Part shown: positions 1-41,985 of the stretch, piece by piece | How positions within the stretch are numbered: position 1 is the stretch's first letter | How the letters are laid out: every line of letters begins with the position of its first letter | Assembly (NCBI GenBank): GCA_021811275.1 | Contig: JAJZPI010000011.1 | Coordinates: 1-41,985, forward strand | DNA from: Deltaproteobacteria bacterium | GTDB lineage: Bacteria > Desulfobacterota > Desulfarculia > Desulfarculales > Desulfarculaceae | Length of the DNA: 41,985 nt | Reading direction: 5' to 3' | The notes under the pieces: model-generated | Told to the model about the DNA's origin: nothing | Seen by the model: the letters and a program-made list of their open reading frames with translations, nothing else | Database searches by the model: none | Position numbers and translations under genes: made by a program

Positions 1-1038
1 CACCTGCTTGTCCAAGGCCGTGAGCGCGGCTTGAACCGCGCCCACGTTGGTGCCCTTGCTGTCGTCGTAGTAGTCCACGCCGTCCACGCTGGCCACGAAG
101 GCCAGGCGGTGGCCCCAGGGACGGTACTCGTCGATGACGCGCTGGATGACCTCGGGAGGGGCTCCGCAGGCCAGGGCGGCCAGGGAGGCGGCCAGCAGAT
201 TGAGGCGGTTGAAGCCGCCCACCAGAGGGCTCTTGGCCGCGCTCAGGCGCAAGGCGCCGTCTGTTCCCCGGTCGATGACCAGATCGTCGCTCTCCAGCCA
301 GCCGCCGGGCCGGCGGGGGCCGACCGCGCCGTAGGCCCAGACCCGGGCCGGGGCCAGGGAGGCGCGCGCGGCCACCTCGGGGTCGTCGGCGCAGAGGATG
401 GCCAGGTCGCCCTCGGCCTGGCGGGCGAAGAGGCGGTACTTGCTGCGGGCGTAGTCCTCGAAGGAGTCGTAGCGGTCCAGGTGGTCGGGGGTGATGTTTA
501 GCAGCACCCCCACCCGGGGCCGGAGCTCGCCGGCGGTGTCGGTTTGGAAGCTGCTCACCTCCAGCACCGCCCAGTCGATCTCCTGGGGGCCCGCGACCAG
601 TTCAGCCAGGGGCGTGCCCAGGTTGCCGCCGCTGAAGACCTTCATGCCTGCATCTTCGAGCATGCGCGCCACCAGGGTGGTCACGGTGGTCTTGCCGTTG
701 GTGCCGGTGATCATCACCGCCGGGGCCTTCAGGAACCTGAAGGCCAGCTCCAGCTCGCCCAGCACCAGGGCTCCCCGCGCGGCGGCGGCGGCCACCTCGC
801 CCCGGCGATGGTCCACTCCCGGAGAGAGCACGATGATCTCGGCCTCGGCGAAATCCCGGTCGCGGTGGCCGCCCAGGGCCAGGCGCGCCCCGGCCTCGGC
901 CAGGCCCCGGGCCCCGGCGGGGTCCTGGCCCTGGTCGGTGGCGATGACAGCCGCGCCCCGGGCCAGGCAGAGCCTGGCCGCCGCCGCGCCGCTGGCGCCA
1001 AGCCCCACCACCAGAACCTTCTTGCCCCTCAGTTCCAC
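1..1038 (-). CDS. murD: UDP-N-acetylmuramoylalanine--D-glutamate ligase (MurD), 3' end outside window
   Basis: MurD adds D-glutamate to UDP-MurNAc-L-alanine in the cytoplasm, the second amino-acid step of peptidoglycan precursor synthesis. The frame is open from a GTG at 1038 to the window edge, giving 346 residues of a family usually about 440-450 long, so about 100 C-terminal residues are missing. It starts with an N-terminal Rossmann-like stretch (KVLVVGLGASG). The Mur-ligase ATP-binding motif GTNGKT lies at residues 112-117, and the Mur ligase signature DDSKGTN is near the window edge. The GTG lies 4 nt after the mraY stop, and GAGGT within the end of mraY can serve as ribosome binding site. 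No ATG gives a better N-terminus. It is the last visible gene of the dcw operon, where murD commonly follows mraY. Confidence 0.95.
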   Translation of the reverse strand, partial: MELRGKKVLVVGLGASGAAAARLCLARGAAVIATDQGQDPAGARGLAEAGARLALGGHRDRDFAEAEIIVLSPGVDHRRGEVAAAAARGALVLGELELAFRFLKAPAVMITGTNGKTTVTTLVARMLEDAGMKVFSGGNLGTPLAELVAGPQEIDWAVLEVSSFQTDTAGELRPRVGVLLNITPDHLDRYDSFEDYARSKYRLFARQAEGDLAILCADDPEVAARASLAPARVWAYGAVGPRRPGGWLESDDLVIDRGTDGALRLSAAKSPLVGGFNRLNLLAASLAALACGAPPEVIQRVIDEYRPWGHRLAFVASVDGVDYYDDSKGTNVGAVQAALTALDKQV

Positions 1039-1042
1039 CGGA

Positions 1043-2125
1043 CTACCTCAGCTTCAGGGTGCTGGCCGCCAAAAGGGCCAGAATGACGGCGATGATCCAA
1101 AAGCGCACGATGACCTTGGGCTCGGCCCAGCCCTTGAGCTCGAAGTGGTGATGCAAGGGCGCCATGCGAAAGATGCGGCGGCCGTGGGTGGCCTTGAAGT
1201 AGCCCACCTGCAGGATGACGCTCACCGCCTCCACCACGAAGATGCCGCCCACCAGCACCAGCAGGATCTCGTGCTTGGTGGCGATGGCGGCGACGCCCAG
1301 GGCCCCGCCCAGGGCCAGGGAGCCGGTGTCGCCCATGAAGACCTGGGCGGGATAGGCGTTGTACCAGAGGAAGCCCATCACCGCGCCCACCACCGCGCCC
1401 AGGAACACGGTGATCTCGCCCACTCCTATCACGTGGGTGATCTGAAGATAGCCGGCGGTCTTGGCGTTGCCGGTCAAGTAGGCCAGCACCAGATAGGTGC
1501 TGGCGGCCACTAGCACCGGCCCGGCGGCCAGGCCGTCGAGGCCGTCGGTCAGGTTCACGGCGTTGCTGGTGCCCACCAGGATGAAGACGGCCAGCGGGAT
1601 GTAGCCCCAGCCCAGGTCCGGCAGCACCAGCTTGAAGAAGGGCACCGAGAGCTGGGTGCTGTAGCCCGGCTTGAAGTAGAGCGCCACCGCCGCCACCAGG
1701 GCCACGCCGGTGAGCGCCAGGAACTTGGTGCGCGCGCTCAAGCCCCCTTCGTTGCGCTTGGCGATCTTTTTCAGATAGTCGTCGGTGGCCCCGACGGCTC
1801 CGAAGCCCAGCGTCACTAGCAGGGAGATCCAGAGATAGAAGTTGGTCAGGTCTCCCCACAACAGCGAGGCGGCGGCCACGGCGAAGAGGATCAGGAGCCC
1901 GCCCATGGTGGGGGTGCCGGCCTTGGCTTTGTGGCTCTGGGGACCCAACTCGCGGATGTGCTGGCCGACCTGCCACTGCTGGAGCTTCCTGATCATCCAG
2001 GGACCCAGCACCAGCACGATGACCAGGGCGGTCAGGACCGCCCAGATGGTGCGGAAGCTTATATAGCGGATGACGTTCAAGCCGCCGATCAGGTCGCGCA
2101 GGGGATAGAGCAGATGGAACAGCAT
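1043..2125 (-). CDS. mraY: Phospho-N-acetylmuramoyl-pentapeptide-transferase (MraY)
   Basis: MraY transfers phospho-MurNAc-pentapeptide from UDP to undecaprenyl phosphate, forming lipid I at the inner membrane. The 360-residue length is normal for the family. Visible signatures are GTPTMGG near residue 70, the acidic pair DD at 115-116, NLTDGLDG at 191-198, MGDTGS, and the C-terminal PLHHHFE histidine motif. Many hydrophobic segments fit the ten-helix topology. The ATG shares its A with the TGA of murF (TGATG), which implies translational coupling. murD follows 4 nt after the stop. No substitution at these motifs suggests loss of function. Confidence 0.98.
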
Positions 2126-3528
2126 CAGGCCGCCTCCCCCTGGCCGGTCAGCGCCTTGACTGCCCGCTCCATGGCCATGGCCCGGGAGCCCTTGACCAGC
2201 ACAACATCGAACTCCCCGATTAGCTCCCCCGCGGCGGCCAGGAGATCGGCCATGTCCGTGAAAGCCAGGGCCAGGCCAGGGGCCAGCCCGCCCTCGTACG
2301 CGCCCTCGGCCACCGCCTTGGCGTGCTGGCCCAGGGCCAGCACCAGGGCCACCCCGGCCTGGGCGGCCTCGCGGCCGCCGGCGCGGTGCAGGGCCGGGGC
2401 GTGGTCGCCCAGCTCGAACATGTCGCCCAGCACCAGCGCCCGCCGGCGGCCGCCGGCGATGGTCGCCTGGGCCTCCAGTCCGGCGGCCAGGGAGGCGGGG
2501 TTGGCGTTGTAGGTGTCGTCGATCACCGTGGGCCGGCCCGGCCGGGCCATGACCGTCAGCCGGCCGGGCACCTGGGTGAACTTCTCCAAGCCGGCCTGAA
2601 TTGCCTGGGTTCCCTGGCCCAGAGCGAAGGCCGTAGCGGCGGCGGCCAGGGCATTGGCCACGTTGTGGCGGCCCGGCACCGCCAGGCGCACTCGCACCGG
2701 CTCTTGGCCGGGCAGGTCCAGGGTGAACGCCTGGCGCCCACCCAGGGCGGCCAGGTCGCGAGCGCGCACGGCGCGGGCGTCCCCGGTCTGAATCCCGAAG
2801 CCCAGCACCCGGCAGGCCAGGCTTTCCGCGTAAGGGGCCAGAAGCGGGTCATCCAAGTTGATCACCGCCGTGGCTGAAAAGGAAAGCCCCTGGTAGAGCT
2901 CGGCCTTGGCCCGGGCGATGGCCTCCATGGACCCCAGGAAGCCTATGTGAGCCGGCCCCACGTTGGTGACGAGCCCCACCTCGGGCTGAGCGATTTCGGT
3001 CAGGCGGGCTATCTCTCCGGGGGCGTTCATGCCCATCTCCAGAACGCAGACGGTGTGGCTGTCGTCAAGCTGCATCAGCGTCAGCGGCAGGCCGATCAAG
3101 TTGTTCAGGTTGCCCTTGGTGGCCAGCACCCGGTGGCGTTGGCGCAGGATGGAGGCCAGCATCTCTTTGGTGGTGGTCTTGCCGTTGCTGCCGGTCAGCC
3201 CCGTCACCAAGGCGTCGTGCTCCATCCGCCAGGCCCGGGCCAGCTCGCCCAGGGCGAAGAGCGTGTCGGCCACCTCGATCAGGCAAGCCCCGGGCATCTC
3301 CGGCAGACTGAAGCCCCGGCGCACCAAGGCCCCGGCCGCGCCGGCCGCCAGAGCCTTGGCCACGTAGTCATGGCCGTCGAAGTTGGGACCGGCCAGCGCC
3401 ACGAAGAGCTGCCCCTCGTCCACTTGGCGGGAGTCGGTGCCCACGCCGCTGAAGGGCTCCTCGGGGGCCTGGCCGGAGAGCCGGCCGGCGATGGCCCGGG
3501 TCACGAAGGCGGCGTCCAGTTTAGACAT
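2125..3528 (-). CDS. murF: UDP-N-acetylmuramoyl-tripeptide--D-alanyl-D-alanine ligase (MurF)
   Basis: MurF ligates D-Ala-D-Ala to the UDP-MurNAc tripeptide in the cytoplasm, completing the pentapeptide that MraY uses. The protein has 467 residues, within the usual range. The N-terminal substrate domain contains the TDSR motif near residue 31. The Mur ATP-binding loop GSNGKTT is at residues 113-119, and [10 protein letters not shown] marks the MurF C-terminal region. The start overlaps the end of murE by 8 nt (ATGTCTAA), and the stop overlaps the mraY start by one base, so the gene is embedded in a coupled operon. Confidence 0.98.
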
Positions 3529-5083
3529 GGGCGGCCTCCGGGACGCGCCCCGCCCGCCGAGCCAGGGCCTCCCTGGCCTGCTCGCGGTCGTCGAAGCGCC
3601 GCTTGACCCCGGCCACGATCTGGTAGTCCTCGTGGCCCTTGCCGGCGATGAGCACCACGTCGTCCTGGCGGGCTTGGCCCACGGCCAGGGCGATGGCCAC
3701 GGCGCGGTCGGGCTCGGCCAGGTAGGAGCGGGATTCGGCCCGGTCCAGGCGCTCGATCTCGCGCGCCCCGCCCTGCCTGAGCCCCTGTTCGACCATCGCC
3801 ATGATCGCCAGGGGCTTCTCGCTGCGGGGGTTGTCGCTGGTCAGCACCGCCAGGTCCGCGCCCTTGGCCACTGCCAGGCCCATGAGCGGGCGCTTGCCGT
3901 GGTCGCGGTCGCCGCCGGCTCCGAAGACGCAGATCAGCCGGCCCTTGGCCAGGGGCTTCAAGGCGCCCAGCGCCTTGGTCAGAGCGTCGTCGGTGTGGGC
4001 GTAGTCCACGAAGACCGCGGGCCCGCCCGCCGAGCCGGCCACCCGCTCCAGCCGGCCGGGCACGCCTTGAAGGGACATGATCCCCTGGGCGATGCCACCG
4101 GGTTCGCGGCCCAGGGCCAGGCCCACGGCCGCCGCGGCCAGGATGTTCTGCAGGTTGTACTCGCCCACCAAGGGGGTGCGCAGGGCGAAGCCCCCGCCCG
4201 GCCAGACCACCCGGCAGGCGCTGCCGGCGATGGTCAGTTCCTCGTCCTCGAGGTGGACCTGGGCCGCCGGGGTTAGACCGTAGGTGAGCACGGTCAGGCC
4301 CAGGCCAAGGCAGAGGGCGGCCAGTTCCTCGGCGTGTTGGTCGTCCAGGCAGATCACCGCCGCCGGGCGCTTGCCGGCGGCCCGTGCCGCGGGCAGCAGG
4401 TCGGCGAAAAGCCGGCGTTTGGCCGCGAAGTAGCTGGCCAGGTCGCGATGGTAGTCCAGGTGGTCGCGGCTCAGGTTGGTGAAGACCCCCACGTCGAACA
4501 GGCAGCCATCTGCGCGCCGCTGGTCCAGGGCATGGCTGGAAACCTCCATCACCGCCTGGGCGACGCCCGCAGCGCGCATCTGACCGAAAAGCGCGGCCAG
4601 TGCCACGGGCTCGGGCGTGGTCATGTCCGCGGCCCGGCGCACCTGGCCGTAACGCACCTCCACGGTGCCGATCACCCCCACCGGCCCGCTGGCGGACAGC
4701 GCCGCCTCCACCAGGTAGCTGGTGGTGGTCTTGCCGTTGGTGCCGGTGACGCCCACCAAGGTCATGCCGGCGGTGGGCCGGCCGGCCAGTTCGTCGGCCG
4801 CGTAGGCCAGGGCCAGGCGGCTGTCGGCCACCTTGAGCTGGGGCACCGACTCTATGGCCGGGTCGGGCCGCTCCACCAGGAGCGCCGCCGCCTGGGCCTC
4901 CGCGGCCTGGCGCAAGTAGTCGTGGCCGTCGGCGGCCACGCCCTTCATGGCCGCGAAAAGCATGCCCGGCCCGACCCGGCGCGAATCCGGCGTGATGCCG
5001 GCGATCTCGGCCTCGGCCGGGCCCGCCAGCGCGCAGGCCAGCCCCCGGGCGGTCAGTGCCTGGATGAGGTCGGCGAGCTTCAT
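3521..5083 (-). CDS. murE: UDP-N-acetylmuramoyl-L-alanyl-D-glutamate--2,6-diaminopimelate ligase (MurE)
   Basis: MurE adds the third amino acid of the stem peptide. Starting at the ATG at 5083 the protein is 520 residues, slightly longer than the typical 480-500. The substrate domain has TPDSR near residue 31, and the ATP loop TGTNGKTT is at 113-120. The DNPR motif at about 417-420 is the established marker for meso-diaminopimelate, as opposed to lysine, specificity. This agrees with a Gram-negative wall. The reading frame stays open far upstream inside ftsI, but the ATG at 5083 overlaps the ftsI TGA by one base (TGATG) and gives the family N-terminus. The 3' end overlaps murF by 8 nt. Confidence 0.97.
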   Translation of the reverse strand: MKLADLIQALTARGLACALAGPAEAEIAGITPDSRRVGPGMLFAAMKGVAADGHDYLRQAAEAQAAALLVERPDPAIESVPQLKVADSRLALAYAADELAGRPTAGMTLVGVTGTNGKTTTSYLVEAALSASGPVGVIGTVEVRYGQVRRAADMTTPEPVALAALFGQMRAAGVAQAVMEVSSHALDQRRADGCLFDVGVFTNLSRDHLDYHRDLASYFAAKRRLFADLLPAARAAGKRPAAVICLDDQHAEELAALCLGLGLTVLTYGLTPAAQVHLEDEELTIAGSACRVVWPGGGFALRTPLVGEYNLQNILAAAAVGLALGREPGGIAQGIMSLQGVPGRLERVAGSAGGPAVFVDYAHTDDALTKALGALKPLAKGRLICVFGAGGDRDHGKRPLMGLAVAKGADLAVLTSDNPRSEKPLAIMAMVEQGLRQGGAREIERLDRAESRSYLAEPDRAVAIALAVGQARQDDVVLIAGKGHEDYQIVAGVKRRFDDREQAREALARRAGRVPEAAHV

Positions 5084-7056
5084 CACGCGCCTCCCTCGGC
5101 CGGGCGCAGTACGACCTGCATGGCCTGCTCGTCCAACTGCTGGCCCGGCGCCGGGTTCTGCTCCACCACCCGGCCCCAGCCCTTTACCCGTACCGCCAAG
5201 TTCTTGTCGCGCATGAGCGCTATCACCTGGCGCAGGGTGAAGCCTCTGAGGTCGGGCACACGGCCGGCGGCCAAGGCCGGGACGGGGTCGGCGGCCAGGC
5301 GGGCGGCGCGACCGGGCGCGGCGGCTTGGGCTTCCATGCGGCGCAGCCCCTGGCCGCTGGGGTGCACGCCCAGGCTGTCCAAGGCCGCGCGGGCGATGCG
5401 GGCCCAGGCCGGACCGGCGACCACGCCGCCGTAGTGCTGGCCGCGCGGCGAGTCGATGGTCACCAGGATGGCCACCTTGGGGTCGCCCGCCGGCACGAAA
5501 CCCACGAAGCTGGACATGTATTCGCTGTCGGAGTAGCCGCCGCCGGGATTGAGCTTCTGGGCGGTGCCGGTCTTTCCGGCCACCAGATAGGGGTCGACCC
5601 GGGCCTGGGTGCCGGTGCCTCCGGGCTGGGTGACCTGCGCCAGCATTTCGGTCAAGGCCTTGGCCGCGGCCGGGCTCATGGCGCGGCCGATCTCCTGGGG
5701 CTGGGTCTCCTGCACCAGGCGGCCGCCCGCGTCCACCACCGCCCGCACCAGATGCGGCCGCATCAGCACCCCGCCGTTGGCCACCGCGGCCACGGCCTGG
5801 GTCAGCTGCAGGCCGGTCACCGCGATGCCCTGGCCGAAGCAGATATTGGCCAAATCCACCGGGCGCCAGGAGCGGGCCGGGCGCAGGATGCCACGGCTTT
5901 CGCCGGGCAGGTCCACCGTGGTTTCCTTGCCGAAGCCGAAGGACTGGAAGGTCTGATGAAGGGCCTCCGCCCCCACCGTCTGTCCAATCTTGGCCGCGCC
6001 GATGTTGGAACTGAACTTGATGATCTCCGTCACGCTCAGCTGGCCGTAGTGGTGGGTGTCGTGGATGACCCTGCCGCCCACCATCCATTCCCCGTTTTCG
6101 CAGAAGAAGCGGCTGTCGGGGGTGATCTTGCCGCTGGCCAGGCCGGCGGCGGCCACGAACATCTTGAAGGTGGAGCCGGGCTCGAAGGTGTCGGTGATAA
6201 CCCGGTCGCGGTAACTTTCCTTGGGGTAGCGGCCGAAGACGTTGGGGTTAAAGACCGGCACCGAAGCCAGGGCCAGAATGTCTCCGGTGGCCGGCGCCAT
6301 GACAACAGCCTGACCGCCCTTGGCGTTGTACCTCTGCACCGTGGCGGCCAGAATCTTCTCCACTTGGTACTGCAGGCCCTTGTCCAGGGTGAGGATGAGC
6401 TGATGGCCCTCGGGGGGACCCGACAGCGCGGCGGGGGTGATCTGTATGGTGCGCCCCAAGGCGTCGTGCAGGCTGGCCACCTTTTGCGGTTGGCCGCGCA
6501 GGAGGTGGTCGTACTGCGCCTCCACCCCCTCCAGGCCGCGGGCGTCCAGGCCGGCGAAGCCCAGTACGTGGCAGGCCAGGGAGGTGTAGGGATAGAAGCG
6601 GCGAGGTTCGGTGGTCAGCCCCACTCCGTGCAGCTCCAGGGCGCGCACCGCCTGGGCCCGCTCGGGGTTCACCCGCCGGGCGATCCAGACGAAGCTCTTT
6701 TCCTGCTTGAGCCGCTTGATGACCTCATCAGCGGGCAGGCCCAGGGCCTGGGCCAGCTCGCGGCCGGTCTCCCCGGGGGTGGTGATCGACAGCGGCCGCG
6801 CCCAGACGCTTTCGGTGTCCAGGGAGACGGCCAGCTCCTCCTGGTTGCGGTCGTAGATGACCCCCCGCCGGGGCACGGTCTCCACGTAGCGCAGGATCTC
6901 ACGGTCGGCCAGGGCTCGCAGGCGCTCGTGCTGCAACACCTGCAGGTCGGCGGACCGGCCCAGGAGGATCAGGAAGACCGCCGCGAAGGCCAGCCCGACC
7001 ATCCTGACCCTGAGCCGCGGGCGCTGTTTGCCCATGCCTTCCAGGCTCCCGATCAT
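5083..7056 (-). CDS. ftsI: Septal penicillin-binding transpeptidase with C-terminal PASTA domain (FtsI/PBP3 type)
   Basis: This is a division-specific class B PBP that cross-links septal peptidoglycan in the periplasm. The 657 residues comprise a short cytoplasmic N-terminus, one membrane anchor (about 18-38), a PBP dimerisation domain, and the transpeptidase. All three active-site motifs are intact: STFK at 295-298 (nucleophile S295), SSN at 349-351 and KTGT at 495-498. A C-terminal PASTA domain (about 590-655, starting VPDLRGFTLRQV) is present, as in SpoVD/PBP2x-type proteins, whereas E. coli FtsI lacks it. The start overlaps the ftsL stop by 4 nt (ATGA), and the stop overlaps the murE start by 1 nt. 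Confidence 0.95.
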   Translation of the reverse strand: MIGSLEGMGKQRPRLRVRMVGLAFAAVFLILLGRSADLQVLQHERLRALADREILRYVETVPRRGVIYDRNQEELAVSLDTESVWARPLSITTPGETGRELAQALGLPADEVIKRLKQEKSFVWIARRVNPERAQAVRALELHGVGLTTEPRRFYPYTSLACHVLGFAGLDARGLEGVEAQYDHLLRGQPQKVASLHDALGRTIQITPAALSGPPEGHQLILTLDKGLQYQVEKILAATVQRYNAKGGQAVVMAPATGDILALASVPVFNPNVFGRYPKESYRDRVITDTFEPGSTFKMFVAAAGLASGKITPDSRFFCENGEWMVGGRVIHDTHHYGQLSVTEIIKFSSNIGAAKIGQTVGAEALHQTFQSFGFGKETTVDLPGESRGILRPARSWRPVDLANICFGQGIAVTGLQLTQAVAAVANGGVLMRPHLVRAVVDAGGRLVQETQPQEIGRAMSPAAAKALTEMLAQVTQPGGTGTQARVDPYLVAGKTGTAQKLNPGGGYSDSEYMSSFVGFVPAGDPKVAILVTIDSPRGQHYGGVVAGPAWARIARAALDSLGVHPSGQGLRRMEAQAAAPGRAARLAADPVPALAAGRVPDLRGFTLRQVIALMRDKNLAVRVKGWGRVVEQNPAPGQQLDEQAMQVVLRPAEGGA

Positions 7057-7373
7057 TTGAGCCCCCTGGTCTGCTCGGGCTTGGGGGCGGCCAGGCCGCG
7101 CGCGGCGGCCTCGCGCTCCAGGCGCTCCGGCGAGCGCAGGTTGCCCAACTCGACCTTGAGCCGGCGGGCTATCTCCAACTGCTCGCGCTGGCCGGCCAGC
7201 TCCTGGCTCAGCTCGTAGGAGTGGTTGAGGACCTTGACCGCGGTGTAGGCGTAGAACAGTCCGGCGGCGGTGCCTATGCCCAGCAGAAGGACCAGGGCCT
7301 TGATCCCCGGCGAAAGCCCGGCGACCTCGCTCTCGGAAAGACGGCGGTTGCCCAGGCGCAGGCTGACGTTCAT
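7053..7373 (-). CDS. ftsL: FtsL-like cell division protein
   Basis: This is a 106-residue bitopic membrane protein with a basic N-terminus, one transmembrane helix (about 25-48, KALVLLLGIG...) and a short periplasmic heptad-like segment (YELSQELAGQREQLEIARRL). That is the architecture of FtsL/DivIC proteins, which form a coiled coil with FtsB and FtsQ and activate FtsW-FtsI at the septum. Sequence conservation in this family is low, so the call rests on topology and on the position between rsmH and ftsI, where ftsL sits in most bacteria. It overlaps both neighbours by 4 nt. Confidence 0.85.
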   Translation of the reverse strand: MNVSLRLGNRRLSESEVAGLSPGIKALVLLLGIGTAAGLFYAYTAVKVLNHSYELSQELAGQREQLEIARRLKVELGNLRSPERLEREAAARGLAAPKPEQTRGLK

Positions 7374-8317
7374 AGGGCCTCCCCGGTGCGCGCGGCGGCG
7401 CGCAGGCGGGCCGAACGGGCCCGCGGGTTGGCCTCCACCTCGGCCGCGCCCGCGCGCAGGGCCTTGGGCGTCAGCAGTTCCACCAGGGGTTTCCTGCCGC
7501 AGGCGCAGACCGCCAGCCGGGGCGGGCAGGTGCAGGGCCGGGCCAGACCGGCCAGGGCCCTTTTCACCCGGCGGTCTTCCAGAGAGTGGTAGGAGATGAC
7601 GGCCACCCGGCCGCCGGGGGTCAGCCAGGCGGGCAGCCCGGCCAGGAAACGGTCCAGGCGCCCAAGCTCGTCGTTTACCGCGATGCGCAAGGCCTGGAAA
7701 ACCTGGGTGGCCGGGTGAAGCTTGCGCTTGCGCCGCTCGGCGGCGGGCAGCGCGGCCTCCACCAGGGCGGCCAGGCGCCCGGTGGTGGCGATGGGCGCGC
7801 TCGCGCGGGCGCGCGTCAACGCCCGGGCGATCACCCGGGCGAAGGGCTCCTCGCCGTATTCCCTGAGCAGACGGGCCAGGGCGTTTTCGTCGAGGTCGGC
7901 CAGAAGCTCGGCGGCGCTTGCGCCCTCCGGTCCCATGCGCATGTCCAGAGGGGCGTCATGGCGGAAGGAGAAGCCGCGGCCCGGCTGGTCGAGCTGCATG
8001 GAGCTCACCCCCAGGTCCAGCAATATGCCGTCGGCCTTTCCCACGCCTGTCTCCCTCATGGCCTCGCCCATGCGGTCGAAGCTTTCCCGCCTTAAAACCA
8101 CCCTGCCGCCCAGGCCCCCCAGCCTTTCCGCGGCCAGCTCGAGCGCCGCCGGATCGCGGTCCAGGCCCAACAGCCGCCCATCTGGGGCGCAGGCATTCAG
8201 GATGGCCGCCGCGTGGCCCCCGGCCCCCAACGTGCCGTCCACGTAGAGGCCTCCAGGCCGGGGGGCAAGGACCGCCAGGGTTTCGGCCAGCATGACCGGC
8301 AGGTGGGGCTGGTTCAC
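7370..8317 (-). CDS. rsmH: 16S rRNA (cytosine-1402-N4)-methyltransferase RsmH
   Basis: RsmH (MraW) methylates N4 of C1402 in the 16S rRNA decoding centre using S-adenosylmethionine. The 315 residues match the family. The N-terminus HLPVMLAETL and the SAM-binding segment YVDGTLGAGGHA are typical, as are GILLDLGVSSMQLD and, towards the C-terminus, VAVISYHSLEDRRVK. It is the second gene of the dcw operon, 21 nt after mraZ, and overlaps ftsL by 4 nt. Confidence 0.97.
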   Translation of the reverse strand: MNQPHLPVMLAETLAVLAPRPGGLYVDGTLGAGGHAAAILNACAPDGRLLGLDRDPAALELAAERLGGLGGRVVLRRESFDRMGEAMRETGVGKADGILLDLGVSSMQLDQPGRGFSFRHDAPLDMRMGPEGASAAELLADLDENALARLLREYGEEPFARVIARALTRARASAPIATTGRLAALVEAALPAAERRKRKLHPATQVFQALRIAVNDELGRLDRFLAGLPAWLTPGGRVAVISYHSLEDRRVKRALAGLARPCTCPPRLAVCACGRKPLVELLTPKALRAGAAEVEANPRARSARLRAAARTGEAL

Positions 8318-8338
8318 GGCCGGCCTCTTCCCGCCGGG

Positions 8339-8779
8339 CTAAACGCCCAGCTCGGCCAGGAAGGAGCTCAGATCGCCGAAGCTCTGGCGGATCTGCTCCC
8401 GCTCCTCGTACCAGCGGTCCTTGTCCCAAATCTCGAAGTTGTTCTGCATGCCCACCAGCAGGATCTGGCCGTTCAAGCCGGCCATCTCCCGCAAGGGCTG
8501 GGGGATGAGTACGCGGCCCTGCTTGTCGCAGAGGCAGTCGGTGGCTCCGCTGATGTAGTAGCGCCGGAAGGCCTGCACGCGCGGGTCCACCTGCGACAGA
8601 CGGCTGACCTTGTCGGCCATGGTCCGCCAGTCCTCCTGGGGGTAGGACACCAGGCAACGGTCGGACGTGGTTATGACCAGGCGCTCGTCGCGCTTGGCCT
8701 TGAGCACGTCGCGGAAGCGGGCTGGAATGGCCAGCCTGCCTTTGCCGTCCAGGGTGTGGATCGACCAGCCTGTGAACAC
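8339..8779 (-). CDS. mraZ: Transcriptional regulator MraZ
   Basis: MraZ is a ring-forming DNA-binding protein with two SpoVT/AbrB-like half-sites. It binds repeated boxes upstream of its own gene and represses the dcw operon. The product has 146 residues. Both half-motifs are visible (DGKGRLAIPARFRD and DKQGRVLIPQPLRE). I chose the GTG at 8779 because it gives the family N-terminus (V/M-FTGWSIHTLDGKGR) and is preceded by GGAGGGGG about 5 nt upstream. The frame stays open to 9109 upstream, but that extension runs through the promoter and operator and has no MraZ homology. Confidence 0.96.
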   Translation of the reverse strand: MFTGWSIHTLDGKGRLAIPARFRDVLKAKRDERLVITTSDRCLVSYPQEDWRTMADKVSRLSQVDPRVQAFRRYYISGATDCLCDKQGRVLIPQPLREMAGLNGQILLVGMQNNFEIWDKDRWYEEREQIRQSFGDLSSFLAELGV

Positions 8780-8806
8780 TCGGCCCCCTCCGGCCTCGGT
8801 TCCTAC

Positions 8807-8857
8807 CCCACAATTCCCCACTAAATACCACCGGGTCCCACTATAGAGGGTTCCCAC
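8807..8857 (-). promoter_or_regulatory. MraZ operator: array of GTGGG boxes
   Basis: On the minus strand, GTGGG boxes lie at 8807-8811, 8817-8821, 8827-8831 (variant GTGGT) and 8837-8841, exactly 10 bp apart. A further box is at 8853-8857. MraZ operators in other bacteria are TGGG-type direct repeats with 10-bp periodicity placed at the mraZ promoter, so this is almost certainly the autoregulatory site. The fourth box overlaps the -10 element, which fits repression by occlusion. Confidence 0.88.
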
Positions 8858-8869
8858 CAGCCATGTCAA
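8840..8869 (-). promoter_or_regulatory. Sigma70-type promoter of the dcw operon (proximal)
   Basis: Reading the minus strand, a perfect -35 TTGACA (8864-8869) and a -10 TATAGT (8840-8845) are separated by 18 bp. Transcription would start near 8833, about 54 nt before the mraZ GTG. The overlap with MraZ boxes supports this as the regulated promoter. Confidence 0.82.
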
Positions 8870-8968
8870 CAATAAATAAAGAAAAATCACCCGCGAGGAC
8901 CGCGCGGCGAGGATCGCCCTCCACCCCCCGCAAAACCTAGGGATGGACATTCCACTTTCAGCGCCAGA

Positions 8969-8997
8969 CTTATACAACAATCCATAATCAATGACAA
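8969..8997 (-). promoter_or_regulatory. Possible second, distal dcw promoter
   Basis: On the minus strand, TTGTCA (8992-8997) and TATAAG (8969-8974) are separated by 17 bp, in an AT-rich pocket of an otherwise GC-rich region. A transcript would run through the MraZ operator and carry a leader of about 180 nt. This is sequence match only. The stretch 8998-9285 up to cheA holds an AT-rich segment with a T-run near 9121-9128 but no motif I can assign to cheA. Confidence 0.5.
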
Positions 8998-9285
8998 TAA
9001 CGTCAGGGATAAGGCTGAGATCTCGCGGGCGGGATTTCCTCCCCCTGGGGGCGATGCGCGAGGGCGGTGGAGCATGGTGGGGAGAAGGCCCCGGCAGCGG
9101 GACCCCCATGGATTTACGTCTTTTTTTTCAGAGCGCTTAACTTAACCCTTTTTAATGTGTTAATGTCTGTCTGGTAAACTTCCTACCAGGCCCGTATGGG
9201 CAGGCGGGGCTTGGCCCGGCCAAGCGTGAGGGTATTGTTTTGCCCGGCGCGGGGGAGCCGCCCGAGCCCGTTGGAGGCAGCAGCC

Positions 9286-11550
9286 ATGTCGGAGCAGAAT
9301 GAGCTTATCGGGGCCCTGCTGGACGAGCTGGCCGCCCAGGTCATGGTCCTGGAGCCCGGCGACCTCATGACCTATGGCGAGGTGCTCTCCCGGCTGGAGC
9401 AACTGGCTATAGTCTGCGAGGGCGTCGGCGACCCCCAGCTGACCCGCCTTGCCATGGCCTTGAAGGCGCAGATGGAGGGCATGATCCTGGGCGAATCGCC
9501 GGATCAGGCCAAGGGCGCCCAGGACCTCACCACCGGCGTGGCCCTGGCCCAGACCCTCATGCGCGGCGAATCCAGCCCGGCCGAGGTCCATGCCTTTATC
9601 GGCGGCCTGGGTCTTGGCGCCAAAGAGCCCCCGCCGGTGGGGGATGAGGCCCTCGCGCCGGCGCCGGCCGAGGAGGCTGCGTCCGCGCCGGTTCCGGCCG
9701 AGGAGGCCCCGGCCGAGGAAGCCCCCGCGGCCTTCATGGAAACCAGCGACGAGGACGACGAGCTGCTCAACGGCTTCGTGGTGGAGGCCCTGGAGCATTT
9801 GCAATCCATCGAGGTCAACGTGCTGATCCTGGAGGACACCCCCGAGGAGCAGGAGGCGTTGAACGCCGTCTTCCGGCCCTTCCACACCATCAAGGGCGTC
9901 AGCGGCTTCCTTAACCTGTTGGACATCAACCATTTGGCCCACGCCTTGGAAAACCTGCTGGACCAGGCCCGGGGAGGTCATCTGGTCCTGGACAGCGAAG
10001 CGATCGACGTCATCCTGGCCGGGGTGGACCAGCTGCGTCAGATGATCAGCGAGGCCCAGGAGGCCAACCAGGCCAAGCGTCTCCGGCGCAAATTCGACAC
10101 CAGCGGGTTGGAGAAGCGGGTGGAGGGGGTAATCAGCGGAGTCGCCGCGCCCGAGCAGCCCGCCCCGGCCGCGGCCTCGGCGCCCAAGCTGGGCGAGGTT
10201 CTGGTGGGGCGCGGGGTGGTGGACCAGGCCGACGTGGAGGAGGCCCTGGCCGTCCAGGCCCAAAGGCCGGACCGGCCCATCGGGGAGCTTTTGGTGCAAA
10301 AGGGCGCGGCCGAGCCCTCGGACGTGGCCGAGGGCCTCAGGACCCAGAAGGCCCTCTCCCAGCCCGCCCGCCAGATCCAGGCCCAGGAAGTCAAGATCGA
10401 CACCAACAAGCTGGACAACCTCCTGGACATGGTGGGCGAGCTGGTCATCGCCCAATCCATGGTCGCGGCCAACCCCAAGGTGTCCTCCATCGCCGACCGC
10501 AAGCTCTCCGCCGACCTGGCGCAGCTTTCGCGCATAACCAGCGACCTGCAGAAGACCACCATGGCCATGCGCATGGTGCCGATCAAGCAGACCTTCCAGA
10601 AGATGGTCCGGGTGGTGCGCGACACCGCCAAGAAACAGGGCAAGCAGGTGCGTCTGGAACTGGTGGGCGAGACCACCGAGATCGACCGCAACATGGTCGA
10701 GAAATTCTACGACCCCCTGGTGCACATGGTGCGCAACTCGGTGGACCACGGCATCGAGCCCACCGCCGACCGCGTCAAGGCCGGCAAGCCCGAGGAGGGC
10801 ACGGTGGTGCTTTCGGCCTATCACAAGGGCGGGGCGGTCTGCATCGAGATCAAGGATGACGGCAAAGGGCTGGACAAGGAGCGCATCATCGCCAAGGCCC
10901 TGCAAAAGGGGCTCATCGACGACCCGGAGGCATTCAGCGACGAGGAGATCTACCACCTGATCATGAAGGCCGGCTTCTCCACCGCGGAGGTCATCACCGA
11001 CATCAGCGGCCGCGGCGTGGGCATGGACGTGGTGCAGAAGACCATCGACGAGCTCAGGGGCAAGATCGAGATCAAGTCTGAGCTGGGCCGCGGCAGCACC
11101 TTCACCATCGCCCTGCCCTTGACCCTGGCCATCATCGACGGCATGGTGGTGGAGGTGGGGGTGGAGCGCTTCATCCTGCCCACCATAAGCGTGGCCGAAT
11201 CTTTAAGGCCCCACCGCCAGGAATACAACACCGTGCAGGGCAAGGGCGAGATGATCATGATCCGGGGCAACCTGGTGCCCCTGGTGCGCCTGCACTCCAT
11301 CGTGGGCGTGGAGCCGGAGGTTCACGACCCCTGGGAATCTCTGGTGGTGGTGGTCGAACACCACGGCCAGCGCCGCTGCCTTCTGGTCGACCGCCTGGTG
11401 GGCCGCCAGGAGGTGGTCATCAAATCCCTGGGCGAGAGCCTCAAGGACGTCAAGGTGGTGGCCGGCGGGGCCATCATGGGCGACGGCAAGGTGGGGCTCA
11501 TCCTGGACGTGGAGCACGTCTTCAAGCATCACGAATCGCGCCGGGCTTAA
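9286..11550 (+). CDS. cheA: Chemotaxis histidine kinase CheA (system 1), with extra N-terminal and linker domains
   Basis: CheA autophosphorylates on its HPt histidine under receptor control and passes phosphate to CheY and CheB. The protein has 754 residues. Residues 1-110 form a helical domain of unknown role, followed by an Ala/Pro/Glu linker. The HPt domain has H200 in FHTIKG. Residues about 301-360 hold two repeats of a LGE-LV--G-type unit resembling the small domain found at the N-terminus of type II secretion/pilus ATPases. The dimerisation helix starts at about 368. The HATPase contains HMVRNSVDHG at 480 and GRGVGMDVV near 575, and a CheW-like domain follows. I chose the ATG at 9286 because GGAGG lies 8 nt upstream; a longer frame exists from 9196. 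It is the first gene of a chemotaxis operon, divergent from mraZ. Confidence 0.96.
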   Translation: MSEQNELIGALLDELAAQVMVLEPGDLMTYGEVLSRLEQLAIVCEGVGDPQLTRLAMALKAQMEGMILGESPDQAKGAQDLTTGVALAQTLMRGESSPAEVHAFIGGLGLGAKEPPPVGDEALAPAPAEEAASAPVPAEEAPAEEAPAAFMETSDEDDELLNGFVVEALEHLQSIEVNVLILEDTPEEQEALNAVFRPFHTIKGVSGFLNLLDINHLAHALENLLDQARGGHLVLDSEAIDVILAGVDQLRQMISEAQEANQAKRLRRKFDTSGLEKRVEGVISGVAAPEQPAPAAASAPKLGEVLVGRGVVDQADVEEALAVQAQRPDRPIGELLVQKGAAEPSDVAEGLRTQKALSQPARQIQAQEVKIDTNKLDNLLDMVGELVIAQSMVAANPKVSSIADRKLSADLAQLSRITSDLQKTTMAMRMVPIKQTFQKMVRVVRDTAKKQGKQVRLELVGETTEIDRNMVEKFYDPLVHMVRNSVDHGIEPTADRVKAGKPEEGTVVLSAYHKGGAVCIEIKDDGKGLDKERIIAKALQKGLIDDPEAFSDEEIYHLIMKAGFSTAEVITDISGRGVGMDVVQKTIDELRGKIEIKSELGRGSTFTIALPLTLAIIDGMVVEVGVERFILPTISVAESLRPHRQEYNTVQGKGEMIMIRGNLVPLVRLHSIVGVEPEVHDPWESLVVVVEHHGQRRCLLVDRLVGRQEVVIKSLGESLKDVKVVAGGAIMGDGKVGLILDVEHVFKHHESRRA

Positions 11551-11588
11551 GAGGCGGGCGCGCGGAGCGGCCTGGAAAGAGGCGAGGC

Positions 11589-12098
11589 ATGTCCGAGTTG
11601 GAATTCGCTACCGAGTCTCGCAAGGAGCTTAACGGCCTCCTGCTGTCCGGCAAGTACCTCACCTTCGAACTCGACGGCGAGGAGTACGGCCTGGAGATAC
11701 TCAAGGTCCGCGAGATCATGGGGGTGATGGACATCACCCACGTCCCCCAGACCCTGCCCTTCGTGCTGGGGGTGATCAACCTCCGGGGCAAGGTGATCCC
11801 GGTCCTGGACTTGAGGCTGAAGTTCGGGCTGGAGTACCGCCAACCCGACGAGCGCACCTGCACCATCGTGGTGGAGGTGGTCAGCCCCACCACCGGGGCC
11901 CGCCTGCTCATGGGCATCGTGGTCGATCAGGTGCGCGAGGTGGTGGGCGTGCGCGCCGAGGACATAGACCACACCCCCAGTTTCGGGTTCAACCTCGACA
12001 CCGATTACATCCTGGGCATGGCCAAGATTGACGGCAAGGTCAAGATACTGCTCGACATTGACCGCATCTTCGGAGAAGGGCACCTGGTGGCGGCTTGA
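11589..12098 (+). CDS. cheW: Chemotaxis coupling protein CheW (system 1)
   Basis: CheW bridges receptors and CheA in the chemoreceptor array. The 169-residue single CheW domain begins at about residue 15 (LTFELDGEEYGLEILKVREI) and contains the characteristic VLGVINLRGKVIPVLDLR segment. It lies 38 nt after cheA and is preceded by GGAAAGAGGCG, a plausible ribosome binding site. It is slightly longer than minimal CheW because of an N-terminal extension (MSELEFATESRKELNG). Confidence 0.96.
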   Translation: MSELEFATESRKELNGLLLSGKYLTFELDGEEYGLEILKVREIMGVMDITHVPQTLPFVLGVINLRGKVIPVLDLRLKFGLEYRQPDERTCTIVVEVVSPTTGARLLMGIVVDQVREVVGVRAEDIDHTPSFGFNLDTDYILGMAKIDGKVKILLDIDRIFGEGHLVAA

Positions 12099-12169
12099 AG
12101 CAGGATCGTCCACGGTCGGCGCGCGGCTCCGGGCTGGGGGGTGGCGACGGCGCGGCATTCGTTCCACCA

Positions 12170-13009
12170 ATGGTGGACACCTGCGGCATACAGGTCACCG
12201 AGGCCCAGTATCAGAAGCTGGCGCAGCTCGTATATCGCCTGGCCGGCATCCATCTGGGCGAGAGCAAGAAGGAACTCTTGCGCGCGCGTCTGGCCAAGCG
12301 GCTGCGCCACCTGGGCTGCCGCGACGTCAAGGACTACATCCTGCGCCTGGAGAGCGACTCCTCGGGGCAGGAGTTGGTTTCCTTCCTTGACGTGATCACC
12401 ACCAACAAGACCGACTTCTTCCGGGAGCCGCAGCACTTCGAGTTCCTGGCGCGGGAGATACTGCCCAAGCTGGACAAGCTTTGCGGGCCGGGCACGCCCC
12501 TGCGCATCTGGTCGGCGGCCTGCTCCACCGGGGAGGAGCCCTACACCCTGGCCATGGTGCTCAAGGAGAACGGCTCCTTATGGGAACGGCGAGGGGTGTT
12601 TCTGCTGGCCAGCGACCTCTCCACCAAGGTCCTGGAGCAGGCCAAGCGCGGGGTCTACGCCAACGAGCGCGTGGCGGACCTGCCCCGGCAGATACTAACC
12701 CGCTATTTCCAGCGCGGGACCAACGCCTGGGAGGGCCATGTGCGCATCCGTCCCGACCTGCGCCAGATGGCCCAATTTAAGCGCATCAACCTGATGGACG
12801 ACTTCGAATCCGAAAAGTCCTTCCACCTCATCTTCTGCCGGAACGTGATGATCTATTTCGACAAGCCCACCCAGGAAAGGCTGGTGGAGAAGTTCTTCCA
12901 TTGTCTGGTGCCCGGCGGCTATCTCTTCGTGGGCCACTCCGAGAGCCTGACAGGCATCCGCCACCGCCTGGGCTTCGTGCGCCCGGCGGTCTACCGCAGG
13001 GAAACCTGA
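12170..13009 (+). CDS. cheR: Chemoreceptor methyltransferase CheR (system 1)
   Basis: CheR methylates receptor glutamates with S-adenosylmethionine for adaptation. From the ATG at 12170 the product is 279 residues, the usual length. The N-terminal helical domain is typical (YQKLAQLVYRLAGIHLGESKKELL), with the SAM-binding core WSAACSTGEEPYTLAMVL and the CRNVMIYFDKPTQERL block. The start is uncertain. The ATG lacks a good ribosome binding site, and a TTG at 12095 in the same frame overlaps the cheW stop (TTGA) and would add 25 non-conserved residues. I preferred the ATG on family length. Confidence 0.93.
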   Translation: MVDTCGIQVTEAQYQKLAQLVYRLAGIHLGESKKELLRARLAKRLRHLGCRDVKDYILRLESDSSGQELVSFLDVITTNKTDFFREPQHFEFLAREILPKLDKLCGPGTPLRIWSAACSTGEEPYTLAMVLKENGSLWERRGVFLLASDLSTKVLEQAKRGVYANERVADLPRQILTRYFQRGTNAWEGHVRIRPDLRQMAQFKRINLMDDFESEKSFHLIFCRNVMIYFDKPTQERLVEKFFHCLVPGGYLFVGHSESLTGIRHRLGFVRPAVYRRET

Positions 13010-13011
13010 GG

Positions 13012-13497
13012 GTGGACAAGCGGGTGACGGTGGGGGTGGGCGACCTGGCCCTCAGCGACCGCAAGGGCGCCGAGCTGGTCACCTATTCCCTGGGCTCCTG
13101 CCTGGGCGTGATGATCCACGACCCGGTGGCGGCGGTGGGCGGCCTGCTGCACTTCATGTTGCCGGAGTCCACCCTGAACCCCGAACGGGCGCGCCGGCAG
13201 CCCGGGCTTTTCGCCGACACCGGCCTGCCCCTGCTCTTTCGGGGGGCCTATTCCCTGGGGGCCAGGAAGAGCCGGCTCAGAGTGGTGGTGGTGGGCGGCA
13301 GCCAGGTCATCGACGAGAGCGGGCGCTTCAACGTCGGCGCCCGCAACTACGCCGCCTTGCGCAAGATATTTTGGCGCAACAACGTGCTCATCGACGCCGA
13401 GGACGTGGGAGGCAGGGTCAACCGCACCGCCGGGCTGATGGTGGGCAGCGGCCATATCTGGGTTCGGGTCAACAGCGACGAAGTAAAGAAATTGTGA
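13012..13497 (+). CDS. cheD: Chemoreceptor glutamine deamidase CheD
   Basis: CheD deamidates receptor glutamines and in some bacteria binds the CheC phosphatase. The 161 residues carry the catalytic Cys in YSLGSCLGVMIHD and the His in GLLHFMLP, both diagnostic. The C-terminal half (FNVGARNYAALRKIF...GGRVNRT) is also typical. The GTG at 13012, 2 nt after the cheR stop with AGGGA 9 nt upstream, is the likely start; a GTG at 13024 is an alternative. No CheC gene is present in the window, so CheD probably acts as a deamidase or pairs with a distant partner. Confidence 0.94.
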   Translation: MDKRVTVGVGDLALSDRKGAELVTYSLGSCLGVMIHDPVAAVGGLLHFMLPESTLNPERARRQPGLFADTGLPLLFRGAYSLGARKSRLRVVVVGGSQVIDESGRFNVGARNYAALRKIFWRNNVLIDAEDVGGRVNRTAGLMVGSGHIWVRVNSDEVKKL

Positions 13498-13506
13498 GGA
13501 TGGGCC

Positions 13507-15049
<1,543 letters not shown>

Positions 15050-15050
15050 T

Positions 15051-15093
15051 ACCAATTAGCCTTCAAACGAGCAGTTTGAGCGCTAATTGGCAT
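15051..15093. repeat. 43-bp palindromic element, copy A
   Basis: A 9-bp outer stem (CCAATTAGC at 15052-15060, GCTAATTGG at 15082-15090) and a 6-bp inner stem (TCAAAC / GTTTGA) enclose a 5-nt loop. A second copy of the same length lies at 34662-34704 (33 of 43 positions identical). Base 7 and base 35 of the unit change from T-A here to C-G in the other copy, which preserves pairing. There is no T-run, so it is not a classic intrinsic terminator. It may end or stabilise the che transcript, or be a REP-like element. Confidence 0.85.
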
Positions 15094-15109
15094 GCGGGCC
15101 ATGGATCCG

Positions 15110-15274
15110 CCCCAGCCAACAAGTTGGCTGGGGACCCCAGGGGATGGCCCGCCGGGCGCGCGAGCGCTCGCGAGGCAGGGCAAAACCGGGGGTCCCCACA
15201 AAGCTTGCCTGGCGGGGCCGAACCACGCTTTTGCCCTGCCGATCGACGACCATAGCCATGGATGGCTTTGGTCG
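15110..15274. repeat. Array of inverted repeats in a gene-free stretch
   Basis: The interval 15050-15353 has no credible gene. After palindrome A it contains three further inverted repeats. The first is CCCCAGCCAAC / GTTGGCTGGGG (15110-15120 and 15123-15133, perfect). The second is GGCAGGGCAAAA / TTTTGCCCTGCC (15174-15185 and 15229-15240, perfect). The third is CGACCATAGCCAT / ATGGCTTTGGTCG (15247-15259 and 15262-15274, one mismatch). Their function is unknown. Possibilities are a structured RNA, mRNA 3' end processing, or remnants of mobile repeats. Confidence 0.75.
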
Positions 15275-15353
15275 CATATTTTGGTATGAGGGCCCGGCGC
15301 CCCGCTTTCGACGGCCCTTTCCCAACCCAAGCCGGCGGTGGTAGCATTGGACC

Positions 15354-15869
15354 ATGGAAACCGAATTGGACCTCATCACCGGCCAGCCCCTGCCCGACCG
15401 CGAGGACGAGCCCATCCGCCAGGCGGCCGAGCGCCTGCTGCTGGAGTTGGGCTACGCCGCCCAAGACATCCGGGTGGAAGCCACCCGCCAGGTGCAGGGC
15501 CCTGAGGGTTGCCTGGAGGTGCGCGCCGACCTCCTGGTCAGCAGCGGGGGCCGGCCGGCCCTCCTGCTGCGCTGCGTGCGCGGCTCCCTGGTCAGCCGCG
15601 AGCGCGAATCCGTGGCCGCCGCCCGTCTGATCAGCGACCCCTGGACGCCCCTGGCCCTGGTCTACAACGGCGGCGACGCCGAGCTGATCGACGTGGCCAG
15701 CGCCAAGGTGAGCGCCACGGGGACCACGGCCCTGCCCGGACCGGCGGCGCTGGCCGAGAGGCTGACGGCCTTGCCTCCCCACAGCCCCGACCCGGGCGAA
15801 ATCGCCAAGGCCGCCCGGGTCTACGCGGCCTTCTCCTTCATCCAATGCCCCAGCCATTGCTCGGCGTGA
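15354..15869 (+). CDS. Small protein resembling the HsdR N-terminal domain; function unknown
   Basis: The 171 residues resemble the N-terminal nuclease-fold domain of type I restriction R subunits, found as a stand-alone protein in related bacteria. The matching pattern is ADLLVSSGGRPALLLRCVRGSLVSRERESVAAARLI (shown here only as a short description of its key region, about residues 59-93) followed by PLALVYNGGDAELIDV. The Asp of RADLL is present, but the usual E-x-K catalytic pair is replaced (LLLRCVRG), so nuclease activity is doubtful. There is no methylase or specificity subunit nearby. Its stop overlaps the GTG of the ABC ATPase gene by 4 nt, which suggests co-translation with the lipid-transport genes. 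Confidence 0.75.
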   Translation: METELDLITGQPLPDREDEPIRQAAERLLLELGYAAQDIRVEATRQVQGPEGCLEVRADLLVSSGGRPALLLRCVRGSLVSRERESVAAARLISDPWTPLALVYNGGDAELIDVASAKVSATGTTALPGPAALAERLTALPPHSPDPGEIAKAARVYAAFSFIQCPSHCSA

Positions 15870-16624
15870 ACGCGGGCCAGCCCATCATCGAGGTACGGGG
15901 CCTGACCGCCTCCTACGGCGGCCAGACCATTCTGGAGGACGTCTCCTTCGAGGTGCCCCCGGGCGAGGTCCTGGTGGTGGTGGGCGGCAGCGGCTGCGGC
16001 AAGTCCACCCTGCTCAAGCACATGATCGGCCTGCACGAACCCAGCGCGGGCCGGGTGGTGATCGACGGGGTGGAGGTGACCGAGGCCCGGGGCGAGGAGC
16101 TGACCCGCCTGCACAGCGGCATCGGGGTGCTCTTCCAGTCCGGAGCGCTGTTCGGCTCGCTCACCCTGCTGGAGAACGTGGCCCTGCCGCTGACCGACTT
16201 CACAGAACTGCCCCACGCGGCCGCCCTGGAGGTGGCCCGGGCCAAGCTGGTCATGATGGGTCTGGCCGGCTATGAGAACCATCTGCCCAGCGAGATCAGC
16301 GGCGGCATGAAAAAACGCGCGGGCCTGGCCCGGGCCATGGCCTTGGACCCCAAGGTGCTCTTCTTCGACGAGCCCTCGGCCGGCCTGGACCCCGTGACCT
16401 CCGCCGAGCTGGATCAGCTGATCCTGCGTATCAACGCCGGACTGGGCACCACCATGGTCATCGTAACCCACGAGCTGGCCTCCATCTACGCCATAGCCGA
16501 CCGGGTGCTGATGCTGGACAAGAGCGCCAAGGGGGTCATCGCCCAGGGCGACCCGCGCCTCCTGCGCGACACCTCCGACGACCCCCGGGTCAGGAGCTTC
16601 TTCCTGCGCCAGCCCAGAAGCTAG
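15866..16624 (+). CDS. mlaF: MlaF-type ABC transporter ATPase (phospholipid/MCE transport)
   Basis: This ATPase would energise an MCE-type transporter moving phospholipids between the membranes. The 252 residues contain Walker A GGSGCGKST (about 40-48), the signature ISGGMKKRAGLARAM, Walker B VLFFDEPSAGLDP and the switch histidine in VTHE. The GMKKR signature is characteristic of the MlaF/Mkl group. The start is GTG at 15866, overlapping the upstream stop (GTGA); an ATG at 15845 is in frame and would add 7 residues. The expected partner permease (MlaE) gene is not adjacent or elsewhere in the window. Confidence 0.92.
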   Translation: MNAGQPIIEVRGLTASYGGQTILEDVSFEVPPGEVLVVVGGSGCGKSTLLKHMIGLHEPSAGRVVIDGVEVTEARGEELTRLHSGIGVLFQSGALFGSLTLLENVALPLTDFTELPHAAALEVARAKLVMMGLAGYENHLPSEISGGMKKRAGLARAMALDPKVLFFDEPSAGLDPVTSAELDQLILRINAGLGTTMVIVTHELASIYAIADRVLMLDKSAKGVIAQGDPRLLRDTSDDPRVRSFFLRQPRS

Positions 16625-16722
16625 AGGAACGCATCGCCGGCGCCGGCCTTGCCACAGGCTCGGCGGTTTGGTGTAAGATAAAGGGCCGCGCCCGGTTGAG
16701 GGACGCGAGGCAAGGGGCGAGC

Positions 16723-17667
16723 ATGGCCAGGCAGGCCTCCAAATTCAAGGTCGGACTATTCGTCATCGCGGGCGTGCTCATCGGCCTGGGCGCGCTCACC
16801 TACCTGGGCGCGCGCCAATACCTGCAAGGCGCCAGCACCTACGTGACCTTCTTCAAGGAATCGGTGCAGGGCCTGCAGATGGACTCGGTGGTCAAATACC
16901 GCGGCGTGGAGGTGGGCCGGGTGCGGGCCATCAAGGTGGCCCCGGACAACACCCTGATCGAGGTGGTCATGGACATCCAGTTCCGGGGCCCCCTTTCCGA
17001 CGACATGGTGGCCCAGCTCAAGATGGTGGGCATCACCGGCATCGCCTACATCGAGCTGGACCGCAAGGCCCCCAATGAACAGGACCATTCCCCGCCCTTG
17101 AGCTTCCCCGCCGAGTATCCGGTCATCGCCTCCCGGCCCAGCGAGATCAGCCAGCTCTTCAGCCTTGTGGAAGACGTGGTTCGCCAGCTCAGGGGCGTCG
17201 ACTTCAAGGGCATAGCCGAGGAAGCCCAGGGGGCGCTTTCGGCGGGAAGACGGCTGCTCGCCGACCAGAAGCTACAGAACATCATGGCCAAGCTGGAGTC
17301 GGCGGCCGCCAACGTCGACAGCATGACCGCCCAGGCCGACCGGTTCATGAAAACCAACCAGCTGAACGAGATAGCGGCCCAGGCCAGGGCCGCCGCCTCC
17401 GAGGCCAAGACCCTGATGGAAGAGGCCAGGACCCAGGTGGCCGGACTCAGGCTGGCCGACACCGGACGCCAGGCGGGCGAACTGGTGGAGGAGGTGCGCG
17501 GCGACGTGGGCGGCCTTTCCGGCGAGCTCAAGCTCACCGCCCAGAGCCTGCGCCGGGCCTCGGAGACCCTGGACCGGCTGCTCACCCGCCTGGAGCGCAC
17601 GCCCTCCGACGCCCTTTTCAGTTCACCCCCCCCACGCCCTGCAACCCCGGCCGGAGGCGACCGATGA
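16723..17667 (+). CDS. mlaD: MCE-domain lipid-binding protein (MlaD type)
   Basis: MCE proteins form hexameric rings or tubes that carry lipids across the periplasm, anchored in the inner membrane. The 314 residues have one N-terminal transmembrane helix (about 10-32), an MCE domain at about 40-115 (VVKYRGVEVGRVRAIKV, MVGITGIAYIELD) and a long helical Ala/Gln/Glu-rich C-terminal region (about 150-300) that could form the coiled-coil stalk. The start is ATG at 16723 with AAGGGG about 7 nt upstream. It overlaps the following lipoprotein gene by 4 nt. The 98-nt gap after the ATPase gene shows no clear promoter. Confidence 0.93.
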   Translation: MARQASKFKVGLFVIAGVLIGLGALTYLGARQYLQGASTYVTFFKESVQGLQMDSVVKYRGVEVGRVRAIKVAPDNTLIEVVMDIQFRGPLSDDMVAQLKMVGITGIAYIELDRKAPNEQDHSPPLSFPAEYPVIASRPSEISQLFSLVEDVVRQLRGVDFKGIAEEAQGALSAGRRLLADQKLQNIMAKLESAAANVDSMTAQADRFMKTNQLNEIAAQARAAASEAKTLMEEARTQVAGLRLADTGRQAGELVEEVRGDVGGLSGELKLTAQSLRRASETLDRLLTRLERTPSDALFSSPPPRPATPAGGDR

Positions 17668-18320
17668 GACCAGCTGCTGCGCGTCCCGGCCCGATCGCCC
17701 GCCTGGCCCTGGCGGCTCTGCTCCTCACGGCCCTGGCCGGCTGCCTGGGCTCCCGTCCGGCCATCACCGTTGAGCAGTACTCCCTGGGCTACAAATCGCC
17801 GGCTTTCCCGGGTCTGGCCCCCCTGGCCGAGGGCATCAAGGTGGCCCGCTTCAGCACCACCCAGGAGATCGCCGGCACCGATATCGTATTACAATCCGGC
17901 CCCTATCAGCGCCAGGTCCTGGATTACCAGCGCTGGCGGGTCAGCCCGGCCGACCAAGTCACCGACTTTCTGGCTCGGGACCTACGCGCCAGCGGCCTGT
18001 TCAGCCTAGTGCTCACCTATCATGACGCCAGCTCGGTGCGCTTCAAGCTCGAAGGGGCGCTGGAGCGCTTCCATCAGGTGGACACGCCCCAAGGTCCGGC
18101 CGCGGTCATCAACCTCAACCTGACCCTCCTGGACATCCGCGAGCGCGAGCTGCCCCGGCGGCTCGTCTTCCAGCGGGAATACGCCATGGAGGTGCCCCTG
18201 AACCAAGGCGGCGCGGAGGCCCTGGCCCAGGGCCTCTCCCGGGCCATGGCCCAGGTGAGCGCCCGCGTCATCGCCGACCTCCGCGAGGCCGCGGACCAAC
18301 GCCTGCGCCAGGCGCCCTAG
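17664..18320 (+). CDS. ABC-type transport auxiliary lipoprotein (PqiC/DUF330-like)
   Basis: The 218-residue predicted lipoprotein has a hydrophobic N-terminus ending in the lipobox LAGC, with lipidated Cys at 27. The mature part (YSLGYKSPAFPG..., VARFSTTQEIAGTDIVLQ, LDYQRWRVSPADQVTDFLARDL) resembles the auxiliary lipoproteins that accompany MCE/Pqi transport systems, which are thought to link the MCE protein to the outer membrane. It overlaps the MCE gene by ATGA. It is the last gene of this set; the next gene starts 132 nt downstream. Confidence 0.85.
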   Translation: MRPAAARPGPIARLALAALLLTALAGCLGSRPAITVEQYSLGYKSPAFPGLAPLAEGIKVARFSTTQEIAGTDIVLQSGPYQRQVLDYQRWRVSPADQVTDFLARDLRASGLFSLVLTYHDASSVRFKLEGALERFHQVDTPQGPAAVINLNLTLLDIRERELPRRLVFQREYAMEVPLNQGGAEALAQGLSRAMAQVSARVIADLREAADQRLRQAP

Positions 18321-18452
18321 CCCCCACGCCGAATCGACAAGGCTTTTCGCGGCCGGCCGGCCTTCAAGGGCTTTTCTCCTTGCGCCGTCGGCATTTTTGC
18401 CCAAAAATCTGTGCTCGAGGGCTGCGGCCGGTTTCGCGGGAGGAATACGCCC

Positions 18453-20093
18453 TTGGATCTCGATGAGCTTAAAATCCTTTTGGTGGGCGCGAGGCCGGAA
18501 ATCATCACCCGGCTGGAACAGGGCTTGGCCGCCGAGGGCCAGGTCCTTGGATTCCTGCGGGTGGCGGAGGGCTGGCCCCAAGCATGGGATATCTTGGCGG
18601 AGGCCAGGCCCAACCTGCTGCTGCTCGAACTGGACCAGCTTGCCGGCGGGGGGGCCAGCCCAGCGACGGATTGGATCGGCCGCCTGACCCAGCTTTGGCA
18701 GGAGCTGCCGGAACTGGCCGTGGTCGCCCTGGTGACGCCCGCCCTGGCCGGCCCGGAGCGGACCGGGCCGGCCGAACCGGCCCTGGCCGCCGGCATCCAG
18801 GACGTCATCGATCTCTGCGCAACGGCCGGGGACCGCGCCCGCCCGGGCCTGGGCGCCTCGCTACGCCGGGCCCGGCTCCGCCAGCGGGCCGTCGCCGACC
18901 TGCGCCGCAGCGAGCAACTGAACCGCTCCATCGTCACCAACCAGACCGAACTGATCTGCCGCTTCACCCCAGAAGGTGAGGTGACCTTTGCCAACCCCGC
19001 CTTCCGCCGCTACTTCCGCTGGGACCAGGGAGAGCGCCGCCGGCACAACATCTTCGCCCGCCAATCCGAACAAGAGCGCAAACGCACCTGGATGCAGCTG
19101 GAGGCCCTGACCCCCGAGCATCCCCTGGCCAGGGTCGAAAAGCCCTTCGTGGCCAAGAACGGCGAGGAACGCTGGCAGCAGTGGACCAACCTGGCCATCT
19201 TCGACCGCCGGGGCCGCCTGGTGGAATACCAGTCCGTGGGCACGGACATCACCGAGCGCAAGCGCATGGAGGAGGCATTACAGGTGGTCGAGGCCAACCT
19301 GCGCAGCCTGATCATCGCCAACGCCGACGCCATGATCGTGGTCGACGCCTCGGGCCAAGTGCGCTTCGTCAACCCCGCTGCCGAGGCCATGCTGGGCCGC
19401 CGGGCATCGGAGCTGGCCGGACGCGGCTTCGATTTCGCCCTCAACCTGGACAAGCGCCAGGAGATCCACCTGCTGGACGCCCAGGGCGAAGACCTGGTGG
19501 CCGAGATGCGCGTGGTGCAGACCAAATGGCAAGACCAGCCAGCCTTTTTGGCCAGCCTCCGCGACGTCACCGAGCTGGTGCGTCTGCGCGAGGAGCTGCG
19601 CTCGCTCTCTCTGGTCGACGAGCTGACCGGCCTGTTCAACCGGCGGGGCTTCACCACCCTGGCCCAGCAGCAACTCAAGACCGCCAACCGAATGAAGCGG
19701 CGCATGCGCCTGTTCTTCCTGGACCTGGACGAACTCAAGACCATCAACGACAACCTGGGTCACCGCATGGGCGACCAGGCGCTGGTGGCTGCGGCCGCGC
19801 TGCTCAAGGCCACCTTTCGCGAGTCGGACATCCTGGCCCGGGTGGGCGGCGACGAATTCGTGGCCTTGACCATGGAGGCCGAGGAGGACAGCACCTCGCC
19901 GGTCGGCGAGCGTCTCGAGGCCAACGTGCGCGAGTTCCAGGAGCGGGAAAAGCCCCTCTACCGCCTCTCCTTCAGCCTGGGCACCGCGCTTTACGACCCC
20001 GCCCTGCCCACCGCCCTTGAGGAACTCCTCTACCAGGCCGACATCTTGATGTATCAGAACAAGCGCCGCAAACAGGTCGCCCGCTCCGTCTGA
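18453..20093 (+). CDS. Diguanylate cyclase: degenerate receiver-like N-terminus, two PAS domains, GGDEF
   Basis: It synthesises c-di-GMP from two GTP. The 546 residues start with a receiver-like fold (LKILLVGARPEIITRLEQGL) lacking the paired acidic residues of a true receiver. PAS domains follow at about 165-285 (IVTNQTELICRFTPEGEV) and about 290-385 (NADAMIVVDASGQVRFVNPAA). The GGDEF domain has an intact GGDEF at 465-469 and the inhibitory RxxD site (RESD, 456-459) at the canonical five-residue spacing, so product feedback is expected. I chose TTG 18453 because GGAGGAA lies 7 nt upstream; a GTG at 18411 in frame has no such site. No transmembrane segment is visible. Confidence 0.92.
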   Translation: MDLDELKILLVGARPEIITRLEQGLAAEGQVLGFLRVAEGWPQAWDILAEARPNLLLLELDQLAGGGASPATDWIGRLTQLWQELPELAVVALVTPALAGPERTGPAEPALAAGIQDVIDLCATAGDRARPGLGASLRRARLRQRAVADLRRSEQLNRSIVTNQTELICRFTPEGEVTFANPAFRRYFRWDQGERRRHNIFARQSEQERKRTWMQLEALTPEHPLARVEKPFVAKNGEERWQQWTNLAIFDRRGRLVEYQSVGTDITERKRMEEALQVVEANLRSLIIANADAMIVVDASGQVRFVNPAAEAMLGRRASELAGRGFDFALNLDKRQEIHLLDAQGEDLVAEMRVVQTKWQDQPAFLASLRDVTELVRLREELRSLSLVDELTGLFNRRGFTTLAQQQLKTANRMKRRMRLFFLDLDELKTINDNLGHRMGDQALVAAAALLKATFRESDILARVGGDEFVALTMEAEEDSTSPVGERLEANVREFQEREKPLYRLSFSLGTALYDPALPTALEELLYQADILMYQNKRRKQVARSV

Positions 20094-20161
20094 CCCCCCC
20101 ATCCAAAGCCCCCCGAACATCCCCCCTTGACCGCCGGGCCGACCGGGGATGTAATTGCGGC

Positions 20162-20812
20162 ATGGAAACCCGCGCCCTCATCTTCGACTTCGACGGCACC
20201 CTGGCCGAACTCAACATCGACTTCGCGGCCATGAAGGCCGAGGTCCAGGACCTGGCCCGGCGCATGGGCCTGGCCGGGCCCTGGCCCAGCGAGGGCTACC
20301 TGCTCGAGCAGGTGGAATGGGCCGCCGAGGCCCTGGGCAACGGCTTCGCCGAAAAGGCCCTGGCGCTGATCACCAACCGCGAGCTGGCCAGCGCCCGGCT
20401 GGGGCGGCTGTTCCCCTTCACCCCCGGCCTGCTGGCTCGCGCCCGCGCCCTGGGCCTGGGGCTGGCCATCGTAAGCCGCAACTGCGGCGCGGCCATCCGC
20501 CTGGTATTCCCGGAGGTTGACAGCGCCTGCGACCTCTTTTTGCCCCGCGAGGCGGCCCCCCGCCCCAAGCCCGACCCCAGCCACCTGGCCGCGGCCCTGG
20601 ACGGCCTGGGGGTGAGCCCGGCCCAGGCGGCCGTGGTGGGCGACCACCCCATCGACGTGACCACCGCGCGCACCGCCGGCTGCCTGGCCGTGGGCGTGGC
20701 CAGCGGCCGGGTGGGGCCGGAGGACCTGGCCCGAGCCGGGGCCGGCCTGGTGCTGGCCGACGCCAGGGGCCTGCTGGAGGCCCTGGGCCTGGCCCCTGGA
20801 CCCCGGGAATAG
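20162..20812 (+). CDS. HAD-family hydrolase, phosphoglycolate-phosphatase-like
   Basis: This is a cytoplasmic HAD-superfamily phosphatase of 216 residues. Motif I is DFDGTL (nucleophile D9, acid D11), motif II is the Ser of AIVSRNCG, motif III the Lys of PRPKPDPSH, and motif IV is VVGDHPIDV. A helical cap lies at about 18-75. The substrate cannot be read from sequence; phosphoglycolate phosphatase or a pyrophosphatase-like activity is possible. It lies 68 nt after the diguanylate cyclase on the same strand, probably co-transcribed but functionally unrelated. Confidence 0.88.
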   Translation: METRALIFDFDGTLAELNIDFAAMKAEVQDLARRMGLAGPWPSEGYLLEQVEWAAEALGNGFAEKALALITNRELASARLGRLFPFTPGLLARARALGLGLAIVSRNCGAAIRLVFPEVDSACDLFLPREAAPRPKPDPSHLAAALDGLGVSPAQAAVVGDHPIDVTTARTAGCLAVGVASGRVGPEDLARAGAGLVLADARGLLEALGLAPGPRE

Positions 20813-21049
20813 ACGGGATGCCCCGGGCCCGGCCGCCCGGGCAAGGGGCGTGCCAGCCGGGCGGCGGGGTCGGCCTGTCATATTTTTTCCGATATTACAT
20901 AAGCTTAATCCTTAAGATCGCCCTCGGCCCGCGCCAAGGGCGCTGCCCGGGGCCATGTGGTATGATGGCCTCCCCCGGGCAGGAAAGCCCTTTGTGCTCC
21001 CAGGCCCGAACAGTTTTCAGGAAAAATTATCATCTAGCCAATTTTCGGA

Positions 21050-21078
21050 TTGACACCCCCACATCTTGTGTGTACTAA
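21050..21078 (+). promoter_or_regulatory. Probable nrdD promoter
   Basis: A perfect -35 TTGACA (21050-21055) is followed after 17 bp by TACTAA (21073-21078). Initiation near 21085 would give a leader of about 150 nt. Confidence 0.65.
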
Positions 21079-21096
21079 TGGTCCCGGTACAAGATG
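21062..21096. promoter_or_regulatory. Inverted repeat over the nrdD -10 region
   Basis: CATCTTGT (21062-21069) and ACAAGATG (21089-21096) form perfect 8-bp arms flanking the -10 element and presumed start site, an arrangement typical of a repressor operator. The left arm continues as TTGTGT, partly resembling an NrdR box, but the match to the 16-bp NrdR consensus is incomplete. The regulator is unknown. Confidence 0.5.
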
Positions 21097-21236
21097 CTGC
21101 ACCAAAGCCGAACGCCAGACCGGAGAGCGCGAACGCTTTTTTTGGGGTCAACTGAGCGGGTTAGCCGCCGCCGGCCCCGGGGGCAGCGCCTAAAGAGTCG
21201 AATCAGCCACCTTCCAAGACCGCGGGGAGATGCCAC

Positions 21237-23375
21237 ATGGCCCAGCTGACAGTGGTGGAGAACAATCTGCCGATTCCTCACAGCACCGAGACCACGGACA
21301 TGGCCCTCTTCGTGCGCGGCAGCGCCGAGGAGATGGACAGCTGGAATCGGGCGCGCATCGAGGACGCGCTTATCCGCGAAACCCTGCTCGACGAGGGCAC
21401 CGCGCGGCAGATCGCCACTGAAATCGAGACCATGATCACCTCGGCTGGCATCAAGATGGTGACCGCCCCCCTGATCCGCGAGCTGGTCAACTACAAGCTC
21501 ATCGAACGCGGCCTGGAGGAGGAGCGTCTGCGCCACACCCGTTTGGGCGTGCCCCTCTACGACGTGGACAACATGATCCGCCTGCCCAACAAGGAGAACG
21601 CCAACGTTCCCCACGGGCCGGAGGCCACCAACCTCACCCTGGCCGAGTCCATCAAGAAGGAATACGCGCTCATCAACGTCTTCTCCCGCGAGGTGGGAGA
21701 CGCCCACATGCGCGGCGATTTGCACCTGCACGACCTGGGCTTCGTCGACCGCCCCTACTGCTCCGGCCAGAGCCTGGAATACATCAAGAAGTTCGGGCTC
21801 AACCTGCCCAACTCCCTGGCGCTCGCCAAGCCGGCCAAGCACGCCGAGGTGCTCCTGGCCCACATGGTCAAGTTCGCCGCCGCCCTGCAGTCCAACTTCG
21901 CCGGGGCCATCGGCTGGGACGCGGTCAACCTCTTCTTCGCCCCCTACCTGGAGAGCCTAAGCGACCGAGAGGTCAAGCAGATCGCCCAGATGCTCATCTT
22001 CGAGTTCTCCCAGCAGGCCGTGGCCAGGGGCGGCCAGGCCATCTTCACCGACATCAACCTCTACTGGGAAGTGCCCAAGCACTTCGAGAACGTCCCGGCC
22101 ATCGGCCCCGACGGCCAGTACACCGGCAAGACCTACGCCGAATACGAGAAGGTCGCCCAACGCTTCGTGTGGAAGCTCTTCGAGGTCTACAAGGAGGGCG
22201 ACGGCGCCGGCCGGCCCTTCTTCTTCCCCAAGCCCCTGGTGCACATCACCGAGAAGTTCTTCCAGACCGAAGGCCACATGGACTTCCTGCACCACATCTG
22301 CGACGTGGCCGCCACCATGGGCAACACCTACTTCGTCTTCGACCGCGGCCAAACCGCCAAGATCAGCGAGTGCTGCCGGCTTTCCTTCAAGCTGGAAAAG
22401 AGCGACATCGAAGACGCCAAGACCCCCTGGAAGATGCGCTACAGCGCCCTGCAGAACGTCACCCTGAACCTGCCGCGCATCGCCTACGAGGCCGGAGGCG
22501 ACGAGGCGCGCCTGTTCCACATCCTCCGCCAGCGCATAGAGCTGGCCGCCCAGGCCCACCTGCAAAAACGCAACTTCATCCAGGAGCTCCTGGACCACGG
22601 CCCCACCGGACCCCTGGCGCTGTTGGCCATGAACCTGGACGGCCAGTCCTACTTGCGCATGCACCGGGTGACTTATCTCATCGGCATGGTGGGCTTGAAC
22701 GAAATGGTCAAGGAGCACCTGGGCCAGGAGCTGCACGACTCCGAGGAGGCCATGCGCTTCGGCCTCAAGGTCATAGCCCACATGAAGCTCCTCTGCGACC
22801 ACTTCGCCGCCCGCCACAACATGCGCTTCGTGCTGGAGCAGACTCCGGCCGAATCCACGGCCTACCGCTTCGCCAAGCTCGATCTCAAGCACTTCCCCGA
22901 ACGCGCCCGCCACACCGTCAAGGGCGACATCTTCCGGGGCGAGGTCTACTACACCAACTCAACCCTCTTCAACGTCGGCGCGCCCGTAAACTCCATCGAG
23001 CGCGTCAAGCTCGAAGGCCGCTTCCATCCCATAATCGAGGCCGGGGCCATCACCCACGTCTGGCTGGGAGAGCAGCGCCCCGCCAAGGAGTCGCTGGCCA
23101 ACTTCGTCATCAAGATCTTCCGCGACACCAAAAACGACCAGGTGGCCTTCAGCCCCGAGTTCACCTGCTGCCGCGCCTGCGGACGCAACGAACGCGGCCT
23201 GGTCGAGGCCTGCCCGGCCTGCGGCTCCGGCGACATCGAGCAAATCACCCGCATCACCGGCTACTTCACCCGCATCTCCTCATGGAACAAGGGCAAGCTG
23301 GGCGAACTAAAAGACCGCTACCGCAACCCCGGCTTCACCAAGGCCGAGGAGGCGGGAGAGGCGAAGGCAGTTTGA
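21237..23375 (+). CDS. nrdD: Anaerobic (class III) ribonucleoside-triphosphate reductase NrdD
   Basis: NrdD reduces ribonucleotides to deoxyribonucleotides with an oxygen-sensitive glycyl radical. The 712 residues begin with an ATP-cone-like allosteric region (about 35-85, WNRARIEDALIRETLLDEG). The reductase core follows (GHMDFLHHICDVAATMGNTY, ISECCRLSF). A zinc-type cysteine cluster at C645/C648 and C659/C662 is next, then the C-terminal radical loop RITGYFTRISSW with the predicted radical glycine at G675. A GGGAG ribosome binding site lies 8 nt before the ATG. The downstream redoxin and nrdG genes are in the same orientation. Confidence 0.96.
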   Translation: MAQLTVVENNLPIPHSTETTDMALFVRGSAEEMDSWNRARIEDALIRETLLDEGTARQIATEIETMITSAGIKMVTAPLIRELVNYKLIERGLEEERLRHTRLGVPLYDVDNMIRLPNKENANVPHGPEATNLTLAESIKKEYALINVFSREVGDAHMRGDLHLHDLGFVDRPYCSGQSLEYIKKFGLNLPNSLALAKPAKHAEVLLAHMVKFAAALQSNFAGAIGWDAVNLFFAPYLESLSDREVKQIAQMLIFEFSQQAVARGGQAIFTDINLYWEVPKHFENVPAIGPDGQYTGKTYAEYEKVAQRFVWKLFEVYKEGDGAGRPFFFPKPLVHITEKFFQTEGHMDFLHHICDVAATMGNTYFVFDRGQTAKISECCRLSFKLEKSDIEDAKTPWKMRYSALQNVTLNLPRIAYEAGGDEARLFHILRQRIELAAQAHLQKRNFIQELLDHGPTGPLALLAMNLDGQSYLRMHRVTYLIGMVGLNEMVKEHLGQELHDSEEAMRFGLKVIAHMKLLCDHFAARHNMRFVLEQTPAESTAYRFAKLDLKHFPERARHTVKGDIFRGEVYYTNSTLFNVGAPVNSIERVKLEGRFHPIIEAGAITHVWLGEQRPAKESLANFVIKIFRDTKNDQVAFSPEFTCCRACGRNERGLVEACPACGSGDIEQITRITGYFTRISSWNKGKLGELKDRYRNPGFTKAEEAGEAKAV

Positions 23376-23382
23376 AGAGTTG

Positions 23383-23420
23383 CCGGGGAGGGGCTTTTTT
23401 TAAAAAAAGCCCCTCCCCGG
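23383..23420. terminator. Perfect 38-bp palindrome after nrdD (bidirectional terminator-like)
   Basis: Arms CCGGGGAGGGGCTTTTTTT and its exact complement abut without a spacer, beginning 8 nt after the nrdD stop. The GC-rich stem with central T7/A7 can act as an intrinsic terminator, fully or partly ending transcription after nrdD. It is also the left outer hairpin of a larger mosaic repeat. Confidence 0.75.
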
Positions 23421-23588
23421 AACCCTCCCCAAAAAACTTTGGGGGGTTAAAGGGCAAGAAAACCAAAGTGAACAAAGCCCTTCACGGATGGGGACCAGAA
23501 GGGCCGGAGGCGAACAAGGGGTGCGCTAAAGTTTTTTGGGGATGGGGTCCGGGGAAACCTCTTTTGTTCACAAAAGGGGTTTCCCCGG
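23417..23588. repeat. Composite intergenic repeat: imperfect terminal inverted repeats plus right-hand hairpin
   Basis: An imperfect inverted repeat of about 24 bp (CCGGAACCCTCCCCAAAAAA... at 23417-23440, and its near-complement at 23528-23552) flanks an 87-bp core with no ORF of note. The right end continues into a hairpin with 18-bp arms (23549-23566 and 23571-23588, one mismatch) around a TTCA loop. The symmetry resembles a small non-autonomous mobile or REP-like element. It sits between nrdD and its redoxin gene. Confidence 0.7.
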
Positions 23589-23617
23589 GGCTCTCCCCGC
23601 AGAGGGAGGAGCTGGTC

Positions 23618-23869
23618 ATGACGCTGTTTACCAAGCCGGGCTGCGAGAAGTGCCACTACATCACCGACAAGTTCGACCTGAACAAGCTGGGCATCAAACA
23701 GGACGTGTTGGGGCCGGAGAACGCCGACGCCTTGGCGCACCTGGCCTGGCACGAGCTGGTGGACGTGGCCGAGCGCGAGCTGCCCATCCTGGTCCTGGAC
23801 GACATGAGCCACATTTCCGGGGCCATCAAGATCAAATCCTTCCTGAGCCAGATCGAGGGGCGTGCCTGA
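23618..23869 (+). CDS. Small glutaredoxin/NrdH-like redoxin
   Basis: An 83-residue thioredoxin-fold protein with the redox motif C9-E-K-C12 immediately after the first strand (MTLFTKPGCEKCHYI) and the expected cis-Pro region (ERELPILVLDD). It is preceded by a strong GGAGGA ribosome binding site 7 nt before the ATG. It lies between nrdD and nrdG, where it could supply electrons to the class III reductase, as redoxins do for one NrdD subgroup. This role is inferred from position. It could instead be a general redoxin. Confidence 0.82.
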   Translation: MTLFTKPGCEKCHYITDKFDLNKLGIKQDVLGPENADALAHLAWHELVDVAERELPILVLDDMSHISGAIKIKSFLSQIEGRA

Positions 23870-23945
23870 TTTTTCCTCCGGCGCCCGGACCAGCGGTGGC
23901 CAAGGCCGCCGCCGTCCTCCGGCGGCCTTGCGCGAGCGGACGGGC

Positions 23946-24674
23946 ATGAACCTCAGGGCCGGGGCGCCGCCCATCAAGGGCTTCATCGAGACCAGCTTCG
24001 TGGATTGGCGCGGGGCCGTGGCCGCCGTGCTCTTTCTGCCTGGCTGCGACTTGGCCTGCCCCTTCTGCCACAACTACACCCTGGCCAGCGACCCCGACTC
24101 CTACCTGACCCTGGAGCTGGAGGCGGTGCTGGCGCGCTTGGCGGAGTTCGCGGGCTGGATCGACGGAGTGGTGGTCAGCGGGGGCGAACCCACCCTGCAC
24201 CCGGGGCTGGACGAGCTTCTAGACCGGATCAAGGCCGCGGGCTTCAAGACCAAGCTGGACACCAACGGCCTCAAGCCGGGGGCGCTCCAGGATCTTTGCC
24301 GCCGCGGGCTGGTGGACATGGTGGCCATGGATGTCAAGGCCCCCCTGGAGCCTTTGGCCTATGCCCGGGCCGCGGGCAAGGCGGTTGATATCGCGGCCCT
24401 GGCCGAGTCCATCGCCTTCCTGATCCGAGGCGGGGCGGCCCACGAGTTCCGCTCCACCATCTGGCCGGCCTGGCACGGCGAGCGGGAGCTCAAGGCCATG
24501 GGCCAGGCGCTCGAGGGGGCCCGGGCCTGGACCCTGCAGGCCATGAATCCCCAGAACGCCTGGCGCCCCCAGGCCCTGGGCGAGGGCGCGCCCTACAGTC
24601 AAGAAGACATCGCCCGCCTGCAGCGGGAGCTGGCCGACCCGGTCCTGCGCGCGCCCCATGGCCAGGACGCCTGA
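23946..24674 (+). CDS. nrdG: Anaerobic ribonucleotide reductase activating radical-SAM protein (NrdG)
   Basis: NrdG uses a 4Fe-4S cluster and S-adenosylmethionine to generate the glycyl radical on NrdD. From the ATG at 23946 it is 242 residues. The radical-SAM motif C34-x3-C38-x2-C41 (LPGCDLACPFCHN) is intact, followed by VVSGGEPTLHPGL and LDTNGLKP. The frame extends back to a GTG at 23862 overlapping the redoxin stop, but those 28 residues are low-complexity and basic, so the ATG at the family N-terminus (IKGFIETSFVDWRG) is preferred despite a weak ribosome binding site. Confidence 0.93.
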   Translation: MNLRAGAPPIKGFIETSFVDWRGAVAAVLFLPGCDLACPFCHNYTLASDPDSYLTLELEAVLARLAEFAGWIDGVVVSGGEPTLHPGLDELLDRIKAAGFKTKLDTNGLKPGALQDLCRRGLVDMVAMDVKAPLEPLAYARAAGKAVDIAALAESIAFLIRGGAAHEFRSTIWPAWHGERELKAMGQALEGARAWTLQAMNPQNAWRPQALGEGAPYSQEDIARLQRELADPVLRAPHGQDA

Positions 24675-24693
24675 CCGGCACCCGCCTCCCGGC

Positions 24694-24711
24694 GAAACGG
24701 CCCGCCGTTTC
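24694..24711. terminator. Hairpin after nrdG
   Basis: GAAACGGC-CC-GCCGTTTC forms an 8-bp stem 20 nt after the nrdG stop. No T-run follows on the plus strand, so terminator function is uncertain. Confidence 0.4.
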
Positions 24712-24794
24712 ACAGAGCAGATGTTTGTGAAAAAAACCGAGGCAGCTCTTTCCGCACGGACAAGGCTGCCCCGCCGCGTCGAGGTGGAGCGCCC

Positions 24795-25697
24795 ATGAAC
24801 TCCTTGAGGCTCTTGGCCTTCGACGGCGGCGGGGCTCTGTGCCTCTATCTGCGTCTGGGCGGAGTGAGCCGGGTGCTGGTGGACTGCGGCTGTCCGTCCC
24901 CGGCCGCTCCCCTGGCCTTTCTGCGCGAGCAGGGTGAGCTTGGCCCCTTGCGGCCTTTGAGCCGGCACCTGCGCCCGGCCGACCTGGGGGCCAAGAGCGA
25001 GGTCTGGCTGGGGGTCCTGGGCCTGGTGCGGGGCCTGGCGCTTCGGCCCGGGGGCTCCTGGGTATTCTGGCAATCCCTGCCCCGCCAGGGCCCGGGCTTC
25101 AGCCTGCAGGCCAGGGTGCTGCCCAGGCAGGAGGTGCCGGGCACCCCCGAGCTGGACTTCTTCGAGCCGCCGCTGATGGTGCTGGGGCTGAGCGGAGGCC
25201 AGATCGCCGCGGGCGGCGGGGGGCCGGCGCGGTGGACGGCCCGCTCGGCCCTGGCCTGCTCCCTGCCCCGCCTGCCCGCCCAGGGTGGCGACCTTCTGGT
25301 GCGGAGCGATCTGCCGGAGGCGGATTGGCGCGCCCTTCAGGCCGATCCTGGCCTGAGACCGCAACCGGAGCGCCCGGCCCTGCTCTCCGAGGTCCCGGCG
25401 GCGGCGCCGCCCCCGGCTGAGCCAGCCGTCGAGGCGGGCCGCCTGCTGGAGCGCGGGCTGCTTTTGGGTCTCCTGCCCTGGCTGATACTGGGCGGGCTCT
25501 GTCCGGGGGCGGGCGAGGGATTCCTTTCCACTGACAGCCAAGGGGAGGTAAGCCTGCGCACCCCGCCCGTGGGCAGCCTCAGCCTGGAGGCCAACGAGCA
25601 GGGATCGCTCCAGCTCCACGCCCGGCCTCTGGCCGGCAATCTCCTGGCCTGGCGGGGAAGCTTCGGCCCGGGACTCAGCCGCCCAGTATCTGCCTGA
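24795..25697 (+). CDS. Unrecognised protein, 300 residues
   Basis: I do not recognise a family. The ATG at 24795 has GGTGGAG upstream. The N-terminus (LRLLAFDGGGALCLYLRLGGVSRVLVDCGC) superficially recalls the first strands of a metallo-beta-lactamase fold, but no HxHxDH metal site exists. A Pro/Ala-rich linker (about 195-215) precedes one hydrophobic stretch (about 222-240, LLLGLLPWLILGGLCPG) that could be a membrane helix. The last 23 bp overlap the 3' end of the convergent cheY. Codon composition matches the neighbours, and the frame is open with normal third-position GC bias, so it is probably a real gene. Confidence 0.6.
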   Translation: MNSLRLLAFDGGGALCLYLRLGGVSRVLVDCGCPSPAAPLAFLREQGELGPLRPLSRHLRPADLGAKSEVWLGVLGLVRGLALRPGGSWVFWQSLPRQGPGFSLQARVLPRQEVPGTPELDFFEPPLMVLGLSGGQIAAGGGGPARWTARSALACSLPRLPAQGGDLLVRSDLPEADWRALQADPGLRPQPERPALLSEVPAAAPPPAEPAVEAGRLLERGLLLGLLPWLILGGLCPGAGEGFLSTDSQGEVSLRTPPVGSLSLEANEQGSLQLHARPLAGNLLAWRGSFGPGLSRPVSA

Positions 25698-26058
25698 GCT
25701 TGGTTTCCAGGATCTCCACCGTGAAGGGCTTGACGATATAGTTGCTGACCCCGGCCCGGATGGCCTGAACCACGTGGTCCTTCATGCCCTCGGCCGTGAG
25801 CATTATGAAGGGCAGGCCCTTCAGTTCGTCGCTGCTGCGCACGTGGACCAGCAGCTGCAGGCCATTCATCACCGGCATGTTCCAGTCGGAAATGACCAGG
25901 TCGATTATCTCCCGCTCCAGGATGGAGACCGCCTCCTCGCCGTTGGCCGCTTCCACGACGTTGTTGAGGCTCAACTCCGAAAGGGCATTTCGGATCAGCT
26001 TGCGCATAGCCGGGAAGTCGTCGACGATGAGCACGCGCATGCCAGGTTCGATAGGCAT
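25675..26058 (-). CDS. cheY: CheY-type response regulator (system 2)
   Basis: A stand-alone receiver of 127 residues. The acidic pocket (VLIVDDFPAM), phosphoacceptor D58 in SDWNMPVMNG (very like classical CheY), the Thr of MLTAEG and the Lys of YIVKPF are intact. I chose the ATG at 26058, 8 nt after GGAGG; a TTG two codons upstream is less likely. It is transcribed divergently from the second cheA and converges with the unknown gene at 24795. It is the likely phosphate acceptor for that CheA. Confidence 0.94.
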   Translation of the reverse strand: MPIEPGMRVLIVDDFPAMRKLIRNALSELSLNNVVEAANGEEAVSILEREIIDLVISDWNMPVMNGLQLLVHVRSSDELKGLPFIMLTAEGMKDHVVQAIRAGVSNYIVKPFTVEILETKLRQILGG

Positions 26059-26152
26059 AGTCAAGGCCTCCAGCGGGGAATTGACGCGGATGCGGAGTAA
26101 CGGCCCAAACTCGATAAAAACGCCAGCCTAAGATTGCTGTTTTTTTTGGGAG

Positions 26153-26182
26153 AGTATAGCTGATAGAATGGCCAAGCCACAA
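26153..26182 (-). promoter_or_regulatory. Possible promoter of the divergent cheY
   Basis: On the minus strand, TATACT (26153-26158) follows TTGTGG (26177-26182) with an 18-bp spacer. The -10 is good and the -35 is weak. The rest of the 238-bp divergent region (26059-26296) contains a T8 run at 26140-26147 and no recognised sigma28 or sigma54 element for cheA. Confidence 0.35.
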
Positions 26183-26296
26183 TAATCAAGCCCAGGCCGC
26201 TTGAGTTGCCCCTTCCGGCCGCCTACCGCGCCGGCCTGGGGCGGGAACGGTCGAGCCTTGTGCAATCCGATATACACACAGGGGCTGTGGCAGCCA

Positions 26297-29200
26297 ATGT
26301 CCGCTTTTGTGAATGAAGCCTTGATCAAGGATTTCGTGGCTGACAGCCGCGAGCATCTTTCGTCGATAGAACCCGACCTCCTAGCCCTGGAAGGCCAGGG
26401 CGATCAGGTGGACCCGGAGGTGGTCAATCGGGTCTTCCGGGCCGTGCACAGCATCAAGGGCTTCTCCTCCTTCCTGGGCTTCAAGAACCTCAGCGACTTG
26501 AGCCACACCATGGAGAACCTGCTGACCTGCTTCCGGGAGGGGAGGCTCTCCACCACCCCGGAGCGCATCGACGCCCTTTTGGCCGGGGTGGACAAGCTCA
26601 GGGTGCTGGTGGAGGACATCCAGGCCAGCCCCGACGTCTCCTGCGAAGAGGAGATGAGCTCCCTGCGCCAAGCCCTGAGCGATGGTCAGGCCGGCCCCGC
26701 CGATCAGGCCGGCCCCGCAGGCCAGACTGGCCCGGCCGGCCCAACCGCCCCGCCGACGGCCCCGACCGGCGCGATAGTGGGCCAGGGGACGGCCCGCTTG
26801 GCCGCCGAGGGCGGCGGCGAACTGGACGCGGTGGTCTTCGCCCTGGAGCCGAACTGTCTGGAGCAGGCGCGCCAGGCCGGGCTGAGCCTGCTGGCGCTCT
26901 GGCTGGACCCCGCCCGGGACCTCCAGGGCAAGGGCCGCACGGCCGAGGATTTCCTGAAGACCCTGGACTCCTGCGGCGGCTGCCTGGTCAGCGACCTGGG
27001 CCAGCCTCAAGCCGAAGGCCCCTGGCGGCACTGCCTGCTGGCCACCTTCATAGATGACCTGGAGATCGCCGCCGCCAGCCTGGACCTGGACGAGGGCCGT
27101 CTGCGATTCCTCCCGGCCGAGGCCGCCCTGGCCGGGGAGCCCGAGGCTGTCGATGCGCCGGCCGCGCCGGCGGCCGCCCCGGCGGGCAAGCCCCGGCCGC
27201 AGGGCCGGGGGCAAGGCCGGCTGGCGATGGCGGCGCCCTGGCCCGGCCAGGCCCAGCCCTTCCCCCTGGAGCTGGGGCGCGGCGATTTGGAGGCAGCCCT
27301 GGCCAGCAACCTCTTCTTCTGGGCCGGCTGGGTGGAGGCCGCCGACTTGGGCGGCAGGAAGGACGCCTTGGCCTCCTTCCTGGCCAACCTGGACTCCTGC
27401 GGCCGGCGGCTCTATTGCGACGTGGAAGGGGCGGCGGCCCGGGGAGGGGTCGGACGCTTCCTGCTGGCCTCGGTGATCGAAGAGCAGGAGATGGCCGAGG
27501 CCGCCCTGGAGCTTCCCCCGCAGCGCCTGGCGCGCCTGGAGTCTTCTCTGTTCGAGGCGGCCCTCGCCTTGGCGGCGCCGGCCCCCGACAGCCCCGCCGC
27601 CGCACTCGCGCCCACGGTGGCGGAGCAGGCCCCCGCCTCCGCCTTTCCAGCCCCGGCCCCGGCCCCGGCCGCCGAGGCAAAGCCCGTCCAGCCGGTGGAG
27701 ACCATCCGGGTGGGCGTGGACCTCATCGACCAGCTCATCAACCTGGCCGGCGAACTTGTCTTGGGGCGCAACCAGCTGGTGCGCCTGCTACGCGACTCGT
27801 CCCGCCGCGACCCCAGCCTTAGCCCGGTGATGCAGAAGATGGACCAAGTCACCAGCGAGCTGCAGGAAAACATGATGCAGCTGCGCATGCAGCCCCTTGG
27901 CTACGTGCTGGGCAAGTTCCCCCGGGTGGTGCGCGAACTCTCGCGCCAGCTGGGCAAGCGGGCCGAGCTGACCATCCTGGGGGCCGACGTCGAGCTGGAC
28001 AAGTCCATCCTGGAGCAGCTCTCCGATCCGCTCACCCATCTGGTGCGCAACAGCCTGGACCACGGCCTGGAGCCTCCCGAGGAGCGCCAGTCCCTGGGCA
28101 AGCCTCCGGCGGGCCAGGTGATCATGCGCGCCTTCCACGAGGAAGGGCTGGTCAACCTGGCCCTCCAGGACGACGGCCGGGGCATCGACGCCGAGAAGGT
28201 GGCGGCCAAGGCCCTGGCCTTGGGATTGATCGGCCCCGAGGAGGTGCGCCGGCTGAGCCAGGCCGAGAAGCTTGCGCTCATCACCCTGCCCGGGCTTTCC
28301 ACCGCTCAGAAGGTGACCGACGTCTCCGGCCGGGGGGTGGGCATGGACGTGGTGGCCACCAACATCCAGAAGCTGGGCGGCCACCTGCAGATCGAGAGCC
28401 AGCCCGGGGTGGGCACCACCGTGCGTCTCCGACTGCCGCTGACCATGGCCATCATCCCCTCCCTGGTGGTGGGCACGGGCGATCTCGTCTTCGCCATCGC
28501 CCAGACCGACGTGCAGGAGTTGGTCAGCATCCAGTCCCGCCACGCCTCCGAGCGCCTCGAGATGGTTGGCGAGGCGCCGGTGATGCGCCTGCGCGACCGG
28601 CTCCTGCCCCTGGTGCGCCTGTCCGACGCCCTGGGCCTGGAACGTCGCTTCCGCCATCCGGCCACCGGCGAGCTATTGGCCGACCGGCGCAAGCGCATCG
28701 CCGACCGCCGCGGGCGGGGAGCCGGCCAGGCCGCAGGCGCGCCCACCCCCCAGGAAATTCGGCGCGCCGGCTCGGAACGGCGGGGCCGGCGGGCCGACGA
28801 CACCAACGTGGTGGTTCTCAGGGTGGGGGCCAACCGCTACGGGCTCATCGTCGACCAGCTCTACGGGGCCGAGGAGATCGTGGTCAAGCCCCTGCCCCGG
28901 CACATCAAGGACTGCCACTGTTTCAGCGGGGCCACCATCATGGGCGACGGCCGGGTGGCCATGATCCTGGACACCGGGGGCATCGCCGAGCACGCCCGCC
29001 TGCGCTTCGGCGAGATAAGGGCCGCCGAGGACCTCTACCTGCAGGAGAAGGCCAGCCGCGAGGCGGCCGAGGCCCAGGGGCCGGAGCGCAGCCTGCTCCT
29101 GTTCGGCAACGTCTCCGGCGAACTGCTGGCCCTGCCCCTGGCCGAGGTGGCCCGGCTGGAGGTGGTCGATCCCCAGGCCATCCAGCGGGTGGCGGGCCGG

Positions 29201-29560
29201 GAGTGCGTGGAGTACGGCGGCGGCGGGCTTTCCCTTCTGCGCCTGGAGCGCTATCTGCCCGTGGCCCCCTGCCCACCCCAGGCCGCGCCGATCTACGCCA
29301 TCATCCCCAAGACCGGCGACCATCAGGTGGGCATCGTCTGCGCGGGCATCGAGGACGTGGCCGTCACCCGCGCCGAGGTGCAGCCCTTCCCCGGCCCCTA
29401 TCCCGCCGCCCGGGGAGTGGTCGACCTGAAGGGCCGCCTGGCCCTGCTCTTGAGCGCCCAGAGCCTGCTGGAATCCTTCGCGCGCGACCATCCCACCCCG
29501 GCGGGGATCAACCCGGCCGCCGCCGAGGCCGCGCCAGCCGACGCTTCGGAGGAGGCCTAG
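26297..29560 (+). CDS. cheA: Large CheA histidine kinase (system 2) with duplicated P2-like domains and two CheW domains
   Basis: This receptor-coupled kinase has 1087 residues, far longer than usual (650-750). The HPt domain carries H51 (FRAVHSIKG). Two similar domains of about 95 residues (about 174-273 and 321-414) share the pattern FL-x-LDSCG...LLA-I-D/E-E-A and resemble the CheY/CheB-docking P2 domain. Dimerisation begins at about 477. The HATPase has HLVRNSLDHG near 581 and SGRGVGMDVV near 678. The first CheW domain carries a basic insertion (about 790-835), and a second CheW-like domain lies at about 930-1075. ATG 26297 gives the HPt N-terminus; the frame is open from 26201. No C-terminal receiver is present. 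Confidence 0.94.
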   Translation: MSAFVNEALIKDFVADSREHLSSIEPDLLALEGQGDQVDPEVVNRVFRAVHSIKGFSSFLGFKNLSDLSHTMENLLTCFREGRLSTTPERIDALLAGVDKLRVLVEDIQASPDVSCEEEMSSLRQALSDGQAGPADQAGPAGQTGPAGPTAPPTAPTGAIVGQGTARLAAEGGGELDAVVFALEPNCLEQARQAGLSLLALWLDPARDLQGKGRTAEDFLKTLDSCGGCLVSDLGQPQAEGPWRHCLLATFIDDLEIAAASLDLDEGRLRFLPAEAALAGEPEAVDAPAAPAAAPAGKPRPQGRGQGRLAMAAPWPGQAQPFPLELGRGDLEAALASNLFFWAGWVEAADLGGRKDALASFLANLDSCGRRLYCDVEGAAARGGVGRFLLASVIEEQEMAEAALELPPQRLARLESSLFEAALALAAPAPDSPAAALAPTVAEQAPASAFPAPAPAPAAEAKPVQPVETIRVGVDLIDQLINLAGELVLGRNQLVRLLRDSSRRDPSLSPVMQKMDQVTSELQENMMQLRMQPLGYVLGKFPRVVRELSRQLGKRAELTILGADVELDKSILEQLSDPLTHLVRNSLDHGLEPPEERQSLGKPPAGQVIMRAFHEEGLVNLALQDDGRGIDAEKVAAKALALGLIGPEEVRRLSQAEKLALITLPGLSTAQKVTDVSGRGVGMDVVATNIQKLGGHLQIESQPGVGTTVRLRLPLTMAIIPSLVVGTGDLVFAIAQTDVQELVSIQSRHASERLEMVGEAPVMRLRDRLLPLVRLSDALGLERRFRHPATGELLADRRKRIADRRGRGAGQAAGAPTPQEIRRAGSERRGRRADDTNVVVLRVGANRYGLIVDQLYGAEEIVVKPLPRHIKDCHCFSGATIMGDGRVAMILDTGGIAEHARLRFGEIRAAEDLYLQEKASREAAEAQGPERSLLLFGNVSGELLALPLAEVARLEVVDPQAIQRVAGRECVEYGGGGLSLLRLERYLPVAPCPPQAAPIYAIIPKTGDHQVGIVCAGIEDVAVTRAEVQPFPGPYPAARGVVDLKGRLALLLSAQSLLESFARDHPTPAGINPAAAEAAPADASEEA

Positions 29561-29561
29561 C

Positions 29562-29978
29562 ATGATCCACCAGTTCGTGACCTTCAAGGTGGACGGCCGC
29601 CTCCTGGGCGTGGAGATCGTGCGCGTGCGCGAGGTGAACCGGGTGCTGTCCAGCACCCCGGTGCAGCACGCCCGGCCCTACGTGATGGGCCTGGTCAACC
29701 TGCGCGGGCAGATCGTGACCCTTTTCGACCTCGGCCTGCGCCTGGGCCTGGGGCCGCGCCGGCTGACCGCCTCGACCCACAACGTGGTGCTCAAGCAGGA
29801 GGACGTGGGCCTGGTGGTCGATGAGATCGGCGAGGTGGTGGAAGTGAACCAGGACGACCTGGAAGGCCCTCCGGCCAATCTGGGCGGCCTGGCCCGCCAA
29901 TTCGTGGCCGAGGTGGCCAAGCTCAAGGACGAACTGTTGGTGATTTTGGCCGTGGACAAGTTGTTGACCCTGGAGTGA
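29562..29978 (+). CDS. cheW: CheW coupling protein (system 2)
   Basis: A 138-residue single-domain CheW (FVTFKVDGRLLGVEIVRVREV, VMGLVNLRGQIVTLFDL). The ATG is one base after the cheA stop, so the two are translationally linked. It probably couples the downstream receptor to the large CheA, which itself already carries two CheW-like domains. Confidence 0.94.
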   Translation: MIHQFVTFKVDGRLLGVEIVRVREVNRVLSSTPVQHARPYVMGLVNLRGQIVTLFDLGLRLGLGPRRLTASTHNVVLKQEDVGLVVDEIGEVVEVNQDDLEGPPANLGGLARQFVAEVAKLKDELLVILAVDKLLTLE

Positions 29979-30047
29979 TCCCCGGCCGGCCCGCGCCGGC
30001 CGACGCGCGCGCGGCGACGACACGCAACCGGAGCGCGAGAGGAGAAG

Positions 30048-30584
30048 ATGCGAATGTCCAAGCTATACCCGACCAGGCTGGGCCTGGCGGCGGCCCTGAC
30101 CGCGGCCCTGTGCCTGGGCGGAGCGGGAGTTATCTTCGCCCAGGGCGCGGCCAAGCCCGCCGCGCTGGTTTCGGGCAAGCCGGGGGCCCAGGCCAAGACC
30201 CCGGTTTTCGTGGGCTCCCAGAGCTGCCAGGAATGCCACGAGAAGGAGTTCAAGAGCTTCAAGGCCAACGCCAAGAAGGCCCACGCCTATGAGAGCGTGA
30301 GAAAAATGCTCCACGCCGTCTCCGGCGATGAGCTGAAGAAGTGCTACGAATGCCACACCACGGGCTATGGCCAGCCAGGCGGCTTCGTCAGCGAGGCCCA
30401 GACGCCGGGACTGGCCGAGGTGGGTTGCGAGTCCTGCCACGGCCCCGGCTCGGAGCACGTCCAGAGCCAGGACCGCAAGGACATCAAGGCCAAGTTAAAC
30501 GCCAAGGACTGCGTGTCCTGCCACAACGCCGAGCGGGTGGCGGCCTTCAACTTCAAGCCCCTGATCTACGGCGGCGCGCACTAG
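30048..30584 (+). CDS. Periplasmic tetrahaem cytochrome c
   Basis: A 178-residue exported protein. The signal peptide covers about residues 1-31 (hydrophobic core [15 protein letters not shown], then VIFAQ). Four CxxCH haem-attachment motifs lie at C60-H64, C99-H103, C127-H131 and C155-H159, the last within DCVSCHN. The pattern is like cytochrome c554/multihaem family proteins. An alternative ATG at 30054 is better spaced from the GAGGAG site. It lies between cheW and a haem-motif receptor in the chemosensory operon, an unusual place for an electron-transfer protein. It may report periplasmic redox state to that receptor, which is inference. Confidence 0.93.
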
Positions 30585-30645
30585 CGGCCCGGCGGGAAGG
30601 GCCGGGGCCCTTCCTCCGCGCGGAGCCGAAACCAAGGAGCCATGC

Positions 30646-32583
30646 ATGGGCACTACCGAGAACAAATACACGGGGCGCATCTGGGCCAAGCTGGTCCTCA
30701 GCCTCTCCGTGGTGATAGCCCTGGGCCTGGGGGCGGTGATCTTCATGAGCCTGCGCACCCAGAGCGCCCAGCTGGGCGGGATGATGCTGCAACAGGGCGT
30801 GAACCTGGCCGAGTCGGTGGAGGGCGGCATGAACGACGCCCTTTCCATCGGCAACAACCAGGTGGTGCGCCAGCAGTTCGCCAGGCTGCACGAGCGCCTG
30901 CCCGAGACCGACGTGGCGGTCTTCGACTTCAGGGGGCGGGTGGTCTTCGCCACCGGCAAGGAGATGCTCGAGAAGAACCTCTCCGAGTTCGTGGCGGAAA
31001 AGAACGTCATGGACACGGTGGCCCTGATGCTGGAAAAGGGCCAGGCCCCCACCGAGCCCCTGCCCAGCCAACGGGGCGGGTCTCCGGGCATCTCGGTGCT
31101 GCGGCCGATCATGAACGAAGCCCGCTGCTACCACTGCCACGGCTCCTCGCGCAAGGTGCTGGGCGGCATCATGGTGCGCACCGGCACCAGCGCCGCGCTG
31201 GCGGCCATGGCTCAGGCCCGCAACATCAGCGTGGGCGTGGGCCTGGCCTGCCTGGCGGCGGTGGTGGTGCTGGTCTTCGTGCTCAGCCGGCGGCTGGTGG
31301 GGCGGCCCATTCAAGCCACGGTGGCCATGCTCAAGGACATGGCCCAGGGCGAGGGCGACCTCACCAAGCGCCTGCAACCCTTCTCCAACGACGAGCTGGG
31401 CGAGCTGGTGGCCTGGTTCAACCGCTTCGTGGAAAAGCTCCAGGGCCTGTTCAAGCAGGTGGCCGACGATGTGGGCATCCTCTCCGGCTCCGCGGCAGCC
31501 CTGACCGAAGTCTCCTCGGGCATGACCGGCAAGGCCCGGGAGATGGACGAACGCTGCGCCAAGGCCGCCGACCGCTCCGTGCGGGCCACAGAGAACATCC
31601 AGAACGTGGCCGCGGCCGCCGAGGAGGTTAGCACCCAGGTGGCTGGGGTGGCCGGGGCCTCCCAGGAGATCAGCCGCAACATGCACGGCATCGGCCAGGC
31701 CACCGAGCAGGTTTCCCACAAGCTGCACAACGTGGCCGCCTCGGCCGAGGAGATGTCCAGCTCGGTCAACACCATCGCCACGGCGGTGGAGCAGATGTAC
31801 GCTGCCCTGAACGAGGTTAGCAAGAGCGCCAGCCGGGGGGCCAGCGTCACCAGCGACGCCTCCCAGCGGGCCGACCAGACCTCGTCCATCGTCAACACCC
31901 TGGGCCAGGCGGCCAAGGAGATCGGCGACGTGGTGGACCTGATCAAGGGCGTGGCCAGCCAGACCAACCTGCTGGCCTTGAACGCCACCATCGAGGCGGC
32001 CAGCGCCGGCGAGGCCGGCAAGGGCTTCGCCGTGGTGGCCGGCGAGGTCAAGGAGCTGGCCAAGCAGACCGCGGGGGCCACCGAGGAGATCCGCGACAAG
32101 ATAGAATCAATGCAGAACAACACCGAGCAGGCGGTGGTGGCCATACAGAAGATCGTGGAGTTCATCACCGAGATAAACTCGATCATGACCACCATCGCCA
32201 GCGCGGTCGAGGAGCAGACCGCCACCACCAACGAGATCAGCCGCAGCCTGGCCGAGGCGGCCACCGCCGCCAGCAACGTCTCGGAAAACGTGCACCAGGC
32301 CGCCGCCGGGGCCGAGGACACCGCTCGCAACGTGGCCCAGGCGGTGGAGGCCGAAACCCTGGTGGCCCGCAACATCGCCGACGTTTCCCAGGCGGCCCAG
32401 GCCATTGCCAAGGAATCCTCCGACGCCGCCCAGAGCATCGACAGGCTGGGCGAGCACGTGGCCGGCCTGCGCGAGGCCTCGCTGGCCACCGCCCAAGGGG
32501 CGGGCAGCACCGACCGCTCGGCCTCCGAGCTGGACGAGCTGGCCAGGCAGCTCATGGCCATTGTCGGATCCTTCAAGGTGTGA
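30646..32583 (+). CDS. Methyl-accepting chemotaxis protein with a c-type haem motif in its periplasmic sensor
   Basis: A transmembrane chemoreceptor of 645 residues. TM1 lies at about 13-35. The periplasmic domain spans about 36-185 and contains CYHCH at 161-165, a canonical haem c attachment motif. TM2 is at about 192-214, followed by HAMP, then the long signalling coiled coil with the conserved tip ([20 protein letters not shown], then [20 protein letters not shown]). There is no C-terminal NWETF-type CheR tether. Haem-bearing receptors sense oxygen or redox in Desulfovibrio and Geobacter. Its stop overlaps the cheB GTG (GTGA). Confidence 0.95.
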
Positions 32584-33788
32584 GCCGCGCCGCCGTGAAC
32601 GAGGAGCAAGGCAAGGCCCGAATCCTGGTCGTCGATGAGAGCGTCCTGTACCGCCGACTCCTGATCGAGGCGCTGGCCGAGTTGCCCGAGGTCGCCCAAG
32701 TCCAGGCCGCGGCCAACGCCAAGATAGCGCAGGCCCGGCTGGCCCTGGGGCCGGTGGACCTGGTGCTCTTCGATTTGGAGTGCGGCCAGGAAGGCGGCCT
32801 GGAAGTCATCAAGACCATTCGCCAGACCTACCCCGGAACGGCGGTGGCGGCCATGGGCCAGCCCGATGCCGGGGCCTCCCAGGCGCAGGCATCCAAGATC
32901 ATCCGGGCGCTGGAGATGGGGGCCCTGGACGTGGTCATCAAGCCTTCGGGAAAGGCCGGCCCCGATGGCCTGCGGGAATTCCGCCGCCAGGTGTCCGGCC
33001 TGCTCCTGGGCATGGCCGGACGCCGGCACGCCTCCCGCGCCCGCCAGCTCCTGGCCTCCGGCGGCCTGCCCGCGCCAGCCGCGCCGGCGCCTGGCATCGC
33101 CCTGCCCCGCCCCCGGGAGCTGAAGACCGCGCCGGCTCCCGCCGAGCCGCCCCGTCCGGCCCCCGCCATCGTCCCCGCCGGCTTGCAGGTGGTGGCCATC
33201 GGGGTTTCCACCGGCGGGCCCAACGCCTTGAAGAGCGTCATACCCCGTCTGCCGCGCGGGCTGGGCCTGCCCGTGCTCCTGGTCCAGCACATGCCCGCCA
33301 ATTTCACCCGGGCCCTGGCCGAAAGCCTGGACCGCTACTCGTCACTGGCCGTGCGCGAGGCCCAAGCCGGCGAGCCGCTCATGCCCGACACCGTCTACGT
33401 GGCCCCGGGCGGGGTCCACATGATCGTGCGCGTCGAGCGCGGGGCCTTCGGCTCCCGCCTGGTGATCGGCCTCGACGACGGCCCCCCGGTCAACAGTTGC
33501 AAGCCTTCGGTGGACGTGCTGATGCTCTCCCTGGCCAAGCAGCCGGGCCTGCGCGCGCTCACGGTGGTCATGACCGGCATGGGCAATGACGGACAAGCCG
33601 GGGTGGAGGCCTTGAAGCGCGCCGGCGGTTACTGCCTCAGCCAGAGCGAAGAGTCCTGCGTGGTATACGGCATGCCCCGGGCGGTGGACGAGGCGGGACT
33701 CTCCGACGAGCGGGTGGGGCTCGAAAACCTGGCCGAGCGCATCACGGCTGTCGTCAAGCAAAGCGCCGACAAGGGGGGCCAGGCATGA
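32580..33788 (+). CDS. cheB: CheB methylesterase/response regulator (system 2)
   Basis: A 402-residue CheB. The receiver has VVDES and phosphoacceptor D65 ([11 protein letters not shown]). A long Pro/Ala-rich linker (about 155-200) is followed by the esterase domain, with Ser in [11 protein letters not shown], His in [11 protein letters not shown] and Asp in GMGNDGQAG. The start is GTG 32580, overlapping the receptor stop by 4 nt; a second GTG six codons in (32595) is possible. The receiver is more divergent than in system 1 (LFDLECGQ instead of LDIEMP), which may reflect pairing with the unusual CheA. Confidence 0.94.
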
Positions 33789-34660
33789 CCGCCAACCTCA
33801 CCCCCCAGGAGTTCAGCAACCTCCGCGAATTCATCCACCAGCGTTGCGGCATCCTTCTGGGCGACGACAAGGCCTATCTCATAGAGCACCGCCTGGCCAA
33901 GCTCCTGGAGGAGCAGCATTGCAAGACCTTTGGCGAACTCTACTTCAAGGCCAAGAACGACCAGCGCACCGGCAACCTGAGCCTGGCCATCGTCGACGCC
34001 ATCACCACCAACGAAACCTTCTGGTTCCGCGACCAGCGGGTGTTCGACCTGCTGCGCGAGGTGATTTTGCCGGCGCTTTATCAGGAGGTGGCCAAGGGCC
34101 AGCGGGAAACCATCCGGCTGTGGTCGGCGGCCTGCTCCACCGGGCAGGAGCCCTACTCCTTGGCCATGGTGGCCCAGGACTTCTTCCGGGCCCACGGCGG
34201 TGAGGACGCCTGCCGCCGGCACGTGAAGATACTGGCCACGGACATCTCGCCGAGCGCCCTGGCCTCGGCCTGCCAAGGCGTCTACAACAACCTTTCCATG
34301 GGCCGGGGCCTGCCGGAGAGCCACCTGGACCGTTTTTTCCAGCGCCGGGAGGGTGGCCTTTGGGAGGTGCGCGACAGCTTGCGCTCGCTGGTGGAGTTCA
34401 GGCAGCACAACCTGCGCGACCCCATGGTCGGCTTCGGCGTCTTCGAGGTGGTGGCCCTGCGCAACGTGACCATCTACTTTTCGGAAGAGGTCAAGCGCCA
34501 GCTCTTTTCCCGCCTGACCAAGGCATTGGTCCCCGGCGGCCACCTCTTCCTGGGCACCGGCGAGACCCTGGGCTTTTTCAGCAAGGCCTTCGACCTACAG
34601 GACTACCAGGGCATGAACTACTACCGCCTGCCCCCCCGTCCCGCCCCTGCGGCGGCCTGA
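33785..34660 (+). CDS. cheR: CheR receptor methyltransferase (system 2)
   Basis: 291 residues. The N-terminal domain is LREFIHQRCGILLGDDKAYL, the SAM-binding core WSAACSTGQEPYSLAMVA, and the later block ALRNVTIYFSEEVKRQL replaces the usual CRNVLIYF. The start overlaps the cheB stop by ATGA. It is the last gene of the operon, and a 43-bp palindrome begins one base after its stop. Confidence 0.95.
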   Translation: MTANLTPQEFSNLREFIHQRCGILLGDDKAYLIEHRLAKLLEEQHCKTFGELYFKAKNDQRTGNLSLAIVDAITTNETFWFRDQRVFDLLREVILPALYQEVAKGQRETIRLWSAACSTGQEPYSLAMVAQDFFRAHGGEDACRRHVKILATDISPSALASACQGVYNNLSMGRGLPESHLDRFFQRREGGLWEVRDSLRSLVEFRQHNLRDPMVGFGVFEVVALRNVTIYFSEEVKRQLFSRLTKALVPGGHLFLGTGETLGFFSKAFDLQDYQGMNYYRLPPRPAPAAA

Positions 34661-34661
34661 A

Positions 34662-34704
34662 ACCAATCAGCGTTCAAGCAAATGATTTGAGCGCTGATTG
34701 GTAT
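34662..34704. repeat. 43-bp palindromic element, copy B
   Basis: The outer stem is CCAATCAGC (34663-34671) / GCTGATTGG (34693-34701). The inner stem GTTCAA / TTTGAGC encloses a 9-nt loop. It is the same length and register as copy A at 15051-15093, with a compensatory T-A to C-G change in the outer stem. The remaining gap to 34835 holds no gene. Confidence 0.85.
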
Positions 34705-34835
34705 CAGGCAGCGGCGGCACCCGCCAAACTTGCCTTTGTATTTGCAATGAACCTGGAACGGGAGCGCGCAAGCTGCGCCCGAACGACGGCCTCGCCGACA
34801 CGCTACGGGCGCGGCGGCACGCCGCCGGTACGCGC

Positions 34836-36572
34836 CTATTCGAGGACGACGCGGTTGCGGCCGTTGTTCTTGGCCTGATAGAGGAGCTCGTCGGCGCGGG
34901 TGAGCATCTGGTCTAGGTTGCCGCGAGCGCTGGTGACCACGCCCGAGGAAATGGTCATGCCGAAGCCTGCCACCCCGGTGAGGACGGGGGTGCGCTCCAC
35001 CTGGCGGCGGAGCTGGTTGAAGGCGACCAGGGTGGCGGGGCGGTCCAGCCCGGGGGCGAGCACGCCGAATTCCTCACCGCCCAGCCGGGCCACCAGGGAC
35101 GGCTCCGGAAACAGCCGCTCCATTATGCGGGCCAGCTGCTTCAGGGCCTGGTCGCCGGCGGCGTGGCCGTGGGTGTCGTTGATGAGCTTGAAATGGTCGA
35201 TGTCGATCAGGCCCAGGGCCAGGCCCTCGCCTAGTTCGCCCTGGCGCTCCAGTATCCCGCGTCCGGCCTCGAAGAACCAGCGCCGGCTGAAAAGCCCGGT
35301 GAGGTAATCCCGCCGGGAGGATTCCTCCAGGCGCTTGATCAGTTCCAGGAGCTCGACGTTTAGGTTGACCCGTCCCTGGAACTCCTCGTTCTGGAAGGGC
35401 TTGGGCAGGAAGTCGTTGGCCCCGGCCTTTAGGAAGCGCGCCGGCAGCGAGGGCGAACTCTCGGCGGAGATGCCGATGATGGCCAGATGGTCCCGGCTGG
35501 CCAGCCCGCGCAGGCGGCCCACCAGCTCCAGGCCGTCCATGACGGGCATCTGGTAGTCGGTGATGACCATGCTCAAGTCCGGATGGACGGCGTAGACATC
35601 CAGGGCCTCCCGGCCGTTGGAGGCTGTAAGGGTCTGATAGCCCTGCAGGCGCAGGAGCCCGGCCACCAGCTCGCGGATGGGCCGGGTGTCGTCCACCACC
35701 AGGATATTGACCGCCAGGTTGCGGCTCAGACGGTTTATCAGGCGGGTGACGTACTCCAGGTCACGGGGTCCGCCCTTGACCACGTAGTCCACCACGTTCT
35801 TGGCCAGGATGCGCTCGCGCACCTGGTCGTTGAATGTGGCGGTAAGGATGATGGGGGCCAGGCCGTGGCCCAGGGCCAGGTCAACCACCTCGCCGTCGGG
35901 GGCGTCAGGCAGGTTCAGGTCCAGGACCCCCACGAAGAATCTGCGTCCGGACTCGAGAAGCCGGCGCGCCTCGGCCAGGGTAAAAGCCGGCACCGGGGCG
36001 AAGGCGGTGTCCTCGGCGATGCGCTGGCAGAGCAGGCGGGAAGTGAGCTGGTTGTCCTCCACCACCAGCACCTCGCTGGCCCCGCCGCGCACCGTGACCA
36101 GGCCGGAGGGCTGGCCCTCTGAGGCCGAGGCTTGCCGGCGGGCGGGAGCGGGGGCGGCTTCCTGCAAGGCGTAGAGTCCGGGCAGCTCCTCGGAAGCGGG
36201 GACCCGGTGTTCCTGGGGCGGCTGCCCGATCATGCGGCGCAGGCGGTCCACGGCCAACAGCAGGGTGTCCACGGCCTCGGGGCCGGCGTCGAGGCTTCCC
36301 TGGCGCAGGCGGGTGAGCACGTTCTCGACCAGATGGCTGAAGTCCTTCAGCTCCGTCAGGCCCACCAGGGCGGCCGCGCCCTTGATGGAATGCACCGCCC
36401 GCATAACCCGGTTGAGCGCAGCCTGGACGGCCTCGGCCTCGCCGCCCTCCAAGGCCAGCAGGTCGGGCTCGATCTGGTCCAGGTGCTCGCGGGCCTCTTC
36501 CGCGAAGCTGACCAGCAGGTCTGCCTCGACCCTGGACTCCAAGCTGGAGCTGTTGTGGTTTTCCCGGTTCAT
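34836..36572 (-). CDS. HPt-receiver-receiver-GGEEF diguanylate cyclase
   Basis: A 578-residue cytoplasmic signalling protein. The HPt domain has H61 (MRAVHSIKG). Receiver 1 spans about 167-285 with D218 (VLDLNLP), and receiver 2 about 288-405 with D339 (VITDYQMPVMDG). The C-terminal cyclase domain has GGEEF at 498-502. The RxxD product-inhibition site is absent (PEPS in its place). I chose the ATG at 36572 (MNRENHN), 6 nt after GGGG; a TTG at 36608 is in frame. It is convergent with the system 2 operon. HPt plus receivers suggest that it is phosphorylated through that CheA or acts as a relay, but the partner is not proven. Confidence 0.93.
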   Translation of the reverse strand: MNRENHNSSSLESRVEADLLVSFAEEAREHLDQIEPDLLALEGGEAEAVQAALNRVMRAVHSIKGAAALVGLTELKDFSHLVENVLTRLRQGSLDAGPEAVDTLLLAVDRLRRMIGQPPQEHRVPASEELPGLYALQEAAPAPARRQASASEGQPSGLVTVRGGASEVLVVEDNQLTSRLLCQRIAEDTAFAPVPAFTLAEARRLLESGRRFFVGVLDLNLPDAPDGEVVDLALGHGLAPIILTATFNDQVRERILAKNVVDYVVKGGPRDLEYVTRLINRLSRNLAVNILVVDDTRPIRELVAGLLRLQGYQTLTASNGREALDVYAVHPDLSMVITDYQMPVMDGLELVGRLRGLASRDHLAIIGISAESSPSLPARFLKAGANDFLPKPFQNEEFQGRVNLNVELLELIKRLEESSRRDYLTGLFSRRWFFEAGRGILERQGELGEGLALGLIDIDHFKLINDTHGHAAGDQALKQLARIMERLFPEPSLVARLGGEEFGVLAPGLDRPATLVAFNQLRRQVERTPVLTGVAGFGMTISSGVVTSARGNLDQMLTRADELLYQAKNNGRNRVVLE

Positions 36573-36753
36573 ATTCACCCCGGCGGCCGGTTCGTTCTCT
36601 AGCTTCAATGATAACCCATTTCCGCCAGCACGTTAAGGAACCCGTGCCTTTGCCGCTATTTTTCCCTTGGCTGGCGATAAGACCGGCCTGGTCCCCGAAG
36701 CCGCGCGCGCCTAGCGGGCAAATAATTCACGGCTGTGAGTAATGCTATGTTGG

Positions 36754-36779
36754 ATTCAAAGCCGCCCATGGCTTTGAAT
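36754..36779. repeat. Perfect 10-bp inverted repeat
   Basis: ATTCAAAGCC (36754-36763) and GGCTTTGAAT (36770-36779) flank a 6-nt loop in the 242-bp gap between the diguanylate cyclase and the asparaginase gene. There is no T-run on either strand. It may be an mRNA 3' end structure of the asparaginase transcript. Nothing else recognisable lies at 36609-36753. Confidence 0.55.
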
Positions 36780-36790
36780 GCTTGCCGGTC

Positions 36791-36815
36791 GGGCCAGGGC
36801 TTCGCGCCCCGGCCC
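36791..36815 (-). terminator. GC-rich hairpin directly after the asparaginase gene
   Basis: GGGCCGGGG and CCCTGGCCC (minus strand) form a 9-bp stem with one G-U pair, beginning at the last base of the stop codon. No T-run follows, so it may be a transcript-end stabiliser or a weak terminator. Confidence 0.4.
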
Positions 36816-37927
36816 TAGAAGCTCAACACCGGCGTCAGCTCGGCCACCACCTCGCCGCGGTGGTTCTTGATGAGCGGGCGGTGCAGGTCGGCCAGGGCTC
36901 CCTCCAGGCTGGCATGGTCCAGCACGCCCAGGAGGTGCAGCACCTCGCAGACCGCCGGCCCCAAGGCCCGAGCCGCGCCATCCTCGATCTGCAAGGCCAC
37001 CCCCAGGCCCCGGCCGGGAATGGCCAGGGCATAGGAACCCTCGGTCCCGGTCTTGGCCAGCACCCGGCCGGGCGCGGCCTGCATCACCCGCGTGCAGAGG
37101 CGGCCGGCGCCGGCGATCATCTCGGGATGTTCCAGGCAGGCGGCCATCAGGCGCTCGATCGCCGCCACCTTCTCCGGCGAGAGCCCGCTCTGGGCGGGCG
37201 CGGCCAGGCGGGCGTAGGCCCCGGCCAGGGCGATGAGCGGCAAGCGGAAGACCGGCACCCCGCAGCCGTCCACCCCCAAGCCGATCTGCTCGGCGGGATA
37301 GGCGCAAAGCTCGGCCACGGCCTTGAGGATCACCCCCTGCACCGGATGAGCGGCCTGGGTGTAGCCGGCGGGGTCGAAACCAAGGTGGGCGCAGAGCACC
37401 AGCATGGCCGCGTGCTTGCCAGCGCAGTTGTTGTGCACCGGCTGGGGTTTCTCCCCCCGCTCGGCCAGGGCCTTGGCCGTGGGGCGATGGCTGGGGGCGT
37501 GCACCCCGCAGGCCAGAAGCTCGGTCCCTAAGCCCGCCTTGGCCAGGATGGAAAGCACCCCGGCCACCTGGAAGTCCTCGCCGTTCAGGGAGCCGCACAT
37601 CAGCGCCAGCTCGGAGGGGCTGAAGCCGTAGCGCTCGGCCGCACCGGTGAGCAGAATGGGTAGGGCTTGCAATGGCTTGGCCGTGGAGCGCAGGAAGGTG
37701 GCCATGGCCGGGTGCCCCAGGCCCGCCACCCTTTTCCCGCTGGCGTCGCAGATCGCCACCGCGCCCCGGTGCAAGCTCTCGGTCAGGCCGCCTCGCTTCA
37801 GCTCCACCAGGGGCGGGGCATACTCCGGCGGATCGGCGTGGCCGCCTCCGTGGGCGTGGGGCAGGGAGTGGTCATGGTGGCCGTGATGGTGGCCCTGGTG
37901 CCTGGCGATGTCCAGGTGCTTGTTCAT
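36815..37927 (-). CDS. L-asparaginase II family protein with His-rich N-terminus
   Basis: A 370-residue protein of the asparaginase II family, which hydrolyses asparagine to aspartate and ammonia. This family is distinct from E. coli AnsA/AnsB. Family features include VELKRGGLTESLHRGAVAI, STAKPLQALPIL, CGSLNGEDFQ, VHNNCAGKHAAML and GVDGCGVPVF. Unusually, 11 of the first 30 residues are His (HQGHHHGHHDH, then PHAHGGGH), a probable metal-binding tail that the core family lacks. No signal peptide is visible. AAAGGACG precedes the ATG. A palindromic operator-like site overlaps its promoter region. Confidence 0.9.
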   Translation of the reverse strand: MNKHLDIARHQGHHHGHHDHSLPHAHGGGHADPPEYAPPLVELKRGGLTESLHRGAVAICDASGKRVAGLGHPAMATFLRSTAKPLQALPILLTGAAERYGFSPSELALMCGSLNGEDFQVAGVLSILAKAGLGTELLACGVHAPSHRPTAKALAERGEKPQPVHNNCAGKHAAMLVLCAHLGFDPAGYTQAAHPVQGVILKAVAELCAYPAEQIGLGVDGCGVPVFRLPLIALAGAYARLAAPAQSGLSPEKVAAIERLMAACLEHPEMIAGAGRLCTRVMQAAPGRVLAKTGTEGSYALAIPGRGLGVALQIEDGAARALGPAVCEVLHLLGVLDHASLEGALADLHRPLIKNHRGEVVAELTPVLSF

Positions 37928-37937
37928 TTTCGTCCTT

Positions 37938-37955
37938 TACACATAATAATGTGTA
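37938..37955. promoter_or_regulatory. 18-bp palindrome, candidate operator
   Basis: TACACAT-AATA-ATGTGTA (7-bp arms) lies 11 bp upstream of the asparaginase ATG and covers its candidate -10 element. The symmetry and position suggest a dimeric repressor site. The consensus does not match any regulator I can name with confidence. Confidence 0.65.
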
Positions 37956-37972
37956 GAAGTTGACATGTACAA
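37943..37972 (-). promoter_or_regulatory. Candidate asparaginase promoter
   Basis: On the minus strand, TTGTAC (37967-37972) and TATTAT (37943-37948) are separated by 18 bp. The leader would be only about 9 nt, so the exact start is uncertain. Confidence 0.45.
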
Positions 37973-38148
37973 AAGGAGGCGCTACCTTTACCTCCAGAAG
38001 GGGAAACTGGCATGGGTAACCCCTTCGGTGAGGTGGCGGCCAGGCGGGATGGAACCCCCCCCTCTCCCGTCCCGGCCAGGCTGATCGCCTTGCTTCTCCT
38101 CCTCCCAGGGGGCCCCGTGGCGCAATACCGCGGGGCCCTCGTTTTTTT
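37966..38148 (+). ncRNA. Candidate structured small RNA or orphan leader
   Basis: A plus-strand TTGACA (37960-37965) with a poor -10 (TACCTT, 17 bp downstream) is followed by about 150 nt of strongly structured sequence and a clear intrinsic terminator. Stems include CTGGC/GCCAG around 38006-38044 and a hairpin pairing GGCGGGA near 38045 with TCCCGTCC near 38068. No gene follows within 500 bp, so it looks like an independent short transcript. A 39-codon frame from 37965 exists without a ribosome binding site. I could not match a known RNA family. The 5' end is a guess. Confidence 0.45.
38110..38148 (+). terminator. Intrinsic terminator
   Basis: GGGCCCCGTGG (38110-38120) pairs with CCGCGGGGCCC (38128-38138, one G-U) around a 7-nt loop, followed by TCG and T7 (38142-38148). 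It has no plus-strand gene in front of it, which implies an unannotated short transcript. Confidence 0.85.
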
Positions 38149-38205
38149 GCCTTCCCGCCCATAATCTCCCCCCCGTCCCCTCAGGTCAAGGGCGAGCGCC
38201 TCTCC

Positions 38206-38281
38206 GGCCGAGTGCCTCGGCTCCCGTAGCGGGTCGGGCAGGGCGTCCTTCGCCCGCTCCCCGGCGCGCTCCCGTTTAAGG
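38206..38281. repeat. 76-bp direct repeat, unit 1
   Basis: Unit 1 and unit 2 (38305-38380) are identical at 75 of 76 positions (T versus C in GGGCG[T/C]CCTT), spaced 99 bp apart. Each unit contains three small hairpins: GCCGAG-TGC-CTCGGC, CCCG-TAG-CGGG and GGGCG...CGCCC. Each ends with CCCGTTTAAGG. No coding potential is evident. The 23-bp spacer is unrelated. Confidence 0.9.
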
Positions 38282-38304
38282 GCTCTATGGAATCATGGTG
38301 TGTA

Positions 38305-38380
38305 GGCCGAGTGCCTCGGCTCCCGTAGCGGGTCGGGCAGGGCGCCCTTCGCCCGCTCCCCGGCGCGCTCCCGTTTAAGG
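38305..38380. repeat. 76-bp direct repeat, unit 2
   Basis: Second copy of the hairpin-rich unit at 38206-38281. Downstream, 38381-38684 has no credible gene but holds one strong hairpin at 38463-38489. Confidence 0.9.
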
Positions 38381-38462
38381 CCGTCGGGAAATGGTCTGGG
38401 CGAATTGGTCTCGTAAGTTGGGTAGGGCGGAGCGGAAATCAACATCCTGGCTGCAATTGGTG

Positions 38463-38489
38463 GGCGGGTTGGCGAAAGCCAAACCCGCC
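38463..38489. other. Hairpin with GAAA tetraloop
   Basis: GGCGGGTTGGC (38463-38473), GAAA, then GCC-A-AACCCGCC (38478-38489) forms an 11-bp stem with a single bulged A. A GNRA tetraloop on a GC-rich stem favours a folded RNA. There is no T-run. It may belong to the leader of the downstream muramidase gene. Confidence 0.55.
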
Positions 38490-38684
38490 TTCCGCGATGT
38501 ATCCTTGACGATTCCCGAGCGCCCCGCCCAACGCCGCGCCACTCCTTCAGACAGAAGCCCTTGCCCCCTTGGGGGAAAGGGCCTGGCGGGGCGGCGGACG
38601 CCCAAGAAACTTGTCCCCCGCCGGAGGACGATGGTAGTCTTGGGCCCTGAAACCCTTAAGCGATAACACCCGCGAGGCATCCAA

Positions 38685-39869
38685 ATGTCCTCCGCCCGAC
38701 CCGTTGTCCAGACCGGCCTGGCCACCCTCTGCGCCGAGCCGCCCCGTGAACTCAAACGCGCGGCCCTGGGGCTCCTATGCAACCCCGCCGTGGTCCTGCC
38801 GGACCTGACCCCGGCCCCTGAGGCCCTCCTGGCCGCCCTGCCCGGCGCGCTCAAGATAATCTTCGGCCCCCAGCACGGCTTCTTCGCCGACAAGCAGGAC
38901 AACATGGTGGAAACCGGCCACGCCGTCCACCCCCGCCTGGGGCTCCCGGTCTATTCCCTCTATGGCGAGACCCGCCGGCCCGCCCCGGAGATGCTTGCCG
39001 GCCTGGACGCCCTGCTCATCGACCTGGTGGACGTGGGCTGCCGGGTCTACACCTTCTTCAGCACCCTGGTGGCCTGTATGGAGGAATGCGCCGCCGCGGG
39101 GGTGGCGGCATGGGTCCTGGACCGGCCCAACCCCCTGGGCCGGGGCGAGGAGGGCCCCATCCTGCCCCCGGAGCTGATGAGCTTCGTGGGGGCTCACGCC
39201 ATCCCCCTGCGCCACGGCCTCTCCCTGGGCGAATTGGCGCTGCTGGTGCGGGCCGAACGCGGCCTGGACCTCGACCTGCGGGTTCTGCCCGCCCGAGGCT
39301 GGGACGGCGGCGACTTCGCCTCCACCGGCCTGCCCTGGGTCCTGCCCTCGCCCAACCTGCCCACCCTGGACAGCGCCAGGGTCTACCCCGGCCAAGTGCT
39401 CCTGGAGGGAACCACCCTGAGCGAGGGCCGGGGCACCACCCGCCCCTTCGAGATCTGCGGCGCGCCGGGAGTGGACCCTTGGGCCGTGGCCGAGGCCGTG
39501 GAGCCCGGGGCCCTGGCCGGGTCCGCCCTGCGCCCGCTCTTCTTCGAGCCCACCTTCCACAAGTTCGTGGGCCAAACCTGCGGCGGCTGGCAGATACACG
39601 TCATCGAAGAACGCGCCTTCCGTCCCCTGCGCCTGACCTGCGCCCTGCTTTCGGCCATCAACCGCGTCCATCCCGGACTCTGGGACTTCCGTCCCCCGCC
39701 CTACGAGTACGAGCTGACCCGCCGGCCCCTGGACCTGTTGCTGGGAGACCCCGAGGCCGCCGAAATGCTGCGCCGCGGCGAACCGGCGCTGGAGATGGAA
39801 GAGCGCTGGCAGGAGGGCCTGGCCCGCTGGCGGAGACGGATGAGCCCCCACCTGATATACCCGGCCTGA
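38685..39869 (+). CDS. NamZ-type exo-beta-N-acetylmuramidase (DUF1343)
   Basis: The 394 residues match the DUF1343 family, whose Bacillus member NamZ removes terminal MurNAc from peptidoglycan fragments (GH171). Typical blocks are GLLCNPA, IIFGPQHGFFADKQDNM (about 58-74), PVYSLYGETRRP, DLVDVGCRVYTFFSTL, VLDRPNPLG, the LPSPNLPTLDSARVYPGQ region, LSEGRGTTRPFEICGAPG, and FEPTFHKFVGQTCGG. No signal peptide is visible, so a cytoplasmic muropeptide-recycling role is more likely than a secreted one. GAGG lies 10 nt upstream of the ATG. No other recycling gene is adjacent. Confidence 0.93.
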   Translation: MSSARPVVQTGLATLCAEPPRELKRAALGLLCNPAVVLPDLTPAPEALLAALPGALKIIFGPQHGFFADKQDNMVETGHAVHPRLGLPVYSLYGETRRPAPEMLAGLDALLIDLVDVGCRVYTFFSTLVACMEECAAAGVAAWVLDRPNPLGRGEEGPILPPELMSFVGAHAIPLRHGLSLGELALLVRAERGLDLDLRVLPARGWDGGDFASTGLPWVLPSPNLPTLDSARVYPGQVLLEGTTLSEGRGTTRPFEICGAPGVDPWAVAEAVEPGALAGSALRPLFFEPTFHKFVGQTCGGWQIHVIEERAFRPLRLTCALLSAINRVHPGLWDFRPPPYEYELTRRPLDLLLGDPEAAEMLRRGEPALEMEERWQEGLARWRRRMSPHLIYPA

Positions 39870-40031
39870 GGCAAAGGGGGGACGACTCCCTTTTTCCGCC
39901 CGCGCCGGCCTGCTATCCTAAGAAAACGTACGCTGGGCATTCCGCGGAAGGGACCCTGCGGCACATGCCCCGGGGGCGCGCCAAACTGTTTCTGGCGGAA
40001 ACCGGCCCGGCCAAAGAGGGAGGAAGCTCAG

Positions 40032-41297
40032 ATGTCCTACAAAACCGCCCTCAGGGGCTACACCGCCAAGCGCCTGGAGGAGATCGACCGGGCCGACGTG
40101 CTGGTGGGCATACCCTGCTACAACAACCAGGAGACCATAGCCCACGTCATGCAGATGGTCTCCCACGGCCTGGCCAAGCACTACAAGGACCTGCGCGCCG
40201 TGATCCTGGTGGCCGACGGCGGCTCCACCGACGACAGCCGCGAGACGGCCAAGGACTGGGAGCTCAAGCCCTGGCAGGAAAAGCTGGTCAGCATCTACCG
40301 GGGACCCGCCGGCAAGGGCAGCGCCCTGCGCTCCATCTTCGAGGCGGCGCTCAGGCTGGAGGTCCAAGCCTGCGCCGTGGTGGACAGCGACCTGCGCTCC
40401 ATCACCGGCGACTGGATCAAATACATGCTCGCGCCGGTGCTGGACAAGGGCTATCATTTCGTGGCCCCGGTCTACCAGCGCCACAAGTACGACGGCACCA
40501 TCACCAACAACATCGTCTACAACCTCACCCGCGCCCTCTACGGCAAGCGCATCCGCCAGCCCATCGGCGGCGACTTCGCCATGTCGCGCGACTTGGCCCG
40601 CTACTACACCGCCGAGGAGGTTTGGGAGACGGAGGTGGCCCGCTTCGGCATCGACATCTGGATGACCACCGAGGCCATCACCGGCGGCTTCAAAATCTGC
40701 CAAAGCCACCTGGGGGTCAAAATCCACGACGCCAAGGACCCGGGCCAACACCTGGGGCCCATGTTCCGGCAGGTCATCTGGACGCTGTTCACCCTGATGG
40801 AGCAGCACGAGTCCGAGTGGAAGGACGTGCGCGGCAGCGTGAGCGTGCCCACCTTCGACCATCGGATGCAATCAGATCCCGAGCCGGTCAAGGTCAACCT
40901 CGACCAACTCGTCGCCCAGTTCAAGCTGGGCTTCAAGCAGTTCGGCTCGTTGTGGAAGGAGGTCTTCTGCCCCGACTGCTTCGCGCGCATCCGCGAGATT
41001 TCCCGTCTGCCCAAGCAGCGCTTCTACTTTCCCACCGAGGTCTGGGTCCAGGTGCTCTACGAGCTGGCCGCCACCTTCCACGCCTGGCCGGCCAACCGCA
41101 TGAACCTCATGGACCTGGTCACCCCCCTCTACTTCGGCCGCGTGGCCTCCTTCGTCATCCAGACCAAGGACATTACCAGCGCCGAGGCCGAGGAGGTCGT
41201 CGAGGACCAAGCCCGGCGCTTCGAGGAGGCCAAGGGATACCTGCTCCAGGTCTGGGACCGCCCGCCGAGCGCCCCGGCCTTCAAGGCGGGCGGCTAG
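40032..41297 (+). CDS. Family 2-like glycosyltransferase, acceptor unknown
   Basis: A 421-residue soluble glycosyltransferase with a GT-A fold. The N-terminal VLVGIPCYNNQETI (23-36) is followed by ILVADGGSTDDS and the metal/nucleotide site VVDSD (DSD at 118-120). IGGDFAMSRDL (about 178-188) resembles the acceptor-side motif of such enzymes. The long C-terminal region (about 260-421) is helical without transmembrane segments. It resembles glycosyltransferases of the glucosyl- or mannosylglycerate type, but this is not certain. The GGGAGGAA ribosome binding site is strong. It lies 162 bp after the muramidase gene, possibly co-transcribed. Confidence 0.85.
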   Translation: MSYKTALRGYTAKRLEEIDRADVLVGIPCYNNQETIAHVMQMVSHGLAKHYKDLRAVILVADGGSTDDSRETAKDWELKPWQEKLVSIYRGPAGKGSALRSIFEAALRLEVQACAVVDSDLRSITGDWIKYMLAPVLDKGYHFVAPVYQRHKYDGTITNNIVYNLTRALYGKRIRQPIGGDFAMSRDLARYYTAEEVWETEVARFGIDIWMTTEAITGGFKICQSHLGVKIHDAKDPGQHLGPMFRQVIWTLFTLMEQHESEWKDVRGSVSVPTFDHRMQSDPEPVKVNLDQLVAQFKLGFKQFGSLWKEVFCPDCFARIREISRLPKQRFYFPTEVWVQVLYELAATFHAWPANRMNLMDLVTPLYFGRVASFVIQTKDITSAEAEEVVEDQARRFEEAKGYLLQVWDRPPSAPAFKAGG

Positions 41298-41409
41298 GGG
41301 CGCCCCTTCCGCCGACCTCGCGGCCTCGTCCGGCGGGGTCGGCCCGACTTATTGCTTCTCCGGCGCTAAAGGTTGTGGCGTGATCCAGGCCGCCATGGAC
41401 CGGCGCCTC

Positions 41410-41985
41410 CTACTGCTTCAATAGCTGCTCGAAGTGGACGTCGGCGGCCAGCACCCCCAGGGGCCGGCCCTGCTCGTCCACCAGCTTGATGGAGATGGTG
41501 AAGCAGAAGCTGTCCGTGGCCGCCGAGCGGTAGATGTCGGAGATATATACCCTGTCGGCGCCCATGGCGCCCTTGAACCAGGGCCGCGATGACCAGCTCT
41601 GGCCGTAGCCGCCGCTGCCGTAGACCGCGCTGAACCCCGCCGGGGCCACGTTGTCCACCACTTGGCGTCCCTGGGCGTCGGTGACGTAGAGCAGCTCGAT
41701 GAAGCGGTGGCGCTCCACCACTCGGCGCAGGAAGGACTCCATGCGCGCGCGCTGCATGGAAATAATCTCCGGGGCCAGGGATATGGACTCGACCAGTTCG
41801 CCGGCCTTGCGGTGGGCGGCCAGGCGAAAGACGCCCAGGCTCAGGAGCAGGTTCTCGCTGTGGTCGCGCACCAACCGCCCCAGGCGGTCCAGGGACTCCG
41901 AATCCCTAAGGTAGGCCTCGGCGGTGGCGGCCACGGACTGGATGTCGCCGCTCACCTGCCTGACCGCCGCCTGCTGGGCCTGGCC
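41410..41985 (-). CDS. Sensor protein with C-terminal Cache (PDC) domain, 5' end outside window
   Basis: The frame is open from the window edge to the stop at 41410, giving 191 residues. A heptad-like Gln/Ala-rich start (QAQQAAVRQVSGDIQSVAATAEAYL) leads into a helical region. A Cache/PDC-like sensor domain follows: ELLYVTDAQGRQVVDN, GQSWSSRPWFKGAM, VYISDIYRS, ISIKLVDEQGRPLGVLAADV. The gene may be a receptor or regulator whose signalling part lies before this domain and outside the window. The domain ends at the C-terminus with no transmembrane segment, unlike ordinary periplasmic Cache receptors, so it may be cytoplasmic. Confidence 0.8.
   Translation of the reverse strand, partial: GQAQQAAVRQVSGDIQSVAATAEAYLRDSESLDRLGRLVRDHSENLLLSLGVFRLAAHRKAGELVESISLAPEIISMQRARMESFLRRVVERHRFIELLYVTDAQGRQVVDNVAPAGFSAVYGSGGYGQSWSSRPWFKGAMGADRVYISDIYRSAATDSFCFTISIKLVDEQGRPLGVLAADVHFEQLLKQ

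Follow-up and report, generated by a model that had tools for sequence, protein, structure and literature searches.

A tetrahaem cytochrome gene paired with the gene of a predicted haem-c Cache receptor within a chemotaxis operon

The window (the whole stretch of 41,985 nt analysed here, from an anaerobic bacterium) was found to contain a complete che locus, in which the genes for CheA, CheW, an MCP, CheB, CheR and CheY lie together as judged from ORFs and Pfam searches. On the plus strand, cheA (26291..29560; 1089 aa) is followed by cheW (29562..29978), a gene for a predicted periplasmic tetrahaem cytochrome (30048..30584), a receptor gene (30646..32583), cheB (32580..33788; REC and methylesterase domains) and cheR (33785..34660). 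A cheY-like gene for a single-domain response regulator (25675..26064, minus strand; Response_reg, E=1e-28) is divergent from cheA, and a gene for a diguanylate cyclase of HPt-REC-REC-GGEEF organization (34836..36608, minus strand) is convergent with the operon. The start of cheA is probably the ATG at 26291, and its product showed an HPt/P1 domain, a long linker, H-kinase_dim, HATPase and three CheW stretches in Pfam. The gene order given in the preliminary description, including four CxxCH motifs in the cytochrome and CYHCH in the receptor, was confirmed by ORFs and Pfam. The overlaps of 1–4 nt that it reported at most junctions were limited to two of them, receptor/cheB and cheB/cheR, each measuring 4 nt; cheA and cheW are spaced by 1 nt, and the cytochrome gene is the only gene of the operon with wide gaps on both sides (69 nt to cheW and 61 nt to the receptor gene). 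The window contains seven CxxCH-type DNA matches compared to 1.9 expected in shuffles, and five of the seven are located in the cytochrome and receptor genes. A second che cluster with its own CheA is also present in the window.

The cytochrome carries the haem motifs CQECH, CYECH, CESCH and CVSCH in the arrangement of the C554 domain and showed 71.5 bits against Pfam Cytochrome_C554 (E=1e-19; cut-off 20.8 bits). Its AF2 model (pLDDT 89) had c554 (1bvb) as the best PDB match (TM 0.61, E=3e-4), which indicates a c554 fold. Against the NCBIfam equivalog for Nitrosomonas c554 CycA it scored 45.5 bits, the cut-off being 400. By its sequence, the window cytochrome is a member of a distinct c554-like subfamily. 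In an alignment of 78 cytochrome-receptor pairs, H137 and H178 were the only invariant histidines outside the CxxCH motifs, and H79 was present in 43 of the 78; the C-terminal His178 was likewise invariant in the subfamily alignment.

The receptor was shown by Pfam and AF2 to consist of a TM helix, a periplasmic Cache sensor with a predicted c-haem, a second TM helix, HAMP and MCPsignal. In the AF2 model of the sensor (pLDDT 92.9), which has a Cache/PAS fold, the predicted haem attachment motif C161-Y-H163-C-H165 (31126..31140, plus strand) is located on a short helix (159–165) between strands 146–156 and 171–180. A predicted c-haem Cache sensor like those of Geobacter GSU0935 and GSU0582 is supported by the sensor family profile, which matched these two proteins (E=1e-9 and E=3e-7, respectively), and by a Foldseek search with the model, in which GSU0935 was ranked second and CitA and WalK were also matched. 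PF21563 gave 23.5 bits with the window receptor (cut-off 27), a cut-off exceeded by five of its relatives, and PF11845 gave no match to it in the Pfam search. When the sensor model was aligned with VIA-align, 3b42 was not among the best 50. The signalling domain showed 64% and 57% identity to the receptors of two similar che operons compared to about 30% for the other MCPs of the same genome (at most 39%, over short stretches).

All 78 paired receptors contain a C-x-H-C-H motif. H163 was nevertheless ruled out as a mark of paired receptors, since several unpaired sensors also have C-x-H-C-H; the unpaired sensors otherwise have C-x-N-C-H, and one sister group has C-x-K-C-H. The distal-Met position, which aligns with Geobacter Met60, is occupied by Leu66 in the window receptor, whereas the Met is kept in 57/78 paired receptors, as in GSU0582/GSU0935. 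Met62 was found in 11 of the 21 receptors lacking Met66 (two of these are gapped there) compared to 4 of the 57 that have it, an association (Fisher p=3e-5) computed over rows that are related to one another, and Met62 as a substitute ligand for the lost Met66 is only a lead from the alignment.

A neighbourhood search for conserved cytochrome-receptor pairs had been suggested beforehand. In a phylum sample of 395 genomes, 43 subfamily cytochromes were detected in 40 genomes, and each of them (43/43) had a c-haem Cache receptor gene directly downstream, mostly at a distance of <130 nt. In a second genome collection, the receptor was found downstream of 40 of 45 subfamily cytochromes; two of the 45 are cut at contig ends, so that 40 of 43 testable cytochromes were paired and three had no receptor. 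The converse relation was looser, with a cytochrome beside 41 of 54 high-scoring sensors and none at the other 13. No other multihaem cytochrome was seen just upstream of unpaired sensors in the flanks examined, and among 35 more distant C554 cytochromes none had a receptor bearing the family motif. The pair occurs as an orphan or inside a che operon, with an MCP or a histidine kinase as output; a plasmid search gave no match. Over the 78 pairs, cytochrome distances correlated with sensor distances (r=0.41; 2000 shuffles reached at most 0.18), a correlation that owes part to shared species history, and paralogue swaps within five genomes gave three positive and two slightly negative differences.

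These comparisons show a genetic link between the cytochrome gene and that of a receptor with a single predicted c-haem Cache domain, and the 43/43 pairing rejects chance insertion into the operon as a general explanation. As the receptor also occurs without the cytochrome, the distribution suggests that the cytochrome is a dedicated accessory of the receptor. In the nearest orthologous che operon (G010), which showed 57% identity for the receptor, 51% for cheY and 48% for cheA (over nearly its full length), cheW and the receptor gene had no cytochrome gene between them, and operons of the window type can thus do without the pair. The preliminary description had considered that absence of the cytochrome from the operon in all relatives would speak against its proposal; such a general absence was not observed, but the nearest relative does lack the gene.

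We propose, with a probability of roughly 0.55, that the locus encodes a self-contained chemosensory pathway receiving its input from a haem module made up of two proteins, the cytochrome acting on the receptor haem and CheA driving CheY, CheB and the cyclase. Both the cytochrome and the receptor sensor would be located in the periplasm, where the cytochrome would dock on the receptor and determine the redox state or the ligation of its haem, tuning or coupling the receptor as an accessory. A changed haem state would in turn change the Cache domain and the activity of CheA, which would phosphorylate CheY, CheB and the diguanylate cyclase, the latter through its P1-like HPt or its REC domains. 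Redox conditions may thus govern c-di-GMP as well as swimming or surface behaviour. Both electron transfer from the cytochrome to the receptor and phosphotransfer from CheA to the cyclase are what we infer here. The initial interpretation, in which the cytochrome passes redox state to the receptor, is supported in part, namely as to the specific partnership (43/43) and the predicted c-haem Cache sensor, but a strict redox relay in the window operon is weakened by the lack of the cytochrome in G010 and by Leu66 in the receptor. If the cytochrome does deliver electrons, the pair would act as a periplasmic potentiometer steering movement and biofilm formation.

The cytochrome might instead be a co-receptor and not an electron donor, with an open haem at which NO (or nitrite, sulfite or hydroxylamine) is bound or consumed and a receptor haem of NO-sensor type that reads the result, although we find this rather unlikely. 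In cytochrome c554 one haem has an open site, and the conservation of H137, H178 and H79 described above suggests that one or two haems of the window cytochrome may be open as well; the missing distal Met of the window receptor would also favour an open or water-bound haem. Domains of the sCache_heme family fused to signalling outputs show NO-sensor properties according to PMC12889525. However, most paired receptors do keep the distal Met, and the hosts are by name mostly sulfate reducers, for which NO would not be the first signal to expect. Less likely still, the cytochrome would be an ordinary periplasmic carrier that serves respiration or electron transfer to the outside of the cell, merely co-expressed with the receptor since the same conditions need both. 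PMC10553843 counts a periplasmic cytochrome c554 among the conserved carriers of syntrophic sulfate reducers, though it may belong to another subfamily, and the gaps on either side of the cytochrome gene also fit such a role. An ordinary carrier should occur without the receptor too, which is contradicted by the complete pairing in the phylum sample, and it is the more distant C554 proteins that are unpaired.

On the output side, the diguanylate cyclase could be unrelated to the adjacent pathway and receive no signal from its CheA, which we regard as improbable even though its gene is convergent and lies outside the six-gene operon. Pfam detected one REC domain in the cyclase, and the NCBIfam CbrR profile, which spans residues 179–587, supports a more N-terminal REC. 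Its HPt showed 42–44% identity to P1 of the window CheA; with P1 of the second CheA equally identical (42%, in a shorter match), the idea that the HPt specifically copies the P1 of this CheA was rejected, and this similarity is compatible with an unrelated cyclase. So is the finding of a cyclase orthologue in another genome (G001) on a contig without any che gene, though that contig ends right beside the orthologue. Against this, G010 keeps both cheY and the cyclase beside its orthologous che operon. Furthermore, cheA was found near 23 of 90 distinct cytochrome loci, 11 of these 23 also having a GGDEF gene, and one sister operon was shown by Pfam to be organized as REC-CheA-cyt-MCP-CheW-CheR-CheD-CheB-REC/GGDEF. 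Since che operons around the pair recur and one type ends in a REC-GGDEF gene, the cyclase beside the window operon is probably not there by chance, and the c-di-GMP output that had been claimed, which would place the locus among Wsp/Esn-like chemosensory pathways, can be retained as a probable branch of the pathway.

That the cytochrome gene hardly ever occurs without the receptor gene suggests a dedicated haem sensor made up of two proteins, and no description of such a pair was found in the open-access literature, subscription papers lying outside the search. More tentatively, and at somewhat less than even odds, the pairs may constitute an undescribed class of extracytoplasmic haem sensor in Desulfobacterota-type bacteria and some Nitrospirota, in which a dedicated tetrahaem c554-like cytochrome would connect a one-haem Cache receptor to the redox pool of the periplasm, the pair having chemotaxis, two-component signalling and c-di-GMP as its outputs.

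The window cytochrome resembles Nitrosomonas europaea cytochrome c554 (1BVB/1FT5) in its four haems, Pfam domain and fold, but it is shorter, has another set of conserved distal histidines, falls far below the equivalog cut-off and is encoded by a receptor-paired gene. The Geobacter EsnABCD electrode-sensing network, from a metal-respiring relative, similarly combines MCP-CheW-CheA with a diguanylate cyclase response regulator, but EsnA lacks a periplasmic domain, and the network includes no partner cytochrome and has its genes scattered (PMC5585712). In Shewanella, congregation around electron acceptors requires both cytochromes and a Cache chemoreceptor for redox-directed behaviour, but there the cytochromes act via respiration and no dedicated cytochrome-receptor gene pair is involved (PMC5789149).

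Members of the sCache_heme family (DUF3365/Tll0287; Deshpande et al., 2026, PMC12889525) share the Cache fold, a short CxxCH-bearing helix flanked by strands, and MCP or kinase outputs; the accessible part of that paper mentions no partner cytochrome gene, and the family's PF11845 does not match the window receptor. Desulfovibrio vulgaris DcrA, a periplasmic c-haem MCP of a sulfate reducer that responds to redox and oxygen, is likewise described without a partner cytochrome in the accessible part of PMC8396549. The closest likeness is to the haem-c chemoreceptors GSU0935 and GSU0582 of Geobacter sulfurreducens (class 40H MCPs; PDB 3B42 and 3B47), for which no partner cytochrome was reported in the literature searched. 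The window receptor shares with them a periplasmic Cache/PAS-like sensor with one predicted c-haem, two TM helices, HAMP and an MCP domain, and differs by its C-x-H-C-H motif and the Leu at the distal Met60 position. For haem-c chemoreceptors of this kind, known from DcrA and GSU0582/GSU0935, the pair described here provides a concrete candidate partner for their haems.

The gene order proposed in the preliminary description was borne out by ORF and Pfam analysis: cheA (26291–29560), cheW (29562–29978), the tetrahaem cytochrome gene (30048–30584), the receptor gene (30646–32583), cheB (32580–33788) and cheR (33785–34660) were found on the plus strand, flanked on the minus strand by a cheY divergent from cheA (25675–26064) and a convergent gene encoding an HPt-REC-REC-GGEEF protein (34836–36608). 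Four CxxCH motifs were confirmed in the cytochrome and CYHCH in the receptor, and CxxCH-type DNA motifs were over-represented in the window (7 versus 1.9 expected). Overlaps had been described at most junctions; 4-nt overlaps were found at receptor/cheB and cheB/cheR only. Only the cytochrome gene is set well apart from both of its neighbours (by 69 and 61 nt), as would be expected of a cassette. The long CheA linker (approximately residues 200–440; 26900–27700) had no Pfam match; two alike segments of approximately 85 residues were seen by eye, and BLAST of the linker against itself reported no repeat. The window also contains a second che cluster (9196–15049) encoding CheA (784 aa), CheW, CheR, a REC protein and CheB; after it comes a gene (18411–20093) for a PAS-PAS-GGDEF protein. 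Minus-strand cell-wall and division genes (3521–8317) encode a Mur ligase, a penicillin-binding transpeptidase with PASTA and MraW.

A search of a 395-genome sample of the phylum with a cytochrome profile gave cleanly split scores: 43 loci reached at least 155 bits, whereas the next one scored 102 bits. All 43 had a haem-sensor receptor gene directly downstream on the same strand. In another collection, whose genomes partly overlap with this sample, the receptor was found next to 40 of 45 close cytochrome relatives; two of the five remaining cytochromes end at a contig edge, and L061, L100 and L101 are true exceptions. The L061 locus (5795–11903) is a che cluster with the cytochrome gene directly before cheA and no adjoining receptor gene. 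The family motif was absent from the neighbours of all 35 C554 cytochromes that were more distant. Sister cytochromes (80–102 bits) were paired in 11 of the 28 compared, and the five such pairs examined (L191–L195) had C-x-K-C-H receptors, at least three of which are histidine kinases. Conversely, the cytochrome was found beside 41 of 54 high-scoring sensors, with no multihaem gene just upstream in 12 unpaired ones checked. Four high-scoring sensors without the cytochrome (L179, L181, L182 and L184) contain C-x-N-C-H instead of C-x-H-C-H. Because the pairing is asymmetric (43/43 versus 41/54), the cytochrome is read as serving a receptor that would also be able to act alone.

The cytochrome belongs to Pfam family Cytochrome_C554 and starts with a hydrophobic segment of the Sec-signal kind, as judged by eye. 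Its AlphaFold2 model (pLDDT 89; alignment of 51 relatives) best matched N. europaea c554 in the PDB (TM 0.61); c554 carries a five-coordinate haem. In the cytochromes of 78 pairs, the invariant positions were the His of each CxxCH motif, H137 and H178, the last of these being the C-terminal residue; residue 79 was His in 43. The periplasmic domain of the window receptor was modelled as a Cache/PAS fold (pLDDT 92.9) in which a helix flanked by two strands carries the haem motif. In a Foldseek search with this model, second place went to the Geobacter haem-c sensor GSU0935, and the family sensor profile matched GSU0935 (E=1e-9) and GSU0582 (E=3e-7) by sequence. The conserved Met of the family (PM-x-x-GD motif) aligned with GSU0582 chain residue 26. 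Counting back from His143, this residue is Met60, reported as the distal ligand that dissociates upon oxidation (PMC8396549). Leu occupies this position in 18 of 78 receptors, and the window receptor (Leu66) falls within an 18-row clade of Leu-bearing receptors (SH-aLRT 99). With the distal Met lost in this clade, the Geobacter redox switch would not simply be copied here. Met62 was present in 11 of 21 receptors without Met66 versus 4 of 57 with it (residues 62–66 at 30829–30843), and may be a displaced distal ligand lying one turn of the helix away.

Besides the window genome, only G010 among 21 genomes of the order carries this operon; this genome is 86% complete and its CheA match holds one stop codon. 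Its locus consists of cheA-cheW-receptor-cheB-cheR, plus cheY and the cyclase gene, with no cytochrome gene between cheW and the receptor gene. Thus, either the window lineage acquired the cytochrome gene or G010 lost it. The subfamily cytochrome of G010 is located in a separate orphan pair (L054) and might act in trans. The tight gene pairing supports a specific cytochrome-receptor partnership; the G010 operon and the loss of the distal Met speak against the proposed passing of redox state to the receptor in its simple form. Docking and electron transfer, like phosphotransfer and the identity of the ligand, are inferred.

Receptor outputs were MCP, simple kinase or hybrid kinase, with one change of output type among the scored rows of the 78-pair tree. 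Of 90 distinct cytochrome loci, 23 had a CheA gene nearby. Approximately ten loci share the organization REC-CheA-cytochrome-MCP(PAS)-CheW-CheR-CheD-CheB-REC/GGDEF, the complete domain set of which was checked in L177; the window operon is of another type, grouped by CheA similarity with L060, L063, L066, L145 and L165. The window genome contains a second, orphan pair on another contig (L051:589–2663 on C202) with a 56% identical cytochrome and MCP output, and no che genes were found near it. The signalling domain of the window receptor showed 64% identity to its counterpart in the G010 operon and 57% to the one in L165. Against the remaining MCPs of the window genome, identity was approximately 30% and, over short stretches, no more than 39%, so that the pathway looks insulated. 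A flagellar output is possible, since FliG is present in the genome. The cyclase and cheY genes are kept beside the orthologous operon in G010, sister che operons end in REC-GGDEF genes, and the suggested c-di-GMP output appears likely. The cyclase HPt was 42–44% identical to P1 of the CheA encoded at 26291–29560, a likeness compatible with direct phosphorylation. P1 of the second CheA matched this HPt at 42% identity as well, although the alignment was shorter, so that HPt likeness does not tell which kinase drives the cyclase.

Haem-c chemoreceptors, sCache_heme domains, c554 cytochromes and CheA-driven c-di-GMP pathways are already known, and general Che biochemistry is established. No description of the pair was found in the sCache_heme preprint, in the Geobacter papers or in the wider open-access literature. 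What is new against this background is how tightly the cytochrome and receptor genes are paired, and that the pair is reused.
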